Assembly: GCF_026914265.1 (NCBI RefSeq)
Contig: NC_069129.1
Location: 23,283,743-23,347,742, forward strand
From: Mya arenaria
Lineage: Eukaryota; Mollusca; Bivalvia; Myida; Myidae
Length of the DNA: 64,000 bases
Reading direction: 5' to 3'
Shown one piece after another: positions 1-64,000 of the stretch (the first letter of the stretch is position 1; each line of letters starts with the position of its first letter). Both the position numbers and the translations under genes were made by a program. Below the pieces are notes generated by a model that was not told where the DNA came from, ran no database searches, and worked only from the letters and a program-made list of their open reading frames with translations.

Positions 1-121
1 ACAATTGTATTTACGAGGTCTATCTCGAAGCTTGTCGGAGGTGGCCGAGTTATAACGATTGGTTCGAGTTGTTCCGCTTGGAATAATTGTTGTCTGTCAG
101 TCAAGTATCGTTTTATTGGAA
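1..121 (+). other. candidate 5' noncoding exon of ZC3H18
   Basis: This stretch is somewhat richer in GC and CpG than what follows and ends in a plausible donor (GGAAAG|GTAAAT, donor at 122). It lies upstream of the first coding exon at 1465, whose clear splice acceptor shows that at least one noncoding exon exists further 5'. A rival donor lies at 508 (AATGG|GTAAGA). The sequence alone cannot choose between them, and the true start may lie outside the window. Confidence 0.25.
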
Positions 122-439
122 AGGTAAATCATGTGTTTTAATGCATTTAATGGTTGTTTTGTGCAAAATAACTTTGCACTTACATGGTAAAATATTAATA
201 TTTATTATCCATTTCAAACATAAAATACTTCACTTAATACACGTCTATTATTTTAGACTAATTCATCGTATAACAATATACATGACAATTTTTGATCTTG
301 TTATTGTTTGTACTGTGTTAGCAGGTGCCGTAAAATATAAGTAAACTTTTTGGAAAGTGTTAAATAATGATATGTTAAGTCGTTGCCGTAAGTGTTTTAA
401 TTTTACGTTTAAAAGTGATTTCAAGCGGTTGATCTTTTC

Positions 440-508
440 CCGCGTTATCGTGACGTCATTTGATAAAACGTTTCCGGCTACAATCGGGTCATTCTATTTA
501 CAGAATGG
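440..508 (+). promoter_or_regulatory. CRE palindrome and ETS-like core near a possible first exon
   Basis: A perfect cyclic-AMP response element palindrome, TGACGTCA, lies at 451-458 and is followed by an ETS-type core, TTCCGG, at 472-477. A strong donor consensus (GTAAGA) follows at 509. CRE plus ETS sites are typical of housekeeping promoters, which would suit ZC3H18. Promoter use is an inference; no TATA box is evident. Confidence 0.3.
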
Positions 509-601
509 GTAAGAAAGGATTACCGAAACGTTTTCTTAAATGAAATGAAGTATTTTTTTAACAATTCTTGGATTAAATAATGCACTATTGGTGTAAATAT
601 A

Positions 602-699
602 AGTAATGAATTGCGGGGTTCTTCGGACTCCACACACTCTGACCAGCCCAATTGCGTTCATACCCCGATAATGACATCAACCCCGCAATTCATTCCTTA
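602..699. mobile_element. short foldback element (MITE-like)
   Basis: Two arms of about 20 bp are inverted repeats of each other: AATGAATTGCGGGGTT at 605-620 and its exact reverse complement at 679-694, with about 58 bp between them. The structure fits a miniature inverted-repeat element or a hairpin-forming remnant. No transposase is present and no clear target duplication was found. Confidence 0.6.
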
Positions 700-1464
700 A
701 TAAAACGAATACTATGGTATATGTGACTATCAGACTATGCATACATGTATATTATTAGTACAAAATTATATCGAGTTGTGTCCCTTTAACAATATTTTCA
801 TCTGAATTATTGAATATTTTCACAATTTGACTATCAGTATACACAAAGGCAATAAACGAAGTGCATATTCACGACAAGTAATATATAAAAATCAAATGAT
901 CGGAGTTTGAGAGCGAGAAGGAACCTGAAATGATAAAAGTTCTCCAACGTCCATGTTGAGTTGATGGGTATTTCTGCTGAGTCAAAACATAACGCCACAC
1001 CGTTTTGGCCATGTGATGAAATTTAACCAATCACCTTATAGCAATGGCGACGACTATGTAAAGTGTTACCGATTGTTTTTATGCAGTAAATTTTACATTT
1101 TCTCTATATTTATTCGTCCTTTTCACTCTTAACGCATTCTTGTATCGGAATTTATCCTTTATAAATCGTTTCATTACGTAGAAAGCGTAAGTTTAATTGA
1201 GCATATGCATTTTTCATCCTTCCATTGGAAGAAAAATGAGGTGGCTGTTAAAAACATGTTCATGATGATCAAAATGTGTTGATATTTATTGATTTCATTC
1301 ATTTTAGTTTTTATAACTCTTTGTCTGTATTTACAGTTTTAAGTACTAAGCCATGCTTGGAAACAACAGTTCTGTAAAAATTTAAATATCAAAGTTTGCT
1401 AACGCCTCTCTGCTTGCTTCGTTAAAGAGTGAAACAGTTTAACATTTCAAATGTGATATTTCAG
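700..1464. other. 5' intron of ZC3H18, nothing recognised
   Basis: AT-rich sequence with no open frame, RNA gene or repeat I can name. It ends in a good acceptor (GATATTTCAG) at 1464 immediately before the first coding exon. Confidence 0.5.
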
Positions 1465-1584
1465 CTGATAACTTGGCATGTCATCAGTCGAGGGAGAAGG
1501 GCCAGACTCCCCTGAGGGAGTGGATGCCGAGGGGACACACAGCCCTATGCAACAGTCTCCCGACCAATTAGACTTTGTTGAAAG
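1465..1584 (+). CDS. ZC3H18: ZC3H18 coding exon 1 with start codon
   Basis: Acceptor at 1464, a short leader, then the first ATG at 1478. It encodes MSSVEGEGPDSPEG and onward, acidic and Pro/Ser-rich as at the vertebrate N-terminus. It ends after AAAG with donor GTAAGA, splitting a codon after two bases. No earlier in-frame ATG exists in the exon. Confidence 0.85.
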
Positions 1585-4500
1585 GTAAGATTGACAGAGT
1601 GAATGGGCAATATCTGTCCCTTAGATATAGCTTGTAGGGAATGAGGTTATAATCCTTGGCATTTTTAAAGTAATGGGACATAAATCAATGCAATAATTGC
1701 CCATTGTTGCAATAATATATTTTCACGGCCTTTAAAACCTCATATTGTTCTAAAATAATTCAAAATGGTGCTTTGAACATTAATTTAAAGGCCTAGTGTA
1801 AGTGGCATGACGATCCCCTGCTGTGCATCTTCTGCTATTTGCACTGGTGTTACAGTAGGGGCCAGTTGCCTGTATATTGGTTTATTGGCTTAGGACCATT
1901 TAGGGTTCAATATTATAATGAAACCTCCAGAACTGAACAGCAGGATACTCAGATTGGAGATATGATAAGAGGGATCAAGGCAAGTAGAATAGGATCAATA
2001 CAAGAGGTTGTGTACTATACCCCAATTTGGGGGAGGGGGTCACTTATAGAAGGCTTAAACTAGGCCTTTAAAAGATTTTGTTGAAAAGAAAAGTTAAATG
2101 AAGAACTTTTTCATTATTACACTAAGACACAAGCTTTAGATAATGACACTTCAATGAAAAATAAAACAAAATTTTAAAGAAAGCTGTCAACTTTTGAGTG
2201 AGCTTTGTTTTAAGGTCAAAAGGAGCAGGAGATATTTTTTAATTATTTCTGTCTTTTAGGTCACCTTCTAAATTAGAGAAAGAAGATCATGAGATGCTTA
2301 TGGAAACAGAGAGTGCTGATATACATGGAAATGGCATGAGTGGGAATCAAAATGATGCAGAATTATCAGAGGGAGAAAATGAAGCCATGAATGAAGAGAT
2401 AGATGATAACATAGACAAAGCTAATGTGATGGACAATGATTGTGAAGGCAATGATGTTGGAAGCACTTCAAATGTGGAAAGTATTAATGATATGCGTATG
2501 CCGGAACATACAGATATGCATGACAGTGAAAATGACAATGAAGAAAGCTCCTGTGTAAACAAAAATATAGGTGAAAGTATAGGTGAAAATCTGTCTGAAA
2601 ATGTTGATTCAAAAGATGACAGTCTGTCTGAAAATGCTGGTTCAATAGGTGAAAATGTTGATTCAACATCTGGAGATTTAGGTAAAAGTGTAACTGACAA
2701 CTCTGAAGAGCCAATAGACAATAATGTCGATTCTAGTGTAAATAATGATTCCCAAGAGTGCCAAAAAGATGAAGACAATGATATCCATTCCGATAATGTT
2801 CAAGACAATAATCAGGACAATGAGTGTAGAAATTCTTCTTCAGAGACAGATACTGTTGTTAAAGGAGAATTACAGTCAGAAAGTTCTGAAAAAGAGCTTG
2901 ATCAGTCAAAAGCTGAATCTGACAGTGATGAAGATGAACTGGATCTTACCAAAACTGATGACAGTGAATCACATGTAGATCTGAAAACAGACTCTGCAAA
3001 CACAAGTGCTCAAGATGAATCCATATCAGAAGAAAAAGATGAATCTTTACCAGAGGCATTGGCAAAGGTGCTTGATTGTTTTCCTTTGTTTGCTTGGTGG
3101 GAAATCAGAAAATCAAGAAATTTGTATGAATGTCTTATTAGCCCCACAGAAACAGGTTAAGGTGGGGGGATTGTTTTGGTGTTGTCCTTAGACTGTCAGA
3201 TTTTTTCTGTCCAAAACCATATCATGCTATGGATTGGTCAGATGATGTTCAAACTTTGTCAGAATTTCCCCTTTCATAAAATCTCAATCGGTAAAATCTT
3301 CAACAAAAAAACGTTCAATTTGGATAAATACGCGTCTTACTCAACGAGTTTTTAACGGTAGGAATGATATTTTAAGCTTCTCTTTGTAATGCATATACGA
3401 AAAGTTTGCATGTCAGTCTGTTTTTAACGTGTTTTAGGGGGGAAAAGGTCTGTTTTTAACGTGTTTTAGGGGGGAAAAATCAGTTGTTTTTCAACTTCCC
3501 GGTTCTTTCGTAATGGCAAATTTCAGCTTCTGGTCGGTGCATCTTGTTTGAATATGCATAAAGGTCAATCTTACTAGCATAAAAGTTATATTTTTCTTGT
3601 AGATGGGAATCTTACCTTATCAGAACAGTAAAAATTATTAGATTATCTCAATTATTTTAGGAACTATGCTCTATTGATAAGGTCCGTTTGGAATTGATGA
3701 ATTTTTGCACATGTTTACCTTATATTTATTTATATATTATACTAATTTTCTTTCATGAAAAATTGTGGAATAATTTTTTAAATGACATGTATTCACTATC
3801 TTGACCAAAATAAATAAATAAAAAAAATATTAAAAATAAAAAAAAAATATTTAAAAAAAGAATGTATTGCTGTATCCAGGCTATGTGACGAACACCTGTG
3901 GTTTAAACTGTGGCGAGAATGTCCCCGATTTTTACAATCCAGATAGACTTTAAAAGTTGGTCACGTGGGGGTCATAAGGTCAACTTTAAAGAAAACTTGT
4001 GCACAAACAGAGGCAATATATCCACTGTTTGAAACTTTGTCACATTAGGTATAAAAGTAGGTCACTAGGTCAAATCTTGGAAACCTGCTAGACTACATGA
4101 CATATCCAATGTTTATAAGAGTCCATCACTAGATACAGCTGTATTGCATTTTTTATTGGAATATTTCAACAACACATGGTTTCCATGCCATCTCCTTTGC
4201 CTTATCTGGCAGGGGATATCAATGCAACGAATTGGCTTGTTTTTATTGATCATTTAAGTTTTAGTTTGTTATGTTTAACATAGCAAAATATTAATATTTA
4301 AAATTTATGAATCAATGTATCTTCATCTGTTCAAACTGGTAAAAATCTGTTATCGTGCTAATTGTTGTGTTTCCCTGGATGGCAGTGTTTTTACTTGCAA
4401 CTTTTTGTGAGAATAGTGACTCAAAATAGTGAAAAAGCCTGCCCCAACTATACATAACATCATTTCTCAATCAGATTCAATATCTTATTTGTTTTTGCTC

Positions 4501-7500
4501 CTTACAGTCATTTAAATTAGACTTTTGGATAAACAAGCATGAATCCGTATACTGGTGCTTGGGCCTAAAAAAAAAATACATTTGGTTCGGGTTACCCGAC
4601 CCTACCTACGGAATAGGCGCCGACCCTAACGTTTTTATAGTCAGTTTGAAAAAAAATGAAAAACTAAAAATAAAAATAAAATAAAAATTCTTTTTTTTTT
4701 TGCTTTTCAATATGTAGTTTAAAACCTTAATTGCTTATATATAAGATAACTTAAACACCATTCTCCAATGATGAAAATTACATTCTTATATAAAGCCTAA
4801 TAAAAAAAATAAATAAAAAAAAATAAAAAGCCTACCTACCCTACCTATTTTTGAAAAGGATGTAACCCTAACCAAACAATTTATTTTTTTAGGCCTTGCT
4901 ATAAAAATAATTATATATAAAGTACAGATTTTAAGCAAGTGCGGAAAGCATTTTACCAGTGCATAGCTTACGAGATTTTGCAAATATCGACTACTGTCAT
5001 TAAAAAAGTGCATTCTCTCATATATTATATTGATACAAAAAATTAATAATATATAAATAATAAAACTTAGTTACATTCTAAGAAAAAAACGCTTCCCACC
5101 TACCTACCTTGTATTTTTGCAGTAAAATCAGAAACAAAACTGGTCTTATGGATACATATTTGTTCATGTATTAAAAATGAATGACATATAATACCTTTTT
5201 CAACCTGTTTTTCATCTTTTACTAAGGTGGACGAAGAAGTAGAAAAAGAGGCAAAAGATGAAAACTCAGATGTGGACTCAGGTAGTGATAAATCTAGCGG
5301 TTCCTCTTCAAGTAGCGGTGAAGACTCAGAAGCTGAGGAGGACAAAGATGTGGAAGATAAAGATGAGGATGGTGTCGCAAAAGCCGGAAGTGGAATGGAA
5401 GATGTGTCGGATGAGGAGAGTGACATTGAAGCTGATAGAGATAAATCTGAAATTGAAGATGAACGAAAAGAGAAAGAAGTTAAGGCAAACAGTGACCTGG
5501 AAGAAGTATCTGATGAAGAGGATGAAGTTGAAGAAGAAAAAGATGCAGATAGGAAGATTGAAAATGTTGAGAAAGACAAAATGGGCGAAGATGCTGGAAA
5601 AGAGAAAGATCAGAAGCCTGGAAGAGAAGATGGAGAAGCATCAGAGGATGGTATTGAAGAAGTGTCGGATGAGGAGGATGGTGACTTCAGGTAAACCACA
5701 AAATCCTTAGCTTTTGTCATGTATAATTTATAACCTTCCAAATTCTAATGTAAAAAGAAGTTTCTCAGTGTTAAAATATAAAATCATCGCCATGTTATAT
5801 TTAGAAATTAAATGCAAACTGACATAGTTATGCCATGTACTCTGTAACATATTTGAAAATTAGTGAAAATATCATGACATATATTGAATCTCAGTATTGA
5901 GTAGCGTGATTCATAGTTAACATTAATGTATCAAACTGAAAGATAATAATAAATACATGTATTTAGAAATAGCAAAACAAAGGGACAGTGAGCATATTTC
6001 TTTGCTTTCAGTGACAAGGAGAAGGGGAGAGGTGTTGAGGACACAGACGGTGAGGTAGATGACAAGGCATCTGGCATGGAAGAGGTCTCAAGTAGCGAGG
6101 TAGACACTCAAATACTCAGCCCTCTTGTAGTTTTGCTAGAGCTTCCAGGAAATTTTTCATTATTTAACATAAATGGTTGTCCATTTTGGTTTATTTATCA
6201 ATTATGAAATTTGTCCGATTATCCAAATCTAGTGATTAACAAGTGTATAACATACGACCAATTTATTTGTTCAATGCTAAATAAATTTGTCTCTTAATCA
6301 GGAAAGTGATGGAGAGGGAATGGACCGTGTGAGCTCCGACGAAGATGACAATGACAAACAGCCAGGAGACCCATCCGCACGTTCAGTAGAGGTCAAGCAA
6401 AATGGTGAAACTGTCACCATAGATGACGCAGAAAAGAAAAATGGTACTGTTGTTAAGGAAAAATTTCAAAACATGACAATAAAGGTAGATAACTTTCATA
6501 CAGACAATGATACAGCTGAACCTGATAAGGAAAAATCTAGTGATAGAGTTAAAAAGTCAAAAGACAAGAAAGACAGGCGTGAGAGTGCTGCAAAATCTCG
6601 GACTAAGCAAGGTGGTGGAAAGGAGCTTAAGGATATTGGCGAGAGGCTGAAGAGCCAGGCGAGTTATGGGGATGACGTGGAGTTGGATTATGATGATATC
6701 AATGAAGAAGGTCGAGAGAAGGCTGGCAGTGAGTCGGATGGGGAAATCTTGGTATGTAAATATGCTTGAAATTGCAACTTATTAAAATATTGAATATACT
6801 AAAATTAGCCACAATAATGCGCATAGAGGGAACTTTTTTAACAATTGGATATTTATTTTGTGTAGAGTCGCCAAATCAAAAATCGTCAAAGACTCTGAAG
6901 CGGCTGTTTATATAGACTATACTTAAAAAAATGTTTTTTTCTAATTGTCTGTTAGAAAAAAAGTTAAGTATTCTGAGAGTCTAGTATGAGTTCTACCTAC
7001 TTGATCCTATTTTAAGCTTGTTTCCATCGCTTTTATTCTCAATGCTTGTATTAAGACAAATCTTCGTATATTTGATAAATATCTATACAAAAAGAAAGTA
7101 ACTTGGTCAAATTAAAATTTCTGGATTACTTATTCGTCTAGAACAATTTTCAAATTGTAAATTTGAGGGCTCAGTGCAAGACTAGTAATGTAACTTTGGA
7201 TAAAAAAGTTACTTTGTCTCCAGCTTAGCTCTCTAATTAGGTTTATATCAATATTTGATCTGTTAGATGGAAAGTAACCTGCAATTTATCATTAACCTTG
7301 CATATAAATTTTATAGTCAGGCTCGTCGAGTGATGGTGAGTTACCTGAAGAGGAGGAATGTGAAGAAGGGGAAATTCGCGAGCCCGGCGCGAAGATATAC
7401 CAGAAACCAACGTGTCGGTTCTTCCTGCGTGGGCACTGCACATGGGGCATGAACTGCCGCTTTCTACATCCAGGGGTCAATGATAAAGGTTTGCCACATA

Positions 7501-10500
7501 AACCTACACAAATAATAATATTTTGGCCCATAATATACTTGGGCCTTCTTCAAGAAAGGAAATTTATTTACAATCTTAACTTTAAAGGTCATCAATTATC
7601 TTAATCAATTTTTTACTAGATTGGGTTAATTTAAATCAAACCTTTTGTAAAATAAGAAAAGAATACTATTTGCACTCAAAAGATGTCTTAATTTGAATTC
7701 TAAAATTCTGTTTTGGAGCAGGCCCCAGCCTTTTTTAAATTTGTATACCATACTGAATGCGTAACTGCACAAAATACATAGTGTAAATGCTGTACAATAT
7801 TACAGGTAACTACCAGCTGATCGAGCGCCCAGGGTTCAACAATCGGCCCCCACCCCCACCACAGGAGGAGACCAAATTTGAAGAGGAAGAGGTACCTTAG
7901 ATAAATTAAGAACTCTGTAACAAAAATGATAATAGTTTAGGATAATCATGAAACCAAGATTTAGAGCTTACAATTTTAGACTGTTTTTATTGTTGTGAAG
8001 TTTGTTTTTGCTTGACATTTGCATATCACCTACCCTGAAGATATAAATAGCTTAGGAATAATATAAAACAGGGTTATATAGGCTCCTTAAGCTAATATTG
8101 AGCCTGTATCCCTTTTCAGTCTGTTTTTATCCCTGCTATAATTTGTACCGGTACATTCAATTGTATTTGTGACTATTTGGTGACTGAATTTTCATATTTG
8201 TGTTTTGGGTTGTACATGTTTATTGGAATTAAAAAAAAATGTATGCTCAACAAAATCTATATATATTCAAGTGACCTGTTACATAAAATTGTGTTTTCAA
8301 AAAAGGCACCATCAGTAGTCGCTGCTTTTAACCTTTTATATCAATACTCGATTGTAATCAATCATCAAAACACCAGAATGAATAATTCTTAACACCATGA
8401 TATTTAGAGTTTTCGTTCCTTTAAAATACTCATTTAAAAATTCCCTTTTATTTCAGCGTTCCCCCACCCCTGAGCCACCCCCACCACCAGAGCCCAAGGA
8501 GGAAACTGCCTGGGAGCGGGGACTCAGACAGGCTAAAGAGGTATATCAGTGTTGTATAGCCATTTTATAGTCAGTGACATATGTTTGTATCTCTATGGTG
8601 CACCTTTCAAGACAGTGTATATAGGCAGTTGCCAAAATTAGCATGGGCCGTATTCTCCTTGTTCATGAGGCCCCCAAATTAGAATAAAAGAATGTGCTCA
8701 GTTGTAGAGCCTCTGATTTCCTTTGATCCTTATTTTCCTTACATTTAATCAGACATTGCAAAAGACTTCATGCGTTTAAAAAACTTTAATACTGAATAAG
8801 TATTTAGTCTTAACTAAATATGGTATATATCCCACTCGACTTTTTATCAATATTGGCTCTAAGAAAACCAGCATCTATGGGCTATAATGGATTTTGAATT
8901 TTATCCTATGGTAGATTTTACAAGCTGCAATTAGGATACATGTCAGTATTGTTTTCCACTAGTTTGGGAAGACATATATCAGATGGAGAATGTTTTGACA
9001 AAATTTTGGAATTTCCATTTGTCTTTTAAAGAAAGGAAATAAAAATTAAGGTAAACATAAAAATGAACATCAGTTTTTCAAGACAAAGACTTTTTTCCCA
9101 TTACTCTTATTTGAAATTTAAAGACAATTTAGGTTTTTTCTTGAATTTACTTTCTTGATAAATGTATATGTTTTGGCATATGGAATCCGGCCGAATATCG
9201 CCCCAAATGTAACCCAATTCCCCAAGCTGGTCAGATAAAAACACCGTTTGTGTAATATATAGACTATAGGTTATTCATGCCATAATGATGATTATCATCC
9301 AATCAGATGCGGAAGAAGGCGATGGAACGCAGGGAGATGGAGACAAACTTCGAACACAAGAAGTTGAATATGAGTATCGAAGAAAACCCAGAATACGACA
9401 AAGAAAATAAGGACATTAAGGAATCTCCTGTTAAGAAGCAGCCATTTTATGACAAATATGAGTAAGTACTCAGGGGTTATTAATGTTATCAAATCACAGG
9501 ACTCAATGATTAATATCATTTAAATTTTTGGCGAAAATTAGCTATTTATATATGTTTGTCTGTTTTTCAAAGAAAAGTAGTCAGAGTATTGTCATAGCTT
9601 TGTTGTTTTTGTCTGCTGCAGTGTGCAAGAACTAGAACCATGGGGATGAATCGATACTGTACAAGGTATTCAAATGAAAATTGGTACATACGTTTCAAGA
9701 GACATTACAAACATGTACATGTAGCTAGGTCCATAACCTAGCTAACGGCAAGATTTAAAGAGATATTTAAACTTCGAATATGATTGATTGCATTGAAAAA
9801 AATGATTTTACTTGTTGTGCACATCTTTGTTTTTGAAGAAAAAAAGACAAGGTATTGTGGTAGCCTTAGTGTGGTTGTCGATGTGCAAGAACGTAACTAA
9901 GGACAAAGCTCAAAAACTGTTCAAGATGTTTAAATGAAACTTGGTATACATGTTGTCAGAGACAAATTTAGAACACTATGGCTGTAGTAATCATCTAGTT
10001 ATGCTTCATGTTCTTGAAAAAAACAAAAACAGACAAGCCTTTTGCCTTCACACAGCATTTTTGTTTGTTGATGTTTTTATTGAAACATTTCTGCAACTTG
10101 TTTGTCTGGAAACAACAACAACATGAACCAATATTTCAGACCACTTAGTGATGATGAATACTACGACCAGACGCCCATGCGACTACAGCAGCGACAGATT
10201 ATGGAACAGACCTGGGGCCCGGGGGATCAGTACGAGAACTTTGAGGTTCGTTGGGCCAATCGGGACTTCTCGCCCCCACCCCCAGGAAGACACAACCCCC
10301 ACTACCCCCAGGGTGGTCCAGGGCCTGATAGGTACCATCCATATCAGGATCATCCACCTATGGTAAGTTTTGTCATCTGTTGAAGATTTCAGTTTTATAT
10401 ACTGAATTCAGTATTATGAAAGAAAAAAAGGCTTAATAATATAGTAATTTAATGTGTTACAAAATTTTGTTAATTAAATTTTCATTCTATTTTCAGTACC

Positions 10501-13500
10501 GTTGATAAGTTAATATTCATTCATATTTCATTCAAGCCAAATTTTTCTTTTGTAGTTCTAAAATTTGTTCCTGAAATTTGGATATATTTAAACTCCATCA
10601 GTTGTTTTCTATTTGCATTTTGGCGATATGGACTGAATAATGGTGGTCAATTATGAGTTATAAAAAGAATGCAATTTTATATAAAAAAAATTATTATGAC
10701 TTCTTTTAGAAACTGAACTGAGAAGCTCTGAGTAGGAAAATGATGTACAAAGTTAGTTTCTAAACTCTCTATTTTATATAGGCCAGAGGCAAAATGCAGC
10801 GTCGCCCTCCGTCCCCAAGACGATACAGTCCGTCCCCACCGCCTATGCCTGCCAGGTAAGACAACAATTATTTAAAGTTTAATTGTAGAGGTAATAAAAC
10901 TGTCTCTGCATTTTTTTTTTATTGAGAATGCATAATTTATTATGTTTGTTTATAACATATTTCATGTTTGTTTGAGTGTTTTCATGGATTAATACAAACC
11001 AAATTTTGTAATATTGTTAAGATGTATTTTGTCTTAGTGGAAGACTCTTAAATACATGGCACCTCAGTAAAGTAGTAATTGACGAAAAATTAATTGTAGG
11101 TACTTGAAGATAGCAGCAGCTGAACATGATGCCCGCATGTTACGGGACAGTCGTATGCGGGAGAGGATGGCGGCATTATCACCACCTCCACCCAAGATGC
11201 GGTCACAAGGAGACCGGCCTGTCCGTGCTGATGAGTGGATGGATCCATGGAGGCGGTCAACTGCTAACAAGTATGTTGCTGAAATAAGGTGCTTCTACTT
11301 GCAGAAATGCAGTATAGTACAAAACAAATATGGCGACTGCCGATTTGACAAATATGGTGGCTCCCGATTGCAGCTTATATATATGTCATATACTATTGAT
11401 GGTATTAAGTTTGTTTTTTCTTTATTTTTCTTGTATTTTTTTGTCTGCGTCTTATATATGATAGCGTCCTATACGATTTCCTAAAAGAATCTGGATAATC
11501 ATTCCGACAAATATAATCCATATTTCATATAATAATTGAATAAATGTAAAAATGTATAATATGGTTAACATCAAATTCATCTTGTTCAAACATGAGTTGA
11601 CTGAATTAATTTCCAGTCTTAAGCTTATCAAAGCAATAACAATTGAGTTATTGATAATATTAAAACCACCACAGTCTAAGCAATGCAATTTTAGTTTCTA
11701 CGTAATAGTGAGTGTTTATTTTTGGTCCTGTTATGGTTAAGCTGGCAGACTAGGCACAGCCAGGCACTGACTTGTCGATAAGAAGACCAAAAATAAATGC
11801 TTGGTTTTTAAGTGTTCAGTGGGGAAAGCCCCACAGATGCACTTATCTTAACCAGTGGGCATGTGCAAGCTTATAAATAACTCCCTTGTCTTAATATAAA
11901 CCAATTTAACGAGGAGGGCCATTTCCCAATGTTGTTATAACTGGTGGCCCAACCTAATTTTATAATAATATTTTTTGTCAAATTGATTTATATGACGTGC
12001 GTATATTAAATACAATAAAATACGATTCCGATTAAACTCTAATATAAACCAGTTAATGACTTTTAAAATGGTAAATTTGGCGGTAGTTTTAATACTAAAT
12101 TGAAATTTGGTTGTCAGAGCTCTTCTAAATGATGAATGTTAATCTGTCCAGCATGAAGTATAACAAGAATGCTGTGTTTTCAGGGGGAAGGAACCTGAAA
12201 AACGTAGTCAATCACGGGGTAGGCGAAGGTCAAGACGATCGTACAGTTTCTCATCTTCGTACTCATCAAGGTAGGTAATTTTGTAAACACCTAAGGTATC
12301 CGACACACTGGTGATGTTCTGATTATCAATTATAATTGATTGGTTGGGCCTGAAATTGGTGACAAACGATTGCAGTTAGTCATGATTGATAATTGATTCG
12401 GTTATTTTTTGTCAATTTTCTTCTTTGAGTTTATTTTTGCATTCAGAAGTGTTCAGTTGTTATCATTAACAAAATGGCTGAAAGCAAAAGCAACACTAAA
12501 TAACTTCAAACATACACATGACATAAAATTATGCATAATTAAGGATTAGGAGTTATTGTACAAGAATAAACTACATTGAGGAATTGTCAAAAACCGATCG
12601 TACTATTGATAATCGGTTTCTTGAGTGGAATAGATTATCAGTACTCAAACTGGAACCGATTCTCAACACTACCACACACAAAAAAGCTAGTTCACTCATA
12701 GTAGCCAAAAAACTTTTATGTTGAAAATCGAGCAATTAGTTATTAGTTAATTAATTATATTGACCTTTATAGTAAATAAGGTAAGAAATTGAGGGTTTTA
12801 GTTTTAAAACATAAAACATTGAATTAACATGTTCCACTTTGAAAGGAATTTGTAAGCAATTACAAGCTATGTGTTAAAATGCAGCAGAAAATTATCAAAA
12901 CTATCAAATCACTGACAATATTCATGGCCTAAAAAGAATGACTTTAAATTATACCCAAAACAGCAATTTTCTTGTTACTTTTACTATAAAAAGAAAACTG
13001 CGTGATTTAACCATGATTTGAAAACTGCTATAAGTCCTTCTGCAGATGTGCTGTTAAATTCTTGTGTTATTTTTCAGCTCATACTCCACATCTAGATCTC
13101 GGTCACGTTCGTCCTCGTTTTCCTCCGTTTCTCGAAGTTCTTCAAGAAGTTCATCATCAAAGAGCAGGTTAGCTTATACTTATTTAATGAATCTTAACTG
13201 TTAAGACAGCAACATATATATGCTGGTATAAATCACTCTCAGGTTTGTTTCTTGATTTAAAACCATCTTTGTTTACTATGTACTCTTGACAAAAATATGT
13301 TTAATTTGCAATCTATGGCACTTAATTTTTTTTTCAATTCCAGGTGCAATTTTTTTTAACAATCTGAAGTCCCTTTTAACAGGATCAAGGACTCTGTTTC
13401 TTTTAGAAGCAGGGCCCAGGGGCTGTATTTAATAACCAATTTAGATAGAACTTAAATTTAAGATAATAATCTAAGTGTTTTGATTGGCCTGTATATTTAG

Positions 13501-16500
13501 CTGACCAATAGGCTGAGTGGAAACACTGAGGCATGTGTAAGGATAGGGATAAGAGAAATGTTGAATACTGGCCCAGGACCCTGCCTAGTGTTCAGGTTTT
13601 ATGTTTCCATTCATTTTCATCCCTGCCATTTGTGATGTTCTCTTTGTAAGTGTAAGCCTCATGTTAATAATCTTAAAATGTGTGTCGTAAACTTGATGCC
13701 CATTTTGATGGCAATTTCATTAGGTGTTTACATAGCAGATCCATTTACTATGGCTGAAATACTGGTGAGAAAATCACCTTTAACTAAATAAAGCAAGAAA
13801 CAATCATATGCTTTGGGGGCTCATGTTAAACTTTGCCTTTTTTAATTGTGATAATGTTAAATAATTAATCGATGTCAATCTTTTGGTTCAGGTCACGCTC
13901 TCCTCTGAAGCGCCCCCGCGGTGGGCCAGCCGGGCGTGGAGGTATGCGGCAGGGTCAGCCCCCAGGACAGCCAATGGGACAACCACCCAGACGACCCCCT
14001 GATCAACAGAGAGGGTAAGTGGGCGTTAGGACTCTTTGTCCAAGTCTCAATCTCCAGTGAAGCATGTCCACAGTGCTCAAGCTGGGGGGGGGGGGGAGCC
14101 ATGCGGCAAGGTCAGCCCCTGGGACAGCCACCCAGACAATGCTCTTTTCTCTCAATCTCAAGTAAAGTGTTCCCACTCTGGGCAAGCTGGTCAAGAAACC
14201 ATACCGCCAGATGTGGCTATTGGATAACCGTAAAGATGACCAACTACAGCCTATTGGACAACCTCTCAGATAATCATCTGATAAATGGAAAAGTGAAGGG
14301 TTAAGACACTTTATAGGGGCCCAAATATCTGGTCATAGGTGCTCGAGGGGTGCCCCAGTAGAGTTGTCATGAGGTTGGGTTACCGGTAGTCTCGAGGACA
14401 TTTCCAAAACAACTGTCTGTTTAACAGAGGGTTAGTGGGGGTTTAAGCACTTTATCCAGGAATGATCTCTGCTCAAGGTTATCCAAGGGAATCTACGTAC
14501 TCTGAAGAGTAGGTATATGAGGCCTAGTTAGACCTCGGGACAACTTTCAGACAACCCTCTGGTCAATAGAGATAGTAAGTGGGGAATAATGACATGATTT
14601 CTTTTTTACTTGCCACAGATCATTATATCTCAAGTAAGCAGGCCTATGTGTTACAATCACATATACCGGTATTACAAAACAGATCAATAATTCTGTGGAT
14701 GTCTTGTGTTGTAGTTTTAATATATATATATATACGATAAAGTCAGATCTTGGTCAGGCTGCAGGTAAACCCCCTAGCTGTAGTTTTAAAATACATATTT
14801 TCTAACACATGCCATTTAATTCAGACCTGCGATGGTAAAGTCAAATTCTGGTCAGGCTATGGGCCAACCACCTAGACGGCCCTCAAATCAGCAGAGAGGG
14901 TAAGTAAGCATGAAAGACACATTACGTATGATTGTATGAACAACTATTTACTATTTTTATTTATAAACAAAAGTGAATTGGGGATTGCTTTTGTAAGTTT
15001 GATAGCAAAATGTTTTTGTTTTTTTTGTATGCCATTTTGTTAAGCATTTTTGAGCTATTTATAAGATCCTTGAGCCAAAAAAAATGACATTTTCAGTAAA
15101 ATTAAAAATATTCTGTTTTATCATTTGATTTTCAATGCGTTGTGAAAGACGAAAACGATACATTCAGAAACTTTAAAACAAAGTTAACTTCTTTTTCTTC
15201 ACCATTTTAAATGAAACAAAGGGCAGTCTATGCAGCTTAAAGAGCCCGCCTTCATTTTAGTATTGGAGAAAAAATAGTAAAGTCATCTTTGTTTAAAGTC
15301 CTCATTGGAAGCAAAATGTTGCCTTCGAAGGAAGCAATTATGATGCAATTTCAATTGGTATACACACACTACTAATGAAATGATCATTTTGCCATTTGAC
15401 ACCATTATTACATTTCTTTTTAGGTTTCATTTTAATAAAACTGATAAAAGCATTACATTCAACACAGGTAACATGTTTTTGTGAGGAGCAATTCTCATTG
15501 CAAGTAAAAACTTTCACTACTTATGTTTGATAGGGTGATATAAATGTTTGGTTTTTCTTTAGCCTGATGGTTGGTGATACTAACTAAATGTTTCTTTACA
15601 GAACTTGGTTACCAGATTTAAAACCATTTTCCTGGTTTTTACATATTGCCATATTGTTGTCAGTCATGATTATTGTTATTTTACAGACCAGGTGCAGGTC
15701 GTGGCCAGCCCGGTCCCCAACATAGGAGCCCAGAAAAGCGCCCTGGGCCTGGCCCTATGTCCCCGAGCAAGGTCCCCAGGGGGCCAGGTGTGCCTGGTGG
15801 TCCAGGACGGGTCCAAGGCCCTCGTCGTCCTGGCCCTGTAGCTCAACAGATTGCTGATGTGGGACGCGGACGAAAGCCAGGGCCACAGAGGCCTGGCCAG
15901 CCTCCACAAAAGTAAGTCACAGATCAATTAGGAAGCTCGATATTACACTCCTAAATAGACATATCTGGGGTATATGTTGGAGTTGCGTTTGTCCTGATAA
16001 GTATGTTGGTCAGCATGTGCTGTTGTACACCTGCCATTTTTTCGCATTTCTCTCCGTCGTAGAAGAGTTATGGCCACTGACTAAGTAAAAAATGATCTGA
16101 CCAGACAGCAGCTGGGGTTAGTCATAACTTTTGTAACATATTTTTTCGAGGTATTGCTATAGACTGAATTGATCTTACAATTAATTAATTTAAAAAAAAA
16201 CAAACAACATGATTCCTTTAATTTACCTGCAGCTTTATTGGCCTAAAGAAATTGGTCCTGTGTAGGGGATACTGATTAGTAGACTTTTAGATTTGGAAAA
16301 TTGAGTTTGCATCATTAAAGCCATTTGAATTAAAAAAATGATGTTTTATTTTCTTTTTGCTTTCAGAAAATTCCAAATGGAAGTGAAAACTAGAGACAAG
16401 TAAGTTGCAATGCAAAATTATTGTAAAACTGGACTTTCCGCATGTCAATTTTTTAGGTGAAGTTATTTGTGTGTACATGTATGTGCATTTTAAACATGCT

Positions 16501-16692
16501 ACCATTGGGGGACCTTTGTCACTTGCTGTAATGTCTCCTTTTATCATCGTGTTCTAAAACACCTTCAGTATCAACATCATCATCAAAACATCATCAGATC
16601 ATTCCTCATTAATATCATCATCATTGTCATCAATGTATTCATGGCCAACATCATCATCATCATTATCGTCATCATCATCACCACCTCCAACG

Positions 16693-16740
<48 letters not shown>

Positions 16741-19700
16741 CTGCTAGAACTCTTTATCAGCTGATGAAGTGTTGTTGATTTCATCTAGTATGTTTGAGTG
16801 CATGTCTTTTAGTTTAAGCTTGTCTGTTTTAGGAACAACAAAGTTGAAGTAAAGAAATTGTCCATGATGTTCACATAACACTGAGGACATACTCAGTGTG
16901 TATATACAATGTGATAAATTATGGCATAAATGCTACATCGGAAGGCAACATTTTGCTTCGAATTATGACTTAAAACAAAGATACTATTTTTAAATGAAAC
17001 ATAGGGAAATCTTTGCCACTTTAAGAGCCCAGCCTTTTTTTTATTACTTGAGTTTGATTAGGTTTTCTCAAACTGTTTGACAAACCTGTTTCCAAAATAA
17101 TGTTTTGACAGTACTCCATCAGGCGGCAGTTTTGTGAAAAGGTTTTTAGAAACCAACCTCACAATCAAACTCTAGTAAAAGACAGAATGCAGGGCTATGA
17201 CTGTATGTAAGCAGGGCAGATGTGCCATGATTGATTTACTATGATGAATAAATAGTAAAGTGATCTTTGTTATGAGCCTTCATTTGAAGCAAAGTATTTC
17301 CTTCAGATGTATTTATTATGTAATTATGCCCCCCTTCGAAGAAGAGGGGTATATTGCTTTGCACAGGCATGTTGGTCGGTCGGTCGGCGTGGTCCGTCCG
17401 TCCGTCGGTAGACCAAAGCTTGTCCGAGTGATAACTCAACTATTCCTGGACGTATGGTCATCAAACTTCACATGAAGGTTGGGCCTGACCAGTAGATGAC
17501 CCCTATTGATTTTGGGGGTCATCGGGTCAAGGTCATAGTGACCTTTAATGGTAAAATAATTTTAAAGCTTGTCCGAGTGATAACTCAACAATGCCTGCAC
17601 CCATGGCCCTCAAACTTGACATGGAGGTTGGGCCTGACCAGTAGATGACCCCTATTGTTTTTGGGGGTCATCATGCCAAAGGTCAAGGTCACAGTGACCT
17701 TGAATGGTAAAAGGTTGTCCGAGTGATAACGTGACAATGCCTGCACCCATGGCCCTCAAACTTGACTTGGAGGTTGGGCCTGACCAGTAGCTGACCCCTA
17801 TTGTTTTTTGGGCTCAATGGGTCAAAGGTCAAGGTCACAGTGACCTTGAATGGTAAAAGGTTGTTCGAGTGATAACTCAACAATGCCTGCATCCATGGCC
17901 CTCAAACTTGACTTGGAGGATGGGTCTGACCAGTAGATGACCCCTATTGTTTTTTGGGGTCATTGGGCCAAAGGTCAAGGTCACAGTGACCTTGAATGGT
18001 AAAAGGTTGTTCGATTGATAACTCAACAATGCCTGCACCCATGGCCCTCAAACTTGACTTGGAGAATTGGCCTGACCAGGAGATGACCCCTATGGTTTTT
18101 GGGGGTCATCTGGCCAAAGGTCAAGGTCACAGTGACCTGGAATGGTAAAAGGTTGTCCGAGTGATAACTCGACAATGCCTGCACCCATGGCCCTCAAACT
18201 TGACTTGGAGGTTGGGCCTGGCCAGAAGATGGTCCCTATTGATTTAAGGGGTCATTGGGCCAAAGGTCAAGGTCACAGTGACCTGGAATGGTAAAAGGTT
18301 ATCCGAGTGATAACTTGACAATGGCTGCACCCATGGCCCTCAAACTTGATTTGGAGGTTGAGTCTGGCCAGAAGATTGTCCCTATTTATTTTAGGGGTCA
18401 TTGGGCCAAAGGTCAAGGTCACAGTGACCTTGAATGATAAAAGGTTGTCCAAGTGATAACTTTACAATGCCTGTACCCATGGCCCTCAAACTTGACATGG
18501 AGGTTGGGCCTGACCAGTAGATGACCCCTATTGATTTTAGGGGTCAAAGGTCAAGGTCTCAGTGACCTTGAAAGCAAACTTGACAATTCTTGGACCTATG
18601 GTCATCAAACTTGACATGAAGGTTGAGCCTGCCCTGTAGATGACCCCTATCAATTTTGGGGGTCATCAGGCCAAGGTCAATGTCACAGTAACCTTTAACA
18701 CTAAAAAGTTAACAAATCTTCCCCCACTGATATCTCAACAATGCCTGAACCTATGATCATTAAACTTGACATGGATGTTAAGCCTGACCAGTAGATCACC
18801 CTTATTGATTTTAGGATTCATAGAGCCAAAGGTCAAAGTCACAGTGATCTTGAATGGTAAAAGGTTGTCCGAGTGATAACTCAACAATGCCTGAACCCAT
18901 GGCCTTCAAACTTGACTTGGAGTTGCATCTGACTTGTAGATGACCCCTTATGATTTAAGGGGTCATCGGGTCAAAGGTCAAGGTCACAGTGACCTTGAAC
19001 GAAAAAAACTTGTCTTGTGATAACTTGACAATGCCTGCACCCATGGCCCTCAAACTTGACATTTAGGTTTCTGGTGACCAGCTGATGACTCTGGATTATG
19101 AGTTCATAGAGTCAAAGGTCATGACGGTCATAACACACTTTATCCTCACACTTTAATGGTCATAATCTTAAAACAGCAGCAAATCAGCCGTCATTTCGGT
19201 CCATGCATATTTCATTCAATTGTCCATATAATCCTGACAACATGGTGCTCAGGGGGGGCATAATGTTTGACAAACATCTCTTGTTTATCACGTGGTTTAC
19301 ACACACTGTACTTGACCAATGCCAAAAGCTTTTAAAAGTGTCAAATATGGGCTTGAGCTAAGCTGTTATGGAAGGGTGCTGCACCCTGTCAATTTTTTGT
19401 TACACTCTTCTGCCATCATTGAACCAGCATGTGCACCCTTCTGCCTTCGTAGAATTAAATGCTAAAGAAAATCAAATAATTATTTATTTTGATTAGAACT
19501 TACATATCGGTAAAAGTTATACATACTTTCAAGCTTTACATATTTCTCAGTATAAACCTAATATTACTTTAATTAAACACAATTCCTCACATTTTCTATC
19601 AAATTCATAATCAAATTCATATTGTTACAATTTGACCTTGTAAATCCAAGCACCATGTCCCTTTTGTGCAGCACCCTGTCCTTTTTTAATACCTCTGAAT

Positions 19701-22060
19701 TTTATGCAAAGTAAAAAATATGCCATTCCAGTGTTGGTGAACACCTATGGTGCTTTAGTGTATGTTGTCTTGATTGAATTTTCCTTCCCATCATCACCAT
19801 TGCCTGCTTTTGTTCATGTCTCGATTGCTTCTGTGTTGTAGACTCCTGCCCCCGTCAGCCCTTGACAGACAGAAGCCAAAGTGAGTGACCTAGTCATTAC
19901 CCTGAGTAATTTTCTCATAGCCTGAGTCAAAATGCCATATCCTTAGACATAATCTCATAGCCTTAGCTAGCCATTATCTCATAGCCTTAGCCATATTCTC
20001 ATAACCCTAGTCATAATCTCATAGCCTTAGTCATTACCTCATAGCCTTAGCCATAATTGCATAACCTTAGCCATAATCCTATAGGCTATATAATAGCCTT
20101 AGCCATAATCTCATAGCTATAATCATTATATCATAACCTTAGTCATTATCTCATAGCCTTTGTCATTATCTCATAGCCTTTGTCATTATCTCACAGTCTG
20201 AGTCATAATATCTTAGCCTTAGCCATAATATCACTGCCTTAGTCATAATCTCATAGCCTTAGCCATAATCTCATAGCCTTGACCATAATCTCATAGCCAT
20301 AGCCATAATATCATTGCCATAGTCATAATCTCATAGCCTTAGCCATAATCTCATAGCCTTAGCCATAATCTCATAGCCCTAGCCATAATCTCAAAGCCCT
20401 AGTCATTATCTCATAGCCTTAGTCATTATCTCATAGCCTAAGTCATTATCTCTTAACCTTAGTCATTATCTCATAGCCTAAGTCATTATCTCATAGCCTT
20501 AGCCATAATCTCATAGCCTTAGTCATTATCTCATAGCCCTAGCCATAATCTCAAAGCCCTAGCCATAATCTCGTAGCCTTAGTCATTATCTCATAGCCTA
20601 AGTCATTATCTCATAGCCTTAGCCATAATCTCATAGCCTTAGTCATTATCTCATAGCCTTACCGTAAATGACTGGGTATTAGACACACTTTTTTCCCTCA
20701 GATTTTGATGCAAAAAAATGCCTGTGTATAATACCCAGTCATTTCTTATAGCCTAAGTCATTATCTCTTTACATGAGTCATTATCTCAAAGCCCTAGCCA
20801 TAATCTCGTAGCCTTAGTCATTATCTCTTAACCGTAGTCATAATCTCATAGCCTTAGTCATAATATCATAGCCTAAGTCATTATCTCTTAACCTTAGTCA
20901 TTATCTCAAAGCCCTAGCCATAATCTCGTAGCCTTAGTCATTATCTCAGAGCCTAAGTCATTATCTCTTAAGGCCAAAAAAAAAAATAGGTCTGTTTCCG
21001 GTCGCCCGACCGACCCTCTTATTTCCGCCGACCCTATACTTTTTATTGGTGTAAAAGTTAACTGCGCGCATATTTAGTACTTTTCGGTACTTTCTTTCCG
21101 TTAATTCTTTGGTCTCATTTCGAATTCGGTAATTTGATAAGCAGTCTATTAAAATGTCGGCACCCATGTCGAGTTTGTCAGTCAATAATCGTACAGTTAT
21201 ATATTAATCCTGCATAGCAATGTCCATGCTCTCCACGAGATCCTCGTGGGTATAACTGTAAGTTATGTGACGTCACACAGTGTGACTCTTTGATCTGAAG
21301 CCGATAGAATGTGTTTATTCAGTTCAATGCATGTATAAAATGGTGTTTTAATTAACTTGATGAAGGATTTTCACTACAGGCTTAATAAATAAGTTTATGA
21401 CCATTGATTACTACGGATAAATTAATAAGTGGTAAAATGCAAACATGAAGAAAAAAAGGCAGGTTAAACAAACATGTAAATAAAATGTAAAAATGGTAAT
21501 TTTCTATGTTTTCGGACAGCGAAAAAAATAATTAATTTAAGGTGTCCGAACTCTTAGGTGAATTACGGTATCACTTTCAGATAGTTAGTGTCTTAAATTT
21601 AGTACTAAACATATTTTTGAGATTTAAATAAGAAATTAAGTTTCATACTCTTAATTCAGTTGAGAATGGAAACGCTTTGTGAACACGGGTCAGGTGTACT
21701 TCGGAGATCATTGAAGTGACAAAAACAGCTTCTGACAATGTTTGGAATTTTAATATTCTATCAAATTTAAGAATAGCATTATAGCACAAATGTGAAATTG
21801 GTAAATATGAAAAATTGACAAATCTGAGGCACTCTTTTTCGACATCTGTCATACAGACAAACATGTTCAACAATACATGCATTTATATTCTAGAAAATGT
21901 ATATCTATACATTATAATTAATACACATTATACAGTTCTTAATAAATGAATGGACTTGTATTTACATTTTATGCTTTAGTACCTTTAAAATTGTCTCATA
22001 CGCAGTTAATATGGTTGTTTTTGAATAAAAGTCAGCCGCCTTCTATTCTAGATCACTTCC

Positions 22061-22091
<31 letters not shown>

Positions 22092-25000
22092 AAATAAATA
22101 AAAAAAAAAATTCCTACCTACCCTCTTTTTTTTGGGAAGGAGACCGGAAACGAACCTATTTTTTTTTTTGGCCTAACCGTAGCCATAATCTCAAAGCCCT
22201 AGCCATAATCTCTTAGCCTTAGTCATTATCTCATAGCCTAAGTCATTATTTCTTAACCGTAGTCATAATCTCAGAGCCTTAGTCATAATCTCATAGCCTT
22301 AGCCATAATCTTATAGCCTTAGTCATTATCTCAGAGCCTAAGTCATTATCTCTTAACCGTAGTCATAATCTCATAGCCTTAGTCATAATCTCATAGCCTT
22401 AGTCATAATCTTATAGCCTAAGTCATTATCTCTTAACCTTAGCCATAATCTCAAAGCCCTAGCCATAATCTCGTAGCCTTAGTCATTATCTCATAGCCTA
22501 AGTCATTATCTCTTAACCTTAGTCATTATCTCATAGCCTAAGTCATTATCTCTTAACCGTAGTCATAATCTCATAGCCTAAGTCATTATCTCTTAACCTT
22601 AGTCATTATCTCATAGCCTAAGTCATTATCTCATAGCCTTAGCCATAATTTCAAAGCCCTAGCCATAATCTCATAGCCTTAGTCATTATCTCAGAGCCTA
22701 AGTCATTATCTCTTAACCGTAGTCATTATCTCATAATCTTAGTCATTATCTCATAACCTTAGTCATTATCTCATAGCCTAAGTCATTATCTCATAGCCTT
22801 AGCCATAATCTCAAAGCCCTAGCCATAATCTCGTAGCCTTAGTCATTATCTCATAGCGTAAGTCATTATCTCTTAACCGTAGTCATTATCTCATAGCCTA
22901 AGTCATTATCTCTTAACCTTAGTCATTATCTCATAGGGCTAGTCATTTAGGGCTTGGCTTTTCTCATATTCATGGCCTCATAGTCATTTATCATGGTCAT
23001 CCTGCGTGTTGAAAATCATGTATTTTGGGGGACACATTCTAACAAGATTCATATAAAAGGAAAACTAGCATTACTTTAAGATAATCATAGTTAAACAATT
23101 GATTGTAAAGTAACATTTGCACCACGCAAGGTACATGAATAAGTACTTTTTTCATTTCACCCACATTCAGCATTCGGCAGAATAAATACTAGTTAAATCT
23201 TATATCTTTATCAATGTTTTGCATGAGATGACAAGTCCATGTTCTGTGTACTGTGGTTATGAATATATTTTACTGTGAAAGGATTTAATTGTATGTAATG
23301 CTTCCAGGCCACGTGCCCGAGGAGGCAGCAGTTCCAGTAGTCGAAGTCGGTCTCGAAGTCGCTCATCATCATCCTCATCAGCGTCTAGTTTTAGCAGTAA
23401 ATCATCACGGTCATACAGGTAAGTGACAACTACTTAATGTTTTTATGTTTGGAAAAAAATGAATATCCTCCCAATTTTATCCAGGGTGGGGGGATGGGGG
23501 GTATGGATTTGTCTTGGCTTCTTTCTGTTCGTCTGACCAAACATTCTGTGTTACTTGTACAATCGATACCCATTGGCTCCTATATGCAAGGTTTGAATTT
23601 AGACTGGCATACTCGCGAAATGCGAGCGACATTGCAAATTGCGATTGACTTTTATTTAAGCTCGCAAAATTCTGCGAGTGGCTTTTTCTAGACCACAAAA
23701 TGTTAAATGGAAAGTAGAATAAACATGAACTTAACTTCGCTACGTAGTCGAGTTTAAACAGTAGTGATGTTCCGATGATCGATTATAATCGAAAATCAAT
23801 TGGTTGGGCCTGAAATCGGCGACAATCGATAGTATTTAGTTATAATCGACTATCGAAAAAAAAAAAAATAGTAAGTGTTCAGATGTTATCTTTAACAAAA
23901 TGGCTAATGAAAGCCACAATGAGCAAGTAAATGAACTATTTGTTATACAACAACACTTAATAACTTCCATCATAGACATAAGGTATATGCATATAATGAT
24001 TGAGAGTTTAATACTGTACATGAATAAAACTACAACTCAGGTACTATCTAGTATTTTAAAAACCGATTGTACTATCGATAATCGGTTACTTAAGTGGAAC
24101 CGATCATCGATAGTAAAATTGCAACCGATTCCCAACACTAGTAAACAGCCTGTAAGTGGCATGTTTACAATACCTGTATAAAGAAGAAAGTACGGAGTCA
24201 CGCTCTAGTAAGTTTTCAAAAATAGAACAAATATGGAAAAGACCTAGTTTTATCCCGAATCTTTCCCGAATGCTCCGAGGCGTGCATAATACAAAGTGAA
24301 TATAAATGACATAATCATCTAGCTCGATCATTGGCTAAATTTAGCGCTTTCGCGCACTATATGTAAACCCCATCAACCTTTGAATATATTTCCCCCCAAC
24401 TCTATGTGAATAGACTTTGTCGATCGATATACATGTGTATTTCATGGTCCAAAGCATCCACGCTGCATTTACTGTTGCTTTTATTTATTTTAAATTTATA
24501 ATGTTATTATTTTTAATACTTATATCTACTTAATGAAATCTGTAGCGTGCTTGCCGAATGGGTATTACCCGATGGCAAGGGTAAATATACAAAGTGAACA
24601 ATGTCAAATTATTGGACAGCTTTGTTATCAAAAAGCGGCCAGCATCCTGATGAGGCTTTCCGTACCCTGCCAAAAATAATAAGCCATTAACAAGTTCTAG
24701 TAGTCGAGTCACTCAAGATTGATAGTTTTTAATATTAATAATATGTCTTAGGTGTAAATTTCTACTTTAATTAGACAATATAAGGAAATAAAGCAAATAA
24801 TAAAATTGCAAGTTGATTTTTCATTTTGCGAGTTGCCTCAAAAGGCACTCGCAAAATTTTGCGAGGGCTCCTCAAAGTTAAATTCGAACCCTGTATATGT
24901 AAAGGATAAAAAAAAAATTACTCTATCAAAGCATTTCTGCTTGGCCCCTGAAATATTGAGCCAAAGGGTTTTGCCTGCACCTCACAAAGTATCAAACTAA

Positions 25001-27595
25001 ACTCATGACATTTCCTAGGAATACTGGTCAGTGCCGGAAGTTGTGCAGTTTTGTTTGACTAAGTAAATTAGATTTCCATGAATCTGATGTGTGCATAGGA
25101 ATTGAACAATGATTGTTTAAAATTTGCAATAAAAAAATATCATTTTATCCCTATGTCGAATGTCCCTTGGTGATCAATATATCTATAGACTTTCATAAGA
25201 AAGGAGATGGAATACATTTTTAGATCCATCTGACACACAAGTTTCATAGACCATTTCTTACTTAGTAAAGGTCCATAACTTTTGTCTAACTCTAAGTGAC
25301 ATATAAAACGAGCCCACAGGTGCTGACCAATCACCATATAAAGTTTATTGTGTCTATGAATTAAACTTTTGGAACTACATGCGACACAATCATTAAAGAC
25401 GATATTTACAGTCAAGGGCCATAACTCTTCTTAAACTAGTTGAGTACTTGGGGTTTTGGTTTGCCTTTTAATAAATAAAAAAAATACGTATATTACCTAA
25501 ACCTTTTTACAATTTTTGCATTTATTTGCGATATCTATCATTTTATGGCGGTCCTTTTTAAATTATAAGAAAACAATGAGTTTGTTTCAATGGCATAGAG
25601 GTGACATACATGTTATTTTTATATCCCGTTAAAAACACTTAGATATTTCAGTTGAACGACTTAGTAACTTATTGAAGAGATATAATTGGGCAATCAGAAT
25701 CATCCTATAATATATACATGTTGACCCATACCTTGGGCAATCAGAATCATCCTATAATATATACATGTTGACCCATACCTTGGGCAATCAGAATCATCCT
25801 ATAATATATACATGTTGACCCATACCTTGGGCAATCAGAATCATCCTATAATATATACATGTTGACCCATACCTTGGGCAATCAGAATCATCCTATAATA
25901 TATACATGTTGACCCATACCTTCTTTTAAATAATTATTTGGCATCATTTTGTTACAGTCGCTCTCGTAGTCGGTCCCGATCATCTTCATCCAGCTCCAGC
26001 GCAAGCAGTATATCGGGTCGTGGGCATAGAGGCATGGGGAAACCTCCACCACCTGGGCCACGGGGAAAAATGCCAGGTAGGTTAAAAAAGGGGGATAGGA
26101 TTGGGCTGGCTGATACATACTTATAAAATGATTTAGGGCAGGGCATGGGAGGGCAACTAAAATGTTTTAAGGTTGTTAATTCATGAAGAAAACCTTTGTG
26201 TAAATGTCAGCATCCTTATTATTGTGCATTTTTTTTTACATTATTCGTTACTTGGAAATTATTTAGTTAACAAGTCACATCACTCCAACTTAAATAGTTA
26301 ACAATTTATTTTCTTGGAACAAAGGTTAAATACAAGCATGAAAAATGCGTACTTATTTTGGCCTCCATTACAAGTGCCCTGTTTTTGTTTAGATATCAGA
26401 ACTTGCCAATTTATTCATATTGATTAATTTTTAGAGAAGGGTCGTGCCCCTCCTGCAGTGGCAGGGAGTCGAGGTGCCGCGGGGAGAATGAACATGAAGA
26501 TCGGAGAAACCGGTCGACCCTCCTCCATCACTCAGCCTAAACCAGTCAAAGACCCACTCAAGGCTATGGGACAGAAGTCGAATATCAAACTGACACTTAT
26601 CAAGGTAAGGAATGTAGTGTGTTTTCAGGCTAAGGTCTTGAAATAATGGGTCAGGCAATATGAACTTTTTCTCTGTGGTTTTACATAATGCTACTAAACT
26701 GAAAAGTGTACTATGAAATATCTTTGAACCCATAAAAAAAAATCATAATGATAGGTTTAACATGCTGAACACCTGTGATGGTAGTGAATGAGAAAATCTT
26801 GTCCCCTTTCAGGGAGATAGAGGGGCAGGTGGGGACATGATGACGAGGAAGAGACCCCCGGAGCCCCAAATGGATGCCCCACCAACTAAACGGGCTACAA
26901 TGGCCCCACCCTCGAGGCCAGGTAAGAATTGTTATGTTGTCAAGAATTCATTTTTCAATCTTAAGTTGTGTCATTTCAAAGACTGCCACAGCCCTCCTGA
27001 CTGAACTTTGTTTGTAAAACAGTTAGATAATGTCATAGTCTTGGTGTTGTCTGCAAGCATATATTTAACTATGCCAATATTTGATGTTTTTAGTTGAAGC
27101 AGTATTTTGTATCATACAAAGAAAAATCTGTTCGGCTGGTCAATGATTATTATTCAAATCATATTTTCAAGACGATGGTGACGTTCTTTTTATTTCCATT
27201 CAAAATATTTTTAATCTTGTGCTAAATTTTGTCTTAAATTATCATCTGGGTTGTTTAAATGGCTTCTTTTACCTTCAAAGAAAATCATATTTCAACTAGT
27301 ATGTAAAAATGTACATTGTAGTTTCATTTTAATTATGAAACAATGTAAATATTGCTCAATTTAAGGTGAGAGACCAGTCAAAAAGGTGGAAAGACCATCG
27401 CCACTTTCTCCTACCAAACCAGCAGCCAGACCAGCTAGTCAGGTTAAGCTCCCGCCTGCAAAAACTGCAGCTCCCGCACCAGCAGCCCCGGCAGCTGTGA
27501 AAAAGAAGAGTACAGTATCAAGGCGAGAAGAATTGCTCAAGCAGCTTAAAGCAGTAGAGGATGCTATTGCGAAAAAGAAGAAGAAAATGACTTGA
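1478..27595 (+). CDS. ZC3H18: ZC3H18 (NHN1) orthologue, 24 coding exons, 1,430 aa
   Basis: Nuclear CCCH zinc-finger protein. In vertebrates ZC3H18 bridges the cap-binding complex to the NEXT/exosome RNA-decay machinery. Coding exons: 1478-1584, 2260-3067, 5227-5690, 6012-6099, 6302-6751, 7317-7488, 7806-7891, 8457-8540, 9307-9461, 10140-10362, 10782-10855, 11100-11270, 12184-12270, 13078-13167, 13892-14014, 14825-14899, 15687-15911, 16367-16399, 19842-19880, 23308-23418, 25958-26076, 26435-26604, 26813-26921, 27366-27595. Summed length is 4,293 nt, an exact multiple of three, and every junction phase agrees. Order of parts: acidic Ser/Glu/Asp region (about 1-660), finger CRFFLRGHCTWGMNCRFLH (672-690, Cx7Cx5Cx3H), AWERGL block (about 743), DQYENFEVRW block (c10), RADEWMDPWRR block (c12), Ser/Arg-rich and Gly/Pro-rich exons, IKLTLIK block (c22) and the C-terminal helix SRREELLKQLKAVEDAIA. 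Block order matches my recollection of human ZC3H18 (about 950 aa); the clam-type protein is longer because of its acidic N-terminus. The least certain junction is the donor of the second coding exon. Confidence 0.93.
2260..3067 (+). CDS. ZC3H18: ZC3H18 coding exon 2, acidic low-complexity
   Basis: Encodes about 269 residues dominated by Ser, Asp, Glu and Asn, with near-repeats of SENVDS, GENVDS and DNNVDS. The acceptor follows CTTTTAG. The donor at 3068 (GCAAAG|GTGCTT) is the only good phase-0 choice that keeps the next exon open; a better-looking donor at 3156 would shift frame into a stop. The frame itself stays open to 3160, so a read-through isoform is possible. Confidence 0.75.
3068..4140. 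repeat. intronic dispersed repeat, with a 30-bp direct duplication
   Basis: Intron sequence that includes a tandem duplication of TCTGTTTTTAACGTG plus TTTTAGGGGGGAAAA at about 3417-3478. Phrases such as GGTCACTAGGTCAAATC near 4052 and the CTGTCCAAAACCATAT phrase at about 3209 recur in the repeat at 49080-50100, so both are copies of one dispersed bivalve-type family. No coding sequence was seen. Confidence 0.5.
4562..4895. mobile_element. Harbinger-like MITE, 334 bp
   Basis: Ends are inverted repeats opening GGCCTAAAAAAA, then TTTGGTT, and the element is flanked by a 3-bp duplication, TTG (4559-4561 and 4896-4898). The interior holds CCCGACCCTACC and A-rich runs. The same end design is seen in the 1.2-kb insertion at 20971-22174, so the two belong to one family. 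GG-starting ends and 3-bp targets are known traits of PIF/Harbinger elements; there is no transposase. Confidence 0.65.
5227..5690 (+). CDS. ZC3H18: ZC3H18 coding exon 3, acidic
   Basis: Begins phase 0 after TTTACTAAG and encodes a Glu/Asp/Ser-rich run with repeated VSDEE and EVSDEED motifs, typical casein kinase 2 contexts. It ends GACTTCAG|GTAAAC in phase 2. The highly charged composition matches the acidic half of ZC3H18. Confidence 0.85.
6012..6099 (+). CDS. ZC3H18: ZC3H18 coding exon 4
   Basis: Short exon after TTGCTTTCAG encoding SDKEKGRGVEDTDGEV and onward, ending SSSE before donor GTAGAC at 6100. Phase enters at 2 and leaves at 0, which fits both neighbours. Confidence 0.8.
6302..6751 (+). 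CDS. ZC3H18: ZC3H18 coding exon 5, acidic
   Basis: Phase-0 exon of 150 codons after CTCTTAATCAG, ending before GTATGT. It encodes ESDGEGMDRVSSDEDD, a basic KSKDKKDRRES patch and VELDYDDINEEGREK. That last block corresponds to the vertebrate ELDYDEE region just upstream of the zinc finger. Confidence 0.87.
7317..7488 (+). CDS. ZC3H18: ZC3H18 coding exon 6 with the CCCH zinc finger
   Basis: Encodes ECEEGEIREPG followed by CRFFLRGHCTWGMNCRFLH and PGVNDKG. The finger lies at 7413-7469 with zinc ligands in Cx7Cx5Cx3H spacing. It is nearly identical to the human ZC3H18 finger as I recall it, including the TWGMNC core and the HPGVNDKGNY tail that continues into the next exon. This is the diagnostic exon for the gene. 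Confidence 0.95.
7806..7891 (+). CDS. ZC3H18: ZC3H18 coding exon 7
   Basis: Completes the post-finger NYQLIERPGF motif and continues into a proline run (NRPPPPPQEE). Acceptor TATTACAG, donor GTACCT, phase 1 to 0. Confidence 0.9.
8457..8540 (+). CDS. ZC3H18: ZC3H18 coding exon 8, WERGL block
   Basis: Twenty-eight codons: a proline-rich start (RSPTPEPPPPPEPKEE) followed by TAWERGLRQAKE. The latter matches vertebrate SAWERGLRHAKE, a conserved helical segment downstream of the finger. Clean phase-0 exon. Confidence 0.92.
9307..9461 (+). CDS. ZC3H18: ZC3H18 coding exon 9, charged helix
   Basis: Encodes MRKKAMERREMETNFEHKK and ENPEYDKENK, continuing the conserved basic helix (vertebrate KKATIRKEQEPDFEEKR, EDEREFDKENE). 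Ends in phase 2 at GTAAGT. Confidence 0.9.
9620..9985. repeat. dispersed repeat in ZC3H18 intron 9
   Basis: Contains two degenerate copies of a unit with TTCAAATGAAAATTGGTAC and TTTAAATGAAACTTGGTA followed by GAGACA. The same unit appears at 28960-29080 in the 3' UTR (AATTATGAAACTTGGTACAC). It is a dispersed mollusc-type repeat with no coding capacity seen. Confidence 0.5.
10140..10362 (+). CDS. ZC3H18: ZC3H18 coding exon 10
   Basis: Encodes DDEYYDQTPMRLQQRQ and GPGDQYENFEVRWANRD, then a Pro/His/Tyr-rich tail. It corresponds to vertebrate PYYDYE and GGQYENFRVQY. Acceptor ATATTTCAG, donor GTAAGT. Confidence 0.9.
10782..10855 (+). CDS. ZC3H18: ZC3H18 coding exon 11
   Basis: Short Arg/Pro/Ser-rich exon (ARGKMQRRPPSPRRYSPSP) after TTTATATAG, ending CCAG|GTAAGA in phase 2. 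Confidence 0.85.
11100..11270 (+). CDS. ZC3H18: ZC3H18 coding exon 12, ADEW-DPWRR block
   Basis: Encodes KIAAAEHDARMLRDSRMRE and then RPVRADEWMDPWRRSTANK. The RADEW-DPWRRS motif is shared with vertebrate ZC3H18. Ends in phase 2 at GTATGT. Confidence 0.92.
11271..12183. other. ZC3H18 intron 12, nothing recognised
   Basis: AT-rich intron with short open frames on both strands that have no conserved character. A stretch around 11735-11870 (CAGGCACTGACTTGTCG, GGGGAAAGCCCCACAG) is locally GC-richer and may be an old dispersed repeat. Confidence 0.4.
12184..12270 (+). CDS. ZC3H18: ZC3H18 coding exon 13, Arg/Ser-rich
   Basis: Encodes GKEPEKRSQSRGRRRSRRS and YSFSSSYSS, entering and leaving in phase 2. 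It opens the Ser/Arg-rich segment that vertebrate ZC3H18 also has. Confidence 0.87.
12309..12671. mobile_element. hAT-like non-autonomous element, 363 bp
   Basis: Begins TGGTGATGTTCTGATTATC and ends GATTCTCAACACTA, with flanking 8-mers CGACACAC (12301-12308) and CCACACAC (12672-12679) that match at 7 of 8. The interior (GATTGGTTGGGCCTGAA, TATTGATAATCGG) closely resembles the element at 23762-24140. An 8-bp target duplication is the hAT hallmark. Confidence 0.65.
13078..13167 (+). CDS. ZC3H18: ZC3H18 coding exon 14, Ser/Arg-rich
   Basis: Thirty codons of RS-like sequence (STSRSRSRSSSFSSVSRSS). Acceptor TATTTTTCAG, donor GTTAGC, phase 2 in and out. Symmetric phases make it skippable without a frameshift. 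Confidence 0.87.
13411..13584. mobile_element. foldback repeat in intron 14
   Basis: Imperfect inverted ends: AGGGCCCAGGGGCTGTATT at 13411-13429 against the reverse complement of AATACTGGCCCAGGACCCT at 13564-13582. Interior is AT-rich. Consistent with an old MITE. Confidence 0.45.
13892..14014 (+). CDS. ZC3H18: ZC3H18 coding exon 15, Gly/Pro/Gln-rich
   Basis: Encodes RSRSPLKRPRGGPAGRGG and then MRQGQPPGQPMGQPPRRP ending DQQRG. Donor GTAAGT at 14015. The GQPPRRP-QQRG end recurs in the next coding exon, and decayed copies lie in the intron between, so exons 15 and 16 look like products of tandem exon duplication. Confidence 0.85.
14040..14780 (+). repeat. decayed tandem copies of ZC3H18 coding exon 15/16 in the intron
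   Basis: After exon 15 the intron contains several degenerating copies of the exon with its flanks. One, at 14041-14140, keeps ATGCGGCAAGGTCAGCCC and GGGACAGCCACCCAGAC. Others lie around 14150-14320, 14360-14455 and 14480-14585 (ACAACTTTCAGACAACC, AATAGAGATAGTAAGTGGG). A last piece at 14735-14780 resembles exon 16 (AAAGTCAGATCTTGGTCAGG). Frames are broken and splice sites mostly lost, so they are intronic pseudo-exons. Copy boundaries are approximate. Confidence 0.6.
14825..14899 (+). CDS. ZC3H18: ZC3H18 coding exon 16, Gly/Pro/Gln-rich
   Basis: Encodes PAMVKSNSGQAMGQPPRRP and SNQQRG. It resembles the second half of exon 15 and ends at the same point with the same donor context (AGAGAGG|GTAAGT). 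Phase 2 in and out. Confidence 0.83.
15180..15475. repeat. copy of the GAAGCAAAATGTTGCC repeat family, intron 16
   Basis: Holds AAATGAAACAAAGGGCAG, TTGGAAGCAAAATGTTGCC and TATACACACACTACTAATG. Related copies occur at 16930-17330 and, next to gene copy C, at 59648-60020. No coding potential. The extent of this copy is approximate. Confidence 0.5.
15687..15911 (+). CDS. ZC3H18: ZC3H18 coding exon 17, Gly/Pro-rich
   Basis: Encodes a collagen-like but irregular Gly/Pro/Arg run (PGAGRGQPGPQHRSPEKRPG, and later GVPGGPGRVQGPRRPGP). Acceptor ATTTTACAG, donor GTAAGT, phase 2 both sides. GC content jumps well above the flanking introns, as for other exons here. Confidence 0.85.
16367..16399 (+). CDS. 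ZC3H18: ZC3H18 coding exon 18, micro-exon
   Basis: Thirty-three nucleotides after TTTTTGCTTTCAG, before donor GTAAGT, encoding KKFQMEVKTRDK with its borrowed bases. Strong splice signals and matching phase support it despite its size. Symmetric phase makes it a possible cassette exon. Confidence 0.7.
16560..16742. repeat. (ATC)n microsatellite
   Basis: Trinucleotide tract of CATCAT and related units, nearly pure at about 16693-16739. On the minus strand it reads as a long Asp run, which is an artefact of the repeat. Confidence 0.9.
16916..17330. mobile_element. long-TIR foldback element in intron 18
   Basis: The left end (AAATTATGGCATAAATGC, GGAAGGCAACATTTTGC) is an imperfect reverse complement of the right end (GAAGCAAAGTATTTCC, TATTTATTATGTAATTATG) over about 65 bp. 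The interior segment CATCAGGCGGCAGTTTTG to CAATCAAACTCTAG recurs in reverse at 59648-59735. A non-autonomous DNA transposon family is likely. Confidence 0.55.
17324..19263. mobile_element. 1.9-kb non-autonomous element with tandem nuclear-receptor-type palindromes
   Basis: Ends are inverted repeats TTATGCCCCCC (17324-17334) and GGGGGGCATAA (19253-19263). The interior is about ten copies of a unit of about 146 bp carrying GGTCAAGGTCACAGTGACC and CATGGCCCTCAAACTTGAC. Perfect AGGTCAnnnTGACCT palindromes begin at 17530, 17686, 17832, 17978, 18124, 18270, 18416 and 18981; six of them are exactly 146 bp apart. No open frame. The element lies in ZC3H18 intron 18 and adjoins the foldback element before it. 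Confidence 0.75.
19264..19841. other. rest of ZC3H18 intron 18, nothing firm
   Basis: AT-rich. The phrase GCACCCTGTC occurs twice (19381-19390 and 19671-19680) with related text between, suggesting an old inverted or direct repeat, but I could not define it. No gene seen. Confidence 0.4.
19842..19880 (+). CDS. ZC3H18: ZC3H18 coding exon 19, micro-exon
   Basis: Thirty-nine nucleotides encoding LLPPSALDRQKPK with borrowed bases, after CTGTGTTGTAG and before GTGAGT. Phase 2 in and out. It lies between two repeat-filled introns, so transcript data would be the deciding evidence. Confidence 0.65.
20664..20746. mobile_element. foldback insertion in the 20-bp array
   Basis: Arms AATGACTGGGTATTAGACAC (left) and the reverse complement of GTGTATAATACCCAGTCATT (right) form a 20-bp stem with about 35 bp between. 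The sequence is unlike the array around it. Confidence 0.65.
20971..22174. mobile_element. Harbinger-like non-autonomous element, 1.2 kb, nested in the minisatellite
   Basis: Inverted ends of about 34 bp begin GGCCAAAAAAAAAAATAGGT and continue to TTTCCGGTC. A 3-bp duplication TAA flanks it, and removing the insert restores an ordinary array unit (TCTCTTAACCG). The interior has a CRE-like GTGACGTCAC near 21268, a poly-C tract of about 22 (22060-22081) and no long frame. It shares end design with the 334-bp element at 4562-4895. Confidence 0.75.
23308..23418 (+). CDS. ZC3H18: ZC3H18 coding exon 20, Ser/Arg-rich
   Basis: Encodes PRARGGSSSSSRSRSRSRS, then SSSSSASSFSSKSS. Acceptor TGCTTCCAG, donor GTAAGT, phase 2. 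A decayed copy of this exon sits at 45755-45860 near gene B. Confidence 0.87.
23762..24140. mobile_element. hAT-like non-autonomous element, 379 bp
   Basis: Starts TAGTGATGTTCCGATGATC and ends GATTCCCAACACTA. Flanking 8-mers TTAAACAG (23754-23761) and GTAAACAG (24141-24148) match at 7 of 8. Interior motifs GATTATAATCG, GGTTGGGCCTGAAATCGG and ATCGATAATCGG are shared with 12309-12671. No intact transposase frame. Confidence 0.7.
24149..25687. other. ZC3H18 intron 20, dispersed repeats only
   Basis: No gene seen. Phrases around 23620-23690 and 24800-24890 (TCGCAAAATTCTGCGAGTGG, CTCGCAAAATTTTGCGAGGG) form a distant inverted pair, suggesting a larger foldback element enclosing the hAT element. 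The segment 25150-25380 (GGTGATCAATATATCTAT, GACCAATCACCATATAAAG) has a decayed duplicate at 46130-46230. Confidence 0.45.
25688..25922. repeat. five identical 47-bp tandem repeats before exon 21
   Basis: Unit starts GGGCAATCAGAATCATCC and ends GTTGACCCATACCTT. Five copies appear identical, covering 235 bp, and end only 35 bp before the acceptor of coding exon 21. Lack of divergence implies very recent expansion or homogenisation. Confidence 0.95.
25958..26076 (+). CDS. ZC3H18: ZC3H18 coding exon 21
   Basis: Encodes RSRSRSRSSSSSSSASSIS, then GRGHRGMGKPPPPGPRGKMP. Acceptor TTTTGTTACAG, donor GTAGGT, leaving phase 1. Confidence 0.87.
26435..26604 (+). CDS. ZC3H18: ZC3H18 coding exon 22, IKLTL block
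   Basis: Encodes RGAAGRMNMKIGETGRPSS and ends QKSNIKLTLIK. The IKLTL motif matches vertebrate KEIKLTLLNK in the C-terminal third. Acceptor TTAATTTTTAG, donor GTAAGG. Confidence 0.9.
26813..26921 (+). CDS. ZC3H18: ZC3H18 coding exon 23
   Basis: Encodes GDRGAGGDMMTRKRPPEP and PPTKRATMAPPSRP, resembling vertebrate SRKRYEPSD and PPPAKRP. Acceptor CCCTTTCAG, donor GTAAGA. Confidence 0.88.
27366..27595 (+). CDS. ZC3H18: ZC3H18 last coding exon
   Basis: Encodes GERPVKKVERPSPLSPTK, an Ala/Pro-rich linker, and the C-terminal helix SRREELLKQLKAVEDAIA followed by Lys-rich KKKKKMT and TGA. The helix is almost identical to vertebrate ZC3H18. A decayed copy of the exon start lies at 47558-47628. Confidence 0.95.
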
Positions 27596-29998
27596 GGATT
27601 TCTATGTTTTTATATTTGCTATTGCAAAGAAGAAAATGACTTGAGGATTGTAATTTTTTTTCTATTGCAAAAGAAGATCACTTGAGGATTGGTGATTTTA
27701 GGTGCTTGAAGTGGTTGATTGCATTTATGAAAAATGATAAAGAAATGGCAAGCTTGATGTAATTTTTTGCTTGTGAGAAGAGTATGACTTCAGAATTGTT
27801 ATGTTTTTAAATGATGGCAAAAAATGGTGGATTGAAATGAAGGGAAAGTAGGTGTAAACAATAGCTGAATTATTGGGAATAGTGAGTATTAAAACTAAAA
27901 TGACAAGACTCAATGGTTGTTGTGTGTTTTGTTTTATGAAGGCAATATGAAAAGAGAGAAAAGACTGTGGATTGCAAAGTTAATATGGATATTAAAGGTA
28001 TTTGTAAAACCTGAGAAAGCAGACTGACAGACGGTTTTGTAGGGTTTACTTAGGGTAAACTTAAGCAGAAAAAAAATGAGAAGAGTTGAGTTACAGGTAG
28101 TACCTAGAAGTATTGTCTGAAAGAAAGAATATTGAAATGAGGTGAGTTTATAGATAATGAAACAAATTATGTACAGTGAAAAGAACAGACATAAGGCTAT
28201 GGAAGTTTCAACAAAAAAGTCGCTCAACTGTTTAGGTAGGAAAATCTATCACATATGGAATAGACAGGTGCCTTTGACATCGTGAAAGAACCCCGAGGCA
28301 TTTTGAAAGAGATTCTATTGCAAAATAGACAATGGTCTTATTTATAGATTATTATGTCTTCTGTAGTGTTTGATACGACAAGAAAGTATGAATACTTTTT
28401 TATGATTTGGTTTATGATTTGAGGTATTTGTCATTTTTGTATACAAGTGCATCACAAGTGACATGCATATAATTATAAACCTCTATGGTGATGTATTATC
28501 ATTCGTTAGTCGTTTTCTCAAAACATTAGTCAGTGTCAATGCATGCAAGTTCCTGCTAACAGTTGTCGGAATTAGCACAGGCCTGAAATCCTGGTAAAAT
28601 GCTTGCCCTTTACGTAGCAGGGCTTATTTCAATTTTAAAGGCAAGTAGTAAAACAATGATTGAGGCATGTTAATTCAAAAGCCTAATTTCGATGACTGCA
28701 TCAAAGTATGAAAGGCTGAACTCGTATTTAACATATTATGTGGAGTTGATACCAGAATATACTGAAAACCGGCATTTTGTCACTTCGTACATTTTTGGAT
28801 TAATCCAATGAAATTGTGTTCAAAATCTTGCAAGAGATTTGCAACATGCAACATGTTCTTTATTTTACATAGAATGTAAATGCATTTTTAGGTCATTTGT
28901 TTTTCCAAGAAAAAATCAAGGAATTGTCAAGTTGGTGTTGGTATCAGCGAAAGAAGTTTGCAACAAATTTAATCTTGGCCATAACTCAAAAACATTCAAG
29001 ATATTCAATTATGAAACTTGGTACACATGTTGCCAAAGACAATATGAAGTTGTTTTGTAAATCATTATGATCAAGATATGCCTTTTTTCGACTGGAAAAA
29101 AACAACAGACAAGTGTTTACTCTGCGATGCTGTTGTTTTCAACTTATATATAAGAAGTTGGAGGAAAACTAATACAATGAAAACTACAGGGACAAACTCA
29201 GTGATAAATAATGGCTTATACATTGAAACAAAATTCTTTGGTAAATGTTTATTTTTTTCTTCCATTCGATGCAATGGTTATCATTTATATTTGTGTTTAC
29301 ATCTTAAATTAAAAATAACACCTGCTTTGGGTACAGGAATGATTTCAAATGGTTAATGGTTGAAAAGTTTATTGTAGTTGATGCTCAGAAATTTAATTAT
29401 ATTTGTGCTATGATTTTGTACATATAATTTCGGTATGATTTTGTCAAATGTACATGTATATCTTTAAGGAATTTAGGTAGGATTCAAATCTAGTGCTCAG
29501 CTTTGTATATATTATAATTATGTGCAAAACTATGTTCATCACACTGTCAGATATACTTTCAAACGCCTTTATTAAATTACAGTATGCAAATTGAAGACAG
29601 CCAGAAAGACTGACAAACTCTAAGTATGTCTGAAGACATTTTGTTTTATTCTTAAAAATAGTGTCTGTAAATAATAAAAAATGCTTTTCCGGGATTTAAC
29701 GTATTTACCAAACAAGCAAATTGCATTGAAGCTGTACATATTTTCATATTATCTGGGTTTAACATGTGTATTTGTCCTGTTTTGAAGGACTCTACAGTAA
29801 GTTTATATGCATATTTCAGAGACTGGCTCTTTGTGAAATCAAAATAGAATTGAGAATGAAAGGTGATTGGGCGCTGTATGTGAAAAAAAGAATTTAGAAG
29901 TATTGAAAGCAGTACATGGGTGTAAATCATCATTACAATTGTATTGTATCATGCTGTTGTGAAAATAGTTTTTTAATAAAAACTGTGTTCAGGTCATT
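27596..29998 (+). other. ZC3H18: probable 3' UTR of ZC3H18
   Basis: Noncoding AT-rich sequence. The region around the stop codon is repeated: GAAGAAAATGACTTGAGGAT occurs at the end of the coding sequence and again near 27628, with a more diverged third copy (AAGATCACTTGAGGATT) near 27674. A dispersed-repeat copy lies at 28960-29080. An AATAAA signal at 29975-29980 is a plausible end; several weaker AT-rich signals precede it. No other gene is visible here. Confidence 0.5.
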
Positions 29999-30654
29999 AT
30001 ATTTAAGTTTAATTGGTGTATTTAAAAACTGTGCGGTACATGTGTGTACAGTTTTCATTGAGGTTTTATAACATTAAAGCATTGATCACCTCTTCTGTTT
30101 GTTGCTTTTTATAACTCACCCAAGCACAAAGTTCCGGCAGCCACATTTCACATTTTCTACCCAAACTTGGTTGGAAGGTTGGTCTCTTGTAAGCATGTAA
30201 TATATCCAAGTTCGATTATGGCGCATTTTAGGTAAAATAGTAGATCTCGAGGTCAAAGGAGAACACGTTGGAAACGCTGAGCCTCCTTTTTCAACCGAAT
30301 GAAACTCGGTTAAATTCGTTAACTATTTAGTGAAACATATTCGTCATGCCGTTATTCCGATTAGCTACATCTTTCGGAGTTTCATGAAACCTGCTGATAA
30401 ATCAACAAACTCGAAAGCACGTGGCATTAACTAAGCAACCACCTCGGCCGAAGTGACTATCAAATTCGTGAGGTGTTTATGTGGTATTCATCATGAGTTT
30501 TATGACGTAAAATGAGTTGTTTAGCTTTGATTATAACATTATAAATTATTAAGACTGAGAAAGAATGAATAAAAAAGTGAAATTGCCACATGACGAATTA
30601 AGTAGACAATTATGTCAAATAACAGAAGGTGGGTGACATATAATAGGAAATTTA

Positions 30655-30900
30655 CTTATTATGACAGACAGACAGACAGACAGTTTATTGACTTGCACAT
30701 AGTACATCGTCACAACAAATACATATTATAATACAATTTGTCAACGTGTATGGGCAATGATAATAAACAATAATAAATACACATGAGGAAATGAAAACAA
30801 TTTGATACGAGTATCCGGATAGTATTCGAATACTTGACACGAATATCCGGATACCGATTTGGTATCCGGTTTCCATCCCTAATTTAAATCCGTTCAGTCA
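30655..30900. repeat. (GACA)n tract and a transposon-end fragment
   Basis: A short GACA repeat (30663-30682) leads into CAGTTTATTGACTTGC, a form common at the ends of mollusc interspersed repeats. At 30810-30885 the sequence GAGTATCCGGATAGTATTCG to GGTATCCGGTTTCCATCCCT resembles one end of a hAT-type element; its partner end was not found. Confidence 0.45.
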
Positions 30901-31013
30901 GCCAAACACTTCAATAACCATTTAACGCCTAAAACCACCCATGCATAACTAACAACACTCCACCTACTGGACATTACATCAAATCAGGGAAAATACCAGT
31001 CATAGGACAAGAC

Positions 31014-31368
31014 TTAAAGCTGCAATATCACAGATTGAACGTTTTGAAAACTTTTTAATTTTTTTGTCTTGGAACGAGCAAATTTTGCGAAAATCCATGG
31101 AAACCAGTTATATAAGACTGCTGACAAGAAATTATATCGCAGATTTTAAATTTCAGTTCAAAAAATGATGTTTTATGCATTTTTCTTAAACCGTTAGTAA
31201 TTGTTTAAGCCATAAAACATTATTTCGAACGGAAATATAAAAATCTACGATGTGATTTTTGTCAGCAATCATTGGTTTGCAGAAATTTATGCCAAAAAAT
31301 GCTTTTTCCAAGACCAAAAAAAGACAAAAAGTTGCCAAGATGGTATATTTGTGAGAGTGCAGCTTTAA
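31014..31368. mobile_element. long foldback MITE with TTAA at both ends
   Basis: Starts TTAAAGCTGCAATATCACAG and ends GTGAGAGTGCAGCTTTAA. The arms stay complementary for more than 100 bp, including TTTTTTTGTCTTGGAACG against its reverse. A second copy is at 62146-62520. The whole element could fold as one hairpin. Confidence 0.75.
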
Positions 31369-31379
31369 TACAAAGTCAT

Positions 31380-31440
31380 GCTTTTGGCCGCCAATGGGAC
31401 TATTTATGGTATGATAAATAATACGCAGAACAGATAGATT
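31380..31440. other. duplicon segment shared with 46548 and 47648
   Basis: The phrase CATGCTTTTGGCCGCCAATG and following text recur in degenerate form at about 46548-46600 and 47648-47710, each just upstream of a first-exon module. It marks the segmental duplication of gene A's upstream region. Confidence 0.5.
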
Positions 31441-31496
31441 ATGCGTGCGTGTGTGCTTTTGTCTTAACAGAACGCCCTGGCCTATTTATTTTTAGC

Positions 31497-32606
31497 TCTA
31501 CTGGTCGAAGGCCAGAAGAGCTTATGCGATGGTAATGTGTACGTAGTATGTGCGTCCGTGCGTCTGTAAACTATTGCTTCTGAACATGATACAGTCAGTT
31601 TTGATTGTATCTCGATGAAACTTGTACAGTATTTAGATATCCATTAGAGCTCAGTTCCTTTTAAAAAACCAGCCAGATCCGCCCATGCAGATAATGAGCC
31701 TTGAAAGTATATAAAAATGCTATTTTTAGCTAAGTCTACTTTTAGCCAAGTCTACATGAGCGAAGTCTATTTTTAGCCAAGTTTAAATGTAAAGTCACAG
31801 TTGCTTGTGAATGTTTGTTCAAATTATGCCCCTGGGGTCATTACTATCCATGTCCCCGGGTTCACAGGTTTGGTATACTTAAATTGGGAATTGTTTGAAA
31901 ATCTTTTGTCTGAAATAGCTATGCAGACCCTTGCTATTTTGAATAAGGCTCAATTTAGTGGTCCGCTACCATGGTTGTTCAGATTATGCCCCTGGGGTCA
32001 AAACTGGCACTGCCCCGGGGGTCACAAGTTTCCTTGAGACTTATTTAAGAAATATTTTCAAAATCTTCTTGTTTCAAACCACAAGGCCCATACCTTTGAT
32101 ATTTGTTGTGGAGCATCATATGATGACCGTCTAGCAAAACAGTTGAAATAATGCCCCTTGGGCTAGAGCTGGCCCCGACCCTTTCGACCCTTTTTATTTA
32201 TAAAGCTACAGCAATGAAATTTGGACCATGTGTACAGTTTTGCAAACGAGCATCAATGTTGTCCTCGGATGTCCTTGACTTTGACCTTTTGACCAACTTT
32301 TTTATTTTTAAAGCTACAGAAATGAAATTTTGACCATGAGTACAGTTTTGAAAAAAAAATCAAAAAAATCTCAGATGACCTTTACTTGGCACATAATACA
32401 ATAGTTCATGCAATCTGGCTTTTATCTGTTTACAACACTTTCTGTCCTCAGATGTTGAACGTGCAACGTTTTCAGCTAACCCAAACACAAAACGTGAACT
32501 ATACTATATGTGTGTTGCCTATTACCCATACATACATGCTGTGGATTGAAAATGACCACAAGAGCCATGCCAGTAGAGCATAGGCCCTCATGGGCCTCTT
32601 GTTAAA
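31497..32606. repeat. dispersed 1.1-kb bivalve-type repeat
   Basis: Runs from AGCTCTACTGGTCGAAGGCC to CCCTCATGGGCCTCTTGTTA and contains degenerate repeats with TTATGCCCCTGGGGTCA and AAAGCTACAGCAATGAAATT. Its ends show the short inverted pair CTACTGG / CCAGTAG. No intact coding frame. It separates the upstream duplicon pieces of gene A. Confidence 0.55.
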
Positions 32607-32669
32607 AATAAACGTAAACTAGTTGGTTTAAAAATCCCGCCGTCAGATATCGACATCCACATTCATCAC

Positions 32670-32713
32670 AGAGCAAAACGAAAGTACACTACATGTATTT
32701 TCTGAAAACGAAG
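32670..32713 (+). promoter_or_regulatory. IRF/ISRE-like motif pair upstream of gene A
   Basis: AAACGAAA at 32676-32683 fits the IRF core AANNGAAA, and GAAAACGAAG at 32704-32713 fits ISRE GAAANNGAAA with one mismatch. The same two-motif arrangement is kept at 47861-47892 upstream of gene B's first exon module. The motifs are short and binding is an inference. Confidence 0.4.
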
Positions 32714-32739
32714 AATATAGAACATTTAAGACAACATGT

Positions 32740-32839
32740 GAGTAACGTTATTGTATCTGCTTTTCAAGTTTTGTGTATTCATATTCATTCGGTTTAATTG
32801 ACAAAGGAATAACGTACCGGACTCTTGATGGTAGTATGG
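32740..32839 (+). other. noncoding first exon of IFIT/TIR gene A (3' end firm, start guessed)
   Basis: A module conserved between copies ends ACTCTTGATGGTAGTATGG with a strong donor, GTAAGT, at 32840. Equivalent donors follow at 48027 (GATATTCGAG|GTAAGT) and 46877 (GATATTCAAG|GTAAGT). The coding exon downstream starts at an acceptor, so a noncoding exon is required; this is the best candidate. The transcription start is not defined. Vertebrate IFIT genes likewise have a tiny first exon and one large coding exon. Confidence 0.5.
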
Positions 32840-33164
32840 GTAAGTTTAATTCGTTTAAACTATAATATTATGAAATAAAATGTATCACCTGACTCAACGG
32901 CGGAAAGTTTAATTTGCATGGATTACTGTAATATATTTAGAACTACCGTAACATAATTACAACTGATTAGATTCTGTTTAGGTATCGGCTTACTTGTTAT
33001 ATATTTATGTATATTATTTATATGAGTCGGCCAGATATTAACACTTCAACCGGATTCACTGTGTTCACTTACCACATTTATATAATTTGCTTTAAATTTA
33101 CAAAATGGCGTTTATCTCATAAACTGTACTCATATGAATGGATGCATATCATGTGACCTCATTA

Positions 33165-33222
33165 CATGGGTATGACTCATTGTTGGGGCTGAATTTTTCA
33201 GACTAAACAATGAGTCATACTG
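33165..33222. promoter_or_regulatory. hairpin with two inverted AP-1 sites in gene A intron
   Basis: TGACTCA (33173-33179) and TGAGTCA (33211-33217) lie in inverted arms of about 15 bp (TATGACTCATTGTT and its reverse complement). A matching hairpin in gene B's intron at 48355-48406 keeps one exact AP-1 site (48396-48402). Both are consensus AP-1 sites; function is inferred. Confidence 0.45.
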
Positions 33223-33602
33223 ACCTATGGAACACATGTATATTACAGCAGTTTAATATTATTTGACTAAATTTATTTAATTATAGTCAGCTATAAAACG
33301 TTCGCTTTCCAAGACATCTCCAATTTGTATCGAACTAGTGCTTCTTCAGCTAAAACCAATTAATATTTACCTGATATAATGCACCAATTGACACTTTTTT
33401 TTCGTTTCGGCTCTCTTTTGTTCATTCAAGGTTAATTAACTTCTCAGTAAAATTGTAGCGTGTACCAGGTTTATGCAATGAACCGAACTCTATTTAAGTG
33501 CAATTATGCATATTGGCAAACTGCTCTATAGGGTTTTATAAAGGTTGTTTTAAAAAGGTGCTGCGACCTCCCCTTTATGGTAGCACTCTTCCGTTTTCGT
33601 AA

Positions 33603-33904
33603 AGCACCATTCAATTGTAACACGCCCCCCCCCCTCCGGTCCGGGGGTATACCGCGGATAGCCGGGGAAATGAGCCGTGTTTTTACCTTCCTGGTGGCCC
33701 CGTAGTGCTGGGTGAATGCGGTGGTTTTGTCTTTACGCCAAAAATAGCGCGGTATGGAACTTACCTAGGGTCCCATTTGGCGGGGACTTTACCAGCAGTT
33801 TGTCTCCACAGGGCGGGGATCTTACCCGGGCTTGGCTGGACCGAAAGTCAATGTCCCCGCTATTCCCGGGGGGGGGGGGGTCGTGGTTACAATTGACTGG
33901 TGCA
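33603..33904. mobile_element. GC-rich non-autonomous element, TAA target
   Basis: Ends AGCACCATTCAATTGTAAC and reverse complement of GTTACAATTGACTGGTGCA, flanked by TAA at 33600-33602 and 33905-33907. The interior has poly-C and poly-G tracts (CCCCCCCCCC, GGGGGGGGGG) and two short blocks mentioning CCGAAAGTCAATGTCCCCGC. A 115-bp relative lies at 51924-52038 with the same TAA flank. Confidence 0.65.
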
Positions 33905-34814
33905 TAAACCCTTTTGCTTTCACGTAATTGAGTGCTTATGGTCAAGCATATATCGTTTGTTTTGTTTAAGAACTTGTAATTTGAATACAAATGAAATACT
34001 TATATACATTTTATTAGCCTGGTTTCAAAGTCCCCATTGGTGAACAAAAATGTCCGTAATGTAATATTAAAGAGAATTTTACAAAAACATAAACGAGTCC
34101 CTTTAAGAGCATTACAACATTCATGTATTTAATGACAGTTTTCATGTTTGGTGTTTATGGAAGATACAATGCAACTAAAATTTGTAATCCATTTATTAAT
34201 CTACATATGTACACCAAGAACGCAACAAGACAACTGTGTGCCTGGCAGTTTAACAGAATAATTAATCTCTATAGAAGCGGTAGTATTATATTACTTAAGC
34301 AAAACATTGAATATCAGAATAATGACTACTGGGTGTTTCTTGCGAATTGGCTTAATCCAAGTTTGTGATATAAGAAATTATAAAATTATAAGCTCAAATG
34401 ATATTTTGAAAGTAATTATTGAACCACAAAACATAAATATATATAGTTTATATATATTTGCATTAACACTGTTTAGATTCAAGTCAATAGACATTTTATA
34501 TTTTCAAGGTCAGGGTCGTTTAAAGGTCAAAAGGCTCGCTTTTGAGAAAGTTACTCTACTCATTTTATTTATTAACAAAACATAGACAAAACAAGAACAC
34601 CGAATTCGAAAACCATCACTCGTCTGATATCCCTAGACGATCAAATTAATATTGTACTCAAAACATTTCAGTGCATTTTCTCCATTTGCACTCGATACGT
34701 CATCCTTGCATTTTTTATAGTTTAACTAAACGTCTAGCCTCGATTTATGGCTCTGCGTTACAAATAGATTTTTGAAACATATATTTAATCAGCGTATTTT
34801 TCGTTTCATTTCAG

Positions 34815-37800
34815 TGTTTATTGGATTCCGACATAGTACCTTAAGATAACTGGTACAAGGGAAGTGATTTTGATAATTGGACAAGAAACGGTTCAAGCAA
34901 TGGAAGGACTGAAGAAATTGAAGGAAGACCTTGCTCGTTTTCCTTCTTTGTTTGACTGCGAAGGTGATATAGAAAAGGCTGTTCATAACAAAAAATCCAA
35001 CATTTTAAATGTAACTGAAAGACTCGAGCTCGAGTTAGCGGATGAAAATGACATGTATAGTAAAACTATATTTTGTCGCACTCATAATTTGCTGACATTT
35101 CTCTATGTTCTACTTGAGAACTATGAAAAGGCGATTGAACATCTCCGTGAGAGTGAAAAAGTGGAATTAAGCCTTATTACAATCACGAATCGAGCTTACA
35201 TGAATTTGAAACGTCAGGAAAACCTACAGTGCATTAAAGATGACATACGAAAACTAGAAAACTATAACGAAATGAAAGAAATGGTTCTGGTTGCAAATGC
35301 GGAAATTGGGCATGCATTAACAAGATTTGGAGTGCAACTCTACGAAAAAGCAGTAGCGATTTTTTCTAGAGTGTTAAAGGAAGCACAGACCTTGCAAACT
35401 GAACCCTGCTGTCTTAGATGGAAGGAAAACGTATGTGTCTGGACATTCAGCTTAGCGATGACAAAGAAAAGAATGGCACATCTGACAAATAACGTGGAAG
35501 CATGCAAGCTCTCTGTAGAGAACTATAAAGAAATTTTCAATCTTTACCAGAACATCGTAAATACAGATGGAGCCACAGAGAGTGCTTACCTTAAAACAAT
35601 TAAAGGTCGTGCTTTAGCAGAAATTGGACTTCTAGCGCATAGTGTCGAAAGAAATAAATCAGTTTTCAAAAGAGGACTAAAAGACTTTTTTCCAACAAAA
35701 AAGCTGTCGTCTGTTAATTTTATAAACAGGGCTGTTGATCTAAGCAAATTCGATGCGTTTGTCTTACAGAGATGCGGAAAATATTATCGATATATCAGTT
35801 CTCAACAAGTCGGATATTTGCATAAATCCATAGACCTCTTGCAACAAGCAGTTGACATTAAGCCGACAAGCTTTGCTTACCATCACCTAGCACTGTCATT
35901 AAAACGTCAGCTTGAGATGGAGAGTTATAGGCCTGGTTCAGCCATACGCACGAAAAATGATCATGTGAGGCAACTAGATTTTGAAACAACACATGGTCAA
36001 AGTCTAGAAACTGCACCTTCTTACCCACAAGGAACGTTCGGAAAGACTTATGATTCTGGTTTTGAGTCCAATTCTAGAGATAACCCGTTTTGCCATTTTA
36101 AAGAAAAAAATAGTGCACAACAAAGCGGTACGGAAACCACAAACTCAAATAAACAAGGTGCTTCGGCAATGAGTTATGAGTCTGGTTACTTTTCTCTGCC
36201 GTCCGAATTTAGAAATATGTCTTTAGAGTCACCTGGGTCCAATTCCAGAGTCAGTCCGCGTTGTTCGTTTGAAGAAAAAACGAATACGCCACAAAGCAGC
36301 ATAGGTCATCAAACACTAAGAAATGAAACATTTGATAGACATGATTCACAGAGTAGAATGGTTTTTGATGGTCTTCACGGTGAACACTTTAGCAGGTCGT
36401 CTACGCGGAAAAATTCAGCCCAGCACGGAATGCGAAAACAACAGTTTGGTAGATATCCTGATCATAATTATGAATATCAAAATTTGCCATCTGAAAAATA
36501 TGGCAGTTATGCTAAACGAAACAACTTCCGTTGTAATAGAGGGCAAATAAACCATAGTTACAACAGGAGTTTTTCTGAAGGCCAGCAATACGGTCGTGGA
36601 AGAGGTTTTCCCTGCAATTCGAGACAAGGATATTTTCGGGGTAGATCAATGGTTGAGAACTCTTCGTTCAACAAAACCTATTTTGGACCACCAAGAGAGA
36701 CAGTGCATATTATGCAAATGATAAAAAGTCCAAAAAAGCCAAAACATATAAACCCGGAGGTATTACCTGACCAGGCAGCCGAGATTCATATCCTATTGGA
36801 CAAAGCTATTGAAATGGACAATATGGCAGCGCTCTACGACAAAGGATTATACCATAGACAACTGGGTGACGCCAGCAAAGCTCTGGACGTATTTAAGAAA
36901 TTGTTTTGCGACCAACGATGTTCTTTGGTTCAGCTTTCAAATTCATACGAGCAAGCAGCACTTTGTATCGCCGAAATGTTAGAATCAGCAGATACGACAG
37001 ACACAGAAATGCTTAAGACAGATATGGTGCACTATTTGAAATACTGCGTAGAAATTTCGTGCACGATTGTTGCCAAAATCCCCTGGCTTAAAGACTGTTG
37101 GGTAGCGGCACCGACACTCGAACAATTCCTTGGAAGAAGGGGCAAAACAAAACAAACCCTAAAGGATTTATGTTTTCTTTACGAAAAAATGGAAAACTAC
37201 GATGGCGCTATTAAAATTTTGAATGAGTTGCGAACAAGTGTCCGAGATGAAGGCGAGGAAATTGAAGTAATCGATAAGTTGATTAAAAACTATTTCAAGA
37301 AAAAGGACTACAATAGTGCCGCGCTTGCGTTTGACATGATCATGTGTTTACCAGATGGACACAGCAAAGTGAATGGGAACTTGTACTTAAAGGTTCATAT
37401 CGAGGGTGCGTTTGATGCTTTGACAAAGGGTGAAACTGAAATGGCTCGGCTAAGATTGCGCAACGCTTTGGATTTCAACCTGCAATCAAAATCCGTTCAT
37501 GGGGAACAAAATGTGGAAGATGAATGCACAAGTGATGGGTATAACATTTTCGTACTCTGCGAAACGGAGAAAATAGAATTGGGACTATCTTTTATAGGGA
37601 TTTTAGACAGCATGGGTTTGTCTGTGACTTTGAATGCAATTGACGCTCTTCCGGGTAGGACAGAGTTGGAAGGTTTAGGTATTGTTATGAACTCTTCGAA
37701 GCATTACATAGCCTTGTTAAGTTCTGACCAACCTACTCCCGAATTAAAACATCGCTATAGCATGATGCGGGGAGTTCTCGAAGAAAAGGAATCTGGAAGC

Positions 37801-37992
37801 TTGATTGTAATTAAAACCAATCCTGATATTCGAGTTCCGACGATGTTCAAAGCATCGCCTCAACTTACGTTGAACTTTGAAGAACTTATGGAAGAACCTC
37901 AGAGTGTTAATATACAGGAAATACTGTCTAATGATCCCATGAGAGATACATTGAAAGACATTCTCATGACATTGTCGGGAAAACCATTATGA
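34815..37992 (+). CDS. gene A: IFIT-like TPR protein with C-terminal TIR-like domain (CDS 34900-37992, 1,030 aa)
   Basis: Coding exon opens at 34815 after CGTTTCATTTCAG; the first in-frame ATG is 34900, aligned with the start of gene B. Residues 1-340: helical TPR-type repeats resembling IFIT proteins (LLTFLYVLLENYEKAIEHL; KAVAIFSRVLKEAQ; QRCGKYYRYISSQQVGYLHK). Residues 345-600: disordered, Ser/Asn/Gln-rich, ending in an Arg/Tyr/Gly-rich stretch (YGRGRGF, GYFRGRS). Residues 605-860: second TPR-like region (AALYDKGLYHRQLGDASKAL; FLYEKMENYDGAIKILNEL). Residues 879-1000: TIR-like fold with box-1-like YNIFVLCETEK, box-2-like IDALPGR and SSKHYIALLSSDQPTP. Family knowledge: vertebrate IFITs bind non-self viral RNA; TIR domains signal or cleave NAD+. 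The Glu expected for NADase activity is not evident, so an adaptor role is more likely. No signal peptide or membrane segment, so cytosolic. Function is inferred. Single coding exon, noncoding exon 1 about 2 kb upstream. Confidence 0.87.
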
Positions 37993-38250
37993 GTGTCAAT
38001 TGCTTGAAGTATGGTTTCGTTATGATAAATTGCGAAGTTAAATGCTATATTTTGAATAGGAATATCGGACCAATATTAATTGTACGTCAAAAAATTCGGT
38101 TGGTTACCATATATAAGGTCATATCATCACCAACCATTTATTTTATTGAATGTTATATTTTATGTTATGTCTTTAGCCATTGTCACCTTTCTTGTTGAGA
38201 AATTGCTTACCACAGTTAACTAAATTTGATTAACCATTTGCATACACATT

Positions 38251-38690
38251 TTTATGCACCGAAGGTGGACATTTTATAATCGCTTTGTCCGTCCGGTTTT
38301 TCGTGTCCGGTCTGTTTTTGTTTTTTTAGGAGAGGGAGTAAAAATAACTTGGCATTTGAGTTCGATACGTAAAGACGACGTGTTGCGTGAAATACACACG
38401 GAACTACTTCGAAGGTCACGCTCACACGTTCAGGTTTATCATTATTTAATGGTATCCGTGTCCGATCTGTAACTTTGTCATGCATGGATGGATTATAAAA
38501 TTACCTGGGGCTGTGTTTGGTACATCAAGACGATGCGTCGCGTTGAAGACCGAGGTTCTTTCCTCAAAGTTCAAGGTCACACTTGAGTTTAAATGTTTGG
38601 GCCGCTGCATATATGCACAAAGTGTATAGTTTGTCGTGTCCGGACTGTAACCTGATCAGGCATGGAAGGATTTTAAAATAACTGGTAAAG
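38251..38690. repeat. dispersed repeat after gene A
   Basis: Starts near CACCGAAGGTGGACATTTTA and contains degenerate repeats with TTCGATACGTAAAGACGACG, TTGGTACATCAAGACGATGCG and CGAAGGTCACGCTCAC. It interrupts the homology between the 3' flank of A and those of B and C. No gene seen. Confidence 0.45.
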
Positions 38691-38714
38691 TTGGTTTGCC
38701 TGGGCTGTTACTTT

Positions 38715-38930
38715 GTCATTGTTATATCTCAGGGTGTGAGATGTCTAGTGGTTCAGGTGTCCGCCTCCTACCCAAGAGGTTGTTGGTTTGTGCCTCTCCG
38801 GGGGTTATTTTTTCATGGTATCTCTAAATTGACACCAGTACGGCTTTATATCCAGGGAAACAGACTCGAGCATGATTTTATAAGATATGAGCTTTCGTCA
38901 CAACCGAGCTCAAATAATTTAGTATAAACT
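38715..38930 (+). mobile_element. decayed tRNA-derived SINE downstream of gene A
   Basis: AGTGGTTCAGGTGTCCGCC resembles a tRNA A-box region, GAGGTTGTTGGTTTGTGCC a degenerate B box, followed by TCTCTAAATTGACACCAGTA. Equivalent remnants occur after P (44060), B (56350) and C (61520), so one SINE appears to have been copied with the gene. Confidence 0.55.
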
Positions 38931-39239
38931 AACTGTTATTCATTGATATGCTCCTTACTTTACAAGAAACTGCAGTTTTCTTTAAGTTGAAGTTTAATTA
39001 ATGAAATATTTCAATAAAAGCCCATAAGACACAGTCGTGTTTTGGAGCAGTGTTAGAAACTTACTCTACTTACGCAAAACTGCATCTTCTGTATTAAATT
39101 TCATTGCTATATCATGAGAGTTTAATCGTCGATAAATAATAAATGGTATAAAACAAATTAATTGATGGAAAACACAATCTGACGAACTTGTATTAAAACA
39201 TTGCTTGATAACACAATAATTCTATTAAATTGATATAAT

Positions 39240-39345
39240 TCAAGACTGTTCGAAGCCAGGATCAAAGGGGGACAAGATCTTGGTTTTGGCGTAAGTAATT
39301 TAAGCCGTTGTGGGGGCTTATCTCTTGCGGGGTTTGTGCTTGTGT
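39240..39345. other. conserved downstream duplicon block after gene A
   Basis: GTTCGAAGCCAGGATCAAAG and GATCTTGGTTTTGGCGT recur after P (44605-44670), B (56905-57030) and C (62760-62885). In the B and C copies the block continues GGCGTCTGTAAGTTGCTGTG, which contains a donor-like GTAAGT. It marks the 3' part of the duplicated unit; whether it is ever exonic is unknown. Confidence 0.5.
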
Positions 39346-39519
39346 GAAGACGAAGAATGTAAATAGTTTAAAACTTTTAGAAACAAATCTCACACAAATG
39401 GAATTATCTGTACCTTCTGTGTAACCTAAAGCAACGCTTACACAGAGTTTTGACCTTACGCAATAATGACATAATACATAATGTAAATTGAATTATTCAC
39501 TGCCATCAACAGTCTTACA

Positions 39520-39910
39520 CATGTTGGGTATAAGCCACATGCTGAGTATAAACCACATCCTGAGTAAATGTGTTTTCTACTCAGCGTGTGATTTCTAATC
39601 AGTAGATATCACATATTGACTAGACATCACATGTTGATTAGAAATCACGCGCTAAATAGGAATAACACGCTGAGTAGGAATCATACGCTGGGTAGAAATC
39701 ATGCGCTGAATAAAAACACGTTCTGTGTAGAAATTACGCGCTAAATAGAAATCACGCGCTGAGTAGAAATCACATTCGTAGAAATGACAGAATAAGTGAA
39801 ATAAATCATATCCTGAGTAAAAACAAAAAGCTGAGTAGATATCCTATAGTATGTAAAAAACACATCGTGTTTAAAAATCAAATGTTGATTAGAAATCTCA
39901 TAATGAGGAG
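39520..39910. repeat. degenerate minisatellite of about 20-22 bp
   Basis: Unit approximates CGCGCTGAGTAGAAATCA with many variants (CACGCTGAGTAGGAATCA, CATGCGCTGAATAAAAACA). About 15 to 18 diverged copies. No coding capacity. Confidence 0.8.
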
Positions 39911-40359
39911 AAAGATTCATTTGATTGGGTACTGTGGTATACTTTCAGTATAGTAAAATATTCCATTGCGGATAGATAAGTGTATAAAGTCGGTGTAATG
40001 ACAGTGAAGTAAGCGTTATGGGAATATAACCCTGAAATGTAGGGGTTGACGGTCGGGTGAATATTGTATTGGTCGGGGTGAATTTCGATTCCCGCTCTGA
40101 CCTTCGTCGATGATTATATATCACCCAGGAATGGTCAATGGCTCTTGGTTAGGGTTGATATTGTACTAGTTGCTGACTTTGCTCTCTATCACAGAATAAA
40201 ACTACATACATGTTGGTCGAAAGGGCTAATGCGTTCGCTAAAAACTACACCAAAGACACATATTTTAATGTTTGCTCAATAAACAAATTCTACAAAACTA
40301 TGTTTGGATCCACAACCGCATCTAATATACAATTTAGCCAAACAGAACGCGCCTATTTG

Positions 40360-40600
40360 CGTTCATAGTTTGTTCAAAAGACCCGCCAATTAACGTTACT
40401 TCGTTGTTGTCAAGTGATACAATACCGGAAATCATGTGCAACGAGCGAATAGTCTAGAACAATTCAACGTTAACATACAAGTACGGTTAAAGTGTTTTCT
40501 CTGTGCATTATAATTATTAATATGTTTTAATTGACACGTGAATAAGTACTACGAGACTGGACGATATTGTGGGTATGTTCATAATATATAATTTGTAACC
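40360..40600 (+). other. decayed first-exon module of copy P
   Basis: Matches the upstream modules of A and B: AATACCGGAAATCATG, AGTCTAGAACAATTCAACG, TTAATTGACACGTGAATAAG. The donor seen in the others is altered (ATTGTGGGTATG) and the IRF-like motif is not preserved, consistent with P being dead. Confidence 0.5.
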
Positions 40601-40615
40601 TTAAAAGTCAGCAAT

Positions 40616-40845
40616 TACCATGTTGAGAATATGAATTTTATGAACACTCAAGAGCATTTCATAAAAATTCATGAAAAGCTCATTAAAATCCACCAAATGT
40701 TCAAGACTGCAATTCATGAAGTGTCCATGAACAACCTATTGGTAAAACTTCATGAATCATGTAACATTTTTCTCCAAAGTTCATGAATATTTCAAGAGTT
40801 TTTAACTTGCGCTTACGGACTTCATGATATTCTCAACAGGGAAGT
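40616..40845. mobile_element. foldback element
   Basis: Imperfect inverted ends: ATGTTGAGAATATGAATTT near 40620 and CATGATATTCTCAACAGG near 40823. The interior repeats AAAATTCATGAAAAGCTC-type phrases. Likely a MITE. Confidence 0.5.
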
Positions 40846-41309
40846 AGTCAATTGAAAGATACGTCAAACGATTGTATATTATATTTGCAACATAATTGGG
40901 TATGATTTCTCTATATGCGTGTATGCATTAATTTTTAATTAGAGCGCTTTTTATGACCCCTTACGTAACAAAACTGCCACTGCTATCGCGTTAGTGGGTG
41001 TCATTCAGCTACCAAATATATGTCATTTAATATAATGCACAATCTTACTCTGATAGCATTTTTTGGTTAAATGATTGATGTCGATGAACAAAAAAACCCA
41101 TTAGATTCCACATCTTAATACTTGGGGTATGGTTAGTGAAAAATGTGCATACACCTCCTTTTGCCGTCACGTAACAAGCTTATTCGTTTTCATAAGAGGA
41201 ATTCTGTATTCAGTGCACCCGATTATATTTTTGCGCCGTATCAAATAACAGCAATGCTCCATTTAATGTTCATTGTAACAATGAGTTGTTAACAAGGTAT
41301 CGAATGAGT

Positions 41310-43735
41310 GTATTTTTCGTTTCATTTCTGTGTATATTGGATTTCGAACTGTTGTCATAAGATATTTGGCATAAGTATACAACTTGTTTCGATACTTATT
41401 GAAGAGGACCTAATTCGTTAGCTCGACTATTTGAAGAATAAGGAGTGCTATACTACTCGCCCCGTAGTCGGCGTCTGTGTCGGCGTGTGGTTAAAGTTTT
41501 AGGGCAAGTTGGGATTTTCACTTATAACTTTAATACCCTTTATTCTATTCAATTCATACTTCAAACAATTGTTCAAGACCATCACATAATCAGGTTGCAT
41601 AGCTCCATATCATCCTAGATACAAAGTATAGCCTCTGATTGACTAAGGAACCTAGGTTGAAGTTTAAAGTTTTAGGCGGCAAGTTGGGATTTTCAATAAG
41701 AACTTCCATAGCCTTTTTTCATTTCACTTCGTACTTTAATCAATTGTACAGGACCATCACACAATAAGGTTGCATTACTCAATATCATCCTAAAAACACA
41801 GTATGGCCATTGAACGACGAAAATTTGGTTCAAGTTTTAGGGCTGCTTGGAGTTTTCACTCAAATTTCCAATAACGTGCATTCAATCGACTTTTTACTTC
41901 ACACAGTTGTTCGCGGTCAACACACATTACGGTTTCACAACTCCATATTATCCTTAATACAAATTATGGCTCTTGTTCGTTTTTTTATTTTTATTTTGTT
42001 TAATTCCTTCTTTTTAATTTGTTTTTAGCTTGACTATTCAAAGAAAAAAATGCTTTCATTTTGTTACCAATCTTGCATACTATTTAGTTTTGCATCACAT
42101 ACAAGGCAGCGTAAAAGTCACAATCACTGTCTGACAAATATATTGATGCTGTTCATTCAAGTGGCATAATACCTTACACTGATAAATGTACTTGACATAT
42201 ACGTATTACATCAATGATGCATTCATTTCTAAGACAAAGTGGCGTATAGTCAAGCGTGCTGTCCTACGGCAGCTCTTGTTTTCCTTCCTTGTTTGACCCA
42301 AGAGTAGATGTAGAAAAGATGTTTATAACAAAAAATAGAACTAATTTAAATTTAAAAAAATATACCTCGAGCTCGACTCCGAGGATGAAAATGAGATGCA
42401 CAGTCATACCATATTTTTCCGCACTCATTATTTGCTGTGTTTTTTATATTTTGTACTTGAGAATAATGAAAAAGCGGAGAGTGAACACGTGGAAACGGGC
42501 TTAATTACAGTCACTAATTGAGCTTATACGAATTTAAAACGTCAGGAAGATATCAAGAGCATTGTAAATGATATAAAAATATTAAAATATCTTAACAAAA
42601 ATTAAAGAATGGTTCTTGTTGCAAAAGCAAAAGCCGAAATCGAACATTTACATGATTTGGAATGCACTTGTATGCAAGGGTGATAAATATTTAAATAGCG
42701 ATAAACAAACAACGTTATACGTTTAAAAAGATTTGACGTATTTAAAAAATTGTTTTGAGACAAACATGTTCAATGATTCAGGTATCAAATGCTTATGAGC
42801 AGACAGCAGTTTATATTGACGAAATATGACAATCAACCGAGACAGTGACTCATGAAAATATAATGCAAGATTGTTGCCAATAACCTTTTGCTTAAAGACT
42901 GATGGAAAGCAGCGCCGATACTAGAACAATTTATCGAAAGAGAGGGCAAAATAGAACCAAATATGAAGAATTTATGTTTATTCTACGAAAAAATGAACAA
43001 CTACGATGGCGCTATTGAAATGTTAAAAGACTTGCAAACGAATTGAAAACTAATTAATGAAAGAAGACTACAGAAGTGCATTGCTTGCATTTGACATGAT
43101 CATGTGTTTACCATGGACACAACAAAGTTGATGAGAACTTGTACTTTATGGTTCACATGGAGGGTGCTTTTGATGCATTGACGAAAACAGGGTGAACATG
43201 AAATGGCTCGGCTTAGATTGCGCAACGCTTGGGATTTCAACCAGCAATCAAAATCAGTCTCTGGGGCACAAACTTTCAAAAATGTATGCACAAGTGATCG
43301 ATATAACGTTTTCGTACTCTGCGAAACGGAGAAAACATAATCGTAGGAATTAAACAGCATGGGGTTGTCTGTGTCCCTAAATGAATATGATGCTATTCCG
43401 GGCGGCATAGAGCTGGACAGTATAGTAATGGCAACTCTTTGAAGCTTTATGTTAAGTTCTAATCAACCTACTCCCGAATTTAAACATCAATATAGCTTCA
43501 TGCAGGGAATTCTTGAAGTAAAAGATTCTGGCAACATGATTGTGATTACAGCTGACTCTAAAATTTGTGTTCCGACGATGTTTTAGTCTAGGAAGTACCT
43601 CAACCTACGATGAACTTTGTAGAATTTCTGGGAAAACGTCAGAAAGGTTATATATACAGAACGATTTGTCTAATGTGCCAATGAGAAAGAAATTTAAAGA
43701 CATTCCCCAAAAGTTGTCGGGAAAAACATCATGAA
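41310..43735 (+). pseudogene. copy P: decayed IFIT/TIR paralogue
   Basis: The acceptor region equivalent to 34800-34840 is at 41310-41390, with the AG lost (TTTCATTTCTG). An insertion (about 41420-42250) precedes recognisable coding sequence: TTTTCCTTCCTTGTTTGACC, GAGCTCGACTCCGAGGATGA. The IFIT-like part then jumps at about 42730 straight into the second TPR region (GACGTATTTAAAAAATTGTT), so the central disordered segment is deleted. The TIR part is traceable at 43290-43620 (GATCGATATAACGTTTTCGT, CAACCTACTCCCGAATTTAAA). Many frameshifts and stops throughout. It is a host gene relic. Confidence 0.85.
41420..42250. repeat. dispersed repeat inserted in pseudogene P
   Basis: Two to three degenerate units with AAAGTTTTAGGGCAAGTTGG, GGCAAGTTGGGATTTTC and ACCATCACACAATAAGGTTGC, opening with ACTACTCGCCCCGTAGTCGG. 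It has no conserved frame and splits the 5' end of P. Confidence 0.5.
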
Positions 43736-44049
43736 TAGGTGGTTGTGTTCTTTGAAGTACGGTTTCCTTAGGTCATGCTAAATGCTCTGACATTAATAGG
43801 AAATAATTATTTTTGCATGACAAAAGAGTCGGAAGATTACAGTACATAAGGGCTTATGATTATGTCTTCTATTGTATATTTTAGTTAACGCTTCTCCCGT
43901 TGTCATATTTCCTATAGCGAAATTGCTTACTAAAGTTAATTTAACATAATTAATTAATAATTTATGTACATGATTTATATTGATATAAAAGCGCATGCAA
44001 GTGTATTACATGTATTTACTTGTATGATGCATATTCTGGTTTCTTTCAA

Positions 44050-44250
44050 CAGTTATTCAGGATTATAGTGATCAAGTGGTTCAAGTCGCCAAGAGGTTGT
44101 GTTCGGACCAATCCAGTAGTCCTTCTCATGGTCTCTCTAAATGGACAACAATATTGTTTTCTAAGTAAGAAACGCACTCAAGATAGATTCTATACGAAAT
44201 CATGTTTTGTCAAAATCGATCTTAAACAATTAGTATAAACTTATTGTTAT
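44050..44250 (+). mobile_element. decayed SINE downstream of copy P
   Basis: GTGGTTCAAGTCGCCAAGAGG and CATGGTCTCTCTAAATGGAC line up with the SINE remnants after A and B. It sits about 320 bp after the end of P, as it does after B. Confidence 0.5.
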
Positions 44251-44669
44251 TAATTGATATGCCCTTCTAAATTTATCCTTTTTTCATCATTTTCCCGTAA
44301 GGTACAACCGATTCCATAAAATTAAAGAATTATAAATCAAACACTTGTTAACTGAAGCCCATGTTAAAGATAGACATTATGGATACAAAATTTATTATCC
44401 TAAATTTAATCTTAATTGCTAATTTATTAGGAGAGCAATCAGTGTAAAGATAGCTGTACACTTTATAAATATATGTTACATATAACATTTAATTTGAAGG
44501 ATATAACTCATCTTATTAACCATTTATTGACAAAAAATGTTTGGTAACACAATATATTAAGTTGATTAATATTGCCACTCAACTACTGATTTATTTGTAT
44601 TTGGACTTTGTTTGAAGCCATGATCGATCAAATGAGGGCTATGATCTTGGTTCTGACGTCTGTAAGCTG

Positions 44670-45720
44670 TTCGTTATATTATCATTTTCTAAAAAAGGAT
44701 CTATAAAACATATATTAATATCAAACACCAATATCATAAAAAGAAACACTATTACGAAATTTGAGAGTCTTTTTTTCAACAAGAAGCTCCTCCCTGTAAA
44801 TTATGTTCAAACGTTGACCGAGTGTCGGCGCTTCCAAGCCAGGAGGCCATGGTATAAGTAGCATTCCGTATGGCACTCTCACATTGGGTGTCAATCGTTC
44901 TCAAGTTTAAGGTTTCTCTTGAAATGCATAAATTGATTAAACAGCTCTATCCTCTTTGCTTAAATAGCGTTAAACAAAAAACGTAAACAACACAAAAAAC
45001 ACTATTTAAACAACCTTCATTGCATTTCTAATACTTTTTTCCTAAAATGGCGTTTATATTCTAATATATACTGCAATAAATCAAGAACACCAGATCTTGA
45101 TGCAAACGCTCGTCCTTTTTTCGCATTTTAGTCAAGGAGCATACACAGGAAGCATTTTAATTAAGCCAGAATTAAAGGCCTCGCTAAATATTTATGAAAT
45201 CGTACGACTGACAAACTTCTACCTGCGACAAGTCGCACGATTATTTGAATATTAGTTTATTTTAGCTCTCTTTTGTCAATACCTGACAACTACCTAATAT
45301 AATTTGACGCTCGAGTAAGTTTCCTGGAAAGAAACTAGTACTGATTTCATTTTAAGAGACCATGGGAAATCTACAGTTTCTTGGGCGAGAGGCGGACGCC
45401 TATATAACTAGACCATTCTTAATCGCACGATTACTGAGGAACATGTCGGACTAAAACCGACCTTTTAACGAACATGCCCTGTGAATATAGAATAACTGTT
45501 TCTTTGTAGTAGCCGAAATGTCAAAGCCGATTAACGACGATTATGAACCAATCATTCATGTTTGGCAATCTTATTACTTCCAAGTAGGACAACTGCTGAA
45601 GGTGCATCAGTTGTATCATTAACATTGTGTTTTACAAAACAAATAGCACAAAACTATTGACAAAATCGCGGAAAAATCTCAGTGTTCTCCATCAAGTCCG
45701 AAATGTAATCATCAAGTATG
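44670..45720. other. intergenic, one weak foldback, no gene
   Basis: AT-rich. At 45185-45255 the phrases TATTTATGAAATCGTACGACT and AGTCGCACGATTATTTGAATA form an inverted pair of about 20 bp. Nothing else recognised. Confidence 0.4.
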
Positions 45721-46689
45721 AACACAACATGTTCGTACATTCATGGCAAACAATGCCACTCTCGAGACAGGAGTTTCATTAGTCGAAGTCGGTCTCGCAG
45801 TCGAACATCATCGTCCGCGTCAGCATCTAGTCTAAGCAGTACATCATACGGTACAGATAACATACAGCGACATAACGTTTGTCTATCCGTCAGTCAGTCC
45901 TTCTTTCCGAAAAATATTGTCGCATCTAGCTCCAAAAGTACTAAAAGTCATTTAACGACAGAATAATATTTATTAATATCGGCTATGGTGCCCCTGCAGT
46001 TTTGTTTGACATTTCATTTGGTTTGACAATAGAGTCCTTGAATAAATAAACACGAATTCCACAAATTGGGCGTGCGCATAGTTATTAAAACCCTTATCAA
46101 AACTCATTCATAATTTAATCCCTTAGCCGGACGTTCCTTTGTGATCAATATGTTTTTAAGCTTTCATGAGAGTAGCTGTTACACTTTTTGAGATCCCTGT
46201 CTGTCTGACCAATAACCATATGAAACTAATTGTGTCTAGGCGCAATACAGTCTGTATTGTATAGTGTATTGTATATCACTTCATGAGAAGTTTATTTTGC
46301 AGGACAGTAACTATTATACAAATTTTAGATACAAAACACTGATGATTAGATGAAATTTAATTTGCATTCGAAATTAGCTTTAAATCTTGTCCTAAATTTT
46401 GACTAATTTATTTTATCTTTTTAATTTTTTTTTTATTAATTTTTTTGGGGGGATGGGGGTGGGGGTTGGGGTGCTATTTTTGCCTCTTCTGAAAATTGGC
46501 ATATTTTAACAAATATGTTGAAATATGAAATGTTGTATCAGTTTACTAAATACATGCTTTTGGCGGATAATGGGAATATATGGTACGCTATATACTCCCC
46601 TGGACAGACTGATATGTTTGTCCATCAGACAAATTGTACAATACTATGTCGGAATTAGGAAAAATCTTACAAAGTGGCACGAATGTGCT

Positions 46690-47110
46690 TCCATATCTAT
46701 AGTCAATTGACGTGACTGTTTTGTCAATACCGGGTATCGAGAACCAATACTCTAGAACATATAAGAGAGCATATGCAGGTACGAACTTGTATCTTTATGT
46801 GTGTATCAAGATAAATTAAGATTAAATATTCTAATTGACACGTGAACAATTAACGAGACTCTTGATGATATTCAAGGTAAGTTGAATCCATTTCAACTAT
46901 AATCAATGGAGAGAAACACCTGATTGAACGACTGGAAGTTTTATGTACAGGGATGACTTGATTAAGACCTACCATACCATAATCAAAACTGATTTTGAGG
47001 ATAGGTATCAGCTATGTTGTTAATTTTATAATATCTATATGTATGTGACGGGCAGATTTTTACAACACAAACAGATTCACTATTATCAATAACCTTATAT
47101 ATATATTACA
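46690..47110 (+). other. extra first-exon module (upstream copy)
   Basis: A near duplicate of the module at 47820-48230: ACTCTAGAACATATAAGAGA, TCTAATTGACACGTGAACAA and GATATTCAAG|GTAAGTTG (donor 46877). The IRF-like motif region is shortened (GGTATCGAGAACCAATAC). It could be an alternative first exon for B or an unused relic. Confidence 0.5.
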
Positions 47111-47329
47111 AACGATATTGCAAAATGGCGTATTGCAATACCAATAACCATATAAAACTAATGTGTCTAAGCGTAATACAGACACTGTATTGTATATCAC
47201 TCCATGAGAAATTTACTATGCAGGTCAGTAACTATTATACAATTCATATTTTCAAAACACTGATGATGTGGTTTTATTTGCATTCCAAATAATGTTTAAA
47301 TCTTGTACTAAATAATGTCTTAAAATGGG

Positions 47330-47450
47330 TTGCTTTGTTTGTTGTTGGTTTTTGTTATTGTTATTGTTGTTGTTGTGTGTGTGTGTTGTTTTTGTTGTTT
47401 TTTTATTTATTTATTTTGTTGTTGTTGTTTTTGTTTTTATGGGGGGCGGG
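47330..47450. repeat. GTT/TTG-rich microsatellite and poly-G
   Basis: Long T/G-rich tract (TTGTTATTGTTGTTGTTG, then GGGGGGCGGGGG). The open frame of Val/Leu/Phe it creates on the plus strand is a by-product. Confidence 0.85.
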
Positions 47451-47854
47451 GGTATTTTTACCTCTGATGAAAATTGGCATATTTTAACAAATATGTTAGA
47501 ATGTGAAGTGTTGTATCATTTTAGTTAAGGAACAATGTAAATATTTGTCCATTTTAGGTGAAAGACCAGTTAAAAAGGTGGAAAGACTATAGCCTATTTC
47601 TCCAACCAAACCTGTAGCCCGAACAGCGTACCGGTTTACAGGAAAAGACTTAATACATGCTTTTGGCAGCTAATTGGATTTTATGGTAAGCTAAATACTC
47701 TGGAATATGCTGGAAAGACGGATATGTTTGTTTATCAGACAAATTGTACAAAACTATGTCGCTATTGGTTAAGGAAAAACCTTACAAAGTGGCATGAATA
47801 TGCTTTCGTATCTATTTTCAATTGACGTAACTTTTTTGTCAATACCGGGAATAG

Positions 47855-47895
47855 AGAGCAAAACGAAAGTTCACTATTTTTTGAAAAAGAACGAA
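47855..47895 (+). promoter_or_regulatory. IRF/ISRE-like motif pair upstream of gene B
   Basis: AAACGAAA at 47861-47868 and GAAAAAGAAC at 47883-47892 (ISRE GAAANNGAAA with one mismatch) lie about 160 bp before the first-exon donor. They match in order and spacing to the pair upstream of gene A. Confidence 0.4.
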
Positions 47896-47929
47896 TAATC
47901 TAGAACATGTAAAGGAACATGCAAACTTG

Positions 47930-48026
47930 TACGTTATTGTATCTGCGTTTGTGTATTAAGATAGATTAAGATTAACTATTTTAATTGGCACGTGAACAAT
48001 TAACGAGACTCTTGATGATATTCGAG
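47930..48026 (+). other. noncoding first exon of IFIT/TIR gene B (donor firm, start guessed)
   Basis: Module ends ACGAGACTCTTGATGATATTCGAG with donor GTAAGT at 48027, read here as ACTCTTGATG then ATATTCGAG. It is colinear with gene A's candidate exon 1 and with 46877. The intron to B's coding exon would be about 4.8 kb because of repeats inserted between 48.7 and 52.8 kb. Confidence 0.45.
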
Positions 48027-49077
48027 GTAAGTTTTATCCATTTTAACTATTATTTATGGAGATAAACACCTGATTCAACGACTGGAAGTTTAATTTACAT
48101 GAATTACGATATTTCAACCTACCGTAACATAATAAAAACTGATTTTAAGGTAGGTATCAGCTATGTTGTTAAATTTATAATATATCTATATGTGACGGCC
48201 AGATTTTTACAACACAAACAGATCCACTATTATCAGTTACCTTGTCTATATTATAAACGATTTACAAAATGGCGTACTTCAATGATTAATCTAAACAGTA
48301 CTCCCTACAATTGATTAATGTAATACGAGTATCTCTCGTGACCACATTACCGTGGTATGACACATTGTTTGGTCTAAAATGTGAATACCAAGCAATGAGT
48401 CATACTGCTGTGGGTCTTCATTAATTTTAGAATGTATCAGGTGCATGCAATATACCGAATTCAACTTATGCACAAGTATGCATATTTGCATATCTCGGGA
48501 ACCCTTTTGCTTTCAAAAAATTGTTTGCTTATGGTCATCGAATATATATTTTCTTTGGTTTAAAAGGTTTTGATTTCATTAAACGTACATATAAATTTTA
48601 TAAGGTTCCAAGTCCCCATTGGTGAGAACAAAAGTGTCAATAATTTAATATACATTGTTTTAATATGTTGCGTGGTGTGACTTTGGCCACTTGGTGGATC
48701 TTGAGAATTTGTTAAATCCAAGTTGGTGGCATGAGAAATTACAAATATATGGGGTGTTATGCTATTTTAATAGAACAAGAGTTATATACTAAACTATTCG
48801 GCAGATTCTGTAGTATATGAAACTGGTGACATAAATTGCCAACGGATGGTGTGTACCGAGGAGTTCAAAATGGCCGCCATAAATTGAGTATTCACAAGAA
48901 TATTACTTCTCTCATTACATTTTTCATTAACTACGTCAAGGTCAAGTTCGTTTGAAGGTCAATGTAAGAAATCCCAAACCTAGCATTTTTTAATGTCGGA
49001 ATACAAAAATATGCAAAAATGGAGATATTTGGTCTTATAAAAGTTCATTATCAAAGTTTACTATGTAACCTTAATTA

Positions 49078-50110
49078 TCCCCCGCCGAAACGAAGTTTCG
49101 GGAGGGTATATTGTTTGACGTTGTCCGTTCATCCGCTTTTTTCTTTCCTGTCCAGAACCATATCTTGGTAGGGATCAAGGGATTGGTCAGCTAATATATT
49201 CAAAATTGGTCAGATTGTTTCTCTTGATAGAATCTCGACCGCTTGTAAAACTTGCTCAAATTGGATCAAAAACTAAGTCACCAAGTCAAATCTTAGAAAC
49301 AAAATGGAACACACTAGAAAAATTCTTTTTTCTGAAACCATATATTGGTAGGGATAGGTTAGATTATGTTCAAACTTTTTACTATACTATACTAACATAC
49401 TATTAAGCATTTAGTTTAGTCCATTGTTCATCAAACGTAATCGGAAAATTTCCCCTTATGAACTCTTGGAAGATTTTTAAACTAGGTCATTTCGTAGATT
49501 TTTTGTCTGAAACTCGGTAGTAATTGGTCAGACTATGTTGAAACTTAGACAGAATGCTAACCTTAAAAAATCAGCAAACTCATAATGTTTTTTTTCTTTA
49601 TGAACTCGTTGATTAGTTTGAAACTGGTTCATAGCGGTCAGAAACTAGGTGACTATGTCAAATCTTTTATAAATCATTCCCGAAACCAAATACTTGTATG
49701 GTATTGATTGGACTTTGTTCACAATGGGATCAAAATGTTCCCCTAGATGTAACCTTGGAATATTATAAATCTGCGTCACATGGTGTCAAAAGCAAGGTCA
49801 TACGAGCAAACCGTAAAACAACCAGGAGCAATCAGAAACAACATATGCGCTCAAATCTTCATGAAAATTTATCAGAATATTTGCCTCGATGAAATCTTGT
49901 TTTAGTTTGAAACATGTCACATTGGGTCATAAACTATGTCACTAAGTCAAGCATTGTGTACCATCTTTAGGCTAAATTTTTGCAATATATCTGGTCAATA
50001 TAATACTTCTTATTCATAATGTTTGCCTTAATTAATTCTTATATTACTTTGAAACTGGGTTACGTGTCGTCAAGAACAAGGTTACAAGGTCAAATCTAAA
50101 TGTTACACTA
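49078..50110. repeat. dispersed repeat in gene B intron
   Basis: Opens CCCCGCCGAAACGAAGTTTC and contains repeating phrases GATTGGTCAGACTATG-like, AAACTAGGTCA-like and AAGTCAAATCTT. Related to the intronic repeat at 3180-4140. No intact frame seen. Confidence 0.5.
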
Positions 50111-51249
50111 TATGCAATATTCTTTTTATTTTAAACAATTGCAAACTAACTCATACCCCACACTGTATTAAATAGAACTATGGTTAAAAGTGATTATATT
50201 AATGTTTTATTTTTTTTCAAATGAAATCATGTCAAAACTTATGTAGTAATATATATATACCAAAGTCGATATTGAATATACTTTCATTTCGACATTCCGA
50301 TGATTTTGACGTTCACTTTGAGTTGCTTTTTTATTTCAATATGAAGTCCATTACAGAATAGTTATAATCTATTAGCAATGATATGTCTTTCAAAGTGAAA
50401 CATTTACATTGTACTTATATCAAAGGTATCTTTCACACAAAACCGCCTTTGTAAATAAGTATTGGAATGACACTTGTTTTTACATTTTTTTAAAACATCA
50501 TTCAAAAGTTACTGAACACAGAGAAATATTAGTCGGGTGATATTGTGAAAAAAATGTGCGCATTGGGTAAATTTTATAAAACTTGTTACACTGGCAAAAA
50601 AAAATGAAGATGATTGAAACAAGCTCTGGACTCACTATGGATTCATCCAATATGGCCGCCAAAATAAAAGATGGCCGCTTTTCCCGTAATTTTGTTAATA
50701 TATCGTTATGGTATTCACTGTGACCTTAAAAATATCTTGTCTATTGATGTATAATGATATTAAGATGTTAGAGTGACCTATTTCAAATGCAAATATTACT
50801 CAAAAACAAAATGTATGTTGCTCTGGCAACCATAATTTCACTTTAAAGAGCCAATTACCCTATATTTTAATAAGTTGATGCTTATTACCAAGCATTGAAT
50901 GTGTTGCAGTATTGCAGAAGTGTTGAACTTAATTTCGTGTAACCTATGCATATTAAGAACCAAGAAATCCAACATGGCATTCAAGATGGCCGCCATTAAT
51001 ATCTAATCAAACACTTGCTATCTCTAAATATTACACACATTTAAATAAATAGAGCTATGTATTTCAATGTATATTGCTCATGTTCCCAGTGTTCCTTAAC
51101 TTAACATGCTTCATTGACTACCTAAAGGTCACTGAGAATGCTTAGTGACAGCTCCAAAATGTGGCCAATTTAGCACTGAGTAGGCTAAATTAGAAATACA
51201 TATGCGTTTGTTTGGCTCCGAATGTGCTTTATTGTAGTCATAAGGCCAC
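50111..51249. other. intron of gene B, no gene seen
   Basis: AT-rich sequence with recurring ATGGCCGCC phrases (50652, 50672, 50986; also 48868), which may be the remains of another dispersed repeat. Nothing else recognised. Confidence 0.35.
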
Positions 51250-52761
51250 AACAAATTGATCATTTGTTCTACGGATTTTGCCCAAAAAAGTAGGAGCGAG
51301 CGAGCGAAAAAAAACACACACTTTTTTTTAAATTTAAGGCAATTCAGAGGCGAGCGCAAGGCGAAAAATTAAATAAAAATTAAAAAGTTTATTTTTTACT
51401 AAATTTATCATGCAATATGTCAAGAAATGCTTTTTAATTGCAAACATAGGTTCTTAGTTTAAATATAAATGAAAAGGTTTTGATTGTATCACATGAAAAT
51501 CTGTCTCAATATATAACAAATGGCAATAAGATCCAGTGCTTTACTATTACTTAAGACACTGCCGATTAAATTGCGGGACAACACAATTGAAGCAGTATTA
51601 AACAAATCTGCAAATGTGGCACCGGTCATTATATTAGAGCAGGTGGTGGAATAAAGATGTTTCCCTTTCAAGACCTCGCCTTTACCACGAACCAATGGTT
51701 TATAGGTCCGTGCCTTGAAAAAAAAATCATGACACCCTCCATAGCTTCAATGCCCGTAAGAAACAGGCCACTTTAATAACAGGCCACTTTACTACAAATC
51801 GATCAAAGAAAACAAGTGGATAAGAACAAAGAATTGAGAAAATTAAAACAGTCATTTTACTTATAAAAGGTTTTATTTTCTGATTTTACTGATGTTATTT
51901 TTATACTGTACTTGTATGTGTAATGCACTAGTCAATTGTAACCACGACCCCCAAGGTCCGGGGAATAGCGGGGACTTTGACTTTCGGTCCAGCCAACCCC
52001 GGGGGGGGGGGGGGGCATGGTTACAATTGAATGGTGCATAAATACAGACTGTTTCTGAAACATTTACAAGTCCTTCTATTTTTATCAATTACGAGTATAA
52101 AACTGAGAAATGCATTTTAGAATTGAAAAAATAACTCACGAAAACATGTTCATTTGTTGTAAGTCGAGTGTCCGTGTATTTTAATATAAGTTTTGCACTC
52201 AAAATCTGATTTAGTTATTATTTAACACTAAATTTTGAGTACAAAACAATGAATTACTTAAAACACACATAAATAATTATTGCCTTCGACGCTGTGAAAC
52301 TGTTGTTGTTTACTGAAGACTATAATCCATTGACTATGGCACTGATTTTCAATTAAAAATGTGTATTTTACATTAACGAAAACTGAAAGTATCCTGCAAA
52401 TTAATACCGGAAAAAGATAACAACGGTGCGTCCTGCAAAATATTCCCGACAAAAAAGACTGTCAACAAATATCGGCTGTTTTGCGGTTACCCGGACCTGA
52501 TTTTGTCCTGACACGAGGAAAGTTTGCTCGCAGAGAATGTAAAGCATGGAAATACCTTCAAAAAAAGGCGAAGTCGACGTTGCAGGTTCAAATTTTAAGT
52601 AAAAAAACTTCAGAAAATAGAGGAAATTCAGAAGTAAAAAAAAAATAATAATATGCGCGGCCAAATAGTAAGTGCGGGCGCAAAAAAAAGTTTTGTTTTT
52701 TTTTGTTTTTTTTTTCGAATTTTAGGTGCGGCAAATCCGACGAACAAATGATCAATTTGTT
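51250..52761. mobile_element. 1.5-kb non-autonomous DNA transposon in gene B intron
   Basis: Ends are inverted: AACAAATTGATCATTTGTTC (left) and GAACAAATGATCAATTTGTT (right), continuing to GGATTTTGCC / GGCAAATCC. It carries a nested 115-bp element at 51924-52038. No transposase frame. It lies about 50 bp before the conserved sequence leading to B's coding exon. Confidence 0.65.
51924..52038. mobile_element. short relative of the 33603-33904 element
   Basis: Same ends (TGCACTAGTCAATTGTAACC and reverse) and the same TAA flanks (51921-51923, 52039-52041). Interior is reduced to CCGGGGAATAGCGGGGAC, CTTTCGGTCCAGCC and a poly-G tract. Confidence 0.65.
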
Positions 52762-52866
52762 TTCGACAACACCCTTGCCTTTTTTATAGTTTAGCTGAAC
52801 GTCTAGCCTCGATTTATGGCTCAGTTTTACACATGTTTTATCAGCGTATTTTTCGTTTCATTTAAG

Positions 52867-55800
52867 TGTTTATTGGATTCCGACACAATGCCATAAGATA
52901 ACTGGTAGGAGGGGAGTGATTTTGATAATTGGACAAGGAACGGTTTAAGAAATGGAAGTACTGAATAAATTGAAGGAGGACCTTGCTCGTTTTCCTTCAT
53001 TGTTTGACTGCGAAGGTGATATAGAAAAGGCTGTTCGTAACAAAAAATCCAACATTTTGAGTGTAACTGCAAGACTCGAGCTCGAGTTAACGGATGAAAA
53101 TGACATGTATAGTAAAACATTATTTTGTCGCACTCATAATTTGCTGACTTTTCTCTATGTTCTACTTGAGGACTATGAAAAAGCGACTGAACATCTTCGT
53201 GAGAGTGAAAAAGTAGAATTAAGCCTAATTGCAATCTCAAATCGAGCTTACATGAATTTAAAACGTCAGGAAAACATACTGAACATTAAAGCTGACATAC
53301 AATTACTAGAAGAAAAATACAAGATAAAAGAAATGGTTCTTGTTGCAAAGGCGGAAAAAGGACATGCATTCACAAGATTTGGAATGCAACTCTATGAAAA
53401 AGCAGTAGCATTTTTTTCCGAAGTGTTAAAGGAATCACAGCCTTTGCAAACTGAATCCAGCTGTCTTAGATGGAAGGAAAACATATGTGTTTGGTCATTC
53501 AGCTTAGCGATGACAAAGAAAAGAATGTCACATATGACAAATAACTTGGACGCATGCAAGCTTCCTGTAGAGAACTATAAAGAAATTTTCAAACTTTACC
53601 AGAACATCGTGAATACAGACGGAGCCGCAGAGAGTCCTAACCTAAAAACAGCTAAAGGGCGTGCTTTGGCAGAAATTGGACTTTTGGCGCAATGTGTCGA
53701 AAGAAATAAATCAGATTTCAAAAGAGGACTAAAGGATTTTTTTCCAGCAAAAAAGACATCTTCTGTTGATTTTATTGATAGAGCTGTTGCTCTGAGCAAA
53801 TCCGATGCTTTTGTTCTACAGAGATGCGGAAAATATTATCGATATATTAGTAATCAACAAGTCAGCTATTTGCGCATATCCATAGACCTTTTACAACGAG
53901 CAGTTGCAATAAAGCCAACAAGCTATGCTTGCCATCACTTAGCCTTGTCATTAATGCGTGACCTTGAGATGGAGAGTAACAGGCCTGGATCAGCAATATC
54001 CACGAAAAATGATCATGTGAGACGACTTGATTTTCATCCTACACATGGTCAAAGTTTAGGCACTCTGGTAACTGCACACTCTTACCCACAAGGAACGCCG
54101 GGAAAGACTTACGATTCTGGTCTGGGGATCTATTCTGGAGATAACCCGCGTTGCCCTTTTAAAGAGAAAATAATTGCACAACAAAGCAGTGCGGAAACTA
54201 CAAACTCTAATCAACAAGGAGCTTCGGGAATGAATAATGAGCCTGGATACTCTCTGCCGTCCGAATTTAGAAATATGTCTTTAGAATCACCTGGGTCAAA
54301 TTCCAGAGTTAGTCTGCGCTGTTCGTTTCAAGAGAGAACAAACAGGCCACAAAGCGGTATGGATCATCAAACACTGGAAAGTGAAACTTTTGATAGACAT
54401 GATTCTCAGAACAAAATGAAATATCGAGGAGTTCATGGTGAACACCTTAGCAGCTCATCTTTGCAGAAAAATTCAACCCAACACACGATTCGAAAAAAAC
54501 AGTTTGGCAGATATCCTGATCATAATTATGAATATCAAAATTTGCAATCTGAACAATATGGCAGATATGATACACGAAATAACTACCGTGGTTACAGAGG
54601 GCAAATATCCCAAAGATACAACAGGAGTTTTTCTGAGGGTCAGCAATACGATCGTGGAAGAGGTTTTCACTGCAATTCGAGACAAAGATATTTTCGGAGT
54701 AGATCAATGGTAGAGAAAACCTATTTGGAGCCACCAAGAGAGAAAGTGCGTATTATGCAAATGATAAAAAGCCCCCAAAAGCCTCCACATATAAACCCGG
54801 AGGTATCACCTGTCCAGGCAGCCGATATTCATATCCTATTGGACAAAGCTATTAAAATGGATAATGTGGCAGCGCTCTACGACAAAGGATTATACCATAG
54901 ACAACTGGGTGACGCCAGCAAAGCTCTGGATGCATTTAAGACCATGTTTAACAACAAACGATGTTCTTTGGTTCTGCTTTCAAATGCATACGAGCAAGCA
55001 GCACTTTGTATTGCCGAAAAATTAGAATCATCAGATACGACGGACACAGAATTGCGAAAAACTGATATGGTACAATATTTGAAAAGTTGCGTAGAAATAT
55101 CGTGCTATATTGTTGCCGAAAACTCTTTGCTGAAAGACTGCTGGAAAGCGGCGCCTACACTTGAACAATTTCTTAAAAGAGAGGGCAAAACAGAACCAAA
55201 TCTTAAGGAATTATGTTTCCTCTACGAAAAAATGAAAAACTACGATGGCGCTATTGAAATTTTAAAAGACTTGGAAACAATTGTCAGTGGTGAAGGTGAG
55301 AAAATTGACATTATCAACAAATTGATTAAAAACTACTTCATGAAAAAAGACTACAATAGTGCCGTGCTTGAATCTGTCATGATCATGCGTTTTCCAGATG
55401 GACACAATAAAGTGGATGAAAACTTGTACTTACAAGTTCACATTGAGGGTGCGTTTCATGCTTTGACAAAGGGTGAAACTGAAATGGCTCGGCTGAGATT
55501 GCGAAACGCTTTGGATTTCAACTTGCAATCATTATCAAACACTGGGGCACAAAATCTCGAAGACGAATGCACAAGTGATGAATATGACATTTTCGTACTT
55601 TGCGAAACGGAGGAAACAGAATCAAGACGATTTTTCATTGGCATTTTAAAAAGCATGGGGTTGTCTGTGACATTAAATGTAGATGACCTTCTTCCGGGCA
55701 GGAATGTTCACGCCGGTTTAACTCGTTTTATGAAATCTTCGAAGCATTACATAACCTTGTTGAGTTCTGACCAACCTACTCCCGAATTAAAACATCGCTA

Positions 55801-56035
55801 TAGCATGTTGCGGGGAGTTCTCGAAGAAAAGGAAACTGGAAGCTTGATTGTGATAACAACAAACTCTGATGTTCATGTTCCGACATCGTTCAAGACAGTG
55901 CCTCAACTTACGTTGAGCTTTGAAGAACTGTTTGAAGAAGGTGAGAGTATTAGTATACAAGACATATTGTCAAGTGTTCCAATTAGACAATGTTTTAAAG
56001 ACATTTTCATGAAGTTGTCGGAAAAACCATCATGA
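52867..56035 (+). CDS. gene B: IFIT-like TPR protein with C-terminal TIR-like domain (CDS 52952-56035, 1,027 aa)
   Basis: Coding exon starts after CGTTTCATTTAAG. ATG at 52952 is preceded in frame by TAA, fixing the start. Same architecture as A: TPR-like 1-340, disordered middle about 345-590 with Arg/Tyr/Gly-rich YDRGRGF, second TPR-like region about 600-860, TIR-like domain from about 875 (YDIFVLCETEE, DDLLPGR, SSKHYITLLSSDQPTP). The first 108 residues differ from A at 11 positions; the middle and the TIR domain are more diverged. A's DSGFES motif is replaced by DSGLGIYS. AATAAA at 56597-56602 is a possible polyadenylation signal. Intact across more than 3 kb, so it is under selection or recently duplicated. 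Confidence 0.87.
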
Positions 56036-56339
56036 GTGGTCGTGTCAATTGTTTGAAGTACGGTTTCCTATAAATAATATTTATGCTAACTGCTCTGACT
56101 GCAATAGGAAACAATCGTGTTTGGATGTCAGAAGATTTTTAATGTTACCAGTCATATCATGAGCATGCATGTCTTTCATTGTATGTTTCAGTTTAGACTA
56201 TCTATACAACCATCGTCACATGACTAAGAAAGTTAATAATTCAATTTGATGACTTATTTTGTAAATCTTTGTTTCTGTAAATAGTGTACTACATTATATA
56301 ACATATTATAAAGGAATTTTTTGACTTCTTGCAAGTTTT

Positions 56340-56530
56340 CTCCAGGGTGAAAGTGTACCAGTGGTTAAGTGTCCGCCTCTCAACGAAGAGTTTGTAAGAT
56401 CGTACCCCCCGGCGGGACTTTCTTATGGCCTCTCAAAATTGACACCAGTACTGGTTTATATTATTGAATGAGATGAGATAGCAGCCTTTGTAAAAATCGA
56501 GCGAAACGAAATTGGTATAAAATTTTCAAT
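56340..56530 (+). mobile_element. decayed SINE downstream of gene B
   Basis: CAGTGGTTAAGTGTCCGCCTC (A-box-like, here split as CAGTGGTTAAG and TGTCCGCCTC) and TCTCAAAATTGACACCAGTA. Colinear with the SINE remnants after A and P. Confidence 0.55.
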
Positions 56531-56904
56531 GATATCTTTTTGCTGTATATTGCAGTTGATTATGTATTTATATTGCAATGATGTTTATTTTTGCTCAATA
56601 AAATATGTTAAACTAATAGATGTTTAATGAATTAGACTTTTCAACAAGGATCAATAAGTCACAATCTTTTACTAGAGTGTGTTAAAAGATTTACCTCAAA
56701 GAATTAATGCATCTCCTAAATCAATTTAAATTGTTATATCATAAGTGCATCAATCATCGACTGATTGTTAATGGTTTAAAACAAATTAACTGACCGCATC
56801 GCTAGGAAAGATAACGCATTTTGGTGAACAAATATGGACAAACATTGCTTGGTAACACAATATATCAAATTGATAAATATGAAATTTAAACAATTTATAT
56901 AATT

Positions 56905-57030
56905 CAAGACTTTGTTTGAAGTGAGGATCCAATGAAAAGCGAGATCTTAGTTTCTGGCGTCTGTAAGTTGCTGTGGTTCCTGACCTCTTGCGGATACATG
57001 TTTGCGCAGCTGGAAGTACCTGACGACGAA
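56905..57030. other. conserved downstream duplicon block after gene B
   Basis: AGACTTTGTTTGAAGTGAGG, GGCGTCTGTAAGTTGCTGTG and GACCTCTTGCGGATACATG match the blocks after C (62760) and, more weakly, A and P. It bounds the duplicated unit on its 3' side. Confidence 0.55.
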
Positions 57031-57222
57031 TTCAATAAGTTTAAAAGTATCTGGAACAGCCACACAGTTAAGAAATATCAAATGTAGCTCCTTCCTTCGA
57101 TGAAAATAGCAGTCGCCTCGCTAGAAATATTTGGGTTTCGGCACATTGCACGCCAAGGCTCAATGAAGCCATTAGGAAATATCACCTTGGTAATGACTAT
57201 ATCTCGTCCACCTTGGACCTTA

Positions 57223-57701
57223 GTGCCACTTAGGGCGGTTTTGTTGGTTATAAACTGGTTTCGGTTTTATATCGGTTTCATGAACTGTGCATTTGTTGTA
57301 ACAGTTTCAAATAAAACCAAAACCAGTTTTATCGTTTTTTTAACGAAAACCGAAACCGGTTTTTGAAACTATCGAAACCCCTACCGGAGGCGGTTTCATC
57401 GGTTCGTTCCATCCGAAAACTAGTCTACTTTGAAACCAACATGGCGGAAAGTGATCAATCACCTTTGCTAAAACTCACTCCTTTTGATAACAATGCCTTT
57501 TAATGGGCAAATGAGCTAAATGATAAAGGTTACATTTATAATTAGAAATAATGGCTACATGCAGTAGCTCCACCATGTTGTTTAAACTGTACACAAAACC
57601 ATTTGTTACTTCAAGCCAAACTATCAAAACCGAGATCGAAACTGCTGAAACTATTGACACCAAAACTGAAACTGGTTTGGTATCAACAAAAACGCCCTTA
57701 G
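57223..57701. mobile_element. DNA transposon remnant with GGTTTC/GAAACC-rich ends
   Basis: Ends ACTTAGGGCGGTTTTGTTG and the reverse complement of CAACAAAAACGCCCTTAGT match at most positions. The interior is rich in AAACCGAAACCGG and its reverse. hAT-like by look, but no clear 8-bp target duplication was found. Confidence 0.5.
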
Positions 57702-58215
57702 TATCCGGTACATTGTCGTACGCCGTTAACTCATCACGAGATTTATTGTAAATGTATTGGTTTTGCACTAGAGAATGTAACTGTAATTGCAAAAGTAAAA
57801 TTGAAAAGTGAAGAATTTCATCAACTTTTTTAAATTTGGATATTGATTTTAAACATGGTCAAAACACCTGGAATTGATTGGCTCTTTGAATATGTTCGAC
57901 TTTGAGTAACAAAACGTTAAAGTGAAGTTTTTTCTTTAAGCATAATAAAGTTATTACTTAAACGGGAAACTGAATGGATGTTTGAAGAAATCCGATGAAT
58001 GGTTCCATCCAAACTTTATATTTTAAACGACAGCGTGTTAATACAACTTCAAAGCATTCAAGTGAAGAAAACCGTTACTGAAAAAAATGCAACTTTAAGA
58101 ACTCGACGACTTAAGGTCCTCGTACGTTACAAATGTGTTACACATAACAGGAGCGATAAAATGATAAAAACGAACAACTTAATATTCAACTGTGATAATA
58201 CAAAACGTTTAAAAG

Positions 58216-58564
58216 GCAACATTATATATGGAGCAAAAAACTGAAATGTTAATCATGGACGGATGATAGTGTTACATTATCTATGGAGCAATAACCGGAA
58301 TGTTAATCATGGACAGATGATAGTGTAACTTTATGTATTGAGCAAATAACCGTCACCATTAATCATGGACTGATAAGTAGTGCAGCATTATCTATCGAGT
58401 ACATAACCGGAATGTCAATCATTGACGGATGCTAGTGCAACATTATCTATTGAGCAAATAACCGGAATGCTAATCATGGACGGATGATAGTGTAACATTA
58501 CCAATTGAGCAAATAACCGGAATGTTAATCATGGATGGAATGATACTGTAACATTATTTATTGA
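58216..58564. repeat. minisatellite of about 54 bp, six diverged copies
   Basis: Unit includes ACATTATCTATGGAGCAA, ATAACCGGAATG, TTAATCATGGACGGATG and ATAGTGTA. Copies differ at several positions and in length by a few bases. Confidence 0.9.
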
Positions 58565-58599
58565 CATATTTAGGATGGCTATAGCAATGTTTTTTATGA

Positions 58600-59580
58600 A
58601 TCATCTGTCATTATAGACGTCATGTGTAGATACAATACTTATGAATAATCCTGTCGTTATGCGTCGCGCGTTTACGCGACAAAAGGAATGTCTAGATACA
58701 AGACTTATGAATAATCCTGTCGTTATGGGTCACGCGTTTACGCGACACCAGGTATGTCTAGATACAATACTAATGAATAATCCTGTCGTTATGCGTCGCG
58801 CGTTTACGCGACAAAAGGAATGTCTAGATACAAGACTTATGAATAATTCTGTCGTTATGGGTCACGCGTTTACGCGACACCAAGTATATCTAGATACAAT
58901 ACTTATAAATAATCCTGTCGTTATGAGTCGCGCGTTTACGCGACACCAGGTATGTCTAAATACAACAGTTATGAAGAATCCTGTCGTTATGCGTCGCGCG
59001 TTTACGCGACACCAGGTATGGTACAAGACTTATGAATAAGCCTGTCGTTATGGGTCACGCGTTTACGCGACACCAGGTATATCTAGATACAATACTTATG
59101 AAAAATCCTGTCGTTATGGGTCGCGCGTTTTTGCGACACCAAGTATATCTAGATACAAGACTTATGAAAAATCCTGTCGTTATGGGTCGCGCGTTTACGC
59201 GACACCAGGTATGTCTATATACAATACTTATAAATAATCCTGTCGTTATGGGTCGCGCGTTTACGCGACAGCAGGTATATCTAGATACAATACTTATGAA
59301 TAATCCTGTCGTTATGGGTCGCGCGTTTACGCGACACCAGGTATATCTAGATACAAGACTTATAAAAAATCCTGTCGTTATGGGTCGCGCGTTTACGCGA
59401 CACCAGGTATGTCTATATACAATACTTATGAATAATCCTGTCGTTATGGGTCGCGCGTTTACGCGACACCAGGTATATCTAGATACAATACTTATGAATA
59501 ATCCTGTCGTTATGGGTCGCGCGTTTACGCGACACCAGGTATATCTAGATACAAGACTTATGAAAAATCCTGTCGCCATC
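58600..59580. repeat. 66-bp minisatellite with a CpG hairpin, about 14 copies
   Basis: Unit reads AATCCTGTCGTTATGG, GTCGCGCGTTTACGCGAC, ACCAGGTATATCTAGATAC, AATACTTATG. Each unit carries a 6-bp stem hairpin (GTCGCG, loop CGTTTA, CGCGAC), first at 58663-58680, and most carry the palindrome TATCTAGATA. Early units alternate between GTCGCG/AAAAGGAATG and GTCACG/ACCAGGTATG types, a 132-bp dimer. Because 66 is a multiple of three, long frames stay open on both strands. One unit is shortened near 59020. Confidence 0.95.
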
Positions 59581-59647
59581 AAAAAGCCATCATCCCTGCG
59601 CTAATTTGAATTGTCTTTGCTCCTTCGTCACAGTGTGTGCATACTAG

Positions 59648-60020
59648 AGTTTGATTGAGAGTTTAGCTTCTCAAAACACGTCGACAAAGCTTTTCACAAA
59701 ACCGCCACCTGATGTAGCACTGTCAAAATATTATTTTGAAAAGAGGTTTGCCGAAGTGTAAGTGTTTGAGGAAACTTATCACCTTATCAAACTCAGAACA
59801 AAAACGAAGGCGGGACTCTTTCAGCGACATAGACATCCCGTTCATTTTAAAAGGTAAAAAAAAAATATCTTTGTTTTATAAAAGCCACCATTCGAAGCAA
59901 AATGTTGCCTTCCGACGTAGCATTTGTGACGTAATATATCAGGTCGTATACACACACTGCTCATTTCTTAATTTCAATTTTGCACTTTCATCAAACTCCT
60001 TTTGTCAACCTTCCAAAATG
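59648..60020. mobile_element. foldback-family repeat directly upstream of copy C
   Basis: 59648-59735 is the reverse complement of the interior of the element at 16916-17330 (CTAGAGTTTGATTG; CCGCCACCTGATGTAGC). 59880-59960 matches its end (TTCGAAGCAAAATGTTGCC; GTATACACACACTGCTCA). The element ends close to where homology of C to A begins. Confidence 0.55.
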
Positions 60021-60066
60021 TCTTTAACGTTATCCAAATTGAATAAGCGCCTTTGCCAAATATTTT

Positions 60067-61197
60067 GTGACGGTTCAATTAACACAATCAATGCAACCAT
60101 TGTTCTGTAAAGCAGCTCGCCCATTGACGTCACGGGAACTTTCAAATGCATACGAGCAAGCAGCACACTGTATCGCCGAAATAATAGAATCAACAGATAC
60201 GGCAGACACAGAAATGTTAAAAACAGATATGGTGCACTATTTGAAATGTTGCGTAGAAATTTCGTGCACGATTGTTGCCAAAATCCCCTGGCTTAAAGAC
60301 TGTTGGGTAGCGGCGCCGACACTCGCACAATTCCTTGAAAGAAGGGGCAAAACAAAACAAACCCTAAAGGATTTATGTTTTCTTTACGAAAGAATGAAAA
60401 ACTACGATGGCGCTATTAAAATTTTGAATGAGTTGCGAACAAGCGTCCGAGATGAAGGCGAGGAAATTGAAGTAATCGATAAATTGATTAAAAATCATTT
60501 CAAGAAAAAGGACTACAATAATGCTGCCCTTGCGTTTGACACAGTCATGTGTTTACCAGATGGACACAGCAAATTGAATGAGAACTTGTTCTTACAGGTT
60601 CACATCGAGGGTGCTTTTGATGCTTTGACAAAGAGTGAAAATGAAATAGCCCGGCTTAGATTGCGCAACGCTTTGGATTTCAACCTGCACTCAACAACAG
60701 TCACTGGGGCACAAAATGTCGAAGATGAATGCACAAGCGATGAGTATGACATTTCCGTACTCTGCGAAACGGAGAATATAGAATCGGGGGAATTCTTCAT
60801 TGGCATTTTAGACAGCATGAGTTTGTCTGTGACATTGAATGCAAATGACGTTATTCCTGGCATGACAGAACTGGAAGGTTTAGGTTTTGTTATGAACTCT
60901 TCGAAGCATTATATAGCATTGTTAAGTTCTGACCAACCTACTCCCGAATTAAAACATCGATATAGCATGATGCAGAAAGCTCTTCATGAGAAAAAATCTG
61001 GCGGACTGATTGTGATTACAACTGACCCTGATATTCGTGTTCCGACGATGTTCACATCAGTTCCTCAAGTTACACTGAACTTTGATGAACTGTTGGGGGA
61101 ACGTCAGTGCGAAAATATACAAGGCATTTTGTCAAATAAGACAATAAGAAAAACAACTAAAGACATTCTCATGAAATTGTCGGAAAAAATACCATAA
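60067..61197 (+). CDS. copy C: 5'-truncated IFIT/TIR paralogue, 376 aa
   Basis: Homology to A starts at about 60140 (CTTTCAAATGCATACGAGC), inside the second TPR-like region. The IFIT-like N-terminus, the disordered middle and the normal upstream module are absent. The open frame starts at an ATG in unrelated sequence (MTVQLTQSMQPLF) and runs to the usual C-terminus. It keeps the helical part (CFLYERMKNYDGAIKILNEL) and the TIR-like domain from about residue 225 (EYDISVLCETEN, NDVIPGM, SSKHYIALLSSDQPTP). It resembles A more than B. AATAAA at 61405-61410. The undamaged frame means a recent truncation or a retained short TIR protein; transcription is unproven. Confidence 0.6.
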   Translation: MTVQLTQSMQPLFCKAARPLTSRELSNAYEQAAHCIAEIIESTDTADTEMLKTDMVHYLKCCVEISCTIVAKIPWLKDCWVAAPTLAQFLERRGKTKQTLKDLCFLYERMKNYDGAIKILNELRTSVRDEGEEIEVIDKLIKNHFKKKDYNNAALAFDTVMCLPDGHSKLNENLFLQVHIEGAFDALTKSENEIARLRLRNALDFNLHSTTVTGAQNVEDECTSDEYDISVLCETENIESGEFFIGILDSMSLSVTLNANDVIPGMTELEGLGFVMNSSKHYIALLSSDQPTPELKHRYSMMQKALHEKKSGGLIVITTDPDIRVPTMFTSVPQVTLNFDELLGERQCENIQGILSNKTIRKTTKDILMKLSEKIP

Positions 61198-61504
61198 ATT
61201 GATGGTGTTGTCAAGTATTTGAAATACGGTCTGTATGTGATGCTAAGAGCTCTGACAGAGAAAAAATCGTGTTTGCATGTTAGAATATCATGAGGATTAC
61301 CATGGATAATGTTATAGGAGTATGTCTTTCGTTGTATGGTTCAGTTGCTATTTCCATAGCTCTTGCCGCATAAGATGAATTGCTTACTATGCTTAATTAA
61401 ACATAATAAACTAGTAGAATATGTACATGATTTTCTGTTCATATATATTTACGTGCGGGAAAGTGTATAGCATGTATATACTCTTATAATGAATAGTTTG
61501 ACTT

Positions 61505-61800
61505 TATTCAATTGTTATTCGGGATGGGAGTGTTAGAGTTGTTTAGGTTACCGCCTCTCATTGGGAGGTTGTGTGTGAGCCTAGATGCAGTAGAACATTT
61601 TTACGGCCACTCTTAATAGACATCAACTAGGAAACGATTTCACTCGCTTCTCACCAAATCGGACAAGTGGGTTTCCTCCGGGTACTCTGGTTTCCCCAAC
61701 AATACAATACCACACTCTCGCGCAACATTGTGCCAACGAGGTTGATTGAAGTTATGTTCTGATAACTTGTTTCACAATCGTTGTAAAATAAATAAGTTTA
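61505..61800 (+). mobile_element. composite SINE remnants downstream of copy C
   Basis: The first part (GTTGTTTAGGTTACCGCCTC, TTGGGAGGTTGTGTGTGAGC) is colinear with the SINE remnants after A, P and B. The second part (GGACAAGTGGGTTTCCTCCG, GTGCCAACGAGGTTGATTG, CAATCGTTGTAAAATAAAT) matches the body of the SINE at 63470-63715. Confidence 0.6.
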
Positions 61801-62145
61801 TACCTACTCGCAAATGATTCTATTTGATATCAGATTTCGACATATTCGACCTAAAATTTCTTTATTAAATTAACTGTAATTAATTGATATACTCATCTAC
61901 ATAAGTCATTTCTGGTATTATTTTTTCACCTTTTTGCTGTTAGACTGATTGCAATTTTCTTTAAATTGAAGATAAATAAATCAACCTATCAGTAATTGGA
62001 GACCGTGTTAGCGTGTTACCTTATAGACGCAAAACTGCTTCTTCTGAATTGAATCTTAATTGCTAATTATAAGGAGAGCAATAATTCTAAAAATTGAAGT
62101 CAATTTTGTTAATGTTACAAACAGAAACATTTATAAATATTTACA

Positions 62146-62520
62146 TTAAAGCTGCACTTTCACAGATTTACCATTTTTACAACTATTTGATTTTTTTGTC
62201 TTGGAATGGGCGGCTGCATTTTGACGTAAATATCTGCTAACCAGCGATAAAAGACTGCTGACAAAATACAAAATATTAGAACGCAGATTTTCATATTTCA
62301 GTTCGAAAACCAACGTGTTATGGCTAAAAGCGTTACTAATAGTTGAAGAAAAATGCATAAAACATCAATTTTTGAACTTAATTAGAAACATCTGTAACTA
62401 TTTTTTGTCAATGGTCTTATATCACTAGTTTCCATGCATTTTCGCAGAAATTGGCTCGTTCCAAGACAAAAAATAAAAAAAAGTTGTCAAAACGTTCAAT
62501 TTGTGAGAGTGCAGCTTTAA
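62146..62520. mobile_element. long foldback MITE, second copy
   Basis: Starts TTAAAGCTGCACTTTCACAG and ends GTGAGAGTGCAGCTTTAA, with complementary arms over more than 100 bp (TTTTTTTGTCTTGGAATG against its reverse). Same family as 31014-31368; TTAA at both ends. Confidence 0.75.
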
Positions 62521-62759
62521 ATCTGGGAAGGAAGGAGTAATATAAATGAGTTGCTAAGCTTCAAGTTTCTTACACTTTATACACTTAACCTTTTACTCGG
62601 AAGCAAGGAATGTGGGCCAAGTACGAGATACACAATTAATGGTACATGACAATTTATTTGACTACATCAGTTAGAACGTTAACTCATTCCGGTGCCATTA
62701 TTGCTTAGTTACAAAAGTATTAAATTTATAAACATGGCCATTTAACAACTGATACATTT

Positions 62760-62885
62760 CAAGACTTTGTTTGAAGCCAGGATCCAATGAGGGATGAGAT
62801 CTTGGTCCTGGCGTCTGTAAGTTGCTGTGGGTCCTGATCTCTTGCGGGGTACATGTTTGCGCAGTGTGCAGTACCTGACGACGAA
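62760..62885. other. conserved downstream duplicon block after copy C
   Basis: AGACTTTGTTTGAAGCCAGG, GATCCAATGAGGGATGAG, GGCGTCTGTAAGTTGCTGTG and TGATCTCTTGCGGGGTACAT match the block after B almost base for base in places. It shows that C arose as part of the same duplicated unit, despite losing its 5' part. Confidence 0.6.
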
Positions 62886-63114
62886 CCAAAATAATGTATA
62901 TAACTAATACGAACAAAAAATCAAATGACTTGTACAGTTTCTATTTTAACGAACAACTGAATAACCTATACTAAAATTGACGGTGGATTTTCGTTGAAGA
63001 AAACATTAATATGATGCGTCGTATCGAAAACGGTTCAACTCAGTTCTTCTACTGTGTGTAAAGCACGCAATATCAACACATAACTGGCATGATTAGACGG
63101 CAGACCAAATAATT

Positions 63115-63196
63115 TGAGGGTTCAGCGCCAGACAGTCGTAATTTCTTCAATTTTGATATTAAGATGAACGACTGTCTGACGTTGAGCCCTCGAAAA
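63115..63196. repeat. hairpin with 24-bp arms
   Basis: GAGGGTTCAGCGCCAGACAG and CTGTCTGACGTTGAGCCCTC are near-perfect inverted arms flanking about 30 bp. A single diverged arm-like phrase (GAGGGCTCAGTGCAAGACTA) occurs at 7164-7183 in ZC3H18. MITE-like. Confidence 0.6.
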
Positions 63197-63469
63197 TGTT
63201 ATACCATACGCAATATTACATTGCCTTATAAATCAGTGGCTTTCATGTAAATCAAGGTAAACTATAGCATTCATATTGAGCAATTTCACTCATATTCCGA
63301 TGAACGCAACACCTGACGAATTACTCTGACAGTTAAAAAAGGACGCTTGTGATTGGTAAAATGACGTTTTACTGTATGAAAATGTTTGCCTAGTCGGTGA
63401 AACAAACGGCGTGATTGGTGTAAACCTTGTTCAAATTGCCGAATTTATAATACGTCTTGTCATGGAAGC

Positions 63470-63715
63470 TAAGGTTGTCCGGTTAGCGCACTCACTTCTC
63501 GCCAAGGCGACCCGGGTTCGATTCCCGGTCTGGGCGCATGTGAGTTCGGTCAGTGGTCACGAAGCCGGACAAGTGGGCCTTCTCCGGATACTCCGGGTTC
63601 CCCTGGGCTTTCTCCGGGTACTCCGGGTTCCCCCACAACGCAAGACCACACTCAACGTGCCAACGAGAATGAGTTAGCAAAAGTTGTCATAACTTTCTTC
63701 ACTTTCGTTGTAAAG
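63470..63715 (+). mobile_element. tRNA-derived SINE
   Basis: Polymerase III A-box-like GGTTAGCGCAC (63481-63491) and a perfect B box GGTTCGATTCC (63515-63525) in CCCGGGTTCGATTCCCGG. The tail includes GGACAAGTGGGCCTTCTCC, two CTCCGGGTACTCC-type repeats and CGTGCCAACGAGAATGAG. The 5' arm does not pair with GGGCGCA, so it is not a tRNA gene. It is the best-preserved SINE in the window. Confidence 0.8.
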
Positions 63716-64000
63716 TATATAACGTTTAAACTATTCCTATTCTATTTGTTGAGATATTCTAGGGAAAATTTGCAAATAATGAGGGTGTATATATAAACAT
63801 CGAAATATTTGGATTGCGGGTCAACCTTGCGTGAAAAAAATTGGCCAGCGTACCTGAAGTCCGACTGACTTCATTTACTGTGCACAGAGCAAATGTTTTC
63901 AAACAACGATGAAACACAGTCTTTAAATATTCATACCTTAACTATATATACTCCTATTGCAATTCCTTAGATGAATGGGTATCATTTCAATAACATTCAT

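Follow-up and report, generated by a model that had tools for sequence, protein, structure and literature searches.

In a survey published in 2013, IFITs were restricted to jawed vertebrates, with which they are described as arising alongside interferon, and the invertebrate TPR candidates were judged to be non-IFIT; molluscs do not appear among the species named in the passages concerned (PMC3688568). An immune survey of the Pacific oyster tabulated a 'TIR-TPR' class (Figure 1 legend, PMC4346834) and the Aplysia immunome paper carries the same abbreviation (PMC9334734), and the passages on this class in the two papers draw no link to IFITs. In IFIT1, R38, K151 and R187 surround the triphosphate (PMC13197388), and a table of contacts is available for structure 5udi (PMC8143464). 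By title, short listings of the open-licence literature contained no report of IFIT-like TPRs fused to a TIR domain in molluscs. Here, we analysed a 64-kb stretch of Mya arenaria DNA, referred to as the window, with two intact genes denoted A and B. The A/B family is a mollusc TPR-TIR protein in which the IFIT-like first repeat block is the new element.

Gene array, selection and relatives

Since genes A and B, copy C and the decayed copy all lie on the + strand, they form a tandem array (Table 1). In a protein comparison, A and B were 76-77% identical. Copy C lacks everything before about residue 666 of A and is 79% identical to A across A residues 666-1028, and pieces of the decayed copy matched A at 34-60% identity in a genome search with A. 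The genome searched comprises 1.216 Gb in 18 contigs, with the array on contig C8. On the minus strand of contig C4, two further paralogues with the same part order lie ~35 kb apart at 23-28% identity, and no closed ORF of at least 200 aa was found in 30 kb of the ~35 kb between them. Genome searches with one Tegillarca and one Dreissena relative as queries gave no additional loci, and the locus counts from these searches are lower bounds, one of them having missed the decayed copy. Copy C, the decayed copy and the C4 paralogues go beyond the sequence-only reading of the window, which had proposed a tandem, fast-evolving family; the tandem arrangement was recovered, and 'fast-evolving' is fair in a mild sense only, with dN/dS values of 0.31-0.56 over the regions of three pairs (A-B, A-C and B-C).

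Table 1. Positions in the window of the array members and of the parts of gene A
Feature	Residues	Position	Strand	Description
Gene A	1,030 aa	34900..37992	+	Intact single-exon frame, ATG to stop
Gene B	1,027 aa	52952..56035	+	Intact single-exon frame, ATG to stop; layout as in A
Decayed copy		about 42303..43607	+	Several in-frame stops; matches both ends of A
Copy C		60094..61197 (approx.)	+	5'-truncated open copy; end of block 2 and TIR domain
A, block 1	1-342	34900..35925	+	IFIT-like helical repeats ending in HHLALSL motif
A, linker	345-612	35932..36735	+	Disordered, with RG motifs, ending in IKSPKK (pLDDT, secondary structure, composition)
A, block 2	623-862	36766..37485	+	Second TPR block (Pfam, model, profile)
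A, TIR domain	about 878-1030	37531..37989	+	

The A-B comparison gave a dS of 0.29 and a dN of 0.13, and thus a dN/dS of 0.45 over 1,024 codons. A ratio of this size places A and B under purifying selection and shows that their frames are not open by chance, in agreement with the single-exon frames first read from the sequence; the open frames, the ratio and the cross-species relatives together rule out A and B as chance frames or pseudogenes. By region, the A-B ratio was 0.38 in block 1, 0.50 in the linker, 0.41 in block 2 and 0.56 in the TIR domain. The TIR domain also had the highest regional ratio in the B-C pair (0.53), and in the A-C pair it stood at 0.31, below block 2 at 0.46. By these codon comparisons, selection on the A/B/C family is purifying but moderately relaxed. 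The family might instead consist of recently duplicated relics with little function, as one decayed and one truncated copy in the array and a dN/dS of up to 0.56 would allow, but A and B retain full frames at the divergence given above and the relatives in Dreissena, Pinctada and Tegillarca have kept the layout, so that we consider this reading very improbable.

Copy C is a mosaic (60148-61194), in which dS to A was 0.15 in block 2 and 0.48 in the TIR domain, and dS to B was 0.43 and 0.44, respectively. A simple reading of this pattern would be that block 2 underwent gene conversion between the two genes A and C. Upstream of copy C lies a 66-bp minisatellite (58622-59575; 14.5 copies, 90% matches) that generates long open frames on both strands. 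Upstream of A (34715-34900) and B (52780-52952), about 160 bp are common to both genes by eye. Some 85 bp ahead of the ATG, TTTCATTTCAG in A would make a good 3' splice site, with TTTAAG at this place in B; the shared stretch and the splice-site sequence of A suggest a 5' non-coding exon. In one C4 paralogue (L010 2442-4877, minus strand), the frame continues openly into block 1, but the expected position lacks an ATG; the start of this paralogue is therefore probably in a separate exon, unlike the starts of A and B, which lie in the main exon. The ISRE GAAANNGAAA was not enriched (6 found against 7.1 expected), and the nearest one outside genes lies ~1.3 kb before B.

Elsewhere in the window, open frames at about 2294-11484 encode an acidic serine-rich protein, presumably resembling ZC3H18, with a CCCH zinc finger-like stretch at 7317-7604 recognized by eye; Pfam assigned no family to three other frames. 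Large tandem arrays occupy 17415-19069 and 19913-22947; two of them repeat a 20-bp unit, alongside units of ~146 bp. At 25686-25922, a 47-bp unit is present in five perfect copies, so its expansion is probably very recent. No RNA family reached the gathering threshold in the 64-kb window.

Named relatives of the A/B protein were found in Dreissena polymorpha (LOC127870942 and LOC127870943), Pinctada imbricata (two), Tegillarca granosa and the snail Physella acuta, with five further relatives from an additional sequence collection. A second homologue search, run with the 8-row alignment as query, had low recall, returning five proteins only and missing those of Dreissena, the closest named protein relatives. 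Among these relatives, those of Dreissena, Pinctada and Tegillarca have the same layout as A and B, and that of Physella is divergent. A C-terminal segment follows block 2 in all relatives but P0009, which ends early at 498 aa, and the segment of Physella looks like a TIR by eye. As in the oyster TIR-TPR class, TIR and TPR are joined in a single mollusc protein, so the possible novelty raised for this architecture does not extend to the combination itself. The comparison is by figure legend, and the passage concerned gives no IFIT similarity, linker or part order (PMC4346834).

Protein layout and IFIT likeness of the repeat blocks

The full-length model of A, built from the 8-row alignment (mean pLDDT 64.4, pTM 0.47), has helices at 2-342 and 623-862, separated by a near-structureless stretch at 345-612 and followed by an α/β domain at 883-1026. 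Pfam found TPRs in both helical parts, as anticipated. The middle, which had been described as disordered and Arg/Tyr/Gly-rich, is indeed disordered (pLDDT ~24), and the composition given for it was roughly right only, with S 14.0, R 8.7, G 8.7, N 7.9, Q 6.8 and Y 4.9% among 265 counted residues. RG dipeptides in the linker number 4 in A, 9 in P0003 of Dreissena, 12 in P0012, 9 in P0013 of Tegillarca and 2 in P0006 of Pinctada, and are absent from P0011, P0014 and the C4 paralogue P0007; the linker of P0008 has 9 residues only. In B, where the script could not place the end of the linker, 5 RG were counted in the 320 residues following block 1. As RG count and linker length vary among the relatives, the linker is accessory. 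An S-P motif directly before block 2 is commoner among the relatives than the linker RG motifs, reading SPKK in A, P0003 to P0006, P0013 and P0014, SPQK in B, SPEK in P0012, SPKE in P0011 and SPLH in P0008, and it is lost in P0007. The IKSPKK of A comprises residues 607-612 (36718-36735), and the motif is kept in most relatives while the preceding linker is not; it is possibly a phosphorylation or docking site.

Vertebrate IFIT1 and IFIT5 (5w5h and 3zgq) share with the A/B protein a helical TPR superhelix. When the full-length family profile was compared with the PDB, IFIT5 was the best match (1.2e-13), together with IFIT1, and the designed TPR 7obi came next (2.4e-12). The block 1 profile matched IFIT5 at 8.9e-19 with 8 rows, and with 11 more varied rows it matched IFIT5 at 1.4e-21, IFIT1 at 5.5e-18, IFIT2 at 2.1e-11 and IFIT3 at 3.2e-9; OGT, the best natural non-IFIT in the 11-row search, scored 1.2e-8, hardly behind IFIT3. 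Two collinear stretches make up the IFIT5 match, each with an E-value of its own (4.6e-9 and 1.3e-7; IFIT5 residues 45-187 and 225-300), and the match stops at a PTS-F-x-HH stretch common to both proteins, the HH lying before the GLCY of IFIT. By profile, block 1 is thus IFIT-like, closer to IFIT5 and IFIT1 than to the natural generic TPR proteins listed; the sequence-only reading, which would have fallen had these repeats been nearer to generic TPR proteins, was not refuted on this point. The gap between IFIT5 and OGT disfavours a reading of block 1 as generic TPRs only, although designed TPRs still score high. The designed 16-repeat TPR 9qhb ranked first for block 1 with both profiles, its score being the sum of many repeats with single-repeat E-values of about 0.3 to 3, and 7obi reached 1.1e-17 with the 11-row profile, with 7.4e-6 for its best single stretch. 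From 8 to 11 rows, IFIT5 gained 9 bits, 9qhb 12.5 bits and OGT 3.3 bits; as the scores of 9qhb and OGT rose alongside, we concluded nothing from the rise of IFIT5.

Single-sequence searches gave a mixed picture. With P0013 of Tegillarca, IFIT5 came first (1.2e-6), followed by 7obi (2.8e-6), and with P0006 of Pinctada it came third (0.0037). No IFIT was among the 28 matches of P0008, and gene A had no match in the PDB. Among the best 60 of 76 matches of the block 2 profile were designed TPRs, MamA and LGN, and IFITs were absent. In the structure comparison of the full model (VIA), LGN/GPSM2 (4wng) had the top Z among the matches listed, 21.1, ahead of IFIT, on its TPR part; about 295 residues were aligned at 13% identity, and unlike the A/B protein LGN carries no TIR. 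IFIT5 3-481 was aligned by VIA across residues 1-800 of the model at an rmsd of 17.5 Å, and the block 2 profile itself listed no IFIT. The IFIT-type repeats named by the sequence-only reading are borne out by profile for block 1, and this support does not extend to block 2 among the matches listed. Moreover, vertebrate IFITs are chains of 465-482 residues and lack the long disordered insert, extra repeats and C-terminal TIR of the A/B protein; at 1,030 aa against ~480 aa for a stand-alone IFIT, the protein is IFIT-like and not an IFIT.

LGN is a protein-peptide scaffold in cell polarity. By analogy with LGN, TOM70 and HOP, the TPRs of the A/B protein may bind protein partners and link receptors to TIR signaling as an adaptor without sensing of its own, in which case the IFIT resemblance would be convergence. 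The top rank of LGN in the structural list, the block 2 matches, the strong matches of designed TPRs to block 1 as well and the search with P0008 alone, which favours generic TPRs, would all fit such a scaffold. Against it stand the split that the block 1 profile makes between IFIT5 and OGT over two collinear stretches, and block 2, which serves as an internal control with no IFIT among its matches listed. We regard the scaffold as possible but somewhat short of probable. The designed-TPR scores and the unspecific score rise weigh against the IFIT reading, and we kept our estimate for it because the gap to natural TPRs and the block 2 control stand.

To compare block 1 with the IFIT1 pocket, the pocket residues were mapped by hand through the block 1/IFIT profile alignment and read from the 11-sequence alignment A5. 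The equivalent of R187 is Arg in 11/11 sequences, A included, and is among only six invariant columns, and the equivalent of K151 is Arg or Lys in 10/11, with Thr in a C4 paralogue; both are common K/R positions in consensus TPRs, and basic positions are common in TPR helix A, as a scaffold would also have them. The column aligned with R262 has Arg or Lys in 10 of the 11 sequences, and the equivalent of W147 is Tyr or Trp in nine and His in A and B. G154 of IFIT1 is not kept, and R255 pairs with Gln in A. The residue pattern of block 1 is compatible with a basic groove, and it is no proof of RNA binding.

C-terminal TIR domain

The C-terminal motifs named by the sequence-only reading were present in both A and B, and a predicted structure other than a TIR fold for this segment was one of the two outcomes that would have refuted that reading. 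In the full model, no TIR was among the 50 VIA matches listed because the repeats fill the list, so the TIR segment was folded separately for the structure searches. The predicted order of elements, E-H-E-H-E-H-E-(H)-E-H, is that of the TIR topology, and all 50 chains listed by VIA-align were TIR-type. Among the best 50 matches of Foldseek, some lower ones were non-TIR (nucleoside deoxyribosyltransferases, DNPH1 and a TRAPP subunit). In the HMM comparison that had been proposed, no sequence reached the curated Pfam cut-offs for TIR or TIR_2, which are a detection criterion and not a biological one; the best whole-protein match was TIR_2 in P0003, at 18.1 against 28 bits, and sub-threshold matches were seen among the 12 C-terminal segments for TIR_2 in five and for TIR in four. 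On the strength of the predicted structure, the C-terminal domain of A/B is a divergent TIR, and the sequence-only reading was not refuted here either.

A BB-loop PG is typical of signaling TIRs. In alignment A6, the BB loop (box 2, D-x-x-P-G) has Gly in 12/12 sequences and Asp and Pro in 11/12, P0014 lacking both. The A/B domain has the TIR fold and the BB-loop PG in common with the TIRs of TLR, TRR-2, TRAM and the IL-1R family, from which it differs in being divergent, below the Pfam cut-off and joined to TPRs; Pfam listed TPRs only before the TIR of A and B, and no LRR, Ig, SAM or ARM family.

In TIR NAD hydrolases such as SARM1 and AbTIR, the catalytic Glu of helix C lies in a Trp-Cys context, and SARM1 combines ARM repeats with SAM domains. 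SARM1 and TIR-1 (7anw and 8p2m) resemble the A/B protein in that a repeat scaffold is followed by a C-terminal TIR. The A/B protein could thus be a SARM1-like effector whose TIR is restrained by the TPR scaffold until clustering activates it, with NAD loss and cell death as the outcome. SARM1 and SPARTA TIRs are among the best structural matches of the TIR model, and A, B, C and P0006 carry a Glu close to the position of that in helix C. However, both Dreissena sequences lack this Glu and the Trp-Cys motif is missing in 12/12, as judged by eye in a region of uncertain alignment, and the BB-loop PG is of the signaling type. The catalytic residues of SARM1 thus appear, by eye, not to be conserved, which disfavours a NAD hydrolase, and we consider such an enzyme improbable here.

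Proposed function of the family

With the scaffold and the enzyme weighed above, we return to a cytosolic immune sensor-adaptor of molluscs, in which the IFIT-like groove would bind a ligand, perhaps RNA 5' ends, and the TIR domain would signal by assembly; we see an even chance that this is right. Block 1 would form a superhelix of IFIT type that probably shares ancestry with the first half of vertebrate IFITs, and the ligand, most probably a non-self RNA 5' end, would be bound in its basic inner groove. Weak RNA affinity or clustering may come from the disordered RG linker in those bivalves that possess one, and block 2 would complete the scaffold. Ligand-driven clustering could then bring the C-terminal TIRs together, whose BB loop, of the TLR/adaptor type, would engage MyD88-like or Toll TIR partners, so that the TIR would act in recruitment rather than as a NAD hydrolase.

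A more specific version, an 'IFIT-TIR', is tentative and on present evidence rather unlikely: a one-protein mollusc RNA sensor with a groove, derived from IFIT, that recognizes the 5' ends of non-self RNA and a TIR that passes the signal on directly. If it were true, the IFIT lineage would be older than jawed vertebrates and interferon, and vertebrate IFITs would represent an ancestral scaffold stripped of its signaling domain. The presence of an IFIT-like block with a TIR in bivalves, and of a divergent relative in a gastropod, would push back the origin of IFITs. The family makes a concrete question addressable, namely whether block 1 binds 5'-triphosphate or cap0 RNA. Taken all together, it would provide molluscs with a path leading from the recognition of RNA to TIR signaling, and it could structurally define part of the unexplained expansions of TIR proteins in bivalves.
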